Assembly (NCBI RefSeq): GCF_000162755.2
Contig: NZ_JH413796.1
Location: 1 to 50,289 of the forward strand
DNA length: 50,289 nt
Direction of reading: 5' to 3'
DNA from: Legionella drancourtii LLAP12
Lineage (GTDB): Bacteria > Pseudomonadota > Gammaproteobacteria > Legionellales > Legionellaceae
Position numbers and translations under genes: made by a program. The notes under the pieces were generated by a model, which did not search any database, had not been told where the DNA came from, and saw nothing but the letters and a program-made list of their open reading frames with translations. Below, in pieces: positions 1 through 50,289 of the stretch. Within the stretch, counting starts at the first letter, position 1. Every line of letters starts with the position of its first letter.

Positions 1-889
1 AGATCCTTGTTATTGAAATGCGAGAATGACCCATATCAAAGCTGAGGATTTGACGTGCTTTTCGATCTATTGCCTTTTCCGCTGCATTCATTTCTTTAAA
101 TTTTTTGCCACCTTCAAATGGACATGCCATTCCTTGTTTATTGGGATCAAAGGATTTAGTCAGCTCTCTATATCGCTCTTGCGCATAGGCATGTCTTAAA
201 CCATGTAGTTTACTGACCCCCATAGCTTTTGCTTGCTCTTCGTAATAACTTAGGTGTTGCTTATAAGTCCTATTGGACGGAATAAGTGACTCTCCTGCGC
301 GAACAAGTTGAGAAACCTTGGCTAACCATTGCCGTTGACCTTCCTTCGTTATGTTTAATGTGCGTCCAATACCTCCTTTTGTCCAGCTAGGTTTAATGAT
401 TAAATGATTGCCATGATGAGCTTCACTTAATGTAAATTTCATGGATTCTTCACGGCGTAGGCCAAAGAGCTTTTGACCCTCTAATGACAGCTTAATATAA
501 GGATCGGTGCATTTGGATAAATCGATATGATGAATTGCTTTATTAATGGTTGAAGCATACGAACGCTTGTTAATGCTGTACGCCGCATTATCTGACTTAA
601 CCAGTTTTGGATCGTTCAGTAAATAAGCTGTCTTTCGTAGTTTGGACATGTAGTTTTTAATTGTTCCTGGATTTTTGCCTTGTGATTTCCAATGTTCCAC
701 CAGCACATAGATGTGCTTTGCTTTTAATCCTTTAATGTGACCGATTTTATACCCTAGCTCATGTAAATCTTTGACGCATCGAAAGAGCATATGGCGCATG
801 TCTGCTTGGCTTGCATAGGAATGGCCATGAGCTTTTTTAACCAGTTCGTTAATTGAAAATTTTGCTGCGCGCAATTTTGTATTACTCAT
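1..889 (-). CDS. Tyrosine recombinase / integrase-domain protein (3' end cut by window)
   Basis: An open frame runs leftward from ATG 889 to the window edge (296 codons). The N-terminal half (about residues 1-100) looks like a SAM-like core-binding domain. The C-terminal half carries tyrosine-recombinase boxes: arginine in FGLRREE (about 145), HGLR with His229 and Arg232, and MGH with His288. The nucleophilic tyrosine should lie just beyond the edge. The start overlaps the stop of the upstream recombinase gene by 8 nt, so the two are probably co-translated. It differs from the tRNA-proximal integrase and more likely acts in DNA processing or rearrangement inside the element; that role is inference. 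Confidence 0.8.
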   Translation of the reverse strand, partial: MSNTKLRAAKFSINELVKKAHGHSYASQADMRHMLFRCVKDLHELGYKIGHIKGLKAKHIYVLVEHWKSQGKNPGTIKNYMSKLRKTAYLLNDPKLVKSDNAAYSINKRSYASTINKAIHHIDLSKCTDPYIKLSLEGQKLFGLRREESMKFTLSEAHHGNHLIIKPSWTKGGIGRTLNITKEGQRQWLAKVSQLVRAGESLIPSNRTYKQHLSYYEEQAKAMGVSKLHGLRHAYAQERYRELTKSFDPNKQGMACPFEGGKKFKEMNAAEKAIDRKARQILSFDMGHSRISITRI

Positions 890-1685
890 TAAGATAACTC
901 CAAAGCGTTCGCCTGGATTGTAGTCCCATTTCGCGCAGGATGGTTTGCTTTGCTAAATAAGGGGATAGAGTTTTGCTCAGCTCTGGATACATATTTTTGG
1001 CATAAACACCCCGATAGCTCTTGGATGAAGGTACACCTACTGCTTTCAATTCATTACTGTACGCGCCGCGTACAGAATGATACCCATACGTTAGAATTAG
1101 GTTTTGCTCTCTACATAAACTTAAAAGTGAGTTTTTCGTTTCTATTTGTGCCTCATTTCTAAAAGGGATCGTCCTATCGTGGCTGTTTGTAGCAATATCT
1201 CTTGTAATCCATAGTTGATGTTCTTGCACGTGAATGGTTGGGCATAGACGCATTGCTTCACTTAAAGTTAAACCAAAATGAATTTGTAGTTCGATCAATA
1301 TTTTTGCAGTAGGGTTTACTAGCCGATCAGAAATATCTTCTGGTAAATGAATTCCTGTTGAGCTGGATTTTTGGTTTTTAATTCCCATGCTTTGATTGCT
1401 AATATCTGGGATGGCATGCTCAATCTTTTGAAAAAAATCACGGATGATAGTCATGTACTTCATTATAGTTGATGGCTTGAGGCGCTCTTTTTGCCAATGT
1501 GTAACAAGGCGTTGAATATGTTCGTGAGTGATAGCATGCCATTTTGGTGGAACATGGCCTATATGAAATAAATCACGAATCATTTTGTGAAGCACAAAAT
1601 GACGGTGCTTTCTGGCTCGGTATGATCCAGTGTGATCATGATGGCAATAATGATCAACTTGTTGCCTGAGTTGGTTTTTTCTCAT
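882..1685 (-). CDS. Degenerate tyrosine-recombinase-like protein
   Basis: A 267-residue relative of the gene that follows it. ATG 1685 is chosen over the longer frame (to 1775) because AGAGG lies 8-9 nt upstream. The core-binding half includes a segment (about 68-90) parallel to its neighbour's. In the catalytic half the box I arginine is threonine (FGLT, residue 140) and the GH motif is GL (residue 255), while H-x-x-R (His203, Arg206) and a late Tyr264 remain. It is therefore probably inactive alone and may act as a partner or accessory DNA-binding subunit. It overlaps the next recombinase gene by 8 nt. Confidence 0.72.
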   Translation of the reverse strand: MRKNQLRQQVDHYCHHDHTGSYRARKHRHFVLHKMIRDLFHIGHVPPKWHAITHEHIQRLVTHWQKERLKPSTIMKYMTIIRDFFQKIEHAIPDISNQSMGIKNQKSSSTGIHLPEDISDRLVNPTAKILIELQIHFGLTLSEAMRLCPTIHVQEHQLWITRDIATNSHDRTIPFRNEAQIETKNSLLSLCREQNLILTYGYHSVRGAYSNELKAVGVPSSKSYRGVYAKNMYPELSKTLSPYLAKQTILREMGLQSRRTLWSYLNE

Positions 1686-2174
1686 TGGTATAACCTCTAA
1701 AACTATTTGCCCTGATATTGGTTTAGTGTTGGTAGAGCGGCCTGCAAGAGTGCGGTACCAGGCATGAAGCCTCAAGGCTCAGTTCAGGGGCAAATCAGTT
1801 TTAAACTGCAAACTTATATTGACCTGATAACATCGGTACTACTGAGTTTTTTGGGGGATGGCCTCCTTAGGTTGAAATGAGTTTAGGGGGCAACAAAGTC
1901 TATACGAATTCATTGTTGCGCATGGGGCAATACAGAAGAGGTATTGTGTGGTTCAATTCTTAAGAATTACATTACGTTGATTGCAATGAGCCCTGCAAAG
2001 TGCAGGTGTTGTTGTGTTCCCGACTTATCGTTCTGCCACAAGATTAAGGAATGAGGGTGGCTATTGCATAAGACCTATTGAGGTTTCGCCGGAATTGCGC
2101 CGGACTCATCAGTTATGCTTAATGAAAGATTAGCAAAACGATTTGTGTTGGACAAGGGGATTTTGATGATTATT

Positions 2175-2205
2175 TTGAGCAATCGCGTTGCATGCGATTG
2201 CTCAA
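2175..2205. repeat. 12-bp perfect inverted repeat, 7-nt loop
   Basis: TTGAGCAATCGC and its exact complement flank the loop GTTGCAT. No T-tract follows on either strand, so it does not read as a simple terminator. It sits about 150 bp upstream of the helicase gene and 45 bp from a second, stronger hairpin. Confidence 0.8.
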
Positions 2206-2250
2206 TCAAGAGTAGTATGTTGAATTTATTTGAAAATTTCGCAGTCCTTC

Positions 2251-2285
2251 GGCTGCGTCACTGCGGATATAGCAGTGACGCAGCC
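2251..2285. repeat. 14-bp perfect inverted repeat, 7-nt loop
   Basis: GGCTGCGTCACTGC pairs exactly with its complement across the loop GGATATA. The stem is clearly more GC-rich than its surroundings and no T-run follows. With the hairpin at 2175-2205 it forms a pair of equal-loop stem-loops just upstream of the helicase gene. Confidence 0.82.
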
Positions 2286-2358
2286 TGTTGTGATGCTTAA
2301 ATAAATTGCTGGGTAATTATGCTATATTTGAATGAGTTTGCAATTAAAGAGAGTCAGT

Positions 2359-5300
2359 ATGTCTAAGCTTGATTTATTTGAATTTGAGAATAAGCTCACT
2401 CGAAAAGAGGCTAAATCTGTTCTAATCGCATATCTGGCCTTAGACACAGTCAGTAATAATGAAGAACTTGATACGGATCTTATTGAGCAAATATATAAAT
2501 CATGGCGCGGTTGTTTAAGTGTAGTTCCTTTTGATGCAATTAACGCAGAGAGCGAACTGTGCTTACGTCAGCCTCAAATTTCTGCATTGTTTTCAATTTT
2601 AGCTCATTGTACAAATCATAAATCAGGAGATGCCACGGTTGTAATGCCTACTGGTACAGGAAAAACAGAGACTATGTTAGCGTCAATATGTAGTTTACCT
2701 GTAAAAAGAGCCCTAGTTATAGTTCCTACCATTAGCTTAAGACAGCAAACATTTAAAAAATTTTTATGCTTAGGTCGATTACGAGAGTTAAAAGCTATAA
2801 ATAAAAATACGTTAAATCCTATAACAGCATTACTGACCGGGGGAATATCAACTCAAGAGGAGTTAGATCTTGCCTTAAAAGCAAACGTAATAGTGACTAC
2901 TCCACAATCTTTAAATAAGGCTGATGAGCAGTTACGTACTAAGCTATTTAAAGAATGCTCACATCTTTTCGTAGATGAAGCTCATCACATAAGAGCTAAC
3001 ACATGGGAGCTTATTAAAAAGAAATTTATAAATAAGCCTGTAATACAATTTACTGCAACACCCTTTAGAGAAGATAGAAAAAAAATAGAGGGGTTGTTTA
3101 TTTATAATTACCCAATATCAGTTGCACAAGAACAAGGCTTTTTTAGGCCAATTAACTTTAAAGCTATCTATGAAATTCATGAAGAAAAAGCAGATAGAAA
3201 AATTGCAGAAGAGGCCGTATCTCGGCTTAGACAAGATTTATCATCTGGTTTTAATCATATTTTAATGGCTAGATGTAATACAAAAAAAAAGGCTGACAAA
3301 GTTTTCAAAATATATCAAGAAAACTATGATGCTCTAAATCCAATTTTGATACATAGCAGCGTACCTCAACGAGATAAAAAATTGCAGGCAATTATTGCAA
3401 AAAAACATAAAATTATTGTTTGTGTCGATATGCTTGGTGAGGGATTTGATTTGCCCGAACTAAAAATTTGCGCACTTCATGATATACATAAAAGCTTAGC
3501 AATTACTTTACAATTTGCTGGGAGATTTATTCGAGGAAGAGATGATCTTGGCGATCCTACATTCATTGCTAATATTTGTGATCAAAATGTTGAGGATGTT
3601 CTCAAAGATTTATACAAGGAAGATCCTGATTGGAACATGGTTTTAAAGCGCATCAGTGAAAGCCGTATCCAACATGAAATTGAAACCCAAAAAATGGAAT
3701 TAAGTGCTAGTAAAATGGGAGCAGATATTCCTTTAGACAACATTAACATGGCGCTTAGTACAGTAGTATATGAAGTTGATAAAGCTAATCTTAATGAGCA
3801 AACATCCTTTGTCCTTGAAAATCACGAAGAGCTTATTTCAAAAATAACTTTTTCAGATTCACAGTTAGTAATTTTAATAACAAAGATTGAAATTCAAACA
3901 AAATGGTCTCCTCAAGGTAATTTTACAATACCTGAGTGGCGTCTCATCGTGCTTTATCTAACTCAAAAAAACAACATGCTTTTTATCCATGATTCTTCGA
4001 AGTCAGGTTCAAGACAAAAGCTTGCTCAGTGTATATCTAAAAAAGCAAAGCTGCTTAAAGGAGATAATGTTTTTAAGTGTTTTGGAAACATTGAAAGATT
4101 AACCTTGCAGAACGCAGGTTTAAACAGAGGTAGAAGAGGCCCTCTCCGTTATGTAATGTATACTGGTATCGATATTGAATCTGCAATTAATGAATTAGTA
4201 CAAGGAGCTTCATATAAATCTAATCTATTTGGCAAGGGATATTATAACGGAAATAAAGTTAGCTTAGGGTGTTCTTATAAAGGTAGAATTTGGTCGATGA
4301 AATCCACATCCTTAGTAAATTGGATGATGTGGTGTGATGATATAGGGCAAAAACTAAAGGATCCCACAATAGATCCAAATTCAATTCTTAACAAAGTATT
4401 GCGCACTAAAGAAATAAGTACTTTTCCAGTTGGTTTGATTCCTATAGCAATCGATTGGCCTGATTATTACTATAAAAATGGTGATTTGTCAGAAATAAAT
4501 TTAGTGATTGGTGACGAAAAATTTTCCTTAGATGAAGCTGAGATAAAATTAATTGATTACACATCAAATTCAATAGCATTTATTATTCAATTCAAGAATA
4601 TCGAAGTTTCCTATAAATATGTACTTCAAAATCAATCTTATGTTGTTAAAAAAACTAGTAACAAAGAAATAAATATAGTTAAAAAGGACTTTTCTCAAGT
4701 AGCCTTACATGATGAGTTTTCTCAAAATTGTTCGCCTGTAGTATATTTTTCTGATGGTTCTAAAGTATTTGATAGCTTTCATATTGTAAGACCAGAAGGA
4801 TATACCATTCCACACATACATAAGGATTGTTTCGTTAAGTTTGAATGGACTATAGATATTCGTAAGGAGTCACAAGGAAGTACGAAGGATAGTAACTCTA
4901 TACAGTATGTGCTACTCAGTGAATTAAAACAAAAAAATTACTGGTTTATTTTTAATGATGATGGGGCTGGGGAAATTGCAGATATAGTTGCTTTTAAAGA
5001 AGAAAATGGACTCCTTTTAATAGAATTTTACCATCTTAAATTCTCGCAAAAGAGTTTAGCAGGATCAAGAATTGGTGATTTTTATGAAGTGTGTGGCCAA
5101 GTGATAAAAAATTGCAAATGGGTAGGTGAACTCGATAACATAATAAATCATCTTAAAGCGAGGGAGAGAAAGCGTATAAATCAAGATCAATCCTCACGTA
5201 TAGAACAAGGGGAGTATAGGAGTTTTGATCATTTGAAAGTACACGGAGGTAGGCTGAAAAAAGAATATAAAATTTTCATAGTTCAACCGGGTCTGGATAT

Positions 5301-5397
5301 TAATTTATTAAGTAATGATGTTGCTGCGTTGTTAGGGGCAACTGACCTATATGTTAGAGAAACAACAGGAAAAAATTTAACAGTCATTGCCAGTTAA
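2359..5397 (+). CDS. Large SF2 (DEAH) helicase with possible C-terminal nuclease motif
   Basis: A 1012-residue protein; ATG 2359 is preferred over 2332 because GAGAG lies just upstream. Helicase motifs are clear: Walker A PTGTGKT (about 97-103), VDEAHH (motif II, about 205-210), TATP (motif III, about 232) and QFAGRFIRGR (motif VI, about 385-394). The long middle part matches no domain I recognise. Near the C-terminus is GEIAD followed by IEFYHLK (D875, E889, H892, K894), which resembles a divergent PD-(D/E)xK-like active site; that is inference. It is a single gene with no methyltransferase or restriction partner beside it, is more AT-rich than the transfer genes, and is read against them. 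A one-gene anti-phage or anti-plasmid defence role is plausible but unproven. Confidence 0.8.
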   Translation: MSKLDLFEFENKLTRKEAKSVLIAYLALDTVSNNEELDTDLIEQIYKSWRGCLSVVPFDAINAESELCLRQPQISALFSILAHCTNHKSGDATVVMPTGTGKTETMLASICSLPVKRALVIVPTISLRQQTFKKFLCLGRLRELKAINKNTLNPITALLTGGISTQEELDLALKANVIVTTPQSLNKADEQLRTKLFKECSHLFVDEAHHIRANTWELIKKKFINKPVIQFTATPFREDRKKIEGLFIYNYPISVAQEQGFFRPINFKAIYEIHEEKADRKIAEEAVSRLRQDLSSGFNHILMARCNTKKKADKVFKIYQENYDALNPILIHSSVPQRDKKLQAIIAKKHKIIVCVDMLGEGFDLPELKICALHDIHKSLAITLQFAGRFIRGRDDLGDPTFIANICDQNVEDVLKDLYKEDPDWNMVLKRISESRIQHEIETQKMELSASKMGADIPLDNINMALSTVVYEVDKANLNEQTSFVLENHEELISKITFSDSQLVILITKIEIQTKWSPQGNFTIPEWRLIVLYLTQKNNMLFIHDSSKSGSRQKLAQCISKKAKLLKGDNVFKCFGNIERLTLQNAGLNRGRRGPLRYVMYTGIDIESAINELVQGASYKSNLFGKGYYNGNKVSLGCSYKGRIWSMKSTSLVNWMMWCDDIGQKLKDPTIDPNSILNKVLRTKEISTFPVGLIPIAIDWPDYYYKNGDLSEINLVIGDEKFSLDEAEIKLIDYTSNSIAFIIQFKNIEVSYKYVLQNQSYVVKKTSNKEINIVKKDFSQVALHDEFSQNCSPVVYFSDGSKVFDSFHIVRPEGYTIPHIHKDCFVKFEWTIDIRKESQGSTKDSNSIQYVLLSELKQKNYWFIFNDDGAGEIADIVAFKEENGLLLIEFYHLKFSQKSLAGSRIGDFYEVCGQVIKNCKWVGELDNIINHLKARERKRINQDQSSRIEQGEYRSFDHLKVHGGRLKKEYKIFIVQPGLDINLLSNDVAALLGATDLYVRETTGKNLTVIAS

Positions 5398-5520
5398 CCC
5401 AAATTAAAAACATTTGGATAAAAGTTGCGCTAATAAGCGCTATTGTATTATTCTAAACTCAGCAAGGGTTCATTCAGAAATTTTGCTTGGAGTATTGTTG
5501 TATTCATTAAGGATGTAATT

Positions 5521-5727
5521 GTGAAAAAATTGATTTTTGTTTTATTGTGTTTCCCTACCCTGATTTTTGCGGATCAAGCCGAAAAAAGTAGCGTAAAAAC
5601 ATTTGAGCAGTTGTGTAAAAATGCCAAGGATGTTTCTATGCGAGAGCATTACTGCAATCTTCTTGAACAACAGAAAAAAGCAGAGGCAATATTTAAAGAT
5701 TTTGAAAAAGATAAATCATCGACCTAA
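5521..5727 (+). CDS. Small secreted protein, unknown function
   Basis: The GTG at 5521 is chosen because AAGGA lies about 8 nt upstream and because it yields a clean signal peptide (VKKLIFVLLCFPTLIFA) ending before DQAEKSS. The mature part is about 50 charged residues with two cysteines (QLCKNA and HYCNLLE) that could form a disulfide in the periplasm. It converges with the leftward transfer genes. Similar small Cys-containing periplasmic proteins accompany conjugation loci, but no family is recognised. Confidence 0.6.
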   Translation: MKKLIFVLLCFPTLIFADQAEKSSVKTFEQLCKNAKDVSMREHYCNLLEQQKKAEAIFKDFEKDKSST

Positions 5728-5753
5728 TCATGTCAGATTGAATCGTTTTTTTT

Positions 5754-5784
5754 ATGGCATTGTCAGTTTATAGTTCAATGCCAT
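5754..5784. repeat. 9-bp hairpin between convergent genes
   Basis: ATGGCATTG and CAATGCCAT flank a 13-nt loop, between the ends of the small secreted protein gene and the DUF1845-like gene. A T8 run lies on the left side on the + strand, the wrong side for a rightward terminator, and reads as A8 on the - strand. It is therefore listed as a repeat rather than a terminator. Confidence 0.45.
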
Positions 5785-5797
5785 ATTTGGCTCTCAT

Positions 5798-6280
5798 TCA
5801 GCCCGAGATAATTCTACTGAGTGATTGGTTAGTAAGCTTTTGTTTTTGTTTCATGTGGGTGAAGTATGTTTGATCGGTCTCAAAACACCCGGCAAGCCGA
5901 AGTAATTTCAAAGTCGCAATGAGTTGGTCATAAACCTCAATCAACTCAGCTAATTTCATACTTAGGGGATTGCATACGATAATCCTCGGATAAAACTGCA
6001 CCACAAAATTAATCTGCTTGTCTTTAAACTCTTTTTTCTTAGAAAGAAGCATCTCAAAGTGTTTAATTTCAGAAGCAAATTCCTGGGTTAGCGCATTGAT
6101 CTGTTGCTCCATTTCATACAACATTTTAAGAGCTGCTGGCTCTTGCCTGCGACATCGCCCAATGACGATGTTCATCTTGTGCAAAATAGCCTCAATAAAA
6201 AGTCTATCTCCACTAATCCTTCTCTCGAATAACTTATACACTTCCCGTGTACGAAGGTTTAAAGTTATTTCTGCTTTCAT
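5798..6280 (-). CDS. ICE protein, DUF1845 / PFL_4669-like
   Basis: 160 residues starting at ATG 6280; GGAG seven nt upstream lies inside the end of traD and rules out the longer start at 6301. The beginning (LNLRTREVYKLF) and the later segments NPLSMKLAELIEVYDQL and LRLAGCF fit the DUF1845/AcaB-like and PFL_4669 families of ICE proteins. Some members of the AcaB group regulate transfer genes; others have no known role. It is the last gene of the leftward transfer block seen here, directly after traD. Family assignment by eye is moderate. Confidence 0.6.
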   Translation of the reverse strand: MKAEITLNLRTREVYKLFERRISGDRLFIEAILHKMNIVIGRCRRQEPAALKMLYEMEQQINALTQEFASEIKHFEMLLSKKKEFKDKQINFVVQFYPRIIVCNPLSMKLAELIEVYDQLIATLKLLRLAGCFETDQTYFTHMKQKQKLTNQSLSRIISG

Positions 6281-6281
6281 T

Positions 6282-8288
6282 TTAATCTCCAAGGTTATCA
6301 TTCAATTGGTTAATTGCACGAATAGCACTTTTGATATCCTTGGGGGCTAATCCATCGTTAACAGGTAAGGGGATTCTTACCTTATATAGCTCTCCGCCAT
6401 TCACTAAAACAAAGGCTTGACCTTTGGGTAACGAGATGATGTCGTTGACATCAATCATGTTGACTTGCGTAGTTTGTACTCGATCTTCGTTGGTGGTATT
6501 GAAGTAAACACCGTCCTCTCCGTGTGGGGTGTCGTTGACCATAGACACTTGAGAGTAATCAACTACGTCAACTTTTGGTAAAACTTTGACTAATAAATTT
6601 GCTGTTTCCTCATTTTTGACACGTAGCATGATAAGGGTGTTTAGGTTTCCCTCGGTTACTTCTGCTTTGGCTTTTGAGCCTAAAGCTACTTCCAAGTCTT
6701 GTTTAGTCTGTGCATAGGCTGTGACTTGAAATCCTGCCCCACCCGCCTTGTTTAAAATTTTTACGAAAGAGTCTTGGATGATTTCAGAAAGCTCATCGCA
6801 ATGTAAATTGAGGCGGTAGTGTGCGTTACTTTCTTTATATATTTTTCCTGCGGTGGATACCAAATCAGATAAGAAGGCTTTGCCGACTGCTTGAGCGATG
6901 TTGGGATTTGTTAGACTGTCTAATCCGATATAGATGACTTGTTTGTTTTTAATGGCACTCATTAGTTCAATTTCGCAAGAGCTTTGTTGAAACGAAAAGA
7001 TGCCTGATGCATTGCTTTTATTAATTTCAGACAATACAGGGCCAATGCTGGCTGTGATTTTATCGTAATAACTTTTGTCCATGATGGCGGCATCAAACAG
7101 ATCAATGATCACTTGATCATGAAGGCTTTCAACATTACCAGAGGTAATAGTTTTGCTGATGTATTCTTGCAAATATTGAACGACTGCTTTTGATCGACTC
7201 ATAGGTGGTGGGGTCTTGCCGTATTTGTCTATGCGGCAATCATTATTGGCTATGATTTCATCTATTGCTTCGTGATAATTTGGATCGTGTGTAGGCAGTG
7301 TAAAATCTGCATAGGTCATGAGTAGTTGATCCAGACGACTAACATAAAATGCTATAGACCTATAAGAAATCGGTTGCCTCATTTCTTCAAGACAAAGTGC
7401 CACGATGTTGGCGTATTTCCAGGCAAACGCGGCAAACTGTTTGCCTTCACCTTCGGCTTGAATTGCATCGGTAATGCGCGTAGCGACTTCACTGACTTGA
7501 TCGTAGTTTTTTAATGGATTGTAATGAGCGGATAATTCAGGAAAACCTAAGTGTACCACTCTAAAATCATGCAATCTTCCACTAGCACGACAGGCAGAGT
7601 ACATATCGCGCACTAAATCTAAATCGCCCTTGGGATCAACAACAATAATCGCGTCCCCATTTCTAATATCCTGATTGATTAGGATACTAGCCAGTCGTGT
7701 TTTACCCACGCGAGTTGTACCTACTACAAAGGTATGCCCAACACGTACTTCTTGTGGAATAGCGATAGAGCTGTCTTGCTCGCCTAATCCATGCAGATAG
7801 GAGCTGCCTCCTACGGGTGGATCAGGTCTAAATGGATTTAATTGTGATGGTTTATTAAGGAGTTTGGCCAATAGAGTCTCCTCATGGTTTTTACAATAGT
7901 TTCGTGCTGCGCGATAGTAGATACTGCGTTGCATAAACGATTCGTTTCTAATTTGTTTGATTTGCTGAAGGCGTTGAGTGTGATGGGGAAGCCAGCGAAA
8001 ACCTTTGCCAAGAAAAAGCCATTTCTTTGAAACTGGAATTTCTGTGGTAGATAAAGCGTAATACGGCATGGCAATTAATCTTTTATGATAGCGTTTAATA
8101 CGCAATCCTTGATAGCCTCGTATAAGGCTTAGAGTCATGAGGCTTAACCCTGCGTAATAACCCATACCTTGAGTCAGTAAAAAAAGATAAGGCTGTGTTA
8201 TGGTCAGTGTTGCCAGTGCACCACAAGTTAAACTGGTATAAAGTTCCGTGGGTTCTCGTAATAGATTTTCAACAGGGTATTGGCTCAT
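6282..8288 (-). CDS. traD: Type IV coupling protein TraD (SXT/TOL-type)
   Basis: The coupling ATPase brings the relaxosome to the mating-pair channel at the inner membrane. In this 668-residue protein, hydrophobic segments near the N-terminus (about 20-60) are followed by Walker A GTTRVGKT (about 190-197), Walker B IIVVDPKGD (about 214-222) and the glutamine-containing AYAQTKQD motif of TraG/TraD ATPases. ATG 8288 is chosen because GGAGG lies 5 nt upstream; three in-frame starts are possible. In related ICEs traD usually lies beside the PFL_4695/TIGR03747 genes. Here it is downstream of TraG with a small membrane gene, a rearranged order. Confidence 0.92.
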   Translation of the reverse strand: MSQYPVENLLREPTELYTSLTCGALATLTITQPYLFLLTQGMGYYAGLSLMTLSLIRGYQGLRIKRYHKRLIAMPYYALSTTEIPVSKKWLFLGKGFRWLPHHTQRLQQIKQIRNESFMQRSIYYRAARNYCKNHEETLLAKLLNKPSQLNPFRPDPPVGGSSYLHGLGEQDSSIAIPQEVRVGHTFVVGTTRVGKTRLASILINQDIRNGDAIIVVDPKGDLDLVRDMYSACRASGRLHDFRVVHLGFPELSAHYNPLKNYDQVSEVATRITDAIQAEGEGKQFAAFAWKYANIVALCLEEMRQPISYRSIAFYVSRLDQLLMTYADFTLPTHDPNYHEAIDEIIANNDCRIDKYGKTPPPMSRSKAVVQYLQEYISKTITSGNVESLHDQVIIDLFDAAIMDKSYYDKITASIGPVLSEINKSNASGIFSFQQSSCEIELMSAIKNKQVIYIGLDSLTNPNIAQAVGKAFLSDLVSTAGKIYKESNAHYRLNLHCDELSEIIQDSFVKILNKAGGAGFQVTAYAQTKQDLEVALGSKAKAEVTEGNLNTLIMLRVKNEETANLLVKVLPKVDVVDYSQVSMVNDTPHGEDGVYFNTTNEDRVQTTQVNMIDVNDIISLPKGQAFVLVNGGELYKVRIPLPVNDGLAPKDIKSAIRAINQLNDNLGD

Positions 8289-8290
8289 CA

Positions 8291-8623
8291 TTACCTCCAC
8301 CAAACCAACAACTCAAAAAAGATTAAAGCGGCCAATAAATAGTTTCTGGCTTGCAACGCTAATTTGATTTGAGAATCATTAATTTCATGGTGGCAACGAT
8401 TACTAAGAACAGTAATCAATCTTGGCCAGCAGCAATATAAAGCGAGATAAAAAAAGCTATGAATGATAAGAAATTTTATTTGATGTGCCTGAAAAAAGTG
8501 GCTGGCACTATTGAGTTCAGAGCTGAATCGGATGAATTGAGGTGCTAGCAATAAAATAAGCACTACTGGCAGAACGGTTTTGCTTATGCCTATAATGAAT
8601 CGACTAATATGTTTATTGGACAT
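8291..8623 (-). CDS. Small membrane protein upstream of traD
   Basis: 110 residues, starting at ATG 8623 after AAGGAG with 7-nt spacing. Three to four hydrophobic segments are visible (around TVLPVVLILLLA, LIIHSFFYLALYCC and LLAALIFFELLVWW). It ends 3 nt before the traD start and is surely co-transcribed with it. It may be an inner-membrane partner of the coupling protein, as other ICEs carry a small membrane gene beside traD. No family name can be assigned. Confidence 0.65.
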   Translation of the reverse strand: MSNKHISRFIIGISKTVLPVVLILLLAPQFIRFSSELNSASHFFQAHQIKFLIIHSFFYLALYCCWPRLITVLSNRCHHEINDSQIKLALQARNYLLAALIFFELLVWWR

Positions 8624-8636
8624 GGGAACACTCCTT

Positions 8637-8846
8637 ATGATTAGGAACACGAAACCAGCGCAGTCTACGGCTTTTAAGGCATTGAAAATGCTTGGCAAGG
8701 TTAGTATGATTGCGTTGCAAGTTATTGTTGCTTTTGCATCGGATGACGATAAAAAAACACGTTTGACCGCAGGAAAAGCTCGACAGCTTTATGAAGATGG
8801 CGTTATTAGTGGAGCAGAGTTTGCCGAACATATTCATGGCGATTGA
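8637..8846 (+). CDS. Small antisense-oriented protein within the transfer block
   Basis: A 69-residue frame on the opposite strand that exactly fills the gap between the small membrane gene (starts 8623, leftward) and traG (ends 8858). It has a basic N-terminus, a short hydrophobic stretch (MIALQVIVAFA), then DDDKK and a helix-like tail LTAGKARQLYEDGVISGAEF that recalls short SHOCT-like helical tails. The start at 8637 is uncertain; ATG 8706 has a better ribosome site (AAGG). Its exact fit and protein-like composition argue that it is real. Function unknown. Confidence 0.5.
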   Translation: MIRNTKPAQSTAFKALKMLGKVSMIALQVIVAFASDDDKKTRLTAGKARQLYEDGVISGAEFAEHIHGD

Positions 8847-8857
8847 TTGAGAGGTAT

Positions 8858-10426
8858 TCATCTTATTTTCCCCATGCTTGCTATTTTTGCCCCCTGTTTT
8901 AAGGTTTCAACACCCGAGCTTGCTACCTGATTGCTGTGTTGAGCGGCATTCTCGACTAAACCCGCAAGTCCTGCGCCTGCCTCACCACCAAAATGACTCG
9001 ACAGTTTCAAGAGCAACATGGGTGCGATAAAGTAAAACAAGACCGCCATATTGCGCATGGCTGCAATCGCATCGTTCTGACCTAATGGATCGAGCACACT
9101 GCGCTCTACAAACCCGACTAAATGCCAAAGGTATTGCAGGAAAATCGTCATGATAAACAAAGCACATAAACTGCCTAATGCTTTAGGGTTATAACCACTT
9201 AAAGCCAAAACGACAGGAGTCAGTATAATCAAGAAAAAATAAAGAAAAGCCTGCATGACTGGTAGCGTTTGCATGATGGCTTCACGCTTTAATGGGGTTG
9301 ATGTCCATGATTTAGTCCACTGTCCGATGTTGACCAGCCCATGAGACAGTGCGCCACCTAAAGCTCCATTGGTATTATTCATCAGGTTTTTAACGCTATT
9401 GGCCTGTACATCACGGCTGTCATTAAGCAACATCTTAGCAATATATTCTTCTGAGCTAAGTTGTGAACCCCAGGCTTTTGGATGATTTTTTTTAAAGGTG
9501 CGTACTCTCTCCAAGACAGCAAAGTAGTTAAGATGACTGTCAAAAACACTCGCGTTGTTGGCTACCAGTACCAGATCATTTCTTAGTTTTTTCCACCATT
9601 GATTGCAAGTGGGATAGCCATGCTCTGGTAAATGCTTTGCATCAATGTCCCCCCGTTCAGCTGCTTTTTCTAAATTTTTATTAGGCGCTTCGTTGAAGGT
9701 AAAACCTGGTACGGGCTGTCTGGCGTAAATCTTATCGTAATAAAGTGTTTGATATACTTTAGAGCCAACCCAAGTTAAATCCTCCTCACCACCGTATTTT
9801 TTTAAAATATCATCAACCTTTTTTTGATCGGGAGGCTCATTGTTATAACTGCTACGCGCTTCCAGAAAACACTGCCTATGAAATTTTAATGCTTGTTTGC
9901 GTACATCCGCAGGCAGATAAGTTGAGATTAAATCGCCTTCAATAGCCTGCAAACTGTCTGTGCAGCCAGTTACTCTCATCAATCCATAAGTGATACCTGA
10001 CATATAGTTTTGCAGAATAGCAAAGCCCACAGGCATTTTGACGTTGTTGGTTAATACATCAGCAAAGGCTTCATCGTAGGTTGTTCCTGTATCTTTGAGT
10101 GTTGATGTTTTTGCGTCACTTCCTTTTTTGATGCCACACATGGGTTTAAACGTCATGGCCTTTTCCTCTAACGGCACGCAAGGATAAATAAATATCCCAC
10201 AAATCAAAAAAGTTACAGCCAGCTCATAGAGGAAATGATTCAAGGCATGTTCTGCTGCATGATGTGTTGCACCACTTGGTGCTAGCACATTTTTTAGGAA
10301 ACGATACCCCACCATAAGAAAGCCCAGATATAACAATCCTGTCTGCCACAGGGCATTGAAAATAACCTCGTATTGTTGCCAGCCTAAATAGGTGGTGTAT
10401 AGCGACAAAGGGCTAAATACAATCAT
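8858..10426 (-). CDS. traG: TraG N-terminal-like mating-pair protein
   Basis: 522 residues from ATG 10426, chosen because AAGGAG lies 6 nt upstream. There are hydrophobic segments near the N-terminus (about 15-35 and 60-80), a long soluble loop with several cysteines, and three further hydrophobic segments after about residue 380 (VMQAFLYFFLIILTPVVLAL and following). This layout matches the TraG_N family of F- and ICE-type systems, which takes part in mating-pair stabilisation and pilus assembly. It is shorter than F TraG because the C-terminal exclusion domain is absent, as is normal for this ICE group. It overlaps the end of the TraH-like gene by a few bases around the ribosome site. Confidence 0.82.
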   Translation of the reverse strand: MIVFSPLSLYTTYLGWQQYEVIFNALWQTGLLYLGFLMVGYRFLKNVLAPSGATHHAAEHALNHFLYELAVTFLICGIFIYPCVPLEEKAMTFKPMCGIKKGSDAKTSTLKDTGTTYDEAFADVLTNNVKMPVGFAILQNYMSGITYGLMRVTGCTDSLQAIEGDLISTYLPADVRKQALKFHRQCFLEARSSYNNEPPDQKKVDDILKKYGGEEDLTWVGSKVYQTLYYDKIYARQPVPGFTFNEAPNKNLEKAAERGDIDAKHLPEHGYPTCNQWWKKLRNDLVLVANNASVFDSHLNYFAVLERVRTFKKNHPKAWGSQLSSEEYIAKMLLNDSRDVQANSVKNLMNNTNGALGGALSHGLVNIGQWTKSWTSTPLKREAIMQTLPVMQAFLYFFLIILTPVVLALSGYNPKALGSLCALFIMTIFLQYLWHLVGFVERSVLDPLGQNDAIAAMRNMAVLFYFIAPMLLLKLSSHFGGEAGAGLAGLVENAAQHSNQVASSGVETLKQGAKIASMGKIR

Positions 10427-10427
10427 C

Positions 10428-11807
10428 TCATGCTCCTTTCGCAGGTTTAACGTAGACCGCGCCATTTTTAACCTGTGATTGCTCATGATCATCACCAGGC
10501 AATCCTTTTGCGATGTCATTGCCTCGCAAATCCATGAGAAGACCTAACGTTTCAGTCATCATTTTTTTACGTACTTCATTTTCGAAAGCCAAAGAATGAA
10601 TATCGTCATCCAGTTTTTTTAAGGCGAACTTCACCATGTCTAAAGCGGGCTTTAAATTTTGCACTTCTTGTACCTGTGATCCTGCCTGTATCATGCGGCG
10701 CATCATTAAGGCTTTGTCTAGCATGTTTTGTACGGCAATTTCTTCTGCTAGTTTGGAAACGGTTAGGATTTGTTCTTCGCGTGGCATACGCTGAATGGTG
10801 ATGATGATTTCATCAGTAATCATCAAATTGGAGGCGCTGACCATTCTGAGTTTTTCCTCAGTCAGCGGCCATTGTCTGTCTACTAGATTCCATAGCGCTT
10901 TAGATACATTAGAGGTGCACGTATTAGAGCTGTCGCAGCTTTGCAATAATGCAGATAAACCAATGCCTGCTTTGGCATCATGCTTGGTTTTGTCTGCATC
11001 ATTCGCAGAACTCACATGAAGATCGCCTAATACTTTGACTGCCCACTGGCTTGCATCGGTGGGTGTTGGCCAGGTTTGAGTCATAGGTGTTCTAGTGTCT
11101 GGTTTCTTATCGTTATTAAGCGGTTTTCGGTTTAATAAAATGTTATAACCAGCAATCACTACGTCATTAATGACTTTGATCGGACGTTGATATTTCCCGC
11201 CCGCATTGCCACTTTCTTGACCTATCCAGGGCAGTCCGTATTCATCTCGTTTTTGGGCAATGCTTTTCGCTGTGGAAGTCACATCGACATTTTGGGTTTT
11301 TGCACGTTTAGCTGCCTCAAGCCAACCCTGACTATCTGAGACAGACAACATGCTTTCCATTGGCGATTGGCCTTCTTCCAATGTCTTTTTTACATCCTGA
11401 CAATCTTTAACTTTGACGCTAAATTCATTTTGCGCATAAGCTGCGGTATTTTGCAGTACGTTATAAAGAGCGGGCATGGACTGTTGCAGTTTATAAAGTG
11501 GAAAACCAGCCACTGAACCCTTGAGATTATCAATAATCCCACCTGGAATATTCATGGCAGAGGATTTCATATCCTGAAAAGTATTGGTAATGGATACTAC
11601 CGGATTGAATCCGCTACAGGTAAAACCTAGTCGTCCATCGACGATACCACCAATAGTAAGCGTTTGATCATTATTAACAGGAGGTATATAAAGATTGGAT
11701 GAACCACCCAGTTTGTAATAATAATCCGATTCATTGGGCATAAACGAGGTTGCCAGCAGGGTTTGAGGCAATAGTAGTGCCAGTAAAGAAAGAGACAGTT
11801 TTTGCAT
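10428..11807 (-). CDS. TraH-like ICE protein (TIGR03755 / PFL_4711 type)
   Basis: 459 residues with AGGAG 6 nt before ATG 11807. A signal peptide (MQKLSLSLLALLLPQTLLA) is followed by YYKLGGSSNL, the typical beginning of the mature protein in this family, and a conserved FTCSGFNP segment. The exported protein is thought to act in the outer-membrane/periplasmic part of the mating-pair apparatus like F TraH. It follows the TraU-like gene with 2 nt between them, the standard order TraU-TraH-TraG of these elements. Confidence 0.85.
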   Translation of the reverse strand: MQKLSLSLLALLLPQTLLATSFMPNESDYYYKLGGSSNLYIPPVNNDQTLTIGGIVDGRLGFTCSGFNPVVSITNTFQDMKSSAMNIPGGIIDNLKGSVAGFPLYKLQQSMPALYNVLQNTAAYAQNEFSVKVKDCQDVKKTLEEGQSPMESMLSVSDSQGWLEAAKRAKTQNVDVTSTAKSIAQKRDEYGLPWIGQESGNAGGKYQRPIKVINDVVIAGYNILLNRKPLNNDKKPDTRTPMTQTWPTPTDASQWAVKVLGDLHVSSANDADKTKHDAKAGIGLSALLQSCDSSNTCTSNVSKALWNLVDRQWPLTEEKLRMVSASNLMITDEIIITIQRMPREEQILTVSKLAEEIAVQNMLDKALMMRRMIQAGSQVQEVQNLKPALDMVKFALKKLDDDIHSLAFENEVRKKMMTETLGLLMDLRGNDIAKGLPGDDHEQSQVKNGAVYVKPAKGA

Positions 11808-11809
11808 CG

Positions 11810-12877
11810 TTAACTCCTAACGTTTTTGAGGAAACCCACTTTGGGGAATGAAAGTGAGCGGATAAATTTCCCTTCATGTTGAATGCAGCCTCGGTATTTG
11901 CGCCAAATCACAAACACATAATTTCCATTTCCGGCTTGCTCATCTTCTATGCCCATATCAGTGGCATCATTGAAATTGATGTTGCGGTTTTTTGGGTAGA
12001 CCTCTTGCCAAATGATGTTTTTGTTGTGTGCATCAAATATCACATTAGATACCACGCAATTAGGACCACAGGCATTGTTGGTACTTTGAGTCACATGAAG
12101 GCTGTTTTTATTGGTGACAATGTCAGCGGCATGTAAGGCCGCGACCATAGAGGCTCTAAATCGTGAGGGGTGAGTCACTCGCATCAATCTTGGGATTTCA
12201 TGCCCCCAGATTTGGGTTGTGCTGCCAATATCGTGGTTAAATAGCAAATGAGGATGGGTGGCCATATAAGCAATTTCAGCTAATTCTGTGCGATCTGATA
12301 CTGCATCGGCTTCGCTTAAATAGTAGGGGTATCCAAAACGTGTTTCAGGTTTATGTGATAGATACGGTAAACGATACAAACCAGCTGGACTACCAATAAC
12401 ATCCACAACACGTGTACGTTCTTCATTCATGTGCATGGCATTGGTTTGGCCAGCAGCATCACCAAAACCTAGTTCTGAACCAGTCGCTAATTTATAGGCT
12501 TTCTGATACAGCGCTTGGCTTGCTGGATTTTCATAAAGAGCTTTTGCCTCAATCCAGGGATTGGTTTCAGGGCGATTGGCCACAGTGACAATCAAATCCG
12601 GCATGAATTGTTCTATCGCAGGAACGGCCACCAGTTTAGGAGGAAATCTCCCTACCGCCCAAGTGCAAGAGCCGATCACTTTATAGTGGCTGTTGCTAAA
12701 GAGTTTGCTTAAAACTTTAGTTGCAATACCAAAACTGCTGATAGAGTGAGGAGGCTCTATACTCTCTGTTGCATGAAGATTGGTGCTAATCATCATAGAA
12801 ACAAGCATCATTGTTTTGACTTTGTTTTTTGTTCTCAAGTTGTTCCGCAATAAGTTCAGCAGCTTTAAGGACATCAT
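11810..12877 (-). CDS. TraU-like ICE protein (TIGR03756 / PFL_4710 type)
   Basis: About 355 residues. Exported proteins of this family are needed for DNA transfer in F-like systems. Recognisable parts are GSCTWAVGRFPPKL near the N-terminus, many conserved cysteines, AALHAADIV, and FVIWRKYRGC near the end. The start at 12877 has GGAG 7 nt upstream but gives a long basic leader before the hydrophobic segment; ATG 12811 gives a shorter leader with a weak ribosome site. Either start lies inside the end of the VirB4 gene (91 or 26 nt overlap). The thioredoxin-like gene (TIGR03757 type) usually found before it is missing. Confidence 0.85.
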   Translation of the reverse strand: MMSLKLLNLLRNNLRTKNKVKTMMLVSMMISTNLHATESIEPPHSISSFGIATKVLSKLFSNSHYKVIGSCTWAVGRFPPKLVAVPAIEQFMPDLIVTVANRPETNPWIEAKALYENPASQALYQKAYKLATGSELGFGDAAGQTNAMHMNEERTRVVDVIGSPAGLYRLPYLSHKPETRFGYPYYLSEADAVSDRTELAEIAYMATHPHLLFNHDIGSTTQIWGHEIPRLMRVTHPSRFRASMVAALHAADIVTNKNSLHVTQSTNNACGPNCVVSNVIFDAHNKNIIWQEVYPKNRNINFNDATDMGIEDEQAGNGNYVFVIWRKYRGCIQHEGKFIRSLSFPKVGFLKNVRS

Positions 12878-15564
12878 GTTCTTTCTCCAAGGCATAACGT
12901 TCTGCTTTTTCTGATTTTTCATTCATAAGAAGGGCAAGCAGGTAACGGGGTGGAATGACACGAAATAATCCTTGATAACGTGAACCTAACAAGACCGCTT
13001 CCGCATATAAGCCTTTTTGTGAATCAATGTCCCTGATTAAGTCTTCTTGTTGCGGAGTTAACTGTTTAAATTGTTTGACGTCATTAATTTCTTTTTCATC
13101 CAGACCTAATAAAATCCAGGTTTCAATCAGCGATAAAATTTTGGTGGCTTTTTCTGAGTTCATATCGGTGACGTTTTGCGTAATGGCAACAAGCCACAAT
13201 CCGAGTTTTCTTGCGACTTTCGCTACCAAAAGACAGCTGGTGACAACGGAGGGAATTTGAAATTGCAGATGTGATTCGTCAATAAAGAGAAAGGTAGGTC
13301 TGTTATCGTTTTGGGTTGCCTCTGCCATAGCCAGAATTCGAGGCAATAGAGACACCATAACCAAAGCCAGTTTTCCGGTATCGTCTTTAATGGCTGAAAT
13401 ATCAATGTGGAAAATATCAAAGTCGCCTAAGGGCTCTGTTGGCACATTAAAAAAGCGTGATTTGGCACTATTAATTACATAGCTGTTCAAGCGGTCATGC
13501 ATATCCAGAATACGGTCTTTTTTGCGGGCAACCGTTTCTAGTTCTATTCGCCGTTTAAAAGCGGCGACCACATGCTCAGTCAACATTTGTGGCACATCAT
13601 TGTTGAATGAAGTTAAAATAGCATCGCTTAATACTTCAATTAAGAGTGTTTCATCCGCCAAGGTAAATTGCTCTTCTTCCAATGCATTGGCTTCGGTAAT
13701 CATCGTCCGTAAAGCTAAAGCAAGCTCTGCCAAATAGCTTTGTGAACCTTCATCATTGGCAAATTCGCTCACATTGGCTGGTTGTGCAAGATTCCCTTTT
13801 AATTCCATCATTTTTTGAGCAATGCGAGCTGCTTCTGCTGCGTTTAAATTGTCGCTGAGTTCAGGAATTGCTTTGTATGCCTCACAAAATGGATTTAACG
13901 GAACTGCTTCACCTTTTTTTATTGCTGAGTAACAACTGCTTGGTTTTTTTTGCCATGAGCTTTGGCGTGAATGAGCATACGATCAAAGGAGTTACCCATT
14001 TCAAAAAGAATGATGCGTGCATTTTTGGTGGCCATAAGAGAATTAATCATCCAGCCTGTAGCCACTGATTTACCGCCACCCGAATTGGCAAATAATGCCA
14101 TATGGGAGTTTTGGCTGATAAAATCATGATGCAAGACATCAAACAGCACTGGTTCTCCCAAGCGGTTAAAAAGGTGAAGCAGGGCAGGTGTCTTGCACCT
14201 TGATTACGGCCATAAACGGGCAGCAGTGCTGCCAATTCTGAGGCATACATCAGCCTGTCAAAACGTAAATACTGACGAGCGTATTGAGGGATAAAATTAA
14301 AAGGCAAGGCATTCAAATAACTGTTCATTGGGTGAAGGTCAAAACAGGAAGGAATCAAAGGCATTTTGGCTTCAATAAATAAGTCCTTGAGTTCTTTTTC
14401 AATCTGAAGAGCTTCTTCGTTTGTTTGAGCGCGATAAAATATGGCCTGATTGACCCAAAATAAACGATTTCCCATAGACAGTTCATCGCGTGCTGTTTTG
14501 ATATCCTCTCTGACTTGCTGTGGCTTAAGACTGGTTCCAACAATTCCTTTTTCCAGACGCATCAAATGAGCATCCAAAGTTTCATCATTACCAAAGGTAA
14601 CTTGGATGGTATAGGTTGCTCCCTCTGGTAATTTATCCAGCAAAGCATATCGGTGCTTCGGATTGGCTTGAGATTTCTCACGAGAAATAAGCCCAATTTC
14701 GGGTGCTTCTTTTAATCCATCAACATACAAAATACGTTGATGAGTGCCATCAAAAATGAAGCCTTGCTCAGCACTTTGAGGTTCATGAAACAAAACATTC
14801 TGGCTTAAACTGTATCCGGCAGGTTTTTTGTTTGTGGGATAAGGAAAGCGGCTCAGGATTTCCTCTGGATTAGAATTAAACCAGCGTACCCACCATTGAT
14901 AATAATCTTTTCCGGTTAGTCTTTTCAGTTGAAGCCCAGGTGATTTTAATTTGCTTTCAATTTGTGCGATGACTTCCTGATGCTCAATCAGGGCATTGTC
15001 GCGTGTTGTTTGGGTTTGTTGATATAAACGGTAAAACAAAACCCGTACCCGTCTTCGTCTGCCACGATAAGGCGCATCGGTTTTGGGATCAACAAACAAA
15101 CCATTCGGTCTGGTCATTTTGGAAAACAGATCATCAAGACGAGACAGATAATCACGGGTAAACGGTGTTGTGGCAATTTCTGGTGCAATGCTTTGTTGAA
15201 TATGATGAAGGACTGGTTTTAAACAATACTCGTCATTGACATACATTTGCATAATCCAGGGATCTTCCTTATGCAAAGGAACAACGGTTGCAAACGTATC
15301 TTTGATTTTGTTAAAGACAGCATTCAAATGTTCTTTGGAGGCTGCTTCTGCCGGAATACTGGCTAACTCAAAGCCTGAACCAATACTGATGCCGTCATTG
15401 AGTAAGAAGAGATTGAGTTCGTCATTAAAATCAACAATAGAAAGCATATCGGGAAATGACGGATTAGGGCTTTCAAATCTTTTTTTGATGCTTTGCTCTG
15501 TAAGCACAGCCAGGCTTTTCTTGCCTACCAGCCAATCACTTATTTGATTCACGAGTGATATCAT
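12786..15564 (-). pseudogene. VirB4-type conjugative ATPase (TIGR03744 / PFL_4706), split by two frameshifts
   Basis: Three consecutive pieces in three frames together make one ATPase of about 926 residues, the normal family length. Piece 1 (15564 to about 14186) holds the N-terminal half up to VYGRNQGARH. Piece 2 (about 14185-13921) carries Walker A NSGGGKS. Piece 3 (about 13919-12786) starts at KKGEAVPLNPF and carries Walker B FLFIDESH and the C-terminal ITQN motif. Each junction is repaired by restoring one base: near 14183-14188 (ACACC/TGCCC) and near 13920 beside an A7 run. The intact protein would energise pilus assembly at the inner membrane. With these deletions neither half could make a working ATPase, unless they are sequencing errors. 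Confidence 0.85.
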
Positions 15565-15573
15565 ACGCTCCCC

Positions 15574-15963
15574 TTAATAACGCTCAGAAGCCAGCGCAAA
15601 CTGGTTTTGCTTGTAAAGGAAAAATCCGGTGGTGTAGCCTGGCTTTAACAATTGCTCATCACCAATCAGTGCCACATGTGGAAACACGTAAATCGGAATT
15701 TGTGGGTTATCCAAAGGTTTGAATAAATTTTGAATCTCGTTGGATGCTTCTCTTGTATAACCTGCATAATTTACTGGTTTGGTCTGTCTTTTAGGTACAG
15801 ACCATCCAGGCATGGCATCGCCTAAGCTTTGTTGATACAGCTGACTTACAGTGAGTCCACCTTCGGGAATCGCTGTAGAGCTAATTGAGCTTGATGCACA
15901 AGAACTTAATATCAATGCACTACCTAAGGCTAAAATCGTGTGCAGTTTGTTGTAAATGGCCAT
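15574..15963 (-). CDS. ICE lipoprotein (TIGR03751-type, VirB7-like role)
   Basis: 129 residues from ATG 15963; the longer frame to 16074 only runs through the VirB10-like gene. A signal sequence ends in the lipobox LILSSC, so Cys becomes lipidated. The rest contains IPIYVFPHVALIGDEQLLK and PGYTTGFFLYKQNQFAL, typical of the short ICE lipoproteins between the VirB10-like and VirB4-like genes. It probably stabilises the outer-membrane core complex. The start overlaps the preceding gene by 44 nt. Confidence 0.82.
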   Translation of the reverse strand: MAIYNKLHTILALGSALILSSCASSSISSTAIPEGGLTVSQLYQQSLGDAMPGWSVPKRQTKPVNYAGYTREASNEIQNLFKPLDNPQIPIYVFPHVALIGDEQLLKPGYTTGFFLYKQNQFALASERY

Positions 15964-17224
15964 AATCCAATACCCTCCCATTGGTTTCTTTATCAAGGTT
16001 GATGGTTTGTGTGATGTGGAATGAAAGCTGTGTCGGTCTGTACCCGATAGACGCGGGCACAAAAACCATATCAAAGCTGCCCTGAATGTGTTTTTCGAGC
16101 CAATCGCCTGCTTTAACTGTTCCCTGAGACAAGGCCCCGCCTAAAGCATAGTTACCCATTGAACCCGTAGGTGTTCCGGTCGCGCCATTGGCATTGGCGG
16201 TATAAGTCATTTGCCATTGAGACAGTGCATTGCCAAAACCTTTAATGCCATCTGATGCCATCAATGCGGCTAATACCCTGGGGGCATTGGTGAAATATTG
16301 GCCTTTGATGCAGGGATTGCCAAATGCGGTGGTGAGGTAGCCCAAACTTTCGTTATTGACCATCTCGGTAGTGCCAGTCATTTGCTCTTTGCCCACAGTA
16401 ACAAAATGCCCGTCATCAAAGACAAACAAGGCAGAAGTCACATAGGCACGGACACAACTGATATTATCCAAAAAAGAACCTACACCTATGGCATAACCAT
16501 TGACTTTCATCCCTGCAATATTCGGTGGCAAAGGAATACCATTGGCTGCCATTAAATCGCCACGGTTAATGATGGCTGAAAAAGGAAAAAGAGGTTGCAT
16601 TAACTTTCCCTCAACAGGTACTTCGCCGATTAATGCCGATAGCAGAGTGGTTCGCCCCAGATCAGAGCCTGCTGGAATGGTGTAATAAGGAATGTTTTTT
16701 TTATCATTGTTACTGGATTGAGTAGTTTTGTTTCTTTGAGTGAGTTTCTGGTGTTTTTTCTTAATACGATTCCAATAAGCCAGCTCGTTAGGATTGCCTT
16801 CTTGTTTCATCAACAGCAAATCAATATCTTTAACGTCTTGCTCCTTCGGTGAGTTGTTTTCTCCATTAACTGTATAAGATGGCTGTTCTTGCTGGCTCTC
16901 TTGATTGTTCTTGAAACGAGCCAACTCCTCCTTCAATGTTTCAATTTCCTTGATCACTTCAGAAGGATAAGTCGCTGGCACCTCCGAGTTTTGACGTTTT
17001 AATGCTTCAATGTTTGCCAGTTTCTTTTCTGTTTCCTGTAGTCTTGCTGCGACATCTCGAATGTTGTCATTAAACTGGCTGGCAATGGCCTCATTTAAGT
17101 TATTGGGATCTTTATGTTGCTGCTCTGATGTTTCACTCTCATGGTGACTGCTGTTCATCATTACGAGTGCTACTACAGTAATTACCGCGCCGGTTAATAC
17201 TTTAAGTCCAGTATTCTTTTTCAT
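15920..17224 (-). CDS. VirB10/TraB-like ICE protein (TIGR03752 / PFL_4705 type)
   Basis: 434 residues: one N-terminal membrane segment (VLTGAVITVVALVMMN), a long predicted coiled coil (about 45-130), then a beta-rich domain beginning around YYTIPAGSDLGRTTLLSALIG, the typical TraB/VirB10 region. Further marks are GYAIGVGSFLDNISCVRAYV and a C-terminal GNYALGGALSQG. The protein is expected to span the periplasm and link the inner-membrane complex to the outer-membrane pore. Its start overlaps the stop of the VirB9-like gene by 4 nt (ATGA), indicating translational coupling. Confidence 0.87.
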   Translation of the reverse strand: MKKNTGLKVLTGAVITVVALVMMNSSHHESETSEQQHKDPNNLNEAIASQFNDNIRDVAARLQETEKKLANIEALKRQNSEVPATYPSEVIKEIETLKEELARFKNNQESQQEQPSYTVNGENNSPKEQDVKDIDLLLMKQEGNPNELAYWNRIKKKHQKLTQRNKTTQSSNNDKKNIPYYTIPAGSDLGRTTLLSALIGEVPVEGKLMQPLFPFSAIINRGDLMAANGIPLPPNIAGMKVNGYAIGVGSFLDNISCVRAYVTSALFVFDDGHFVTVGKEQMTGTTEMVNNESLGYLTTAFGNPCIKGQYFTNAPRVLAALMASDGIKGFGNALSQWQMTYTANANGATGTPTGSMGNYALGGALSQGTVKAGDWLEKHIQGSFDMVFVPASIGYRPTQLSFHITQTINLDKETNGRVLDYGHLQQTAHDFSLR

Positions 17225-18006
17225 CGTACATACTCCCGACCAGAGGCTAATGCCGTGCTAAATGGTCTGTCTGATACCAGAAATACAGTAGTAGTATCTT
17301 CTTTCCCACGAGGTGCTAACGTATTGGTGGGATAAAAGGTTGCGGTTTGCCAATTACCGGTCATTTGACGAGGATCGACTATCATCTCCTTGTTAAGAAG
17401 ATTTTTTAATTCCACCGCAGTGACATAAAAAGAGCCGCCATGCCATGAAATGAGTGGCCTTGCTTCAATACTTGCTCCATAAAAAAGGCTAATCTGTTTT
17501 CTAGTTTGCATGGGAATACGCCCTATGCCCTCAGGAATAACCAACAATCTTTGTGGGGCATATAATGATTGAATGGCAAAACGAGTCAGCGTTACGGCAT
17601 TCAAGTCCAGAGGGTTACTTATTTCTTCTGTGGGCTTGGTGTTGTCTTCTTTAGTTTCCAAGAGAATATCGACTGGCTTAACATCATGTGCTTTGTCATT
17701 AACGTTTAAGCTTAAAATAATGACCTCGCCTTGAGGCATTAACTGCACCAAAAGCCGTTTGTTTTGAAAAGCTTCTTTGCCTTTTAAGTACAAAGTATCT
17801 TGGACTTTTAAAACCGCAATTTTGTCAGCAGCTTCATTATCTATGATGCTTATTGCTTGTGGAAAGTGCACCAACCGTTCTTCATTTAAAGGGAGTTCAA
17901 GTGGAATAGGTGTTTTATCCCACAAGACATGCTCTGCATTAAGTGCCAATGCGTGCTGACTCACGCTCAAGACAAGCAAGGCCAATAACCATTTACCTGT
18001 TTTCAT
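17221..18006 (-). CDS. VirB9/TraK-like ICE protein (TIGR03749 / DUF3438)
   Basis: 261 residues with a clear signal peptide (MKTGKWLLALLVLSVSQHALA) and a beta-rich body. SLYAPQRLLVIP in the middle and TFYPTNTLAPRG near the end match the DUF3438 family, thought to be the VirB9/TraK counterpart in the outer-membrane core complex. The start lies 14 nt inside the end of the VirB8-like gene and the stop overlaps the VirB10-like gene by 4 nt. Confidence 0.85.
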   Translation of the reverse strand: MKTGKWLLALLVLSVSQHALALNAEHVLWDKTPIPLELPLNEERLVHFPQAISIIDNEAADKIAVLKVQDTLYLKGKEAFQNKRLLVQLMPQGEVIILSLNVNDKAHDVKPVDILLETKEDNTKPTEEISNPLDLNAVTLTRFAIQSLYAPQRLLVIPEGIGRIPMQTRKQISLFYGASIEARPLISWHGGSFYVTAVELKNLLNKEMIVDPRQMTGNWQTATFYPTNTLAPRGKEDTTTVFLVSDRPFSTALASGREYVR

Positions 18007-18655
18007 GTTGTGTACCTCCTAAATCAGTTGCCAATAAATCATTAACCAGAACCTCTGGCTGGGTATAACCATCCAAAGCCAATTGAAAAGGATTTTGAAG
18101 ACGCGACAGATCGACCTTGACTACACGCACATGGTAATCAACCACTTTGTCAGCAATGACCATCGGGCTATCGTCTTTAAGTCTTTGAGTCATGCGTAAA
18201 ACCAGATGAACTTCCCATGTGTTATTTCCTAAAGGCTTCACATCATCGTCTTCCATAAAGCGATACAAACTGGCTACTTGCACTCGATCAAAAAGCTGAG
18301 CATCTTTATAGGCGTTTAATGTTTTATTCATTAATGCCTGATGGCGTGCTGTGAAATAGTAATGAAATCCTGAAAGATTATTGGCAAACTCTGTTTTTCC
18401 ACCGTTTGACCAGGTGTTTATCGTAGGCAAAAGGGTTGCAACAAAACCTTGCACGTACTCTTTAGATATTTGGTTTTCCTTGATTAAACCGCCATTGGCG
18501 CTCATTATAGGAGTTAACCAAAACTCAAAACGTTTTGGCATGTTGGCAAGCGTTGTAATCAGTCCTGCCACAATCAGAATGAGGACTGCAACAAAGGCAA
18601 GCAACAAGCGATTGATATGATTTAAACTGTCTACTTTTTTCCAATAATGAAACAT
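17993..18655 (-). CDS. VirB8/TraE-like inner-membrane protein (TIGR03746 / DUF2895)
   Basis: 220 residues: a short cytoplasmic N-terminus with LNHINRLLLAF, one membrane helix (about 15-38), then a periplasmic domain. Those features, the family size, and the position between the DUF3487 and DUF3438 genes identify DUF2895. These proteins act as the VirB8-like scaffold of the inner-membrane complex. GNNTWEVHLVLRMTQRL fits the conserved beta-strand region. Three nt separate it from the preceding gene. Confidence 0.85.
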   Translation of the reverse strand: MFHYWKKVDSLNHINRLLLAFVAVLILIVAGLITTLANMPKRFEFWLTPIMSANGGLIKENQISKEYVQGFVATLLPTINTWSNGGKTEFANNLSGFHYYFTARHQALMNKTLNAYKDAQLFDRVQVASLYRFMEDDDVKPLGNNTWEVHLVLRMTQRLKDDSPMVIADKVVDYHVRVVKVDLSRLQNPFQLALDGYTQPEVLVNDLLATDLGGTQHENR

Positions 18656-18658
18656 GAA

Positions 18659-19009
18659 TTACCTCACTAGTTTGGATTTTTGCCAGACACCAATATGATG
18701 AAGATAGGGCGAGCGTTTTAATCCCCAATGCGCTAATAGCAGCAGGGTCTTTTTCATCAAATAACCATGAGGTTTTCCTGCTTTAATCGATGCCGCACGT
18801 TTGGGGCAAAAGGTAATGGAGACAATAAACCCCACGATGAAACCAACACAGCCACAAGCCAGTGGATAATCAATCAAAAGACCAGCTAAAGAGAACAAAA
18901 TACTAATGACTGGTGTTGTAACTAGTACTATCCAAAATAACTCTCTTAGGCTTAATCCTTTATAAGCCTCATAATCGTGAGACAGGTGGCGTGAGGATGG
19001 TTGGTTCAT
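18659..19009 (-). CDS. VirB3-like small membrane protein (TIGR03750 / DUF3487)
   Basis: 116 residues. YKGLSLRELFWIV near the N-terminus precedes two membrane helices (about 26-66), and KPHGYLMKK follows, corresponding to the conserved KGRPxGYL-type segment of DUF3487. Members are thought to act like VirB3, anchoring the VirB4 ATPase at the membrane. Order and spacing match other ICEs of this group. Confidence 0.82.
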   Translation of the reverse strand: MNQPSSRHLSHDYEAYKGLSLRELFWIVLVTTPVISILFSLAGLLIDYPLACGCVGFIVGFIVSITFCPKRAASIKAGKPHGYLMKKTLLLLAHWGLKRSPYLHHIGVWQKSKLVR

Positions 19010-19017
19010 AACGCCTC

Positions 19018-19404
19018 CTAAATCTTGAATTTGGTGATCATGCTGTAACCGACATAGCCCGCTACAATACTGATGGCAAGATAGGTAATTCCCATCACGG
19101 CAAAAGTACCAAATGCGACCATTGAACCATCATTCTTCTTGGATTCTTCGATCCCATGCTGAATGGTGGTAATGAATTTGATAAAACTCATCACGGCAGC
19201 AATAAAGAGAAGAAGTCCTAAGCCTTGTTTGACGTAATTACCAGCTACGCTCATCATGCTTTTGCTGCCATCACTAATGTCATCCGCATTGAAGATTCTA
19301 GGAAACCAACTGTCTGCAAAAAGCGCTGGTGCATAGTTTAAAGTCATGAGTCCTAAGCTCATTCGTTGCCCCCATTGTTTGATAGTTACAATCGACTTTT
19401 TCAT
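19018..19404 (-). CDS. Pilin-like ICE membrane protein (TIGR03745 / DUF2976)
   Basis: 128 residues with a long leader, a possible signal-peptidase site after NYAPALFA, and two hydrophobic helices in the mature part (GLGLLLFIAAVMSFIKFI and FGTFAVMGITYLAISIVAGY). Size, topology and position between the DUF3262 and DUF3487 genes identify the DUF2976 family, a candidate pilin or pilus-associated subunit. Start 19404 is 3 nt from the preceding gene. Confidence 0.8.
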   Translation of the reverse strand: MKKSIVTIKQWGQRMSLGLMTLNYAPALFADSWFPRIFNADDISDGSKSMMSVAGNYVKQGLGLLLFIAAVMSFIKFITTIQHGIEESKKNDGSMVAFGTFAVMGITYLAISIVAGYVGYSMITKFKI

Positions 19405-19406
19405 AA

Positions 19407-19670
19407 TTAACTCCCCTTAACGATTAAAATAAGAATGAATAAACAAAAACCTAATACGATGCGGATTAAGCGTGATCCCAACAGAATGAGAAATCCTTCC
19501 TGATCTTTTTCCGTATTGCCCATGAACTGATTGATGCACCAGATAATCCCGATAATGACCAACATAATGGCGATAAAGCGGATGCATCCTGAGTAAGCAC
19601 TTGCAGCCGTGTTGCCTGCTGCTTGTTTGAAACTTGTTGCAAACGTTTTGGCAATATCCACTTTGCTCAT
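19407..19670 (-). CDS. Small ICE membrane protein (TIGR03758 / DUF3262)
   Basis: 87 residues: a polar N-terminus (KVDIAKTFATSFKQA) and two membrane helices (about 29-47 and 62-85). It lies directly after the RAQPRD gene and before the DUF2976 gene, the standard place of DUF3262. A pilin-like role has been suggested for the family because of its size and topology. Spacing is 2 nt on both sides. Confidence 0.8.
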   Translation of the reverse strand: MSKVDIAKTFATSFKQAAGNTAASAYSGCIRFIAIMLVIIGIIWCINQFMGNTEKDQEGFLILLGSRLIRIVLGFCLFILILIVKGS

Positions 19671-19672
19671 GA

Positions 19673-19996
19673 TTACTTCCCGATAAAATCAAGTTCTAAA
19701 GGTTTAATGGTTTTAGGTGAAAGTGCTGGTTTATTGATGTAATCAATCAGTGCATTACGAATAGCCAACAGATCAGTACGAAGTCCAGCATGTGTTTTAC
19801 TGTCAGAGCCTTCAAAATTTTCGATATGCAATTGAATGCGAGTATTCGGTTCGATTTCGGTTTGTGCTTCATCAAGCAGCGGCATAATGGCGTTAATCTG
19901 ATTAATCACTCTGACTAAGGTTTGGTTTAGCGCATCTTCTTGCGCATGGCTGGCTAAAGGTAGACTTAATATCAGTACTAATAACAAGCGTTTCAT
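19673..19996 (-). CDS. RAQPRD-family ICE protein (TIGR01690-like)
   Basis: 107 residues with a signal peptide (MKRLLLVLILSLPLASHA), then an amphipathic helix-rich region (LVRVINQINAIMPLLDEAQ) and GLRTDLLAIRNALIDYINKP, which fits the conserved DL-x-x-IR-x-GI-x-x-Y part. The RAQPRD motif itself is not conserved here. The exported protein is typical of MPF_G-type elements but has no firm function. Confidence 0.78.
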   Translation of the reverse strand: MKRLLLVLILSLPLASHAQEDALNQTLVRVINQINAIMPLLDEAQTEIEPNTRIQLHIENFEGSDSKTHAGLRTDLLAIRNALIDYINKPALSPKTIKPLELDFIGK

Positions 19997-20005
19997 TTTT
20001 TCTCC

Positions 20006-20704
20006 TTACAAATATTTCTTAAAGCGGCTCGCCGTGACAGACACTATAATGCTTAACAACAAGCTCACTGGCACAAAAACAAAAGCGGGGGTTATGCTTA
20101 CTGGCAAGGCAAGCCATAAGCTCAGTAACAGCAAAAGACCACGTTTGAAGTAGCGGTTTAGCTGATGGAATACATAGGATGATTCGCGTCCCAGAGATGC
20201 TGTGCGTATGGCGCGTTGATTGAGTCCATCAACAAGTCCTACGGTAGTTGCTAGCAAAAATAAAGGGATAGCCGAGATGAGAATAACGAGTTTGATGAGC
20301 ATTACTTGAGTTGTTAACCCCATCAGTAACCAGATTTGTTTCGCTATGTAAATAAAATGTTCTGCTGCATTATTTAATTCATTGATGTCATCAGGGATCA
20401 CCTCATTCAGACTGCTTTTAATGAGCAAGCTGGTTTGATCTACCTTATCGGTCAGTGCTTGTGTGGGTATGTTGCCAAACCAGGATTTCACTGTGTTGGC
20501 GATTTTCATACCACTAAATCCTGTAATAGCTTGTGTTTGTTTTTGTGACAGCGCCATGACGGCATGCAATGCCTGATCAAATCCTGAGACGCACCAAAGA
20601 CTGGATACCCAACCCATAAGGATTAACCAAGCGAGCAGGACAAGTACCATGAGACTCATGACTGTTCTTTTTGATGGTTTGGGTGTTGTCGTCTTTATTG
20701 CCAT
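20006..20704 (-). CDS. ICE membrane protein (TIGR03747 / DUF4400, PFL_4697 type)
   Basis: 232 residues with about four membrane helices: one near residue 20, then a group after residue 120. The stretch VGLVDGLNQRAIRTASLGRESS followed by YVFHQLNRYFKR is a near-diagnostic signature of the family. The protein sits in the inner membrane and is linked to transfer. A ribosome site (GAAGG) precedes ATG 20704, and the start overlaps the preceding gene by 10 nt. Confidence 0.87.
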   Translation of the reverse strand: MAIKTTTPKPSKRTVMSLMVLVLLAWLILMGWVSSLWCVSGFDQALHAVMALSQKQTQAITGFSGMKIANTVKSWFGNIPTQALTDKVDQTSLLIKSSLNEVIPDDINELNNAAEHFIYIAKQIWLLMGLTTQVMLIKLVILISAIPLFLLATTVGLVDGLNQRAIRTASLGRESSYVFHQLNRYFKRGLLLLLSLWLALPVSITPAFVFVPVSLLLSIIVSVTASRFKKYL

Positions 20705-21153
20705 AAGTCACCTTCAAAAAAAGCAAGTGGGTAATAGCTTTCTTGAAAAAGGCTCATCAAGTCATCGACATTGGCGGGTAATAAAGGCGCTTTGGTGAGT
20801 TGTTGCAGTGATTGTAATTGTTCGCTGTTGCTGATGTTGGCAACAAAACCTAATGCCTGTGCTTCTTCCAGTTTTTTTGCATGTTCTTGTAACCATTGGC
20901 GTGAGGTAGCATCATCTCCAATAATAAATATAGGGTATGAGAAATTGACCAGTGTTACTTTTCGGTTCACAACTTCACCAACAGTAGCCTTGCTGGATAC
21001 AGGAAGTCTTGCATCCAGTTTTTCTTGCAGTTTTAACGACTCTTCGGTTAATTGGGCTTGAGCCTCTTTGATGTATTGTTCTGGATTAATAACTTGCCAA
21101 GCATAACAAGAGGTAATCATTAACAGTCCCAAAACTAGTGCAGTTTTGCGCAT
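20695..21153 (-). CDS. ICE exported protein (TIGR03765 / PFL_4695 type)
   Basis: 152 residues with an N-terminal signal sequence (possible cut after ITSCYA). The central segment PIFIIGDDATSRQWLQEHAK followed by LEEAQALGFVANI is typical of the PFL_4695 family. Function is unknown; members are conserved in MPF_G elements and are probably periplasmic. In many relatives a lytic transglycosylase gene lies next to it, but none is present here. Confidence 0.8.
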   Translation of the reverse strand: MRKTALVLGLLMITSCYAWQVINPEQYIKEAQAQLTEESLKLQEKLDARLPVSSKATVGEVVNRKVTLVNFSYPIFIIGDDATSRQWLQEHAKKLEEAQALGFVANISNSEQLQSLQQLTKAPLLPANVDDLMSLFQESYYPLAFFEGDLWQ

Positions 21154-21154
21154 C

Positions 21155-21982
21155 TCAAAATCTCCCTAAATCAACAATGCTGGAATGGCCATTTTTGGAC
21201 AGCAGCAACAGAGGCAGTGATTTTTTATTTCTCTTAAGGGATTGATAACTTAGCTCGCCGTGATTGATGCTAATACGGCTGTTGTTTACAAGATGTTGTG
21301 GAATTTGATGCTGATTAGCCCATATCTGGATTGCTGTATCGTCCATACCTAATAGCATTAAATGCAATTGAGTGTTTGATGTTTGCTCTATTGCTTCAAA
21401 GAGCATCATCAAAATGGTTTTTACAGCATCTTTTTCGTTGATGAAAAAATACAGAGTATCGCCCTGGTTTAACTGCACTGGTTTATGGGCATAGGGTGAA
21501 TAGGGTGAAGGATCAAACTCACCGACCACGGGTATATTGGTAAATAATGTGTTGTAGGCTTTGTAAAAAGCATTGTTCCATGCAATGTTTTTTGAAACCT
21601 TTTGTGCTTCTTGTTTTGCTGCTAGTTCTGCATAGTGACTACGTTCTGTTTCATTGCGGGCATTAAGTCCCAGAATATCAACGGGTGTTTGCCTTAATCC
21701 TTCATAATAGAATTTACTTTTGTTTTGCATGAGCAAGATATAGCGCTTTTCTTCTTTCGGTGTTAACTCCCAGACTTTTGCTTCATGGCGTTGTGCTTCG
21801 TTGAGCGTGATTTTATTAATATCTTGATCCGAAGTCAGTTCGTCTTCATTAACCGTTAATCCGGTTTTTGCTAGCGTTTGATCCCTAATGGCAAGGTGAT
21901 TTAGGGGTTGTTGGTTTAGCCCAGGGATATTCAGTTCAGCATGGGCTAATAAGGGAAGCAGAAAGACAGAATATTTAAGCAT
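21155..21982 (-). CDS. ICE protein (TIGR03759 / PFL_4693 type)
   Basis: 275 residues with a short signal peptide (MLKYSVFLLPLLAHA). Family marks are VWELTPKEEKRYILLM and PVDILGLNARNETERSHYAE. The second half looks like a thioredoxin-like or alpha/beta fold (DTLYFFINEKDAV, then QLHLMLLGMDDTAI). Function in transfer is not known. The start overlaps the preceding coiled-coil gene by 8 nt and has GGGAG upstream. Confidence 0.83.
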   Translation of the reverse strand: MLKYSVFLLPLLAHAELNIPGLNQQPLNHLAIRDQTLAKTGLTVNEDELTSDQDINKITLNEAQRHEAKVWELTPKEEKRYILLMQNKSKFYYEGLRQTPVDILGLNARNETERSHYAELAAKQEAQKVSKNIAWNNAFYKAYNTLFTNIPVVGEFDPSPYSPYAHKPVQLNQGDTLYFFINEKDAVKTILMMLFEAIEQTSNTQLHLMLLGMDDTAIQIWANQHQIPQHLVNNSRISINHGELSYQSLKRNKKSLPLLLLSKNGHSSIVDLGRF

Positions 21983-22577
21983 TGGATTCTCCCTGAATTA
22001 CATCCAGCGTCACAACAACATGTTCTTTATTGCTGTTTTCCAATTCCATACGTTGTAAACCAAAATCAATGTTTATCACTGTCCAACCAGCCAGGCTGTC
22101 GCTTTTTTCTAAAGGAGTGGTTTTAAAGTTGTAGGCCACTGTGGCCACACTGACATGTTGAATGCTATCTATACTGATGACCTTAAATGGCAAGGAAGTC
22201 ACAGGTAGATATTTGATGGGATGCTGCTTTTTATTTAAAGCCGTAACCATGTTATGCAACGAATCTAGCTTTTGCGTTAACTCGCTACGATGTTCGTTAA
22301 TCAGGCGATTGAGGGTAGTTTCGTCATTATTTTTTAATTGTTCAATCAGAGAGGTTAGTCTATTGAAGTCTTGATTGATTGCGCTTAAATCCACTGCCTC
22401 TGTCGGTTTTTTCACTTCTTGATGTAATGCTCCGAGCTGTGCCTGAATGGTATCAAGACGGTTGGAAATGGCTTCGGAATTTTGAGCTTGATGTGGTGAG
22501 TGGTATTTAATACAAACAATGCCGCAGGCTACAGCTAGCCCTAAACCAGCAGCTAATAGGTATTTATAATTAATCAT
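21975..22577 (-). CDS. Membrane-anchored coiled-coil protein between pilL and the TIGR03759 gene
   Basis: 200 residues: an N-terminal membrane helix (YLLAAGLGLAVACGIVCI), a long coiled coil (about 35-115, leucine-rich heptads), and a small beta-rich C-terminal domain. It is not a family I can name. Its 4-nt overlap with pilL and 8-nt overlap with the next gene place it in the transfer operon, most likely as a bitopic inner-membrane protein with a periplasmic C-terminus. Confidence 0.65.
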   Translation of the reverse strand: MINYKYLLAAGLGLAVACGIVCIKYHSPHQAQNSEAISNRLDTIQAQLGALHQEVKKPTEAVDLSAINQDFNRLTSLIEQLKNNDETTLNRLINEHRSELTQKLDSLHNMVTALNKKQHPIKYLPVTSLPFKVISIDSIQHVSVATVAYNFKTTPLEKSDSLAGWTVINIDFGLQRMELENSNKEHVVVTLDVIQGESNA

Positions 22578-23008
22578 GCTTTACTCCCTGTTTTTATGCC
22601 AGGTTTTAATTTGAAATTCACTTGCCGCAATAGAGGATCTTCAATTAGGACGAAGGATTGTTGACCAACAAGTACTTCGAGTCCGTCTTTAACAGTGAGA
22701 GGCCCAAGCGTTCTGTCAATTTGGGGTAAGGCTTGACGCATGACTGCTTGCAGACTTTCAGATAGTTTTTCTTTGGATACCAAAGAAAAACCCGAAAACC
22801 TCAACCACCATTCAATCGCTTGACCTATTGTTTGCACTTCTTGAGGGAAATGGACTTGTTGAACCGCTAATAAAGGATTTATTTGTGCTGCCAATGGTTT
22901 ATTGGCAACAGTGGCATATCGATTAATTTGTGTCACATTCGCGGCAAGAGAGGAGCAAGCAAGCACACTGAGTACACTAATCATGGGCAGGCGAATCATT
23001 GAGTTCAT
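22574..23008 (-). CDS. pilL: PilL-type ICE protein (TIGR03748)
   Basis: 144 residues with a signal peptide ending near ACSSLAA. The mature protein has NRYATVANKPLAAQINPL, then IGQAIEWWLRFSGFSLV and LPQIDRTLGPLTVKDGLEVL, all landmarks of the conjugative PilL family related to secretin-associated pilus proteins. It normally opens the transfer gene block, as here. Only 2 nt separate it from the csrA-like gene, so the regulator and the transfer genes are probably one transcript. Confidence 0.83.
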   Translation of the reverse strand: MNSMIRLPMISVLSVLACSSLAANVTQINRYATVANKPLAAQINPLLAVQQVHFPQEVQTIGQAIEWWLRFSGFSLVSKEKLSESLQAVMRQALPQIDRTLGPLTVKDGLEVLVGQQSFVLIEDPLLRQVNFKLKPGIKTGSKA

Positions 23009-23010
23009 TG

Positions 23011-23202
23011 TTATTCCTTATCATCGTTGTATTCAGGATTTGCTTGTTTTCTTAAGAAAATTTCTTTTCTATCCACATCAATATGAGGTGGTGCTTTAAT
23101 GCCTAAAGCAACGACACCTCTTCGCTGATAAATGACGTGAATTTCGATCTGCCCTTTATCAATTAATATTTGTTCACCCTTTTTTCTTGTCAGTACCAAC
23201 AT
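23011..23202 (-). CDS. lvrC: CsrA paralogue of the ICE (LvrC/CsrT type)
   Basis: 63 residues. CsrA proteins are dimeric RNA-binding regulators that bind GGA motifs in leaders. The start MLVLTRKKGEQ keeps Leu4 and Arg6, and VDRKEIFLRK keeps the arginine equivalent to Arg44, the main RNA contact. The body differs from housekeeping CsrA (for example HVIYQRRGVVALGIKAPP). CsrA paralogues in lvrRABC cassettes of Legionella ICEs are an established group, and this gene has exactly that neighbourhood. GGAG lies just upstream of ATG 23202, so CsrA-type control of its own leader is possible. Confidence 0.9.
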   Translation of the reverse strand: MLVLTRKKGEQILIDKGQIEIHVIYQRRGVVALGIKAPPHIDVDRKEIFLRKQANPEYNDDKE

Positions 23203-23221
23203 TATTTTTCTCCGGTTGTTT

Positions 23222-23665
23222 TTATTTTATGTTTAAGATTGCCTTTATTTTTTTCAGGTGTGTGTTGGCAACAATAGGGTTACAAGGTTTATAAGGTTCT
23301 CTGTGAAAACACTCTTTTTTTCTGGCTGATAGTTGTTTACAACACTCAATAAATTGAGCCAATGCGGGAGGCATTTCACGATTTTTTAGGCACTCGTCAA
23401 TGGCTTGATCAATCAGTTTTTCATCAAACTCTTCCAGAGCTTTCGACCACTCTCTGCGCGCAAACTCCGAGTAATATTCATTTTTGAATTGGCTACGCCA
23501 TATGTATCCATAAAAAGTTGAAAACTTCAGAAACAATTTATTCACTTGCTCAGTACATTTTCCAGAGCTTTTGGAACTCGGTGTCACTAATGCTTTCGCC
23601 TGATTGTGTAGCCCAGATGCTGTGTGTAGATGATTGGTGTGGACGATTTGTTTCATGGATTGCAT
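23222..23665 (-). CDS. lvrB: LvrB-like protein
   Basis: 147 residues. AAAGGAG with 7-nt spacing selects ATG 23665 (the frame can be extended to a TTG at 23686). No named domain is seen; the middle part FYGYIWRSQFKNEYYSEFARREW followed by acidic helices is highly charged and probably alpha-helical. It lies between lvrA and lvrC in the order known for Legionella lvr cassettes, and this position is the main reason for the name. The first 116 nt overlap the end of lvrA in another frame. Confidence 0.72.
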   Translation of the reverse strand: MQSMKQIVHTNHLHTASGLHNQAKALVTPSSKSSGKCTEQVNKLFLKFSTFYGYIWRSQFKNEYYSEFARREWSKALEEFDEKLIDQAIDECLKNREMPPALAQFIECCKQLSARKKECFHREPYKPCNPIVANTHLKKIKAILNIK

Positions 23666-24416
23666 ATTCATACTCCTTTGCTTCAATAATCGTGGGTGTT
23701 GTTTCCCAGCATCGTTGTGCTAACCAGTTTGCTGGATATTTCCAAGCAGGCATCCAAATACCCTCGGAACGCTTTTGTTGGTCAAATTGGATGTGTTCTG
23801 TCAGGCTAGCTATGATTCCTTGCATCAAGGCTGGAGAAAGGTTTAGCTTTTTAAACATCTCAAAAGCGTTTTCTTTTTCTTTTTTCAGCGGATACAACCC
23901 CCAGAATTCTTCAAAGGCTTGAGATAAAGAAATAAAATAATAATTATTACTATCTTGAGGAGTGGCGGGATCATGCTTCGGGCTTGTGTCGGGATCTAAT
24001 TTATTTGTATTGGATTTTGTTGAATTTAATAGACTTTTTCGTGATTTTTGAGGTGCGCTATAGTCATGTGTTTTTATGGCTGCTTTATTATGAACAGAAT
24101 CATGCCTGTCCAGTAATAAACAACGTAAAACAAGCTTCCTTTCCCAAGACTGGATTTGAATTAACCCTACCTTCTCCAGTCCTTTCAAAGCACGTCGCAA
24201 TTGATCTTTACTTGGGCTACCGCTTTTAATACCAGAGTGAGGCTCTATGTAAAGTGCTTCACTCAATGACTGATAGCTAATACCACGGCGAATACCTACT
24301 ATCCCCGTTTTGTAATCAACGTAGGGTTTAATGCCTTGAAGATAAGTTAATTGTTGTAGATAAGGCAAACCACTGAGTGCAGAAAGTTCCTGATGGGTGA
24401 TAATAAAAAATTCCAT
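23550..24416 (-). CDS. lvrA: LvrA-like protein (winged-helix, replication-initiator-like)
   Basis: 288 residues. The N-terminal ~100 residues look like a winged-helix DNA-binding domain (ISYQSLSEALYIEP, then SKDQLRRALKGLEKVGLIQI). A polar linker (about 125-160) leads to a C-terminal helical domain (FEEFWGLYPLKKEKENAFEMF and WMPAWKYPANWL) of the kind found at the end of phage replication-type proteins. It starts 188 bp from the divergent repressor gene lvrR, and the shared intergenic region holds a large dyad. It is named for synteny with Legionella lvr cassettes and is probably an activator or co-regulator of transfer genes. Confidence 0.75.
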   Translation of the reverse strand: MEFFIITHQELSALSGLPYLQQLTYLQGIKPYVDYKTGIVGIRRGISYQSLSEALYIEPHSGIKSGSPSKDQLRRALKGLEKVGLIQIQSWERKLVLRCLLLDRHDSVHNKAAIKTHDYSAPQKSRKSLLNSTKSNTNKLDPDTSPKHDPATPQDSNNYYFISLSQAFEEFWGLYPLKKEKENAFEMFKKLNLSPALMQGIIASLTEHIQFDQQKRSEGIWMPAWKYPANWLAQRCWETTPTIIEAKEYEYAIHETNRPHQSSTHSIWATQSGESISDTEFQKLWKMY

Positions 24417-24515
24417 AACATGACCCTATTATCAATGAATAAGAAAGGAAAAATAAAACAAGATGTGATTTTTAAATAAATTTATGATTAAATATGGTAT
24501 GTATCACTAATTTAT

Positions 24516-24565
24516 AAAACACATTACGTTTTAATTAATTTATAATATAAAACGAAACGTGTTTT
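24516..24565. promoter_or_regulatory. Large dyad with embedded -10, likely LvrR operator
   Basis: Arms 24516-24533 and 24548-24565 (18 bp each) match as an inverted repeat except for a few central positions: AAAACAC and TAAAACG blocks pair perfectly. The 14-bp spacer contains TATAAT (24541-24546), correctly oriented for lvrR with a poor -35. A repressor bound here would block RNA polymerase at lvrR and probably also the divergent lvrA promoter. Binding by LvrR is inference. Confidence 0.65.
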
Positions 24566-24603
24566 TGTCAATGGGTATGTCTCATTTTTTTTGAAGGATC
24601 ACA

Positions 24604-25266
24604 ATGGATATCAGAGAACAAATAGGTAATCGTATTACCAAAGCCCGTAAAGAGTTGGGTATTACGATTAAGGAGTTAGCTGCAAGAACGGTAACGCTTT
24701 CACCTGCAAGGATTAGTAATTGGGAGCAATGCACGCGAAGCCCTGGTCCTTTAGAAGCCAAATTGCTTGCAGAACAATTGGGAGTTTCTGCTTCTTATTT
24801 GTTGTGCTTAACGGATAATCCTCAAGGAGATCTGATCCAGAATCCTGAAAATAAGTTTCGGCACATCCCTATACTGAATACGAAAGAAGCGCTTCATGCC
24901 AGAGAAATTTTAGGACAACAAGAACCCTTTATTTTTGAAAAAACAATTTTGGTTGATTCACTGAATCCCTCGATTAAAAGCTTAGCTTTATTTGCCACCT
25001 CAGTGGACGATAGCAGTATGCAACCAGAGCTTACCCCAGGAGATGTAGTCGTTATTGATGGAGATTTACAACCTAATCCAGGCCACTATGTTTTAGTTTA
25101 TTTAACCCAGAAAAAACAGACTGTATTACGCCGATATGGAGAAGCTGATGGCTATCATTTTCAGTTATTAGCAAGTAGTGATTTATGGGCAACAGTCAGT
25201 ATTAAGGACGCTCAAGAGGCTCAGATAATAGGGGTCGTTGTAGAGATTAGAAAGTATCTACAGTGA
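24604..25266 (+). CDS. lvrR: LvrR-type CI/LexA-like repressor
   Basis: 220 residues with AAGGA upstream. The N-terminal XRE helix-turn-helix (about 8-62, LGITIKELAARTV then SPARISNWEQ) binds DNA. The C-terminal S24-like domain (about 125-220) has DDSSMQP with Ser138 and PGDVVVIDGD, and is used for dimerisation. The usual catalytic lysine position is arginine (TVLRRYG, about 176), and the Ala-Gly cleavage pair is not seen in the linker (EALHARE). Self-cleavage after DNA damage therefore looks unlikely. The gene faces away from lvrA across a dyad and keeps the transfer genes off, by analogy with other lvr cassettes. Its end is close to the first cargo gene. Confidence 0.85.
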   Translation: MDIREQIGNRITKARKELGITIKELAARTVTLSPARISNWEQCTRSPGPLEAKLLAEQLGVSASYLLCLTDNPQGDLIQNPENKFRHIPILNTKEALHAREILGQQEPFIFEKTILVDSLNPSIKSLALFATSVDDSSMQPELTPGDVVVIDGDLQPNPGHYVLVYLTQKKQTVLRRYGEADGYHFQLLASSDLWATVSIKDAQEAQIIGVVVEIRKYLQ

Positions 25267-25322
25267 TTTTTGGTATTGATGCTGATGTTTCCTGGAGCAG
25301 GATTGACATAAGTGGAGTTTCT

Positions 25323-26642
25323 ATGAATAAAGACCTAATACAAAGGATGCAAGAGTTAATTAATTTTTATGTCCAAGATAAAGAATTCATGGGGACTGTA
25401 TTGGTTGCCCAAGATAATGATATTCTTGTGCATCAGGGATATGGATTTGCTAATATAGAGTGGACTGTTCCGAATGATACAAACACAAAGTTTCGTCTCG
25501 GTTCTCTTACAAAGCAATTTACAGCCGCCGGCATTTTGCTGCTCGAAGAGCGCGGCTTATTGAAGACGGATGATTATATCACACAGTACCTGCCTGACGC
25601 GCCGAAGGCATGGAGCAATATAAAACTATTTCATTTGCTTAATCATACGCATGGTATTCCAAACTACACACAACTTCCCGAGTTTAGAGCAATAACTCTT
25701 TGCACAAAAACGCCCTATGAGCAAATACAACTCTTTATCGATAAACCCTTAGATTTTGAGCCTGGAACACACTATTGCTATAATAATTCTGGTTATGTAG
25801 TACTTGGATTTCTGATTGAGCAATTAACTGGGCAATCGTACGCGCACTTTATTCATGACGCTATCTTTGCCCCTTTAAATATGAACGACTCAGGATATGA
25901 TTCTTTTACAGAAATTATACCTTATCGCGCATCAGGGTATTTAAAAGATCCTGATGCACAAATAACGAATGCAGAATACTTGGATATGAGCTTGCCCTAT
26001 GCTGCTGGTTCACTTTATTCAACGACAGAAGACTTATTGAAATGGACACAAGGACTATTCAATTTTAAGCTTGTGTCTGCTAACTCCGTGAAAAAGATGA
26101 CTACATCCTTTATGGATCACTATGGATTTGGTGTTGAAGTCAAAGAGATTGATGGCATTAACGTAGTGATGCACATCGGAGGCATCAATGGGTTTCACAC
26201 AGCACTCATTTATGTGCCATCTACTAAGACAACCATCGTGGTTTTATCCAATTTGAATACTTTTGGTTATGTTTGGGACATAGGGTTTATAGCTCAAAAC
26301 ATTGCCTTGAAATTACTTTCGGTGGTACATGGCATAGAGGTGACTCTTCCATCGGAAAAATGCTCGATAAAGGACACTTCTGAAACCCTCGAGCAATATG
26401 TTGGAGAATACGACATTAAGCTGAATTTGAAACTGATCATCACGTTAAACAATGGCCAACTCGAAGCGGCCTTTTCTAATCAGCCTGTTATTACACTTCA
26501 TGCGCAAACAGAAGCGATATTTTATTCTATTTTACCTGACATAAGATTTCAATTTTTACGAAACAAAGCGGGGCACGTGGTGCAAGTTTATTTATCTCAA
26601 AGTGGATATGAGTTAAAAGGAACAAAGATAAATGACAGATAG
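25323..26642 (+). CDS. Serine hydrolase, beta-lactamase (class C-like) family
   Basis: 439 residues; ATG 25323 is chosen for its GGAG at 5-nt spacing rather than the longer frame from 25263. Active-site elements are S61-LTK64, Y153-N-N155 and HIGG (284-287), the set expected of penicillin-binding-protein/class C-like esterases and peptidases. A beta-barrel-like C-terminal extension (about 365-439, EQYVGEYDIKLNLK) recalls DUF3471. No signal peptide is visible, so it is probably cytoplasmic and not a classical beta-lactamase; substrate unknown. It is the first cargo gene after lvrR and overlaps the next gene by 11 nt. Confidence 0.85.
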   Translation: MNKDLIQRMQELINFYVQDKEFMGTVLVAQDNDILVHQGYGFANIEWTVPNDTNTKFRLGSLTKQFTAAGILLLEERGLLKTDDYITQYLPDAPKAWSNIKLFHLLNHTHGIPNYTQLPEFRAITLCTKTPYEQIQLFIDKPLDFEPGTHYCYNNSGYVVLGFLIEQLTGQSYAHFIHDAIFAPLNMNDSGYDSFTEIIPYRASGYLKDPDAQITNAEYLDMSLPYAAGSLYSTTEDLLKWTQGLFNFKLVSANSVKKMTTSFMDHYGFGVEVKEIDGINVVMHIGGINGFHTALIYVPSTKTTIVVLSNLNTFGYVWDIGFIAQNIALKLLSVVHGIEVTLPSEKCSIKDTSETLEQYVGEYDIKLNLKLIITLNNGQLEAAFSNQPVITLHAQTEAIFYSILPDIRFQFLRNKAGHVVQVYLSQSGYELKGTKINDR

Positions 26643-27219
26643 AACCAACGAAAAATTACAAAAACACATTAGGTTCTGCGCCCCAATTTATTTTCGCAAT
26701 TTATCAGAGCAAGACTTTCCATCTCTTTTAAAATGGTTAGAAACGCCCCATGTCAAAACCTGGTGGGATAATGAAGTGGTTTGGACACTAGATAAAATCT
26801 CTCAAAAATACAGCAGTTATGTAAACCAATATAAGATAGAAAATGGAAAGAAAAAATCCATTTTTGCTTTTATTATTGTGCTGGATGAGCAACCCATAGG
26901 ATATATTCAGTATTATGATGCGCGCGCTTTTCTTCCTCTACCTGCTAATAAGACTTTTGATTTCAAAAAAATAGCCGCCATTGATTTTTATCTTGGTGAA
27001 GAATCAGTTTTAGGACAGGGGATTGGCAGCGCAGCATTGATGCAATTTGTCCAGCATACTGTTTTTCAGCAATTTGATACAGCACTAGTCACGCCAGATA
27101 TTAAGAATCACAGTGCAATCGCCTGTTATCAAAAGGCAGGATTTATTCCTTGCTTAACAAAAGAAGAAACCCATGAGCTATGGTTAATCGCAAACAAGGA
27201 AGTATCTCATGTCTACTAA
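26632..27219 (+). CDS. AAC(6')-like GNAT acetyltransferase
   Basis: 195 residues. FPSLLKWLETPHVKTWWDNE at the N-terminus, the acceptor-site helix PIGYIQYYD, the acetyl-CoA loop GQGIGSAA and the C-terminal SAIACYQKAGF follow the layout of AAC(6')-Ib-type aminoglycoside acetyltransferases. It would transfer acetyl from acetyl-CoA to an amine of an aminoglycoside or related compound. Whether it confers resistance cannot be told from sequence. It overlaps its neighbours by 11 nt on both sides, indicating one operon. Confidence 0.78.
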   Translation: MTDRTNEKLQKHIRFCAPIYFRNLSEQDFPSLLKWLETPHVKTWWDNEVVWTLDKISQKYSSYVNQYKIENGKKKSIFAFIIVLDEQPIGYIQYYDARAFLPLPANKTFDFKKIAAIDFYLGEESVLGQGIGSAALMQFVQHTVFQQFDTALVTPDIKNHSAIACYQKAGFIPCLTKEETHELWLIANKEVSHVY

Positions 27220-28117
27220 TCACCTCAACACGCTTAAAAACACCGTATCGTTGGTACATGGTGATGTTGGAACACAATGGTGGCAGCGCTTACCTCAATT
27301 TCTTGAGCACCTTGCTCGTACACAGAAGCTTACCTTACTGACCCCGTTTGAACATTTAAGTTTCAACTACGTGCTTCCAGTTTTAGGTCCAAAAGAAGAG
27401 GAATGGGTATTAAAAGTTAATGTTCCTCATAATGAATTCTCAAAAGAAATTCATGCATTAAGACATTTTAATGGGAGAGGTTCAGCTCGATTAATTGCTG
27501 CAAATCCTGAAGAAGGTTGGATGCTCATTGAGCGTCTGTTGCCAGGAACACGATTGGTCGATGTGCTTGATGAGCAGCAAGCTATTCCCATTGCAGTAAG
27601 TGTCATGCAACGTTTGTGGACACCGGTTACAGAACCACTGCTTTTTATTTCATTAGAAGAATGGCTTGGATGTTTGGAACAGCTTGATGCTCAAGCATCA
27701 TTACAACAATTGGTCAGCAAGAAACTCAGGGATTTTGTGATTAGTCGTACAAAAGAACTGATATCAAGTCAAGGCGAGCCAGTTCTGTTGCATGGTGATC
27801 TGCATCACTACAACATTTTACAGCATCAATCAGAATGGCTGGCAATTGATCCTAAGGGGATTGTTGGCGAAAGAGAATTTGAAATCGGTGCTTTTTTAAG
27901 AAATCCATTCTGTGTGGTTGAGGACCCGCTTGAAACCAAAGAATTAGCACGCAACCTGGATTGGGTCATTGACTTGACTGCATTTAATCGGGAACGTGTC
28001 TTAAGCTGGTGTATTATTCAAGCTATTTTATGTGTTTGTTGGTATGTTGAGGACGCTATGCTTGATAAAGCGCGTCAGCTTACGGCTTATGCCGAGCGAC
28101 TGTATTCATTAATTTAA
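27209..28117 (+). CDS. APH(6)-like streptomycin/hydroxyurea kinase family
   Basis: 302 residues. The catalytic loop HGDLHHYN (195-202) and the metal-binding LAIDPKGIVGE (Asp about 214) are characteristic of streptomycin 6-kinases. FNGRGSARLIAANPEEGWMLIERL matches the region linking the two lobes of APH(6). The N-terminal lobe has EWVLKV for the ATP lysine. It probably phosphorylates streptomycin or a similar alcohol; activity is not proven. It lies between two acetyltransferase genes in the cargo operon. Confidence 0.82.
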   Translation: MSTNHLNTLKNTVSLVHGDVGTQWWQRLPQFLEHLARTQKLTLLTPFEHLSFNYVLPVLGPKEEEWVLKVNVPHNEFSKEIHALRHFNGRGSARLIAANPEEGWMLIERLLPGTRLVDVLDEQQAIPIAVSVMQRLWTPVTEPLLFISLEEWLGCLEQLDAQASLQQLVSKKLRDFVISRTKELISSQGEPVLLHGDLHHYNILQHQSEWLAIDPKGIVGEREFEIGAFLRNPFCVVEDPLETKELARNLDWVIDLTAFNRERVLSWCIIQAILCVCWYVEDAMLDKARQLTAYAERLYSLI

Positions 28118-28129
28118 TTTGGAAAACAG

Positions 28130-28678
28130 ATGTTACTAGAAATAGAAACTGAACGATTGATTTTAAGACCTCCAAAGCTTGGAGATGAAAAACCACTGAA
28201 TCAAGCAATTAATCGATCATTACCAGAATTACAGAGGTGGATGCCGTGGGCAAATGATCCAAGCATGCAACCAACTATTAATTTCGTTAAAGAGGCTATT
28301 ATCAGTTGGGGATCGAATGCGCCACGTGACTTTCCAATGGTAATTATCCATAAAGAATCACAATACATTATTGGAGCCAGTGGTTTTAATGATCGCTCGA
28401 AACCAGAAGTACCACTGTTTGAAATTGGTTATTGGTTAGAGACTGCGTTTACAGGTCAAGGACTTGCTACAGAAATGGTGCAAGCATTAACCCGTTTTGC
28501 ATTTGAATCGTTCAAAGCTGCACGTGTCCAAATTGTGACACAGGTAGGTAATGATGCCAGCCGGCGAGTTGCTGAAAAATGTGGATTTATTTTAGAGGCA
28601 ACGCTTAAAAACTATTGTGTGGATTCTTTATCTGGAAAACCTTCGGATGATTGGATTTTTGTACGTTTCAAGGAATAA
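28130..28678 (+). CDS. RimJ/RimL-type GNAT acetyltransferase
   Basis: 182 residues. ETERLILRPPKLGD opens the protein, PLFEIGYWLETAFTGQGLAT carries the acetyl-CoA binding loop, and NDASRRVAEKCGFILEATLK ends the fold, a standard set for the RimJ/L N-acetyltransferase branch. Members acetylate protein N-termini, amino acids or small antibiotics; the substrate here is unknown. GGAAAACAG precedes the ATG and 12 nt separate it from the APH(6)-like gene. Confidence 0.85.
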   Translation: MLLEIETERLILRPPKLGDEKPLNQAINRSLPELQRWMPWANDPSMQPTINFVKEAIISWGSNAPRDFPMVIIHKESQYIIGASGFNDRSKPEVPLFEIGYWLETAFTGQGLATEMVQALTRFAFESFKAARVQIVTQVGNDASRRVAEKCGFILEATLKNYCVDSLSGKPSDDWIFVRFKE

Positions 28679-28714
28679 ATGGTGATTTAGCTGTAGTGAC
28701 TTACGAGAGAAAAG

Positions 28715-29140
28715 ATGAATCTTACCTATGAATCTGAACCAAGACAAGAAGATATCGATTTTTTAAGTCAAGGTATTTCTGAGTACGCTTATTTAAAAAA
28801 AGGGCAACAGCCTATAGAGTCCTTTGCTTTTTTTGTCCGTGATGCAGATGAAGTTATTATTGGTGGATGTAATGGCAGTATGTATTATGGCTGCCTCTAC
28901 ATTGATCAATTATGGGTGGATGAACGTCACAGGAAACAAGGAATAGGAAAGCAATTGATTGAAGCGAGTGAGTGTTTAGGAAAACAAAAAAAATGTCGTT
29001 TTTCTACCATTAACACTATGGATTGGGAGGCTTTAGGCTTTTATCGAAAACTAGGATATCAAGTTGAGTTTCAACGTGAAGGGTATGAACATCATTCAAC
29101 GTTATATTTTTTAATTAAGGAATTTAATAATGCAACCTAA
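28715..29140 (+). CDS. GNAT acetyltransferase (short form)
   Basis: 141 residues. GCLYIDQLWVDERHRKQGIG gives strand 4 and the Q-x-x-G-x-G/A-type cofactor loop, and ALGFYRKLGYQVEF the C-terminal helix and strand. It resembles a compact stress- or antibiotic-related N-acetyltransferase. The substrate cannot be predicted. The last bases overlap the start of the PdxH-like gene by 11 nt. Confidence 0.82.
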   Translation: MNLTYESEPRQEDIDFLSQGISEYAYLKKGQQPIESFAFFVRDADEVIIGGCNGSMYYGCLYIDQLWVDERHRKQGIGKQLIEASECLGKQKKCRFSTINTMDWEALGFYRKLGYQVEFQREGYEHHSTLYFLIKEFNNAT

Positions 29141-29714
29141 TCCGATTGGATTATTAAACACTTGGATTGAAGAAGAACAATCGATGGGTGCCCAATATGC
29201 ACAACATGCCGTATTGTCCTCACAGGGATTAGATGGCATCCCTCATGGCCGTATCGTCTCCATTCGTGAACTAACAAAAGACGGGATTATATTGTTTACT
29301 CAAAAACGAACGAGAAAAGTATTTGAGATAAAGAATAATAATCAGGTAGCCCTTACCTTTTGGTTTGAGCGTTATGCACGAGAAGTCATGGTGGAGGGTG
29401 AAGCCAGCTTTCTATCAGCAGAGCAAAATGCACATTATTGGGATGCCTATCCTAAATCGGCTCAAATACGCTTTTGTAGTTATGCTCCGACATCAGGGGA
29501 GCCGATTGATGATAAACAACTACTAGAACACAAGAGACGGAGCTTAGAACAGTCTTCTAAAGACACTGTTTTACCTTGTTCACCCGATTATTGTGGTATT
29601 GCAATTAAGCCTAAACGGTTTGTTTTTTATAGCTATCGCTTGGATGAGTTATCTGATGTTTGGGAGTATTTAATTGATAATAATATAATTATCCAAAGAC
29701 GATTATCGCCTTAA
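29130..29714 (+). CDS. Pyridoxamine-phosphate-oxidase-like flavoprotein
   Basis: 194 residues. GRIVSIRELTKDGIILFTQKRT holds the FMN-binding region, ALTFWFERYAREVMVEGEAS the central strands, and the protein ends in RRLSP as PdxH ends in DRLAP. The length is slightly under that of PdxH (about 218). It could oxidise pyridoxamine phosphate or act on another amine; some cargo copies of this fold belong to secondary metabolism. AAGGA precedes the ATG. Confidence 0.8.
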   Translation: MQPNPIGLLNTWIEEEQSMGAQYAQHAVLSSQGLDGIPHGRIVSIRELTKDGIILFTQKRTRKVFEIKNNNQVALTFWFERYAREVMVEGEASFLSAEQNAHYWDAYPKSAQIRFCSYAPTSGEPIDDKQLLEHKRRSLEQSSKDTVLPCSPDYCGIAIKPKRFVFYSYRLDELSDVWEYLIDNNIIIQRRLSP

Positions 29715-29729
29715 AGAGAGGTTTTTTAA

Positions 29730-30689
29730 ATGAATAAAGAGACTCGTCTACGTATGAGAGAAATTAAGGCTAAAGATTTAGAGGTTATTGTTACTCTGTT
29801 CAAAGAAACAGTTCATCACGTCAATGCTAAAGACTATAGCACAGAGCAATTATTAGTTTGGGCTCCTCATCACATACACCATGGAGATAATCGATGGAAA
29901 AGCTTGCTAGATAATATCGCCTATTTGGTGGAGATTGATGATGTAGTTGTTGGATTTGCAGATATCACTAGTGAAGGCTATCTGGATAGGTTATTTGTTC
30001 ACAAGGATTATCAACGCCAAGGTATTGCCTCTGCGCTCGTTAAAAAACTGGAGTTACACCTGCTCTTGCGAGGAGTAAAGAAAATAACGACAGAAGCGAG
30101 TATTACGGCCAAACCTTTTTTTGAAGACATGGGATACCTTGTTGTTAAAGAACAAAATAAACCGCGTCCAGGTGGAGTTACATTAACTAACTTTCTTATG
30201 GAAAAACGATTAGATGGCCGACCGATAAACATAGACTTACTTAAAAATCATCCTAACGTCATTCCAGAATTAGCAGCGATTTGGCATCAGGTATTAGGCA
30301 GTATATGGGTTCCTGATATTGCTGTTGAGCGTGTTATAGCGCGTTTTCAAGAACACTTAAATGAAAACCAACTACCAGTAACACTTGTTGCTTTTTGTGA
30401 TGATATGCCTGTAGCTATGTGCAGCTTACGAGAAAATGATGGTATTCGTCCTGATTTAGCACCGTGGCTTGGTTCTCTTGTTGTTCACCCTGATTATCAG
30501 AGAGAAGGCATTGCGCTCAAGCTGATTAATGCTATTAAGCAAAAAGCGAAACAGCTCGGTTTTAACCACCTATACCTATTTGCTTTTGATCCTACATTAC
30601 CCAATTACTATTCTAAGCTAGGATGGAATATGGTAGGGATGGATAAGTTTAAAGAGCATGACGTGACCGTTATGGATATTGCTTTATGA
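29730..30689 (+). CDS. Tandem-GNAT protein (two acetyltransferase domains)
   Basis: 319 residues with two GNAT domains. The first (about 8-158) has YLDRLFVHKDYQRQGIASAL; the second (about 165-319) has WLGSLVVHPDYQREGIALKL, each carrying the acetyl-CoA loop. The C-terminal YSKLGWNMVGMDKF closes domain two. Two-domain GNATs can pair one active with one structural domain. Upstream GAGG fits ATG 29730. The stop overlaps the cyclase gene by 4 nt. Confidence 0.83.
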   Translation: MNKETRLRMREIKAKDLEVIVTLFKETVHHVNAKDYSTEQLLVWAPHHIHHGDNRWKSLLDNIAYLVEIDDVVVGFADITSEGYLDRLFVHKDYQRQGIASALVKKLELHLLLRGVKKITTEASITAKPFFEDMGYLVVKEQNKPRPGGVTLTNFLMEKRLDGRPINIDLLKNHPNVIPELAAIWHQVLGSIWVPDIAVERVIARFQEHLNENQLPVTLVAFCDDMPVAMCSLRENDGIRPDLAPWLGSLVVHPDYQREGIALKLINAIKQKAKQLGFNHLYLFAFDPTLPNYYSKLGWNMVGMDKFKEHDVTVMDIAL

Positions 30690-31369
30690 CTTTCCCATAT
30701 AAATTAGTTGATTTAACACACCCATTAACAGCAAGTACGCCCTCATGGGATAATTCATGCGGCTTTAAGCATACCACTTCATTGGATTATGCTGATTGTA
30801 CGAGTGAGGTTAAGTTTAGAGTTCAAGGCATTAATATGCCAGCGGGTATTGGTACGCATATGGATGCCCCCGCACATTGTGACCCTGCGGGTAAAACAAT
30901 TGATGCTATTTTACTGAAAGATTGTCTTGCTCCTTGCGTCATCATTGATATTTCTGAAAAAGCACATGAAACCTATCTATGCTCTACCCAAGACATCTTG
31001 CATTTTGAAAAACAGCATCAATCTATCCAACCTGGTGATTTTGTCATTATTCGTACTGGATGGGCGCGTCATTGGCCACAGCCTACGCAATACCGGAATA
31101 ATTTGCAGTTTCCTTCCGTGTCAAAAGAGGCAGCCCAATTGTTGATTGAGCGTGATATTGTAGGTCTTGGTATCGATACTCTGGGGCCAGATACGGCCGA
31201 AAGTGGCTATCCTGTGCATCAGATTATTTTAGGTCAGGGAAAATATTTAGTGGAAAATGTTGCTAATTCAGATTTATTACCGCCTATCGGAAGTACTATT
31301 CTGGTGGCTCCTCTGTATATTTTAGGAGGAACAGAAGCGCCGATAAGATTAATAGGATTTGTTGAGTGA
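30686..31369 (+). CDS. Cyclase-family hydrolase (kynurenine formamidase-like)
   Basis: 227 residues. The metal-binding motif GTHMDAPAHCDPAGKT (about 55-70) corresponds to HxxxDxPxH-type sites of the cyclase/KynB family, and IGLGIDTLGPD-like text (GLGIDTLGPDTAE) and PLYILGGTEAPIRLIGFV complete the fold. Members hydrolyse N-formylkynurenine, isatin or similar amides. No kynurenine genes are nearby, so a detoxification role is as likely. It overlaps the tandem-GNAT gene by 4 nt. Confidence 0.82.
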   Translation: MTFPYKLVDLTHPLTASTPSWDNSCGFKHTTSLDYADCTSEVKFRVQGINMPAGIGTHMDAPAHCDPAGKTIDAILLKDCLAPCVIIDISEKAHETYLCSTQDILHFEKQHQSIQPGDFVIIRTGWARHWPQPTQYRNNLQFPSVSKEAAQLLIERDIVGLGIDTLGPDTAESGYPVHQIILGQGKYLVENVANSDLLPPIGSTILVAPLYILGGTEAPIRLIGFVE

Positions 31370-31405
31370 TCTTTTTTAGTAATTGGATAGATTGTTTGAG
31401 TGAGT

Positions 31406-32386
31406 ATGGTCAATATGGTTACGACTAAACCTAATTTTTTTATTTTAACGGGTGGTCCTGGTTCTGGAAAAACATCAGTTCTAACTGTTTTAGCTCAAAA
31501 AGGATTTTTAACAGTACCAGAAGTTGGACGAAAGATTATCAAAGAACAGCAACTCATTGGTGGAAATGCGATCCATACAGGGGATAGAGATGCCTTTTTA
31601 GAGTTGATGTTGCGTTATTCTCTTGATGATTATCAGAAGATGCAGGAAAAACAGACCGCTGTTTTTTTTGATAGAGGAATACCTGATTTATACGGATATG
31701 CAAAAACTTTTTGTAATAAAGAGCAGAGCCAAGTGAATCATGCCGTGAAGCAGTACAGATATTGTCAAGCAGTCTTTTTATTTCCACCTTGGGAAGAAAT
31801 TTACACCAATGATAAGGAGCGGAAGCAGGACTTTAGGGAGGCGATGCAAACCTACAGCGCATGTAAAGAGGGCTACCAGCACTGTGGATATACCTTAATC
31901 GATGTACCTCTTTTACCCATTGAGGGTCGAGTCAATTTTATCTTAAAAACATTAACTCAACTTGTATTAGCTGATTTGCAACATGAGATAAACCAATGGT
32001 TAGGTATTTATGAAAACACCCCAAGAATTAATTATGGTCCTTGCGGGGTATTTGCTAAATTATTTTTTGATGCCTGGAATGAACGCTTTACAGACAAAGT
32101 TCATATTGTATTTATCTTAATGAAATCGCATGAAGAATGTTGGCATATTGCACTGCGTTTACCTACTGGTGAGCTCTATGATGGGGGTATTGGTGTTCAT
32201 CACGACAGTTATTATGGAGAAAACTATTTTATTGAAGAAATGATTGAGTACGATCATGCTTTGCTAGAAAAATGGTCTTATGGATTGGACCGGGTTTATC
32301 CACGATATTGCCCTAATTTTGATAAGGATAAATTGCAGTGTTTAATTCAGAGCCGCTTGGATAGGATACGCACTCAGCGTTTATAA
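31406..32386 (+). CDS. P-loop kinase fused to papain-like-fold domain
   Basis: 326 residues; ATG 31406 is preferred to a GTG at 31400. The first ~185 residues are an AAA_28-type P-loop ATPase/kinase: Walker A GGPGSGKTS (about 16-24), PEVGRKIIKEQ, VFFDRGIPDLYGY, and a lid region with YTNDKERKQDF. The last ~120 residues hold GPCGVFAKLFFDAWN (Cys about 213), CWHIALRLPTGELYDGG (His about 247, Asp about 259), a Cys-His-Asp layout as in papain-like/NlpC-type folds. Fusion of the two is unusual. Function is unknown; toxin- or small-molecule-modifying activity is possible. Confidence 0.7.
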   Translation: MVNMVTTKPNFFILTGGPGSGKTSVLTVLAQKGFLTVPEVGRKIIKEQQLIGGNAIHTGDRDAFLELMLRYSLDDYQKMQEKQTAVFFDRGIPDLYGYAKTFCNKEQSQVNHAVKQYRYCQAVFLFPPWEEIYTNDKERKQDFREAMQTYSACKEGYQHCGYTLIDVPLLPIEGRVNFILKTLTQLVLADLQHEINQWLGIYENTPRINYGPCGVFAKLFFDAWNERFTDKVHIVFILMKSHEECWHIALRLPTGELYDGGIGVHHDSYYGENYFIEEMIEYDHALLEKWSYGLDRVYPRYCPNFDKDKLQCLIQSRLDRIRTQRL

Positions 32387-32433
32387 TTTATTAATATATT
32401 ACCTCAATTAATAGAAATTATTGGAGTCATTTG

Positions 32434-33114
32434 ATGAGCCAAAATAAAGACACTAAATTGGATGATCCAGTAATCAAAGCACTTTATGATGAACTCTCAA
32501 ACCAGTACAGCTGTCATACAATCATCCTGTACGGCTCCCGAGCTATTGGGAAAGCTACTTCAACCAGTGATTATGATCTTGCTGGAATTTTTAAAGAAGG
32601 TAAGATGTCGCGGATATCAAGATTTGATCCTACGCACCAAGTGTTTATTGATCTATTTATTTATCCCGAATCAGCGTTTCATTCTATTCAAGAAGAGCAT
32701 TTGATTATGCATGATGGTATTGTTCTGAAAGAAAAGGAACAATTTGGTACTTCTTTATTAAAACAAATCAACGCCATGGTTCTTATTCCACCTCAGTTAG
32801 CGGAGTATGAGCTTGAGGTGAGACGAGTTTGGTATGAAAAAATGTTGATGAGGGCAAAAATAAGCGATGTAGATGGCACGTACCGGCGTGTATGGATAGT
32901 GCATACATTAATTGAAGACTACTTTGCATTTCGTCATTTACGTTATCTTGGACCTAAAAAATCATTCGAATACCTGAGAGAAAACGATGGAAATGTATTA
33001 AAACTCTATGAGAGTGTGCTGAACAATATGCGCGATATCGAACAATTAGAACAACTGATTAAAGTAGTATTAAAAACATCAAATGATGTTGTAGGAATAA
33101 CACAAAAAAACTAA
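32434..33114 (+). CDS. Nucleotidyltransferase-fold protein
   Basis: 226 residues; ATG 32434 is chosen since GGAG lies 8 nt upstream (the frame also has TTG at 32431). The signature LYGSRAIGKATSTSDYDLAG (GS followed by D-x-D) and the third acidic strand VFIDLFIY are those of the MNT/ANT nucleotidyltransferase fold. The C-terminal half is helical. It could adenylylate an antibiotic, a tRNA-like molecule or a toxin partner; no HEPN partner lies beside it. Confidence 0.78.
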   Translation: MSQNKDTKLDDPVIKALYDELSNQYSCHTIILYGSRAIGKATSTSDYDLAGIFKEGKMSRISRFDPTHQVFIDLFIYPESAFHSIQEEHLIMHDGIVLKEKEQFGTSLLKQINAMVLIPPQLAEYELEVRRVWYEKMLMRAKISDVDGTYRRVWIVHTLIEDYFAFRHLRYLGPKKSFEYLRENDGNVLKLYESVLNNMRDIEQLEQLIKVVLKTSNDVVGITQKN

Positions 33115-33154
33115 ATAACAACGTGCATACAGAAGAAGATATAGGATTGACCTC

Positions 33155-33232
33155 ATGACACATATATATTTTATAGGTGGTGATAGCGGCAGTGGTAAAA
33201 TAGCTGTAATACCGCATTTAAAAGAAGTTTGA
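33155..33232 (+). pseudogene. Remnant of a P-loop kinase gene (25 codons)
   Basis: A 26-codon frame, MTHIYFIGGDSGSGKIAVIP then a short tail and TGA, carries a perfect Walker A (GGDSGSGK) preceded by the usual hydrophobic strand, then stops. No rest of a kinase follows in any frame before the next gene at 33240. It is therefore best read as a decayed N-terminal fragment, probably of an adenylate-kinase-like cargo gene. A real micropeptide is less likely. Confidence 0.5.
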
Positions 33233-33239
33233 AGGTACT

Positions 33240-34256
33240 ATGCTGATAAAACCTGATCTCAAAGACGAAGAAATCGTTAAGTGTTTACACACTGCCTATG
33301 GATTGCACGTGAAGAGAATCTTATTCCTTCCGCTGGGTGCGGATCTGAATACGGCGGTGTACCGAGTTACAACAAACAGCGGAATGGATTACTTTTTGAA
33401 GTTAAGGCGTGAAGTATTTAATGAAGCTGCGGTATTGGTTCCAAAACATCTTGCCAATCTGGGGCTTAAACAAGTGATTCCACCGCTTAAAACCAATGTA
33501 GGTCAACTTTGGACATGCTTGGCATCGTTTAAGGCGATTCTCTATCCTTATGTAGAGGGGAGCAATTCCATCGAAGCTAATTTATCAGATCAGCACTGGA
33601 TTGAATTTGGTGCAACCATGAAAAAGTTTCATAGCGCCAATATTCCTGACACAATAACAAGCGATGTACCACAGGAAACCTTCGCTTCTAAATGGCGACA
33701 AATAGTAAAAGCTTTCCTTGCCCGAATTCAACATGAGGTTTTTGAAGACGCTATTGAAGCCCGAATGGCTGTGTTTTTGAAGTCTAAAAGCGAGGAGATT
33801 CTTGAGTTGCTGAGGCACTCTGAATATCTTGTCAGTGTGTTAGAGAAACAATCGCTCGATTATATCTTATGCCACGCAGACATCCATGGATGGAACTTGT
33901 TAATTAGTAAAGAGGCTGCGCTGTTTGTAGTGGATTGGGATACGCTCATCTACGCGCCTAAAGAACGGGATTTGATGTTTATTGGCGCAGGTATTGGAGA
34001 TACTGGGCGTACCGTACCTGAAGAAGAAAGCCTGTTTTATCAGGGGTATGGTTCAACGGACATCAATCAGGATGCCATTGCTTACTATCGTTTTGAACGC
34101 ATTATTCAGGATATTGGTGAATATTGTGAACATATTTTTTTATCTAATGAAGGTGAGGAAGAGCGGATGCAGTCGCTTGAATACCTGCAAGCTAATTTTC
34201 TACCGAATGGCACAATAGCTAGGGCATATCAGTCCTACAAGAAAAGGAAGGGTTAA
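33240..34256 (+). CDS. APH(9)-like spectinomycin phosphotransferase family
   Basis: 338 residues with GAAGG upstream. APH(9) enzymes phosphorylate spectinomycin, and the type member APH(9)-Ia was described from Legionella pneumophila. The catalytic loop HADIHGWN (212-219) and VVDWDTLIYAPKERDLMFIG (Asp about 232) fit APH(9)-Ia closely in wording, as do the start and the YYRFERIIQDIGEY segment. Length (338 versus about 331) also agrees. The catalytic residues are intact, so an active kinase is expected. Actual resistance is not proven. Confidence 0.85.
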   Translation: MLIKPDLKDEEIVKCLHTAYGLHVKRILFLPLGADLNTAVYRVTTNSGMDYFLKLRREVFNEAAVLVPKHLANLGLKQVIPPLKTNVGQLWTCLASFKAILYPYVEGSNSIEANLSDQHWIEFGATMKKFHSANIPDTITSDVPQETFASKWRQIVKAFLARIQHEVFEDAIEARMAVFLKSKSEEILELLRHSEYLVSVLEKQSLDYILCHADIHGWNLLISKEAALFVVDWDTLIYAPKERDLMFIGAGIGDTGRTVPEEESLFYQGYGSTDINQDAIAYYRFERIIQDIGEYCEHIFLSNEGEEERMQSLEYLQANFLPNGTIARAYQSYKKRKG

Positions 34257-34268
34257 GAATCTTCTGAA

Positions 34269-35165
34269 TCAATTAAATTTCGTTACTTTGTAGCAGCTAT
34301 GGTGTGGTGCAAATTCTTCAAATGCGGCTTTCGTAATTTGCGCAATGACTGCATCACTGGGTTTTGCATCGGATTGATTGCTCACAGTAAAAATTGATAA
34401 TATAACTGGCTTACATACAGGTGACCAAACGATACCTATATCATTAGCAATACCATAGCTTCCACTGCCCGTTTTATCAGCCACAGACCAACCAAGAGGA
34501 ACGCCTGCTCTAATCCGATTATAACCAGTGGTATTATTTCTCATCCAATCAAGAAGTAAGGCTTTATTTGGGGTAGTCAATATGTCTCCCAACATAATTT
34601 TTTTAAGACTTAATGCCATATCTTTAGGTGTTGATGTATCTTCATTTATTTGGGGGTTTGAATTTAAATTGATTTCATAATGCGCCATTTTAAAGGATGA
34701 GTTTTCAATGCTCTGTGCAAATTGGTTAATTGCTCCAAGCCCTCCCAACTCACGAATAATTATGTTAATTGCAGTGTTATCACTGTAGGAGATTGCTCCT
34801 TCTGCCAGTGTTTTTAACGGAACTTTCTGGTTTACGTATTGCCCTGAAATAGGATGCCAGAATAAAAGTTCTTTTGGATTTATTAACACTTTTTTCTCTA
34901 AAAGCGTTTTATCGCTTGCTAAAAGCGCGGATACCCCTATAAATTTACAGGTGCTTTGAAAAGGGAATCTGTCATGAGCATGGTAGGTAATCACTCGCCC
35001 GCTATTAGTGTCCAACGCATAAATACCTATTTTAAGATGGTGCTCATGTTCTATAGCCTGTAATTTGGTATCAACAATAGGAGGTTTTACATCGTTTGGT
35101 TGTGATGAGGCGCTTACGTTATTGGTAATGAATGAAATGAATATTATTTGTAACAGCTTAAGCAT
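34269..35165 (-). CDS. Class A beta-lactamase
   Basis: 298 residues with AGGAA before ATG 35165 and a signal peptide cut near VSASS. All class A elements are present: S71-T-C-K74 (Ser70 site), SDN (128-130), the omega-loop EINLN with Glu164 (E166 equivalent) and Asn168, and KTG (231-233) followed by SGSYG. It would hydrolyse beta-lactams in the periplasm. The residue before the catalytic serine is Gln, not Cys, so the disulfide of typical class A carbapenemases is absent. It is read leftward, opposite to the neighbouring APH(9)-like gene, with a 12-nt gap between stops. Confidence 0.93.
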   Translation of the reverse strand: MLKLLQIIFISFITNNVSASSQPNDVKPPIVDTKLQAIEHEHHLKIGIYALDTNSGRVITYHAHDRFPFQSTCKFIGVSALLASDKTLLEKKVLINPKELLFWHPISGQYVNQKVPLKTLAEGAISYSDNTAINIIIRELGGLGAINQFAQSIENSSFKMAHYEINLNSNPQINEDTSTPKDMALSLKKIMLGDILTTPNKALLLDWMRNNTTGYNRIRAGVPLGWSVADKTGSGSYGIANDIGIVWSPVCKPVILSIFTVSNQSDAKPSDAVIAQITKAAFEEFAPHHSCYKVTKFN

Positions 35166-35179
35166 GTTTTTCCTATTTA

Positions 35180-36136
35180 TTATTTATTATTGAGATCGGA
35201 GGCTAATTGGAGATAAATATTTTTATCACTCTCTGCTTTTTCCCAATTAACAATGGGTTTTGTATTTTGGTTAAACTGAATGCCGTTTTCACACATCCAG
35301 GATAGCTGATTAAGTAGAGCATATACGGTAATTAGTTGTTGTTCGGATTGAGTTAATTCAAGCTCCTTAATAAGTGCATTATAATAAAATTCGCCATGAG
35401 ATGTGCCATACCAGCTTAATTTGATCCGACTCAAAGCTTCCAGAGGATCTCCTTGTGTTAACCCATCTAAATCAACCAATCCATTGAAAACTCCTTGATT
35501 TATCATGACGTTTTTTGAGCAAATATCACCGTAGTACATGGTCGGTTTTATTGAATCAAAGTATGTTTCGTAATTACGGTAAAGGTCTTTTGCAATACCT
35601 TCAAATTGTTGATTCATTATCCCTGTTAAACGTCCATGCTTAATAGACTCTTGTATCCATAATTTCATTCGCTCTGCCCAGCTATCACTGACATCGTTAT
35701 CACCACCCCAAATTACTCCAAATTGTGTGGTTACTGGTAATGTTTTAACCTTGCTAAAAATGGTGGCGATTTCTCGTGCTAGCCCCATAAGCTCGGTTTG
35801 ATTTAATGATTCAATCACAACACCCAAATCTTGTCCTTCTATTTTACTTTGAATTTGATAACAAAGAGGGATGCGAGTCTGGCTATAGTCCGAAGCTAAT
35901 ATATCCGGTACTTTAATGCCTAGCTGTTTAAACTCAGGGATATGAACCTCTGAGCCGCGTAAATATTTATCGGAAGTACTCAAACGAATAATCACATCAT
36001 GATCGTCTAAAGCGATACGATACACCTCGTTACAAATACCGATTGTTATACGATTAATTTTTTTTGGTAGTTCCGCAAAGTGATGTTCAACAATAATGTT
36101 GATCATATTCCTATGAGATTGTTGCGAGTAGTTCAT
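35180..36136 (-). CDS. APH-fold phosphotransferase, YGD variant
   Basis: 318 residues of the choline-kinase/APH fold. The catalytic loop reads YGDICSKN, with Tyr where most members have His; the aspartate and asparagine are kept. The metal site is GLVDLDGLTQGDPLEAL. Lysine-containing N-lobe strands are not obvious (IIRLSTSDKYLRG). It follows the beta-lactamase gene and is read the same way. ATG 36106 with a nearby AGGA is an alternative start. Substrate unknown. Confidence 0.75.
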   Translation of the reverse strand: MNYSQQSHRNMINIIVEHHFAELPKKINRITIGICNEVYRIALDDHDVIIRLSTSDKYLRGSEVHIPEFKQLGIKVPDILASDYSQTRIPLCYQIQSKIEGQDLGVVIESLNQTELMGLAREIATIFSKVKTLPVTTQFGVIWGGDNDVSDSWAERMKLWIQESIKHGRLTGIMNQQFEGIAKDLYRNYETYFDSIKPTMYYGDICSKNVMINQGVFNGLVDLDGLTQGDPLEALSRIKLSWYGTSHGEFYYNALIKELELTQSEQQLITVYALLNQLSWMCENGIQFNQNTKPIVNWEKAESDKNIYLQLASDLNNK

Positions 36137-36237
36137 AAATCAAGCACATTTTTTACGTTGTCCTAGTTTACATTAATTGAGCTTGTTTGTGATAAAATCG
36201 AATGTTTTATTTAGCAATATAAAATTGGTATGCGGTA

Positions 36238-37149
36238 ATGGCAAATAAACTAATTATTGATAAAGTATTAGCACGGTATTTGATTAACAAACAGTTCCCA
36301 GAGTGGAGTCATTTATCTATTGAGCCAGTAAACAATAGTGGTTGGGATAATAGAACTTTTCATTTAGGTACGGAGATGCTTATTCGTATGCCAAGTGCTG
36401 CCGAGTATGCGGGGCAAGCCAAGAAAGAGCAGATATGGTTGCCTAAACTTGCATCACATCTTCCTCTTCCCATACCTACACCGATTGCGCTTGGAAAGCC
36501 AGAAGAGGCTTACCCGTGGACATGGTCTATTAATCTCTGGCTTCCAGGAAATCCAGCTGCAACCTCCAAAATTGACGATTTATCCCAATTTGCTGTTCAA
36601 CTGGCGGAGTTCCTCAAAGCGTTGCAGAGTATTGATGCAACAAATGGCCCACTTGCTGGCCCTCAAAGTTTTTATCGCGGTGGTGATATTGCTGTTTATG
36701 ATGCTGAAACACGACAAGCAATTGAACTATTAAAAAATGATATTGATGTCCCTTTAGCGATAGAAATATGGGAGACGGCCTTGTCTACTAAGTGGCAAGA
36801 TGAGCCAGTATGGGTACATGGTGATATTAGCGTAGGAAATCTTCTGGTAAGCAATGGCCAATTAAGCGCGGTTATTGATTTTGGCCAATTGGCTGTAGGT
36901 GATCCAGCCTGCGACCTCGCTATTGCTTGGGTATTTTTTGAAGAGAAAAGCCGTGAAGCATTGTTCCAAACCTTGCAACTTGATAAAGCTACAGTAGCCA
37001 GAGGACGTGCTTGGGCATTATGGAAAGCATTAATTTTGGTTTCAGGGATTGCAACTTCCAGTAATACAGATAAGCAAGCGTGGTTAGGGATTATTAGTGA
37101 AGTGATGAAAGATCATCGTCAAGAGAAATCAAAAACAAAGGACCACTGA
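36238..37149 (+). CDS. APH-fold aminoglycoside-phosphotransferase-family protein
   Basis: 303 residues. WVHGDISVGNLLV (His194, Asp196, Asn201) and AVIDFGQLAVGDPACDLAIAW are the canonical Brenner and metal motifs. NNSGWDNRTFHLGTEMLIRMP gives the glycine-rich N-lobe with a typical beginning of this cluster. It is a common proteobacterial APH subfamily, some members of which act on macrolides or aminoglycosides. It ends 1 nt before the next kinase gene. Confidence 0.85.
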   Translation: MANKLIIDKVLARYLINKQFPEWSHLSIEPVNNSGWDNRTFHLGTEMLIRMPSAAEYAGQAKKEQIWLPKLASHLPLPIPTPIALGKPEEAYPWTWSINLWLPGNPAATSKIDDLSQFAVQLAEFLKALQSIDATNGPLAGPQSFYRGGDIAVYDAETRQAIELLKNDIDVPLAIEIWETALSTKWQDEPVWVHGDISVGNLLVSNGQLSAVIDFGQLAVGDPACDLAIAWVFFEEKSREALFQTLQLDKATVARGRAWALWKALILVSGIATSSNTDKQAWLGIISEVMKDHRQEKSKTKDH

Positions 37150-37150
37150 A

Positions 37151-38137
37151 TTGAACCAAGATAATCCAAATCGAGAGATCATTAATTGGGGTTACAATAC
37201 CCTTAAATCTCTTGGGTTTACATTAAAGAGCAGCTTACCAGAAAAAGTTCAAGATACTCCTTGGTCTTGTGTGATGCGCTTTATAACCGATCAGGGCCTT
37301 ATTTATCTGAAGCAAACACCCGAACAGCTTGCCTTAGAGGCTCTTATCACGCAGGTTTTGTATACCCAGTATCAAGCTCCGGTTCCAGAAATTATTGCTC
37401 ATCATACCGAACTTCATTGTTTTTTGATGAAAGACGCAGGCAGGCCATTACGAGAAATTTTGAAAACAAGATTTGATGTCAATTTGTTCCGTCACGCTAT
37501 GGAGCAATTTTCATTACTCCAAATAATGGTTGCAGCTCGTATCGATGCGTTTTTTGCCATGGGTGTTCCTGATTGGCGATTGGATAACTTACCCAATTTA
37601 TACAGGCAATTGCTGTCACAAAAAGAGATCTTGTTAGCCGATGGACTCTTAGAAGTAGACATTGATGAATTAAAAAGACTACTGCCAACGGTTTCCAGTT
37701 TATGCAACCAATTATCTGACTATGCTATCCAAGAAACATTGGTTCAATGTGACTTCCACGACAATAACATCCTGATAGAAGAACAATCAAAAAATAGTAC
37801 GTTTATTGATCTGGGTGAAATCGTGATTTCACATCCATTTTTTTCATTGGTAGGTTGCTTGCGACAGGTTAAAACACACCATGCTTTAACCGATAAAGAT
37901 GAGGCCTATTTACAGCTTATAGACGCCTATTTGGGAAATTATATTAACTTTGATTTTAAAGAGCGTTTATTAGAGGCACTTCAATTGGCGCAAGTGCTAT
38001 GGTGCATTTATGAAGCACTAGCCCAATATAGGTTGAGGCTCGCCTGTGAGCCAACGCGATTTATGTTAGTACAGCGGCATGGGAAGCTAAGTGGTCGGTT
38101 GAAGGAATTTATGAGCTTAGTTCACGGTTGTTCATGA
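37151..38137 (+). CDS. APH-fold phosphotransferase, CDF variant
   Basis: 328 residues from TTG 37151, supported by AAAGGA about 8 nt upstream and the 1-nt gap from the previous gene. The catalytic loop is LVQCDFHDNNIL: the His of HGD is Cys (200), Asp201 and Asn are kept. TFIDLGEIVISHP is the metal site. It pairs with the preceding APH-fold gene as a two-gene unit. Substrate unknown. Its 3' end overlaps the end of the convergent regulator gene by 16 nt. Confidence 0.72.
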   Translation: MNQDNPNREIINWGYNTLKSLGFTLKSSLPEKVQDTPWSCVMRFITDQGLIYLKQTPEQLALEALITQVLYTQYQAPVPEIIAHHTELHCFLMKDAGRPLREILKTRFDVNLFRHAMEQFSLLQIMVAARIDAFFAMGVPDWRLDNLPNLYRQLLSQKEILLADGLLEVDIDELKRLLPTVSSLCNQLSDYAIQETLVQCDFHDNNILIEEQSKNSTFIDLGEIVISHPFFSLVGCLRQVKTHHALTDKDEAYLQLIDAYLGNYINFDFKERLLEALQLAQVLWCIYEALAQYRLRLACEPTRFMLVQRHGKLSGRLKEFMSLVHGCS

Positions 38138-38919
38138 TATAAAGCAATTAATTCCTTACTTGAAGAGCAACCTAAAGATTCTATCAATTTGGCAATAGTT
38201 CCTTCAACTGTCCTATAGGAAACATGGGTTTCCCGTGCAATTTCTTTAGCTGTTTTTCCTTGAGCTAGTAACTTGAGGTATATGGCCTGTTGTTCAGACA
38301 AATCAACTTTTGTATGAGATATTTTATGGAATAGTGTCCTATCTTTTTTCTCTAAAGTTGATTTTAAGCTTGGTCTCGACGGTATATTTTCATTTCCTAA
38401 AATAGCTTTAACAATAGAATGTGTATGCTCTTCTAGTTTGCCATCATCACCCTGAACCGTCAGTGTAGCTATTTTTTTATATAAACTATCGCGTTCATTA
38501 TGCAATTGATCAAAAAAATCATGCAAACTTGCTACAGGTAATAAATAGGTTGCATTGCGTGAAGTGCGTTCGACTTGAACTGGCGTACTAACATCCAAAA
38601 ATACGGTCATTTCTTGGCACAATAATTGGCGATTTTTTTCGGAGCAGGCAACACTAGGATCGGTTGTCACAACGATATGCTCTTGAGTGCACAAGGAGGC
38701 TAAAATTTCAAATTGACAATCATAAAAAGCATGACTTCCTTCGCTGCCGAGGACTTCAGACAAGTGACGGCCAGTATGAGATTCCAATCCAAAATCTGCA
38801 TCAATAAATCGCCATCCTAATGATTGGGCTACATTCTTCGCAAGCAACGCTTTGCCTGCCCCATGGTGACCGACAACAAAAATTCGTAGAGGCTGATTCA
38901 TTTCTATTTTCCCAAACAT
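38122..38919 (-). CDS. LuxR-type regulator with shikimate-kinase-like sensor domain
   Basis: 265 residues (start could be ATG 38901). The N-terminal ~180 residues follow shikimate kinase: Walker A GHHGAGK (17-23), WRFIDADFGLESHTGRHLSE, then SHAFYDCQFEILASL. The substrate arginine of the usual FR-x-x-E is Tyr and the GGG motif is replaced (VVTTDPS), so shikimate phosphorylation is unlikely. The C-terminus (about 203-262) is a LuxR/GerE helix-turn-helix: LLAQGKTAKEIARETHVSYRTVE. A kinase-like domain as ligand sensor is known from BzdR, which has the opposite domain order. It probably binds a ligand and controls neighbouring cargo. Confidence 0.78.
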   Translation of the reverse strand: MFGKIEMNQPLRIFVVGHHGAGKALLAKNVAQSLGWRFIDADFGLESHTGRHLSEVLGSEGSHAFYDCQFEILASLCTQEHIVVTTDPSVACSEKNRQLLCQEMTVFLDVSTPVQVERTSRNATYLLPVASLHDFFDQLHNERDSLYKKIATLTVQGDDGKLEEHTHSIVKAILGNENIPSRPSLKSTLEKKDRTLFHKISHTKVDLSEQQAIYLKLLAQGKTAKEIARETHVSYRTVEGTIAKLIESLGCSSSKELIALYHEQP

Positions 38920-39050
38920 AAACGATACAATAAGTATACAAATAGGTGGGAAGATGTATCAATACGTAAAACTACGTGAGTTGGAAGTGATCCATAATCT
39001 AAAAAAGATAAAGACTATTCCGTTTTAATTAGCCTGTTTCAGGGTAACTC

Positions 39051-39290
39051 TTAGTCACAAAATGTGACTAAGAACAACTGGCCTAAACATTTAGCTGCTT
39101 CATCCTCCAGATAAGATTTTCCCTGGTGAACTTGAATTAATGTTTTAACTGGCACATCAATAATGTGTGCTAAATGTTCAATATTTGACTTACTAAATCG
39201 TAGTAAAACATCAATCCATAGCTTCTGCTTACATTTATTTTGAGTAAAATCAAACCGAAAGCCATCGTTAAATTCTACAATACATCCCAT
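39051..39290 (-). CDS. Small helix-rich protein, possible DNA-binding
   Basis: 79 residues starting at ATG 39290, which has GGAG 7 nt upstream; the longer frame to 39362 lacks a site. KLWIDVLLRFSKSNIEHLAHIIDVPVKTLIQVHQG looks like a helix-turn-helix of the XRE kind (NIEHLAHIIDVPVKTLIQV), followed by a leucine-rich tail. It lies between two leftward LuxR-type regulator genes. No family recognised. Confidence 0.5.
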   Translation of the reverse strand: MGCIVEFNDGFRFDFTQNKCKQKLWIDVLLRFSKSNIEHLAHIIDVPVKTLIQVHQGKSYLEDEAAKCLGQLFLVTFCD

Positions 39291-39373
39291 GTTACAACTC
39301 CGTGTAAATATTATGACAACATGGTGGAGTATAAAATGTTCAGCAAGATATCCTATCCCCAAATTTGGGTATT

Positions 39374-40891
39374 TTACGATAATAGCCCTAAACGAAATGC
39401 TTTTGAGACTGCTTCGGTAATATTAACGCAGTTCATTTTAGTTCGTATTGATTTGGCATGAGTATTTACTGTTTCACTGGATAGATGGAGGTATTCAGAG
39501 ATTTTTTTTATTGTCATACCCTTGGAAATCATACTTAAGCATTGTAGTTCTCTTGGTGTGAGTTGCGTTAGTGGTTTTTTAACTGCTTTTCGCATAATTA
39601 CATTGTTTCTGAACTCTTGATCATTAAACAGTGCTAACCATTTTTGATTTGGTAGAGCCGTTTTTATTTCAGGCAACATCGCATCCAGAAAAAGGCATAT
39701 AAATTGTTCAAAGGTATCTCGGATTTGGTAGTAAAGCTTTTGGGGATCTGCTATTTTTTCAGAATGATAAGCTTCTACAATTAAATCACATTCATCGCAT
39801 TGGCGAATCATAGCGAATGTGGTGCTTAAACTGTAACGGGCTTCCAATATTTGAATAATGGGAATTTGCATTGCATCATACTTTATATCTCGCTGAATAA
39901 AAAACTCTTTGCCATTATAAATGCTGCGGTCATGATCAACATCTCCACGATACAATCCTTCAGTCCTATACGGAATAGCCCAAAGATATAGATTTGAAAT
40001 GTAATACCGTTGACCGCCGTGAAAAAGCATTGAAATAGAAAAATTAGATATTTCTTTTGGGCAATTTAATGTCTCGGTTAAGTGATCAATTTTAGCACGA
40101 AACCGAATTGAGTCTGATAACTCATTATAGTCATTTAAGTTAACACAAATAGTTCCATCTTCATCAACGCTATGCATTGCTACACCTGTGACAGCAGTAC
40201 TACTTACAGCCAATCGTCTAATATTTGGTTCATTTTTTTCCGGTTGCTCCAACATAGCCATGTGGCCACATTGCTCAATATAAATAAGTTTGGAATGCTT
40301 TATATTCTTTGCCATATGCTCTGAGCGCTCAGGAGGCATGACATTATCCTCTTTACTGGCTATTAACAGTGTCGGACATTCAATTGAAGGCAATAAAGTT
40401 GAATGATCTGGCTTATTTAAAATGGCGTTGAGTTGATTTTTATAATTCTCGACCCCAACTTCCATTGCCATTTCTTGGGCTAGAGGCAATAGCTCATTGT
40501 GCTTTTGTGTATCAAAAACTGAATTTTTAAAGATGAGCTTGATTAGGAAATCAAATTTTCCTTTACTCATTAAATCAAGCGAGCGTTCACGTTCTAATCG
40601 CCCTTTTTCAGATACTAATTTGGCCGCAGAATTAATTAAAACAAGTTTCTCTATACTATTTGGAATATGCCTGTACAATTCAAGAGCAACGTAACCGCCC
40701 ATCGAAAATCCAATTAAAGTAAATTTTTTAGGGGCATGTGGAATGAAACGATTAGCAATTTCTTCAATTGAATCGCTGCCAAGCACATCAACGTACCTTA
40801 ACTGCTTGTCCCGCTGAAGAAAAAGTTCTTGTTGCTTCCAGAGCTTTGGAGTTGCCAATGCTCCAGGAATGAGTACTATATCCTTATTCAT
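39374..40891 (-). CDS. Alpha/beta hydrolase fused to LuxR-type HTH
   Basis: 505 residues. Residues 1-220 form an alpha/beta hydrolase with the full triad: GFSMGG nucleophile Ser63, Asp182 (SKEDNVMPP) and His210 (QCGHMAMLEQPE). Residues about 225-435 are an unrecognised middle domain with several Cys and Trp, as in Legionella LuxR-family regulators. Residues about 441-505 are a LuxR HTH (LTPRELQCLSMISKGMTIKKI). It may sense or degrade a small ester or lactone and regulate genes. Its start is 42 bp from the divergent acetyltransferase gene, a likely target. Confidence 0.8.
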   Translation of the reverse strand: MNKDIVLIPGALATPKLWKQQELFLQRDKQLRYVDVLGSDSIEEIANRFIPHAPKKFTLIGFSMGGYVALELYRHIPNSIEKLVLINSAAKLVSEKGRLERERSLDLMSKGKFDFLIKLIFKNSVFDTQKHNELLPLAQEMAMEVGVENYKNQLNAILNKPDHSTLLPSIECPTLLIASKEDNVMPPERSEHMAKNIKHSKLIYIEQCGHMAMLEQPEKNEPNIRRLAVSSTAVTGVAMHSVDEDGTICVNLNDYNELSDSIRFRAKIDHLTETLNCPKEISNFSISMLFHGGQRYYISNLYLWAIPYRTEGLYRGDVDHDRSIYNGKEFFIQRDIKYDAMQIPIIQILEARYSLSTTFAMIRQCDECDLIVEAYHSEKIADPQKLYYQIRDTFEQFICLFLDAMLPEIKTALPNQKWLALFNDQEFRNNVIMRKAVKKPLTQLTPRELQCLSMISKGMTIKKISEYLHLSSETVNTHAKSIRTKMNCVNITEAVSKAFRLGLLS

Positions 40892-40933
40892 AGTTTATGA
40901 TCACATTATTTACAACCCTTATTAAGATATCCT

Positions 40934-41446
40934 ATGGTGACAATAATTCAAGCAAAATTCGAGCATTTGAATCAAATTTATGCAATAATCCTGGAACTGG
41001 CAAAGTATGAGAACATTCTGGATAAAATTAAAATAACGGAATTACAGCTTGGTGAACTTCTTTTTTGTGATGAGCCTCACCATTTCATCGGTGTTGCTTT
41101 GGTGGAAGAAGAAATTTGTGGTTTGGTGATGTTTAATTACACCCAAAATAACATTTGCGTCAATGTAACGCGGGGAATTTATATTGAGAATTTATATGTT
41201 TCTCCTAAGTATCGGCGTCAAGGTATTGGGTGTGCTTTATTCAAGTATGTTGCATGTAAAGCAGCTGCTTATAACTGTTCAAGAATAGAGTGGTGGGTAT
41301 CTCGAAATAACCGAGAGGCCAGGCATTTTTATAAAAAAATTGGTGGGGTCGCTTTATTAGACTGGCAAATTTTTAAGTGTGACCAAATGGGTATTAATAA
41401 CTTGTTGAGCATAGGAGTTGCTGATGAACATATCCTCTTCGAGTAA
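40934..41446 (+). CDS. Spermidine/spermine-type (SSAT-like) GNAT acetyltransferase
   Basis: 170 residues. IYIENLYVSPKYRRQGIGCALF carries the acetyl-CoA loop, and VSRNNREARHFYKKIGGVALLDWQIFKCD resembles the C-terminal part of diamine/polyamine N-acetyltransferases. The early LELAKYENILDKIKITE is typical of this branch too. It is read divergently from the hydrolase-LuxR regulator and overlaps the transporter start by 23 nt, so the two form a unit. Confidence 0.8.
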   Translation: MVTIIQAKFEHLNQIYAIILELAKYENILDKIKITELQLGELLFCDEPHHFIGVALVEEEICGLVMFNYTQNNICVNVTRGIYIENLYVSPKYRRQGIGCALFKYVACKAAAYNCSRIEWWVSRNNREARHFYKKIGGVALLDWQIFKCDQMGINNLLSIGVADEHILFE

Positions 41447-42698
41447 AGCATTATTCGCTGGAGTTTCTGGCACTGCATTACAATGGTATGATTTTGCGCT
41501 GTTTGGCTATTTCGCGCCAATTATTGCAGCGGCTTATTTTCCTAACGACAATCAATTTGCTTCGCTTTTAAGTGCATTTGGTGTATTCGCTGTTGGTTAT
41601 TTATTGGCACCAATTGGTTCACTATTTTTTGGCTATATTGGTGATCAGTTCGGAAGAAAACGTGCTTTAACTCTAAGTATTTTAGCAATGGCTATTCCTA
41701 CGGCTCTAATAAGCGTCATTCCTTCTTACCAATATATTGGAATCGCAGCACCTCTTCTTATTACTTTGTTAAGGGTTATTCAAGGTTTTGTCGCAAGTAG
41801 TGAATTTACTGGATCTGCTATTTTTCTTGTTGAACATGCTAAGCCTGAAAACAAAGCATTTTATGGTTGTTTAACCAGCTCAGCTTACAGTACTGGTTTG
41901 ATGATAGCTGGCCTGGCCGCTTCATTCTTTACGGCTTCGTTTATGCCGGACTGGGGATGGCGAATCGGTTTTGGATTGGCTTTGATTGCTGGTATTTTGA
42001 TTTTTTATTTACGAGCCCATGTTGCTGAAACGCCTGAATATGAACATATTGCGCAACATGATAAACGAAGTTTGCCTTTTCTGGTGGCACTAAAAGAAGC
42101 ACCTCTGGCAGTAGTTGGTATTATAGGGATAGCATGGTTGGTGAGTATCATGACTTTTGGAACTTATGTGTTTACTGCTACATACCTGCATAGTTATTTT
42201 CATATTTCACTTGGTTTAGCTACATTAATTATCACCATAGCTTTAGCAGTTGATGCCACACTTGAACCATTTATTGCTTTGTTAGCAGACAAAATCGGGC
42301 TATTAAAAGTAGTTCGATTGGGTATGGCGGGCATGTTGCTTTTGAGTATTCCCATTTTTTACCTACTTGCTACTGGAAAGATTGTTTTGATGGCGACGGG
42401 ATTGGTTTTTATGTCTATCTTGATTGCTATTACTTATGCACCACTCAACGCCTATATGGTTTCTCTATTTCCTCATCAGTATCGTTATAGCGGGTTTGGC
42501 GTTGCTTTTAATGTGGGTATTTCATTGTTTGGCGGTACAACACCTATAGTGATGATGTGGCTGGTAAATATAACTAATAATTTTATTTCACCTGCTTGGT
42601 ATTATATGTTTGGAGCAATCATAGGATTAGGCTCCATAATGATTTGTGAACAAGGCCGAAGAAAATTGATTCCTGTCGAACCTGCTTTAGCCTATTAA
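41424..42698 (+). CDS. MFS transporter (metabolite:H+ symporter / ProP-like)
   Basis: 424 residues from ATG 41424 (AGGAG, 6-nt spacing). About 12 hydrophobic helices are visible. ALQWYDFALFGYFAPIIAA and GSLFFGYIGDQFGRKRAL, the loop motif between helices 2 and 3, are typical of the ProP/KgtP branch that imports organic acids, betaine or similar solutes. The adjacent polyamine-type acetyltransferase suggests handling of an amine or acid; that is a guess. Confidence 0.85.
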   Translation: MNISSSSKALFAGVSGTALQWYDFALFGYFAPIIAAAYFPNDNQFASLLSAFGVFAVGYLLAPIGSLFFGYIGDQFGRKRALTLSILAMAIPTALISVIPSYQYIGIAAPLLITLLRVIQGFVASSEFTGSAIFLVEHAKPENKAFYGCLTSSAYSTGLMIAGLAASFFTASFMPDWGWRIGFGLALIAGILIFYLRAHVAETPEYEHIAQHDKRSLPFLVALKEAPLAVVGIIGIAWLVSIMTFGTYVFTATYLHSYFHISLGLATLIITIALAVDATLEPFIALLADKIGLLKVVRLGMAGMLLLSIPIFYLLATGKIVLMATGLVFMSILIAITYAPLNAYMVSLFPHQYRYSGFGVAFNVGISLFGGTTPIVMMWLVNITNNFISPAWYYMFGAIIGLGSIMICEQGRRKLIPVEPALAY

Positions 42699-42713
42699 AA
42701 TGAGGTATTTGTA

Positions 42714-43199
42714 ATGTTATTGTTTAGTTCAGCGTTAGCAAAGCACAAACTTACTTTTACACGATTAAGTGATTGTATAGAGCATATTCCCCTTGCAGCT
42801 AAATGGGCTGAAGAGGAATGGGGATACATACGAAACAAAGGAATTGAATATCGTGAAGGTGTAATGCATTCGTTGAGTCATGATGTCTATATTGGCACTT
42901 ATGCAGGACAACCTGTGGCGATGTTTGCTCTATTGGAACATGAATTTCCCAATCCACGCGAATTAAGTGCGCGTGAACTAATGTACGTTTATGTAGATAA
43001 AAATTATCGAGGACTAGGGTTTGGCAAGCAGATTATTGAAGAAGCAAAACGTTTAGCAGCTGCGGCAGGATCGGATTTGGTTTTGCTAGATACGCTAAAA
43101 CCTAGTTTAAATCGATTATATGAAAAGCATGGTGCGAAAGTAGTTTGTGAAGGTAGTTTGTTCTCTCATCCAACCGACGTGTTAAGTATATCAATTTAA
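42714..43199 (+). CDS. GNAT acetyltransferase
   Basis: 161 residues with GAGG upstream. ELMYVYVDKNYRGLGFGKQI provides the cofactor loop (R-G-L-G-F-G), and SLNRLYEKHGAKVV the C-terminal helix. It follows the transporter gene by 15 nt and is probably co-transcribed with it. Substrate unknown. Confidence 0.82.
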   Translation: MLLFSSALAKHKLTFTRLSDCIEHIPLAAKWAEEEWGYIRNKGIEYREGVMHSLSHDVYIGTYAGQPVAMFALLEHEFPNPRELSARELMYVYVDKNYRGLGFGKQIIEEAKRLAAAAGSDLVLLDTLKPSLNRLYEKHGAKVVCEGSLFSHPTDVLSISI

Positions 43200-43220
43200 T
43201 AATTTTTAGGAATTTTATAA

Positions 43221-44225
43221 GTGGCCAAAGAATTAAAAGGAAACAATCAGACGGATTTTGCTAAAGTGCATCAAATGATTACTGAGGCTAAATCCAGAGT
43301 GTGGCTACAAGTCAATAAAACTCTTATTCAGTTATATTGGTCTATCGGACAATATGTCTCTAATAAGATAACACATGATGGTTGGGGCAAGCGTATTGTA
43401 GAAGAACTAGCGGACTATATATCAATAGAGCTACCAACAATTAAGGGGTTTTCAGCGCGTAATATATGGAGAATGAAGCAATTTTATGAGACTTATCATG
43501 AGAATACAGAACTGTCGGCAGTGCTGACAGAAATTACGTGGACAAATCATTTACATATTTTGTCTAAAACAAAGTCTATTGAAGAAAAAGAGTTTTATCT
43601 ACGTTTAGCTGCCAAACATCATTACTCTGAGCGCGATTTCTCAAGGTTAATAAACGTTGGAACATTTGAAAGAACAGTGCTTGCTGATCAAAAACTGTCA
43701 GCAGTGCTGACAGAATTACCCGAGACTAAGGGGAGGTTTAAAGACAGTTATGTTTTTGAGTTTTTAAATTTGCCTGATGATCACAAAGAAAAAGATTTAA
43801 GACGAGCCTTGGTTGCAAACCTAAAGAAATTTCTACTTGAACTTGGTCCTGATTTTAGTTTGATGGGAGAGGAATACCCTTTGCAAGTAGGAATGAAAGA
43901 CTTTCGCGTGGATTTATTGCTTTTTCATCGCGCGCTTAACTGTATGATTGCAATAGAATTAAAGTGCACTGAATTTAGTCCTTCGCATTTAGGACAATTA
44001 CAATTTTATTTAGAAGTATTGGATAAAAACATAAAGAAAGCACATGAAAATCCAACGATTGGTATATTAATTTGCAAAACGAAGGATGAGGAGGTTGTTC
44101 AATATGCGATGAATAGACATGCTTCTCCAACGTTAATTGCAGAGTATGAAACCAAATTAATCAGTAAAGCTGTATTGCAAAATAAGTTACACGAGTTTGC
44201 ATTACAGTGGGACAATGAGGAATAG
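43221..44225 (+). CDS. DUF1016 (YhcG-type) PD-(D/E)xK nuclease family protein
   Basis: 334 residues from GTG 43221. The N-terminal ~150 residues are the DUF1016 winged region (LIQLYWSIGQYVSNKI, then FSARNIWRMKQFYETY). The C-terminal nuclease domain has DFRVDLLLFHR (Asp231) and IAIELKCTEF (Glu246-x-Lys248). The protein is common in ICEs and prophages and is linked to DNA recombination or defence; activity is unproven. LSAVLTE occurs twice in the protein, encoded by nearly identical DNA (43509-43527 and 43698-43716), the second a perfect palindrome. Confidence 0.88.
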   Translation: MAKELKGNNQTDFAKVHQMITEAKSRVWLQVNKTLIQLYWSIGQYVSNKITHDGWGKRIVEELADYISIELPTIKGFSARNIWRMKQFYETYHENTELSAVLTEITWTNHLHILSKTKSIEEKEFYLRLAAKHHYSERDFSRLINVGTFERTVLADQKLSAVLTELPETKGRFKDSYVFEFLNLPDDHKEKDLRRALVANLKKFLLELGPDFSLMGEEYPLQVGMKDFRVDLLLFHRALNCMIAIELKCTEFSPSHLGQLQFYLEVLDKNIKKAHENPTIGILICKTKDEEVVQYAMNRHASPTLIAEYETKLISKAVLQNKLHEFALQWDNEE

Positions 44226-44274
44226 TAAGCATTCCAAATAAATTATTTTTCAAAAAATTAAAGAAAAACAATTG

Positions 44275-44326
44275 AACCAAAAAACACGATATGTTTAAAT
44301 AAAACAACATATCGTGTTTTTTGGTT
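44275..44326. terminator. 21-bp perfect hairpin, terminator-like
   Basis: Arms 44275-44295 and 44306-44326 pair without mismatch around the 10-nt loop TAAATAAAAC. The right arm includes TTTTTTGG and is followed by TTTT. It lies 50 nt after the stop of the DUF1016 gene and 7 nt before the AlpA-like start. It is a good terminator for the cargo, but its length and place also fit a protein-binding site near the recombination genes. Confidence 0.7.
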
Positions 44327-44332
44327 TTTAAT

Positions 44333-44689
44333 ATGTCTACTATCGCTTTACTACCTCGGCTTATTCGTTTGAAAGATGTCCCCAAGTATATTGGCATGGA
44401 CAGAAATCGATTTAATACGTTTGTAAGACCTAATCTTATAGAAATTCCTATAGGCAAACAAGGTGTAGCGTTTGATCGACTTGACCTGGATGCTTGGGTA
44501 GATCAATATAAGCAGTGTAGTGGGCGTCCAGGCGGCAAAGAGCAAAGGAGTACAAAGCCATGGGACGTAAACAAACAACAGGACTATTTAAAAGAGGCCA
44601 AGTTTGGCATATCGAAAAGCAAGTCCTTGGACATCGCATTCGAGAAAGCACTGGCACAAAGTCGCTCCAGGAAGCGGAGCAATACTTAG
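44333..44689 (+). CDS. AlpA/excisionase-like HTH protein
   Basis: 118 residues from ATG 44333. LIRLKDVPKYIGMDRNRF is a MerR-type winged helix as in AlpA and excisionases, continued by FDRLDLDAWVDQYK. The tail after residue ~70 is basic. Such proteins start integrase expression or direct excision. The last 130 nt overlap the integrase start in another frame, so translation of the two is coupled. Confidence 0.75.
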   Translation: MSTIALLPRLIRLKDVPKYIGMDRNRFNTFVRPNLIEIPIGKQGVAFDRLDLDAWVDQYKQCSGRPGGKEQRSTKPWDVNKQQDYLKEAKFGISKSKSLDIAFEKALAQSRSRKRSNT

Positions 44690-45720
44690 CTAGGCGGTGT
44701 GAAGAGATTAGACAGGCAACGATTTATGGAGTAAGGCCAAAACGCAGTTTCAAAGAAGCTGCGGTGCGATTTTTAAATGAAAATCAACATAAGGCCAGCA
44801 TTGATACCGATGCAATACTCCTAAAGTCTATTTGCCCGTTTATTGGTGATTTGACCTTGGAGCAAGTGCATATAGGAACGTTGCAATCATTTATAAAAGC
44901 AAAACAAGAAGCGAAACTTAAAACGAAATCAATTAATAATACACTGGAGTTAGTTCGGCATATTTTAAACGTTGCAGCAACTGAGTGGATTGATGAGAAT
45001 AGTTTAACCTGGCTTCTGGTTGCTCCTAAGATTAAATTATTGCCAGTTAAAGATGCACGAGCACCATTTCCTTTATCTTGGTCAGAGCAATCCAGGTTCT
45101 TAGAAGCATTGCCAGTTCATTTAAATCAAATGGCACGCTTTAAAGTCAATACAGGATGCCGAGAGCAAGAGGTATGTCAGTTACGTTGGGAATGGGAAAA
45201 ACGTGTTCCAAGCTTAAATACGAGCGTTTTTATTATCCCTAGCCATATTAATAGGGATGGCGAGTTAAGACAGCTCGTAAAAAATGGGGAAGACCGGCTG
45301 GTTATTCTTAATGACGAAGCTAAAGCAGTCATCGAGGAGGTTAGAGGTATTCATTCTGAGTTTGTGTTTTCTTACAATGGAAAGCCAATTACACGCATGA
45401 ACAACACTGCTTGGCGAAATGCGCGTAAAAAAGCAAATCTCAGTGATCTGAGAGTTCATGATTTAAAACACACTTTTGGAAGAAGACTTCGAGCAGCTGG
45501 TGTAAGTTATGAGGATAGACAGGATCTGTTAGGGCATCGTTCTGGCAGGATTACTACTCATTATTCTCAGGCTGAGTTGAGCAACTTATTGGAAGCTGCG
45601 AATTTAATTATTCAAAGCAGACGAGAAAGTAAAGAGCTTACTATTCTGAGAGTAAAACAAGGTGGAACCCACACTATCCCCACAAAATCCCCACAGTGTG
45701 AAATTAGGGCAATAGGTTAA
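44560..45720 (+). CDS. int: Site-specific tyrosine integrase of the ICE
   Basis: 386 residues. An N-terminal arm-binding region, a core-binding region (about 65-150) and a catalytic domain with Arg201 (GCREQE), His300 (VHDLKH), His326 (LLGHRS) and Tyr335 (THYSQAE). The usual H-x-x-R arginine is lysine (303), a variant known in this integrase group. It lies 43 bp from the 3' end of tRNA-Arg, the classical place of an integrase at its own attachment site, and would catalyse integration and excision there. The start lies inside the AlpA-like gene. Confidence 0.92.
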   Translation: MGRKQTTGLFKRGQVWHIEKQVLGHRIRESTGTKSLQEAEQYLARRCEEIRQATIYGVRPKRSFKEAAVRFLNENQHKASIDTDAILLKSICPFIGDLTLEQVHIGTLQSFIKAKQEAKLKTKSINNTLELVRHILNVAATEWIDENSLTWLLVAPKIKLLPVKDARAPFPLSWSEQSRFLEALPVHLNQMARFKVNTGCREQEVCQLRWEWEKRVPSLNTSVFIIPSHINRDGELRQLVKNGEDRLVILNDEAKAVIEEVRGIHSEFVFSYNGKPITRMNNTAWRNARKKANLSDLRVHDLKHTFGRRLRAAGVSYEDRQDLLGHRSGRITTHYSQAELSNLLEAANLIIQSRRESKELTILRVKQGGTHTIPTKSPQCEIRAIG

Positions 45721-45763
45721 TTGAAAAGATAAGAGCTAACTATTTGATTTTAAAACGATTAAA

Positions 45764-45840
45764 TGGTGCGCTCGGAGGGACTCGAACCCCCGACACCTTG
45801 GTTCGAAGCCAAGTACTCTATCCAGCTGAGCTACGAGCGC
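45764..45840 (-). tRNA. tRNA-Arg (anticodon TCG), ICE attachment gene
   Basis: A 77-nt cloverleaf: acceptor GCGCTCG pairs with CGAGCGC, D arm AGCTCAGCTGGATAGAGT, anticodon stem CTTGG/CCAAG around loop CTTCGAA (anticodon TCG, reads CGA), T arm GGGGG-TTCGAGT-CCCTC, encoded CCA. The 3' end faces the integrase, so the attachment core is expected within its 3' half; the tRNA stays intact. The matching repeat at the left end is outside the window. Confidence 0.93.
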
Positions 45841-45912
45841 AATGGGGTAATGATTTGATGTGCTTTTTACTATATTTTATTTTGGTCGGAACAATCGAAA
45901 CGATGACCAAAA

Positions 45913-45988
45913 TGGTGGGCCGTGTAGGATTCGAACCTACGACACAGAGGTTAAAAGCCTCCTGCTCTACCAACTGAGCTAACGGCCC
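45913..45988 (-). tRNA. tRNA-Lys (anticodon TTT), copy 1
   Basis: A 76-nt cloverleaf with acceptor GGGCCGT/ACGGCCC, anticodon loop CTTTTAA (TTT), TTCGAAT T-loop and encoded CCA. It is identical to the copy 50 nt upstream in transcription order. The 72-nt spacer to tRNA-Arg has no gene. Confidence 0.94.
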
Positions 45989-46038
45989 TTCAAGGGTAAT
46001 TCTTAAAACAATACTACTACAACGTCTACTACAAAAAC

Positions 46039-46114
46039 TGGTGGGCCGTGTAGGATTCGAACCTACGACACAGAGGTTAAAAGCCTCCTGCTCTACCAAC
46101 TGAGCTAACGGCCC
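46039..46114 (-). tRNA. tRNA-Lys (anticodon TTT), copy 2
   Basis: Same 76-nt sequence as copy 1, the first gene of the leftward Lys-Lys-Arg cluster. A strong promoter lies 13 bp upstream of its 5' end. The identical copies point to a recent duplication or gene conversion. Confidence 0.94.
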
Positions 46115-46127
46115 TAAAGAGGCTGAA

Positions 46128-46155
46128 ATCATACCGGATTAGCGTAGAATTTCAA
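46128..46155 (-). promoter_or_regulatory. Promoter of the tRNA-Lys-Lys-Arg cluster
   Basis: On the minus strand TTGAAA (46155-46150) and TATGAT (46133-46128) are separated by 16 bp, close to the sigma-70 consensus. The predicted start is near 46121, about 7 nt before the first mature tRNA. Confidence 0.72.
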
Positions 46156-46298
46156 GTGTTTTTATCAATTTTTGTTATTTTTTTGTGATTTTCTCATACA
46201 ATGGTTCATTTATTTGCGCACCCAATGCTTTTTTGGTTTTCTATTGAACAACTCGTGGGTGCGATTAAGATGATTTTTGTGAGGAGAATTTTTCTTGG

Positions 46299-47174
46299 TT
46301 AGTGCCAATCTATATGGAGGGAATGCATTTTCGTAAAAGCAAAAGAATTTTCTGTCGCTAATAGCGTGCGATTTTCAGCATTAAGTTTATTATTTAGTGA
46401 GGATGCATTGGTTCGGGAAGTAACTAAGAGCAAAACATCAGCGCCTAAAGCTCCGCAACCTTTAACTGCTAATACTTCGGGATATTCTTTAAATTGCTTA
46501 ATTAACTTAAGACTATGTTCAGCAACCAGGTTTAATTGGGCTAATTGTTCATGGTAGCGGTTAATGCAGGTAATTAATTGTTGTGAATCAGCTTTTTCGA
46601 AAGCTTGTTTGGCTTCATCAACTAGAGCGGATAAATAATCGATTTTCGGGGGGAGGGCGGTGTCTTGTAAATGATGATGAGTGGCGAGTTTTACGCCCGT
46701 GTGAATTAGAAAAAAAGCTAAATCATGAAAGGGCCAATCATAAGATTGGATGATTCTGTTTTGTTTATTGATGTAGACGCATCCTTGTTGCGACTGTGCA
46801 ATCACATCATAGCCACTGGGTCTTAAGCCTTTTCCAGTCCAGGATGATTGATAATAAGCGCTAAGCATGGTGTTTAGCCCGGGTGTTTTATTCTGCATGG
46901 AGCAACTGGCTAGATAACTTGCTAGAAATTGCGCGCTGGATGCGCCTAAGCCACCACGACCTGCATAAGGGTCATGCCAAGCCAAGCCTTGGTTTAAGGC
47001 TTGTTGTTGCCACCAAAGGCCTGCGGGCGATTCAGGATGAATTCCTAATAAACCTTGCTCTGCGGTGAGTGATAGCTCAAAGCAGGGGGCTGTGGTTAAT
47101 ACAATGGCAGAAGCTTCGGCTACTGCCGCATATTCACCTAATAAAAAGGTTTTGGCAGGGATTGACCATTTCAT
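46299..47174 (-). CDS. GHMP kinase, probable mevalonate-pathway kinase
   Basis: 291 residues. MKWSIPAKTFLLGEYAAV is the usual N-terminus of mevalonate/phosphomevalonate kinases, and GRGGLGASSAQF (about 73-84) is the GHMP ATP-binding glycine loop. AVKGCGALGADVLLLV gives motif 3. The gene follows HMG-CoA reductase with a 4-nt ATGA overlap, so it probably phosphorylates mevalonate or phosphomevalonate in isoprenoid synthesis. The length is short for mevalonate kinase, so the exact substrate is open. Confidence 0.8.
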   Translation of the reverse strand: MKWSIPAKTFLLGEYAAVAEASAIVLTTAPCFELSLTAEQGLLGIHPESPAGLWWQQQALNQGLAWHDPYAGRGGLGASSAQFLASYLASCSMQNKTPGLNTMLSAYYQSSWTGKGLRPSGYDVIAQSQQGCVYINKQNRIIQSYDWPFHDLAFFLIHTGVKLATHHHLQDTALPPKIDYLSALVDEAKQAFEKADSQQLITCINRYHEQLAQLNLVAEHSLKLIKQFKEYPEVLAVKGCGALGADVLLLVTSRTNASSLNNKLNAENRTLLATENSFAFTKMHSLHIDWH

Positions 47175-48469
47175 ACAGCAATCGGTGTTTGTCTGATTTC
47201 TGCCAGTAAATCATGAGCATTATTCAGGCTGATTCGTTTATGCAGATTAAGCCAATTTTGCAAACGCTCTTTTAGTTCTGGCATTTCGTTTTCATTAGCA
47301 CCCGCGGCTAGGAGTAGATTATCAATATGTAATTTCATATGGCCTTGAATAATTCCTTCCGTACACAAGGCTTTTATTGCACCTAAATTTTGTACCAGTC
47401 CGACGGCTGCGATCACTTGCGATAGTTCATTTGCTGAAGTGATATTCATCATACGCAAACACATTTTCGCCGTAGGGTGCAGGGCGGTTACACCGCCAAT
47501 AGTGCCAACAATAATTGGTGCGGTGAGTCGTCCGGTCAGAACGCCATCTTGATAGCGCCAGCGGGTAATGGCTTGATAACGGCCCTCACGAGCAGCATAA
47601 GCATGTACACCGGCTTCAACGGCACGCCAATCGTTTCCCGTGGCGATGAGTACGGGATCAATGCCATTCATCACCCCTTTATTATGCGTGGCAGCTCGGT
47701 AAGGATCCATTTCGGCAAAAAGAGAGGCTTCTTGTAGTTTTTGCCCAAGCACCGGATCAATCATATTAATTGTCACTTGTGCTGTTGTTAATTTTTGGTC
47801 ATTTAAGTTGGACAAAATGCACATGGTGACTTCTTCACCAGTTAACGCCTCAATCGGTGATTTTAAGTATTCTAGAACTTGATTAATGATGTTCGCACCC
47901 ATGGCATCACAGCTATTCATGGTTAAATGAATTACCGCCATATCATGGCCATCTTCTCTTTTGAGTTGGCGCAATTGCAAATCAATGACTCCACCACCAC
48001 GTTTTACCATGTTTGCAGCAACATCTTCATTGGCTCTTTCAATCAGATATTGGCGATTTTCTGCAAAGGTTTGTGCAAATTTGTGGAAATTAGTTACTTT
48101 GGCTAATTGAATTTGGCCGAGGATGCAATCACCCGCTACCCAGGTTTTGATTTCGCCAGACTGTCTAATCCATTTGGCTGATTTGGATAGGGCGGCAATA
48201 ATCGATGTTTCTTCAACAGCCATAGGGATAACGTAGTCTTGGCCGTTAATATTAAAATTGGTGGCGACGCCTAAAGGCAGTTGAAAATAACCGATAACAT
48301 TTTCAATGAGTTTGTCTGCGAGGTTTAAATCTTTGATGCCGCCATTTTTTAGAAAAGTAATATCTTCTGGGGTTACTGCGCCAAGGGCAAGCAATCTTTT
48401 AAAGCGTTCGTCACGTGAGAGTTTTGAAAATCCACGGAATAATTCGTCAGTATTTGGTGCTAGCGGCAT
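47171..48469 (-). CDS. mvaA: HMG-CoA reductase, class II
   Basis: 432 residues from ATG 48469, with AAAGGAG 6 nt upstream; the longer frame to 48499 has no site. It converts HMG-CoA to mevalonate (or the reverse). Motifs: AVEETSIIAA with the catalytic Glu (about 86), DAMGAN (188-193), THNKGVMNGID with the catalytic Lys264, and GHMKLH near the end. The length of about 430 without a membrane domain marks the soluble bacterial class II enzyme. Legionella uses the mevalonate route for isoprenoids, and the next gene is a matching kinase. Confidence 0.93.
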   Translation of the reverse strand: MPLAPNTDELFRGFSKLSRDERFKRLLALGAVTPEDITFLKNGGIKDLNLADKLIENVIGYFQLPLGVATNFNINGQDYVIPMAVEETSIIAALSKSAKWIRQSGEIKTWVAGDCILGQIQLAKVTNFHKFAQTFAENRQYLIERANEDVAANMVKRGGGVIDLQLRQLKREDGHDMAVIHLTMNSCDAMGANIINQVLEYLKSPIEALTGEEVTMCILSNLNDQKLTTAQVTINMIDPVLGQKLQEASLFAEMDPYRAATHNKGVMNGIDPVLIATGNDWRAVEAGVHAYAAREGRYQAITRWRYQDGVLTGRLTAPIIVGTIGGVTALHPTAKMCLRMMNITSANELSQVIAAVGLVQNLGAIKALCTEGIIQGHMKLHIDNLLLAAGANENEMPELKERLQNWLNLHKRISLNNAHDLLAEIRQTPIAV

Positions 48470-48633
48470 GCTTTCTCCTTTATCTACGGCGTTACGCAAG
48501 TTTTATAGGGCAGCGTTTGCGTTGTTCAAATTGGCTGTAGTTGTCTTGCATACCTGGTTTTAGTGTTGAGAAAAATGAAGACAATTTTATCATAAAATAG
48601 TGACGCAAACCACCCAAAAATGTTTGCTTAGAG

Positions 48634-48667
48634 ATGGAACATTGAATTTTCTGTATCAATGTTCCAT
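48634..48667. terminator. 12-bp hairpin after the RhoGEF gene
   Basis: ATGGAACATTGA and its exact complement flank a 10-nt loop, starting 12 nt after the stop of the RhoGEF-like gene on the minus strand. The T-run usual for intrinsic terminators is missing directly after the stem, so this is a tentative terminator. Confidence 0.5.
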
Positions 48668-48679
48668 AGGATTGACCTT

Positions 48680-49588
48680 TTAGATAAAAGTAAAGTCGGT
48701 CTCATCGTCCTGTTTGTGTTCTTCAGCTTGTTGCTGATTACTTGTTTGCTCAGATGCTGGCGTTGATTCTGGTGTGGGCTTAGAGGAGGTGAAGAAACCA
48801 TATAAGGCTTTGATGGCTCCTTTTGTCAAATCGCCAGGTTGATAATTTGATTGTTCTTCTACTACAGGTTGATTAAGAGTAGCAATCCAATCTAAAAGAG
48901 CTTTAGAATAATCTCCAAATTCATAGGGTTTCTCTGAATTATTCTTGGGTATATTGGCATTAACCGAAAATAAAAAGTCAGCGACTATATTTTTTAATTT
49001 TTTTAGCTCTTGGATATTTGTTTCATCTACGTTGCTATTTAATTTTTCTGTAGCATTTAGAAGTAACAAGTAGCGAGGGCCGCGCTGTATGGGTTGGATT
49101 AAATGAGCTTGGAGGTCAAGTGGTTTTTTCCGCTCAATAAGTTCTAAAATTTTATTCGCTAGCTCTGGATTTTCTTCACTTTCGAGTCGTTGGTCGCCAC
49201 GAATATAAGCGCTAATTTCTTTAAATTGACTTCGATCTTTTTTATAGGCCTCAGAAAATTGCTGATAGAGTCCTGCATAGCTCTTATAGGCATTGAAAAA
49301 GGCCGTAATTAACTGCCGTCTTTGTTCTCTTAATTTAGGGCCATCAGTAGTTTCTGTCTTAACCGCTTCTTCAACATTGGTCAATAGTTTATCAGAAATG
49401 GTTTTTAAAGCTGCGACTAATGGTTTTATGGTTGAAAGAACTTGCTTATCATTCACATCGTGATTGTGGAGGATAAGGTCTAATAATGTTAATGATTTGT
49501 TATACGTCATTTCGGTCATTACCATTTCTTTAAATACATCATTTTCAACGATAGGATTTAATTTATCTGCATCAGTCTTAGCGAACAT
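48680..49588 (-). CDS. RhoGEF (Dbl-homology) domain protein, candidate Dot/Icm effector
   Basis: 302 residues. The first ~225 residues look like a Dbl-homology domain: conserved region 1 FKEMVMTEMTYNKSLTLLDL with the key Glu (about 26), and conserved region 3 LQAHLIQPIQRGPRYLLLLN (159-178), the hallmark of eukaryotic RhoGEFs. There is no signal peptide. The C-terminus is Gln/Glu-rich and ends EEHKQDDETDFTFI, like the E-block translocation signals of Dot/Icm substrates. It probably activates a host Rho GTPase; neither translocation nor activity is shown here. Confidence 0.8.
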   Translation of the reverse strand: MFAKTDADKLNPIVENDVFKEMVMTEMTYNKSLTLLDLILHNHDVNDKQVLSTIKPLVAALKTISDKLLTNVEEAVKTETTDGPKLREQRRQLITAFFNAYKSYAGLYQQFSEAYKKDRSQFKEISAYIRGDQRLESEENPELANKILELIERKKPLDLQAHLIQPIQRGPRYLLLLNATEKLNSNVDETNIQELKKLKNIVADFLFSVNANIPKNNSEKPYEFGDYSKALLDWIATLNQPVVEEQSNYQPGDLTKGAIKALYGFFTSSKPTPESTPASEQTSNQQQAEEHKQDDETDFTFI

Positions 49589-49853
49589 AGGATCTTACCT
49601 CTTTATGCTAACCATCCTGGTTAATGGGTTTTTAGTAAAAAATAAATCTTTATGGATAATATAATAACACCCAATTCCTTTTCGGAACATTAACAGGTTG
49701 GAATTTTCGCTTAAATTAATTTAGTTAGATGTGATTTATGTAAATAAAATACACACTTATTGCGTATTTGCTTTGTAACTTGCAGTGGTCTTTTTCCTTT
49801 TTTTAGAGTACATTATGCCCATTTTGTGTTCATTGATTTACTAGGAGTTGGTA

Positions 49854-50289
49854 ATGGGAAAAAGAGTTCAACAGCAGAATCAAGCTTATAATGCTTATTT
49901 ACAAAGAACAGAGGATCTTACTAAGAGAATAGAAAAGTGTGCTTCAGTTGACGAATTGGATTCTATTTTAAACTTTTATAAAAAGATGCAGAAAAAAAAC
50001 TTTTTTCAAGTTCCTAAGGTGGCGGGAATTGGCCAGCAAGAACATGTAAATAAGGCGAAAACAAAGCTTAACGCAGCAATTAATGCGAAACAAAAAGAGT
50101 TTACCTTATCTAAAGGTATGGATAATATAAGTGTGCAGGGGTCTAAAGCTGCTCTTGAGAGCACCGAAGTTAAAACTACTCCTGAGAGTGCAGAAGTTAA
50201 AACTACTCCTGAGAACACCGAAGTTAAAACTACTCCTGAGAACACCGAAGTTAAAACTACTCCTGAGAGTGCGGAAGTTAAAACTACTC
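49854..50289 (+). CDS. Repeat protein, candidate effector (3' end cut)
   Basis: 145 codons visible, from ATG 49854 with AGGAG upstream, running off the right edge. The first ~100 residues are charged and helical (QNQAYNAYLQRTEDLTKRIE), followed by 9-residue repeats (consensus ES/N-A/T-EVKTTP) from residue about 102. No signal peptide or membrane segment. Its divergent neighbour is the RhoGEF gene. Cytosolic helical proteins with low-complexity repeats are common among Legionella effectors, so this is a candidate only. Confidence 0.75.
   Translation, partial: MGKRVQQQNQAYNAYLQRTEDLTKRIEKCASVDELDSILNFYKKMQKKNFFQVPKVAGIGQQEHVNKAKTKLNAAINAKQKEFTLSKGMDNISVQGSKAALESTEVKTTPESAEVKTTPENTEVKTTPENTEVKTTPESAEVKTT
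50157..50289 (+). repeat. Tandem 27-bp repeat in coding sequence
   Basis: Four complete 27-bp units (50157, 50184, 50211, 50238) and one cut by the edge (50265), each coding for nine residues: GAG, a variable pair of codons, then GAAGTTAAAACTACTCCT. Variation is limited to the second and third codons, so units probably change by slippage or recombination. Confidence 0.92.

What the first reader, a model, noticed from the sequence alone, without database searches (positions are those of the whole stretch)
2359..5397. Single-gene helicase with possible nuclease tail as an ICE-borne defence candidate
A 1012-residue protein with full SF2 helicase motifs ends in a GEIAD ... IEFYHLK segment like a divergent PD-(D/E)xK site, with no partner gene, in an ICE and against the direction of the transfer genes. 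The long middle region matches no domain I recognise. It could be a one-protein anti-phage system not yet named; several known systems use helicase plus nuclease.
Basis: partly seen in the sequence, partly recalled or inferred. Interest (0 to 1): 0.72.

Follow-up and report, generated by a model that had tools for sequence, protein, structure and literature searches.

The report
Unnamed helicase-nuclease family in defence islands
A gene carried by a mobile DNA element encodes one large protein, a DNA-motor part joined to a probable DNA-cutting part, and belongs to a widespread family whose members often sit among bacterial anti-virus genes, so it is a good candidate for a one-protein defence not yet named.

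Summary
The window encodes an intact 1012-aa protein (ATG 2359; frame open from 2332, 1021 aa) with SF2 helicase domains (ResIII 3.9e-27, Helicase_C 1.7e-9), opposite to an ICE's transfer genes. Residues 445-1021 match nothing significant in Pfam or in PDB sequences. Full-length relatives occur in many bacterial phyla, on plasmids and in a haloarchaeon, hardly ever in phage records. In two alignments (67 and 12 rows) W839, E846, E881, D884, H901, K903, V920, Q923 and Q985 of the tail never vary. Neighbours are rich in defence genes: 207 PADLOC models hit among 113 neighbour ORFs, against 37 among 114 neighbours of UvrB in the same 29 genomes (model counts inflate this). It is not Hna, Hachiman, Gabija or type I/III restriction by the tests run, and no PADLOC-2023 model covers it full length. 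Best reading: a single-protein helicase-nuclease defence family, Hna-like in plan but not homologous beyond helicase motifs. The nuclease fold and phage protection remain unproven.

The parts
2346..2353 (+). Shine-Dalgarno-like AAAGAGAG 5 nt before ATG 2359
   Evidence: sequence printed
2359..5397 (+). gene for the helicase / putative nuclease (1012 aa; frame open from 2332 = 1021 aa)
2560..3069 (+). RecA-like domain 1 (ResIII/DEAD, residues 77-246; Walker A GTGKT 108-112, DEAHH 215-219)
   Evidence: Pfam ResIII 3.9e-27; K111, D215, E216 in 67 of 67 rows, though helicase peptides were the search patterns
3259..3534 (+). RecA-like domain 2 (Helicase_C, residues 310-401; Q394, G397, R398, R401)
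   Evidence: Pfam 1.7e-9; invariant columns
3664..4806 (+). middle region, residues 445-825, no known domain
   Evidence: no Pfam family in more than 1 of 40 members, no PDB match below E 1.9
4012..4431 (+). conserved core of the middle region, residues 561-700 (G596, G612, G636, G646, G651, W654, W667 invariant in 67 rows)
4432..4806 (+). most variable segment after residue 76, residues 701-825; candidate recognition/trigger module (inference)
   Evidence: mean identity 22.5% over 2211 pairs against 37.7-48.5% for the RecA domains, residues 561-700 and the tail
4807..5394 (+). C-terminal domain, residues 826-1021, putative PD-(D/E)xK nuclease not in Pfam
4957..5040 (+). catalytic-type core D876-D877..G880-E881-x-A-D884 ... 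H901-x-K903
   Evidence: E881, D884, H901, K903 identical in 67 of 67 and 12 of 12 rows; D877 in 67 of 67 but 11 of 12
5427..5440 (+). weak terminator-like hairpin after the gene
   Evidence: pattern scan only; 5 found against a mean of 2.3 in shuffles of 1700-5850

Best explanation
The gene is cargo of an ICE and encodes a stand-alone defence effector. An SF2 (ResIII-type) ATPase/translocase senses or travels along foreign DNA, or a DNA intermediate made by phage or plasmid replication. A variable middle module sets what triggers it. A C-terminal PD-(D/E)xK-type nuclease (E846, D884, H901-x-K903, Q923) then cuts DNA. Shown here: intact gene, helicase domains, invariance of the tail residues, a conserved middle core with a variable segment, broad patchy distribution, defence-gene neighbourhoods. 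Inferred: the nuclease fold, DNA as substrate, the trigger, and whether the outcome is clearance or abortive infection. Abortive infection gated by the ATPase, as described for Hna, is my preferred form, but no call bears on it.
For: Helicase domains. W839, E846, E881, D884, H901, K903, V920, Q923, Q985 identical in 67 of 67 and 12 of 12 rows; the search patterns were helicase peptides, so tail invariance is not a search artefact. Chou-Fasman averages give strands at 871-874, 886-888, 895-903 and 979-986, where the four core strands would be. Profile alignment to Mrr_cat pairs D884 with the Mrr D and HLK/HCK with QCK (score 17.7, reached by 1 of 60 column-shuffled controls). Neighbours: 207 against 37 PADLOC models at E<=1e-20 (113 and 114 ORFs); among the 25 of 207 listed are DrmA/DrmD, GajB, type III REase, BrxHI/HII, DRT, HmaA and DpdE. 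Type III Res gene 50 bp upstream of the close relative L013; a BREX-1 set (DUF1819, DUF1788, BrxC, PglX, PglZ, BrxL) beside the Sinorhizobium copy; in three E. coli loci looked at, beside retron Ec78 PtuAB, beside an R-M S subunit at a tRNA-Leu island, and among type I R-M remnants at a tRNA-Phe island. Patchy: 1 of 274 Gammaproteobacteria, the seed genome itself; 14 of 5426 E. coli genomes for one subtype. Gene GC 0.329 against 0.411 for the transfer region suggests recent cargo.
Against: No structure could be computed. The Mrr match is weak (E 0.058), and an unrelated comparison (middle region against Mrr) reached 0.066. SduA scored 19.9 but outside the catalytic core; three HamA sequences gave nothing. 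The crude secondary structure writes strand, not helix, at 857-861 and 915-922, where the fold needs its two core helices. HxK replaces the usual ExK/QxK. Q858, D877, W930 and G960, invariant in 67 rows, vary in the 12-row set. PADLOC model counts inflate the contrast: one ORF alone hit 28 models, and the control also hit models such as mad3, MTase_II, SspA and DndA. Some plasmid copies have no evident defence neighbour (Klebsiella, Bernardetia, Pseudonocardia). No phage-protection data exist.
Confidence: 0.6

Rival explanations
1. ATP-dependent restriction enzyme of type IV or type I/III-like logic: the middle region reads a DNA mark or site, the helicase translocates, the tail cuts. This is still defence, but sequence- or modification-directed rather than triggered by replication intermediates.
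For: Best PDB match by single-sequence search is 7clg 'Putative helicase' (E 2.7e-7), which I recall as the type IV enzyme SauUSI; PADLOC mREase_IV 1.2e-6; R-M genes among frequent neighbours; variable segment 701-825.
Against: No methylase, SRA or PLD domain found in the protein; all these matches lie in the helicase part; no methylase among the 26 window ORFs scanned (25 of the 45 listed at 150 aa or more, the gene itself included, plus one of 94 aa).
Confidence: 0.2
2. Accessory DNA repair or recombination helicase (RadD/XPB/UvrB-like) with a processing nuclease, not a defence protein.
For: Profile hits to XPBII, RadD and UvrB structures in the helicase part; an AddA/AddB-like pair upstream in a subset of loci.
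Against: RadD equivalog score 38.4 against cut-off 720; rare and patchy; often on plasmids; neighbourhood unlike that of UvrB in the same genomes.
Confidence: 0.1
3. Weapon of the element itself: restricts rival plasmids or ICEs, or protects the element, with phage defence secondary.
For: ICE-borne here; 54 of 182 matching plasmid records hold a match over at least 80% of the query; almost absent from phage and viral collections.
Against: Also chromosomal, in E. coli islands (15 of 16 places on chromosomes), one beside retron Ec78.
Confidence: 0.08

Closest known systems
Hna (SMa2245, Sinorhizobium meliloti, 845 aa)
   Same: Single protein, N-terminal SF2 helicase, C-terminal PD-(D/E)xK-type nuclease, broadly but sparsely distributed (PMC13381803: abstract, introduction, results part 1 of 3; PMC12445080: passages)
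   Different: No sequence similarity beyond helicase motifs (BLASTP best E 6.4; profile alignment only residues 68-222, E 6.8e-5). Hna is described as DinG/XPD-like and has Helicase_C_2; this one has ResIII + Helicase_C. Hna's K729 lies in E-C-K; this family has H-x-K.
Type III restriction Res subunit / type I HsdR
   Same: ResIII SF2 motor joined to a C-terminal nuclease
   Different: No RE_endonuc (PF19778) domain and no methylase partner found in the window; in L013 the type III Res gene is a separate neighbour
SauUSI-type type IV restriction enzymes (PDB 7clg; that name is recalled)
   Same: Single polypeptide with an SF2 helicase; top single-sequence PDB match (E 2.7e-7)
   Different: Similarity only over residues 82-404; no PLD or SRA-like domain detected
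Hachiman (HamAB)
   Same: Helicase plus PD-(D/E)xK nuclease (recalled)
   Different: Two genes (recalled); HamA PF08878 not found in the tail of any of 40 members; profile comparison with three HamA sequences null
Mrr family catalytic domain (PF04471)
   Same: D ... (Q/H)-x-K order and spacing (19 residues here, 20 in the Mrr row printed)
   Different: Not detected by Pfam in any of 40 members scanned; HxK instead of QxK

Membership tests
Hna | Full-length homology to SMa2245 | tested here: not met
   BLASTP best E 6.4; profile alignment limited to RecA1 motifs. The Hna ORF was identified by its length of 845, its place and K at 729
Hna | DinG/XPD-type second helicase domain (Helicase_C_2) | tested here: not met
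   (Hna has PF13307) against (this protein has PF00271)
Hna | C-terminal PD-(D/E)xK nuclease | tested here: inconclusive
   invariant residues and register support it; helices not predicted; structure tool off
Hna | Abortive infection triggered by phage SSB | not testable with these tools
   described for Hna in PMC13381803; bench only
Hachiman | HamA (PF08878) nuclease beside the helicase | tested here: not met
   no PF08878 in the tail nor in the ORFs next to the gene
Gabija | OLD/TOPRIM nuclease plus UvrD-type helicase | tested here: not met
   ResIII helicase, no TOPRIM or UvrD domain; no Gabija model among the 12 listed
Type I/III restriction | Cognate methylase (and S subunit) in the operon | tested here: not met
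   none among the 26 window ORFs scanned (the other 20 ORFs of 150 aa or more not scanned); type I/III genes are neighbours of some relatives
Type IV modification-dependent restriction | Modified-base reading domain | tested here: inconclusive
   middle region matches no known domain
RadD repair helicase | NCBIfam RadD equivalog cut-off | tested here: not met
   38.4 bits against 720
Any PADLOC-DB 2023 defence family | Full-length model match | tested here: not met
   best PbeA 1.8e-11, residues 98-246 only
[quoted passage not shown]
   motif invariant, strands compatible, core helices not predicted, Mrr alignment in register but E 0.058

The most novel reading that the evidence does not exclude
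An unnamed, cross-phylum, single-protein immune family: a ResIII-type motor, a previously undescribed two-part middle module (conserved core plus fast-changing segment) that recognises the invader, and a new nuclease family with an HxK site. One lineage has recruited an AddAB-like helicase-nuclease pair upstream and become a multi-gene system.
Probability: 0.5. Interest if true: 0.66.

Novelty: new variant of a known kind. Interest (0 to 1): 0.52.

Why it matters
Helicase-nuclease fusions are a recurring solution in bacterial immunity, and the structure and biochemistry of Hna, a single-protein case, were published only in 2026 (PMC13381803). A second family with the same plan but a different motor and an unassigned nuclease domain would test whether ATP-gated nuclease activation is a general principle. 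About 575 of its residues lie in regions without a Pfam entry and are clear targets for structure work. Relatives in E. coli (14 of 5426 genomes at 80% coverage for one subtype; 8 for another) and in Methylophaga make it testable outside listed pathogens.

Tried and rejected
Hna membership was my first idea (Rhizobium-rich hits, same plan). I located SMa2245 as an 845-aa ORF in pSymA (gene number from passages of PMC12445080; ORF; its residue 729 is K) and rejected homology beyond helicase motifs. Hachiman was rejected. PADLOC gave helicase-only matches. Profile comparisons with Mrr, SduA and HamA: only Mrr gave a register-correct alignment; SduA scored 19.9 (1 of 60 controls as high) but outside the catalytic core, so I give it no weight. 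The known PD-(D/E)xK sets did not find each other either (E 0.16 to 0.63), so failure of this method is not evidence against the fold. A constant partner was sought among 1143 neighbour ORFs of 80 loci: none is universal; the largest family is UvrD-like (10 of 80; 9 directly upstream). The 421-aa gene downstream in E. coli had no tblastn match in the other loci then held. The Rhizobium phaseoli stand-alone hit looks like the tail of a decayed copy (the similarity begins inside the domain, residue 930 is G), not a solo nuclease. One of the two full-length 'phage' records (MD-2021a, CAKLQH) has paa and other metabolic genes around the match and looks like bacterial chromosome; I did not open the other. 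Left att site of the ICE: no repeat of the tRNA-Arg region in the window.

Rows dropped: of 81 loci with full-length matches (80 genome, 1 viral) 5 had an interrupted frame and 10 intact ones were left out of the 67-row alignment to limit size and redundancy; A3 and A4 hold 40 of the 67. For the neighbour test 30 of 80 loci were chosen and 29 used, one genome having no UvrB over the cut-off; up to two ORFs of at least 150 aa per side, each cut at 650 aa, in both sets. PADLOC listings show 25 of 207 and 25 of 37 families. In script 100 only 15 of 29 Mrr, 5 of 8 SduA and 18 of 29 UvrB sequences were recovered by position; script 101 used 30 Mrr and 9 SduA.

Literature: searches listed no paper that, by title or start of abstract, names this family; one search listed 15 of 47 papers. 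Open-access PMC only. Seen: PMC13381803 abstract, introduction, results part 1 of 3, data availability; passages of PMC12445080, PMC12458937, PMC9519451, PMC9122126 and PMC10952713; listings for the rest.
Full report
WHAT IS THERE. The frame 2332-5397 (+) encodes 1021 residues without interruption. Residues 77-246 match ResIII (3.9e-27) and DEAD (2.6e-19), 310-401 match Helicase_C (1.7e-9). NCBIfam and PHROGs hits lie within residues 16-477. The gene has GC 0.329 and GC3 0.232, against GC 0.411 for the 5.8-24.4 kb transfer region, and stands opposite to it: TraD (TIGR03754, 1.6e-271), TraC/VirB4-like ATPase ORFs, TIGR03752, TIGR03749, TIGR03747 and TIGR03759 are all on the - strand. It is therefore probably recent cargo of an ICE, one of whose integrases lies at 44560-45717 beside tRNA genes. 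The flanking sequence carries a RhoGEF-domain ORF and an HMG-CoA reductase ORF, and the tRNA region is 98.8% identical over 84 bases to a Legionella adelaidensis record (next best about 89%, Photobacterium). I infer a Legionella-like host; no call identifies it, and no whole genome is held.

THE FAMILY. tblastn finds 182 plasmid records, 54 of them with a place covering at least 80% of the query, all below 60% identity. Of 217 matching phage records 2 cover at least 80%; the one opened looks like bacterial chromosome. Closest are Methylophaga sp. OBS3 (55%) and Modicisalibacter (53%). A tree of 67 sequences mixes phyla: Pseudomonadota need 6 changes and Bacteroidota 5; a planctomycete MAG copy (L033) and a Rhodocyclus copy (L047) are about 0.1 changes per site apart. 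Several rows are MAGs, so binning error is possible. Five of 81 full-length copies have a broken frame. Distribution is sparse: 1 of 274 Gammaproteobacteria (the seed genome; tail profile, E<=1e-10), and 14 and 8 of 5426 E. coli genomes at 80% coverage for two subtypes. For comparison, at the same E-value Shedu SduA_C was in 8 of 229 and HamA in 3 of 274 genomes of the class.

ANATOMY. In the 67-row alignment the RecA domains average 47.3 and 48.5% pairwise identity, residues 561-700 37.7%, the tail 826-1021 38.2%, while 446-560 (27.6%) and 701-825 (22.5%) vary more; 701-825 is also the lowest segment after residue 76 among the 85 pairs above 50% identity. The middle matched no Pfam family in more than 1 of 40 members and no solved structure below E 1.9. 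The tail matched none in more than 2 of 40, none significantly, and no solved structure below E 1.1. Yet W839, E846, Q858, D877, E881, D884, H901, K903, V920, Q923, W930, G960 and Q985 are identical in 67 of 67. In a second alignment of 12 rows that includes more divergent plasmid copies, Q858, D877 and G960 change in the haloarchaeal row and W930 in two rows, the other nine holding. The helicase invariants are partly a product of the search peptides; those of the tail are not. Crude Chou-Fasman averages put strands at 871-874, 886-888, 895-903 and 979-986, as a PD-(D/E)xK core would have them; but they write strand rather than helix at 857-861 and 915-922, where that core needs helices.

IS THE TAIL A NUCLEASE? 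A profile of the tail was compared with Mrr catalytic domains collected from the same class (30 sequences). The best local alignment (E 0.058, score 17.7) puts D884 on the Mrr D and H-L/C-K on Q-C-K; one of 60 column-shuffled tails scored as high. A comparison of the unrelated middle region reached 0.066, so the score alone is weak; the register is the stronger point. SduA gave a similar score outside the core and HamA gave nothing. I put the nuclease at about 0.75.

NEIGHBOURS. No gene is constant among 1143 neighbour ORFs of 80 loci. Recurrent families, with one member each checked by Pfam where stated: a UvrD-like gene (10 loci, 9 directly upstream on the same strand; PF00580), a SNF2-type helicase with a NOV_C domain (8), tyrosine recombinases by the look of their C-termini (8), a DNA methylase (6), a type III Res gene (5, among them L013) and a DUF6361 gene (4). 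The UvrD-like protein checked ends in a PDDEXK_1 match, and a PDDEXK_1 gene precedes it in 4 loci; the gap to the helicase gene is -3 to +15 bases in 8 of 9. This is a multi-gene version found mostly in alphaproteobacteria. In 29 genomes, 113 neighbour ORFs matched 207 PADLOC models at 1e-20, against 37 for 114 neighbours of UvrB. Models overlap, so the ratio is inflated. The listed kinds differ: DISARM, GajB, type III REase, BREX helicase, DRT, HmaA and Dpd on one side; on the other mad3, CARF-type, SspA/DndA, RtcR-like, PD-T4-6 and one MTase_II model, most of which I take to be common enzyme families. Individual loci agree: a BREX-1 set, AbiE, type I R-M, retron Ec78. Not all do: the Klebsiella, Bernardetia and Pseudonocardia plasmid copies have no evident defence neighbour.

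COMPARISON. Hna is the nearest in plan: one protein, SF2 motor, C-terminal PD-(D/E)xK, a 3'-5' ssDNA exonuclease restrained by ATP and released by a phage SSB (PMC13381803: abstract, introduction, results part 1 of 3). But the 845-aa Hna ORF shares only helicase motifs with this family. It works, I think, like Hna; it is not Hna. The failed tests for other systems are in the membership table. My nine answered paper searches listed no paper naming the family, but the library lacks most subscription journals, and the PADLOC copy is from 2023, so a recent name is possible.

VERDICT. A real, intact member of a widespread family without a function that I could find described, with good circumstantial evidence for defence and fair evidence for a tail nuclease. 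Defence in some form about 0.85; the full helicase-plus-nuclease mechanism as stated 0.6.

Noticed in passing
window 12789-13811 and 14050-15564 (-): The TraC/VirB4-like transfer ATPase is split over two ORFs, each matching a different part of TIGR03744; the ICE may be unable to transfer itself. Only described.
   Followed up: no
window 25263-42698: Cargo with resistance-type folds: three phosphotransferase (APH) ORFs, a class A beta-lactamase-like ORF, a serine beta-lactamase/esterase ORF, a double GNAT, an MFS transporter. The three scanned against NCBIfam score below its resistance cut-offs.
   Followed up: no
window 2-889 and 885-1775 (-): Two adjacent tyrosine-recombinase-like ORFs (Phage_int_SAM_2; the first also Integrase_1) at the left end, besides the integrase at 44560-45717.
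   Followed up: no
window 48683-49588 (-): RhoGEF-domain ORF (8.2e-14) in the flanking sequence, unusual for a bacterium and effector-like.
   Followed up: no
window 5801-6301 (-): AcaB / PFL_4669-like ORF, above the Pfam but below the NCBIfam cut-off, overlapping the end of the TraD frame by 20 bases.
   Followed up: no
window 5443-5727 (+): 94-aa ORF downstream of the helicase gene on the same strand, with a signal-peptide-like stretch by eye and no Pfam or NCBIfam match.
   Followed up: no
L048 3583-14270; L175 14541-29954: Gene run AddB-like, AddA-like UvrD, helicase of this family, then (L048) DUF6361; in Sulfitobacter preceded by TerB-N, ATP-binding and DEAD/DEAH genes. A possible multi-gene defence system in its own right.
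   Followed up: partly
L010 8001-8417: Apparent remnant of the C-terminal domain annotated as a hypothetical protein; similar short matches on a series of Rhizobium plasmids.
   Followed up: yes
L278 18435-19700, L280 15435-16700, L003 11024-12289: A 421-aa gene follows the E. coli copies by 152 bp on a plasmid and at two chromosomal sites (412 and 420 of 421 positions identical to the L278 copy, which has no Pfam match).
   Followed up: partly
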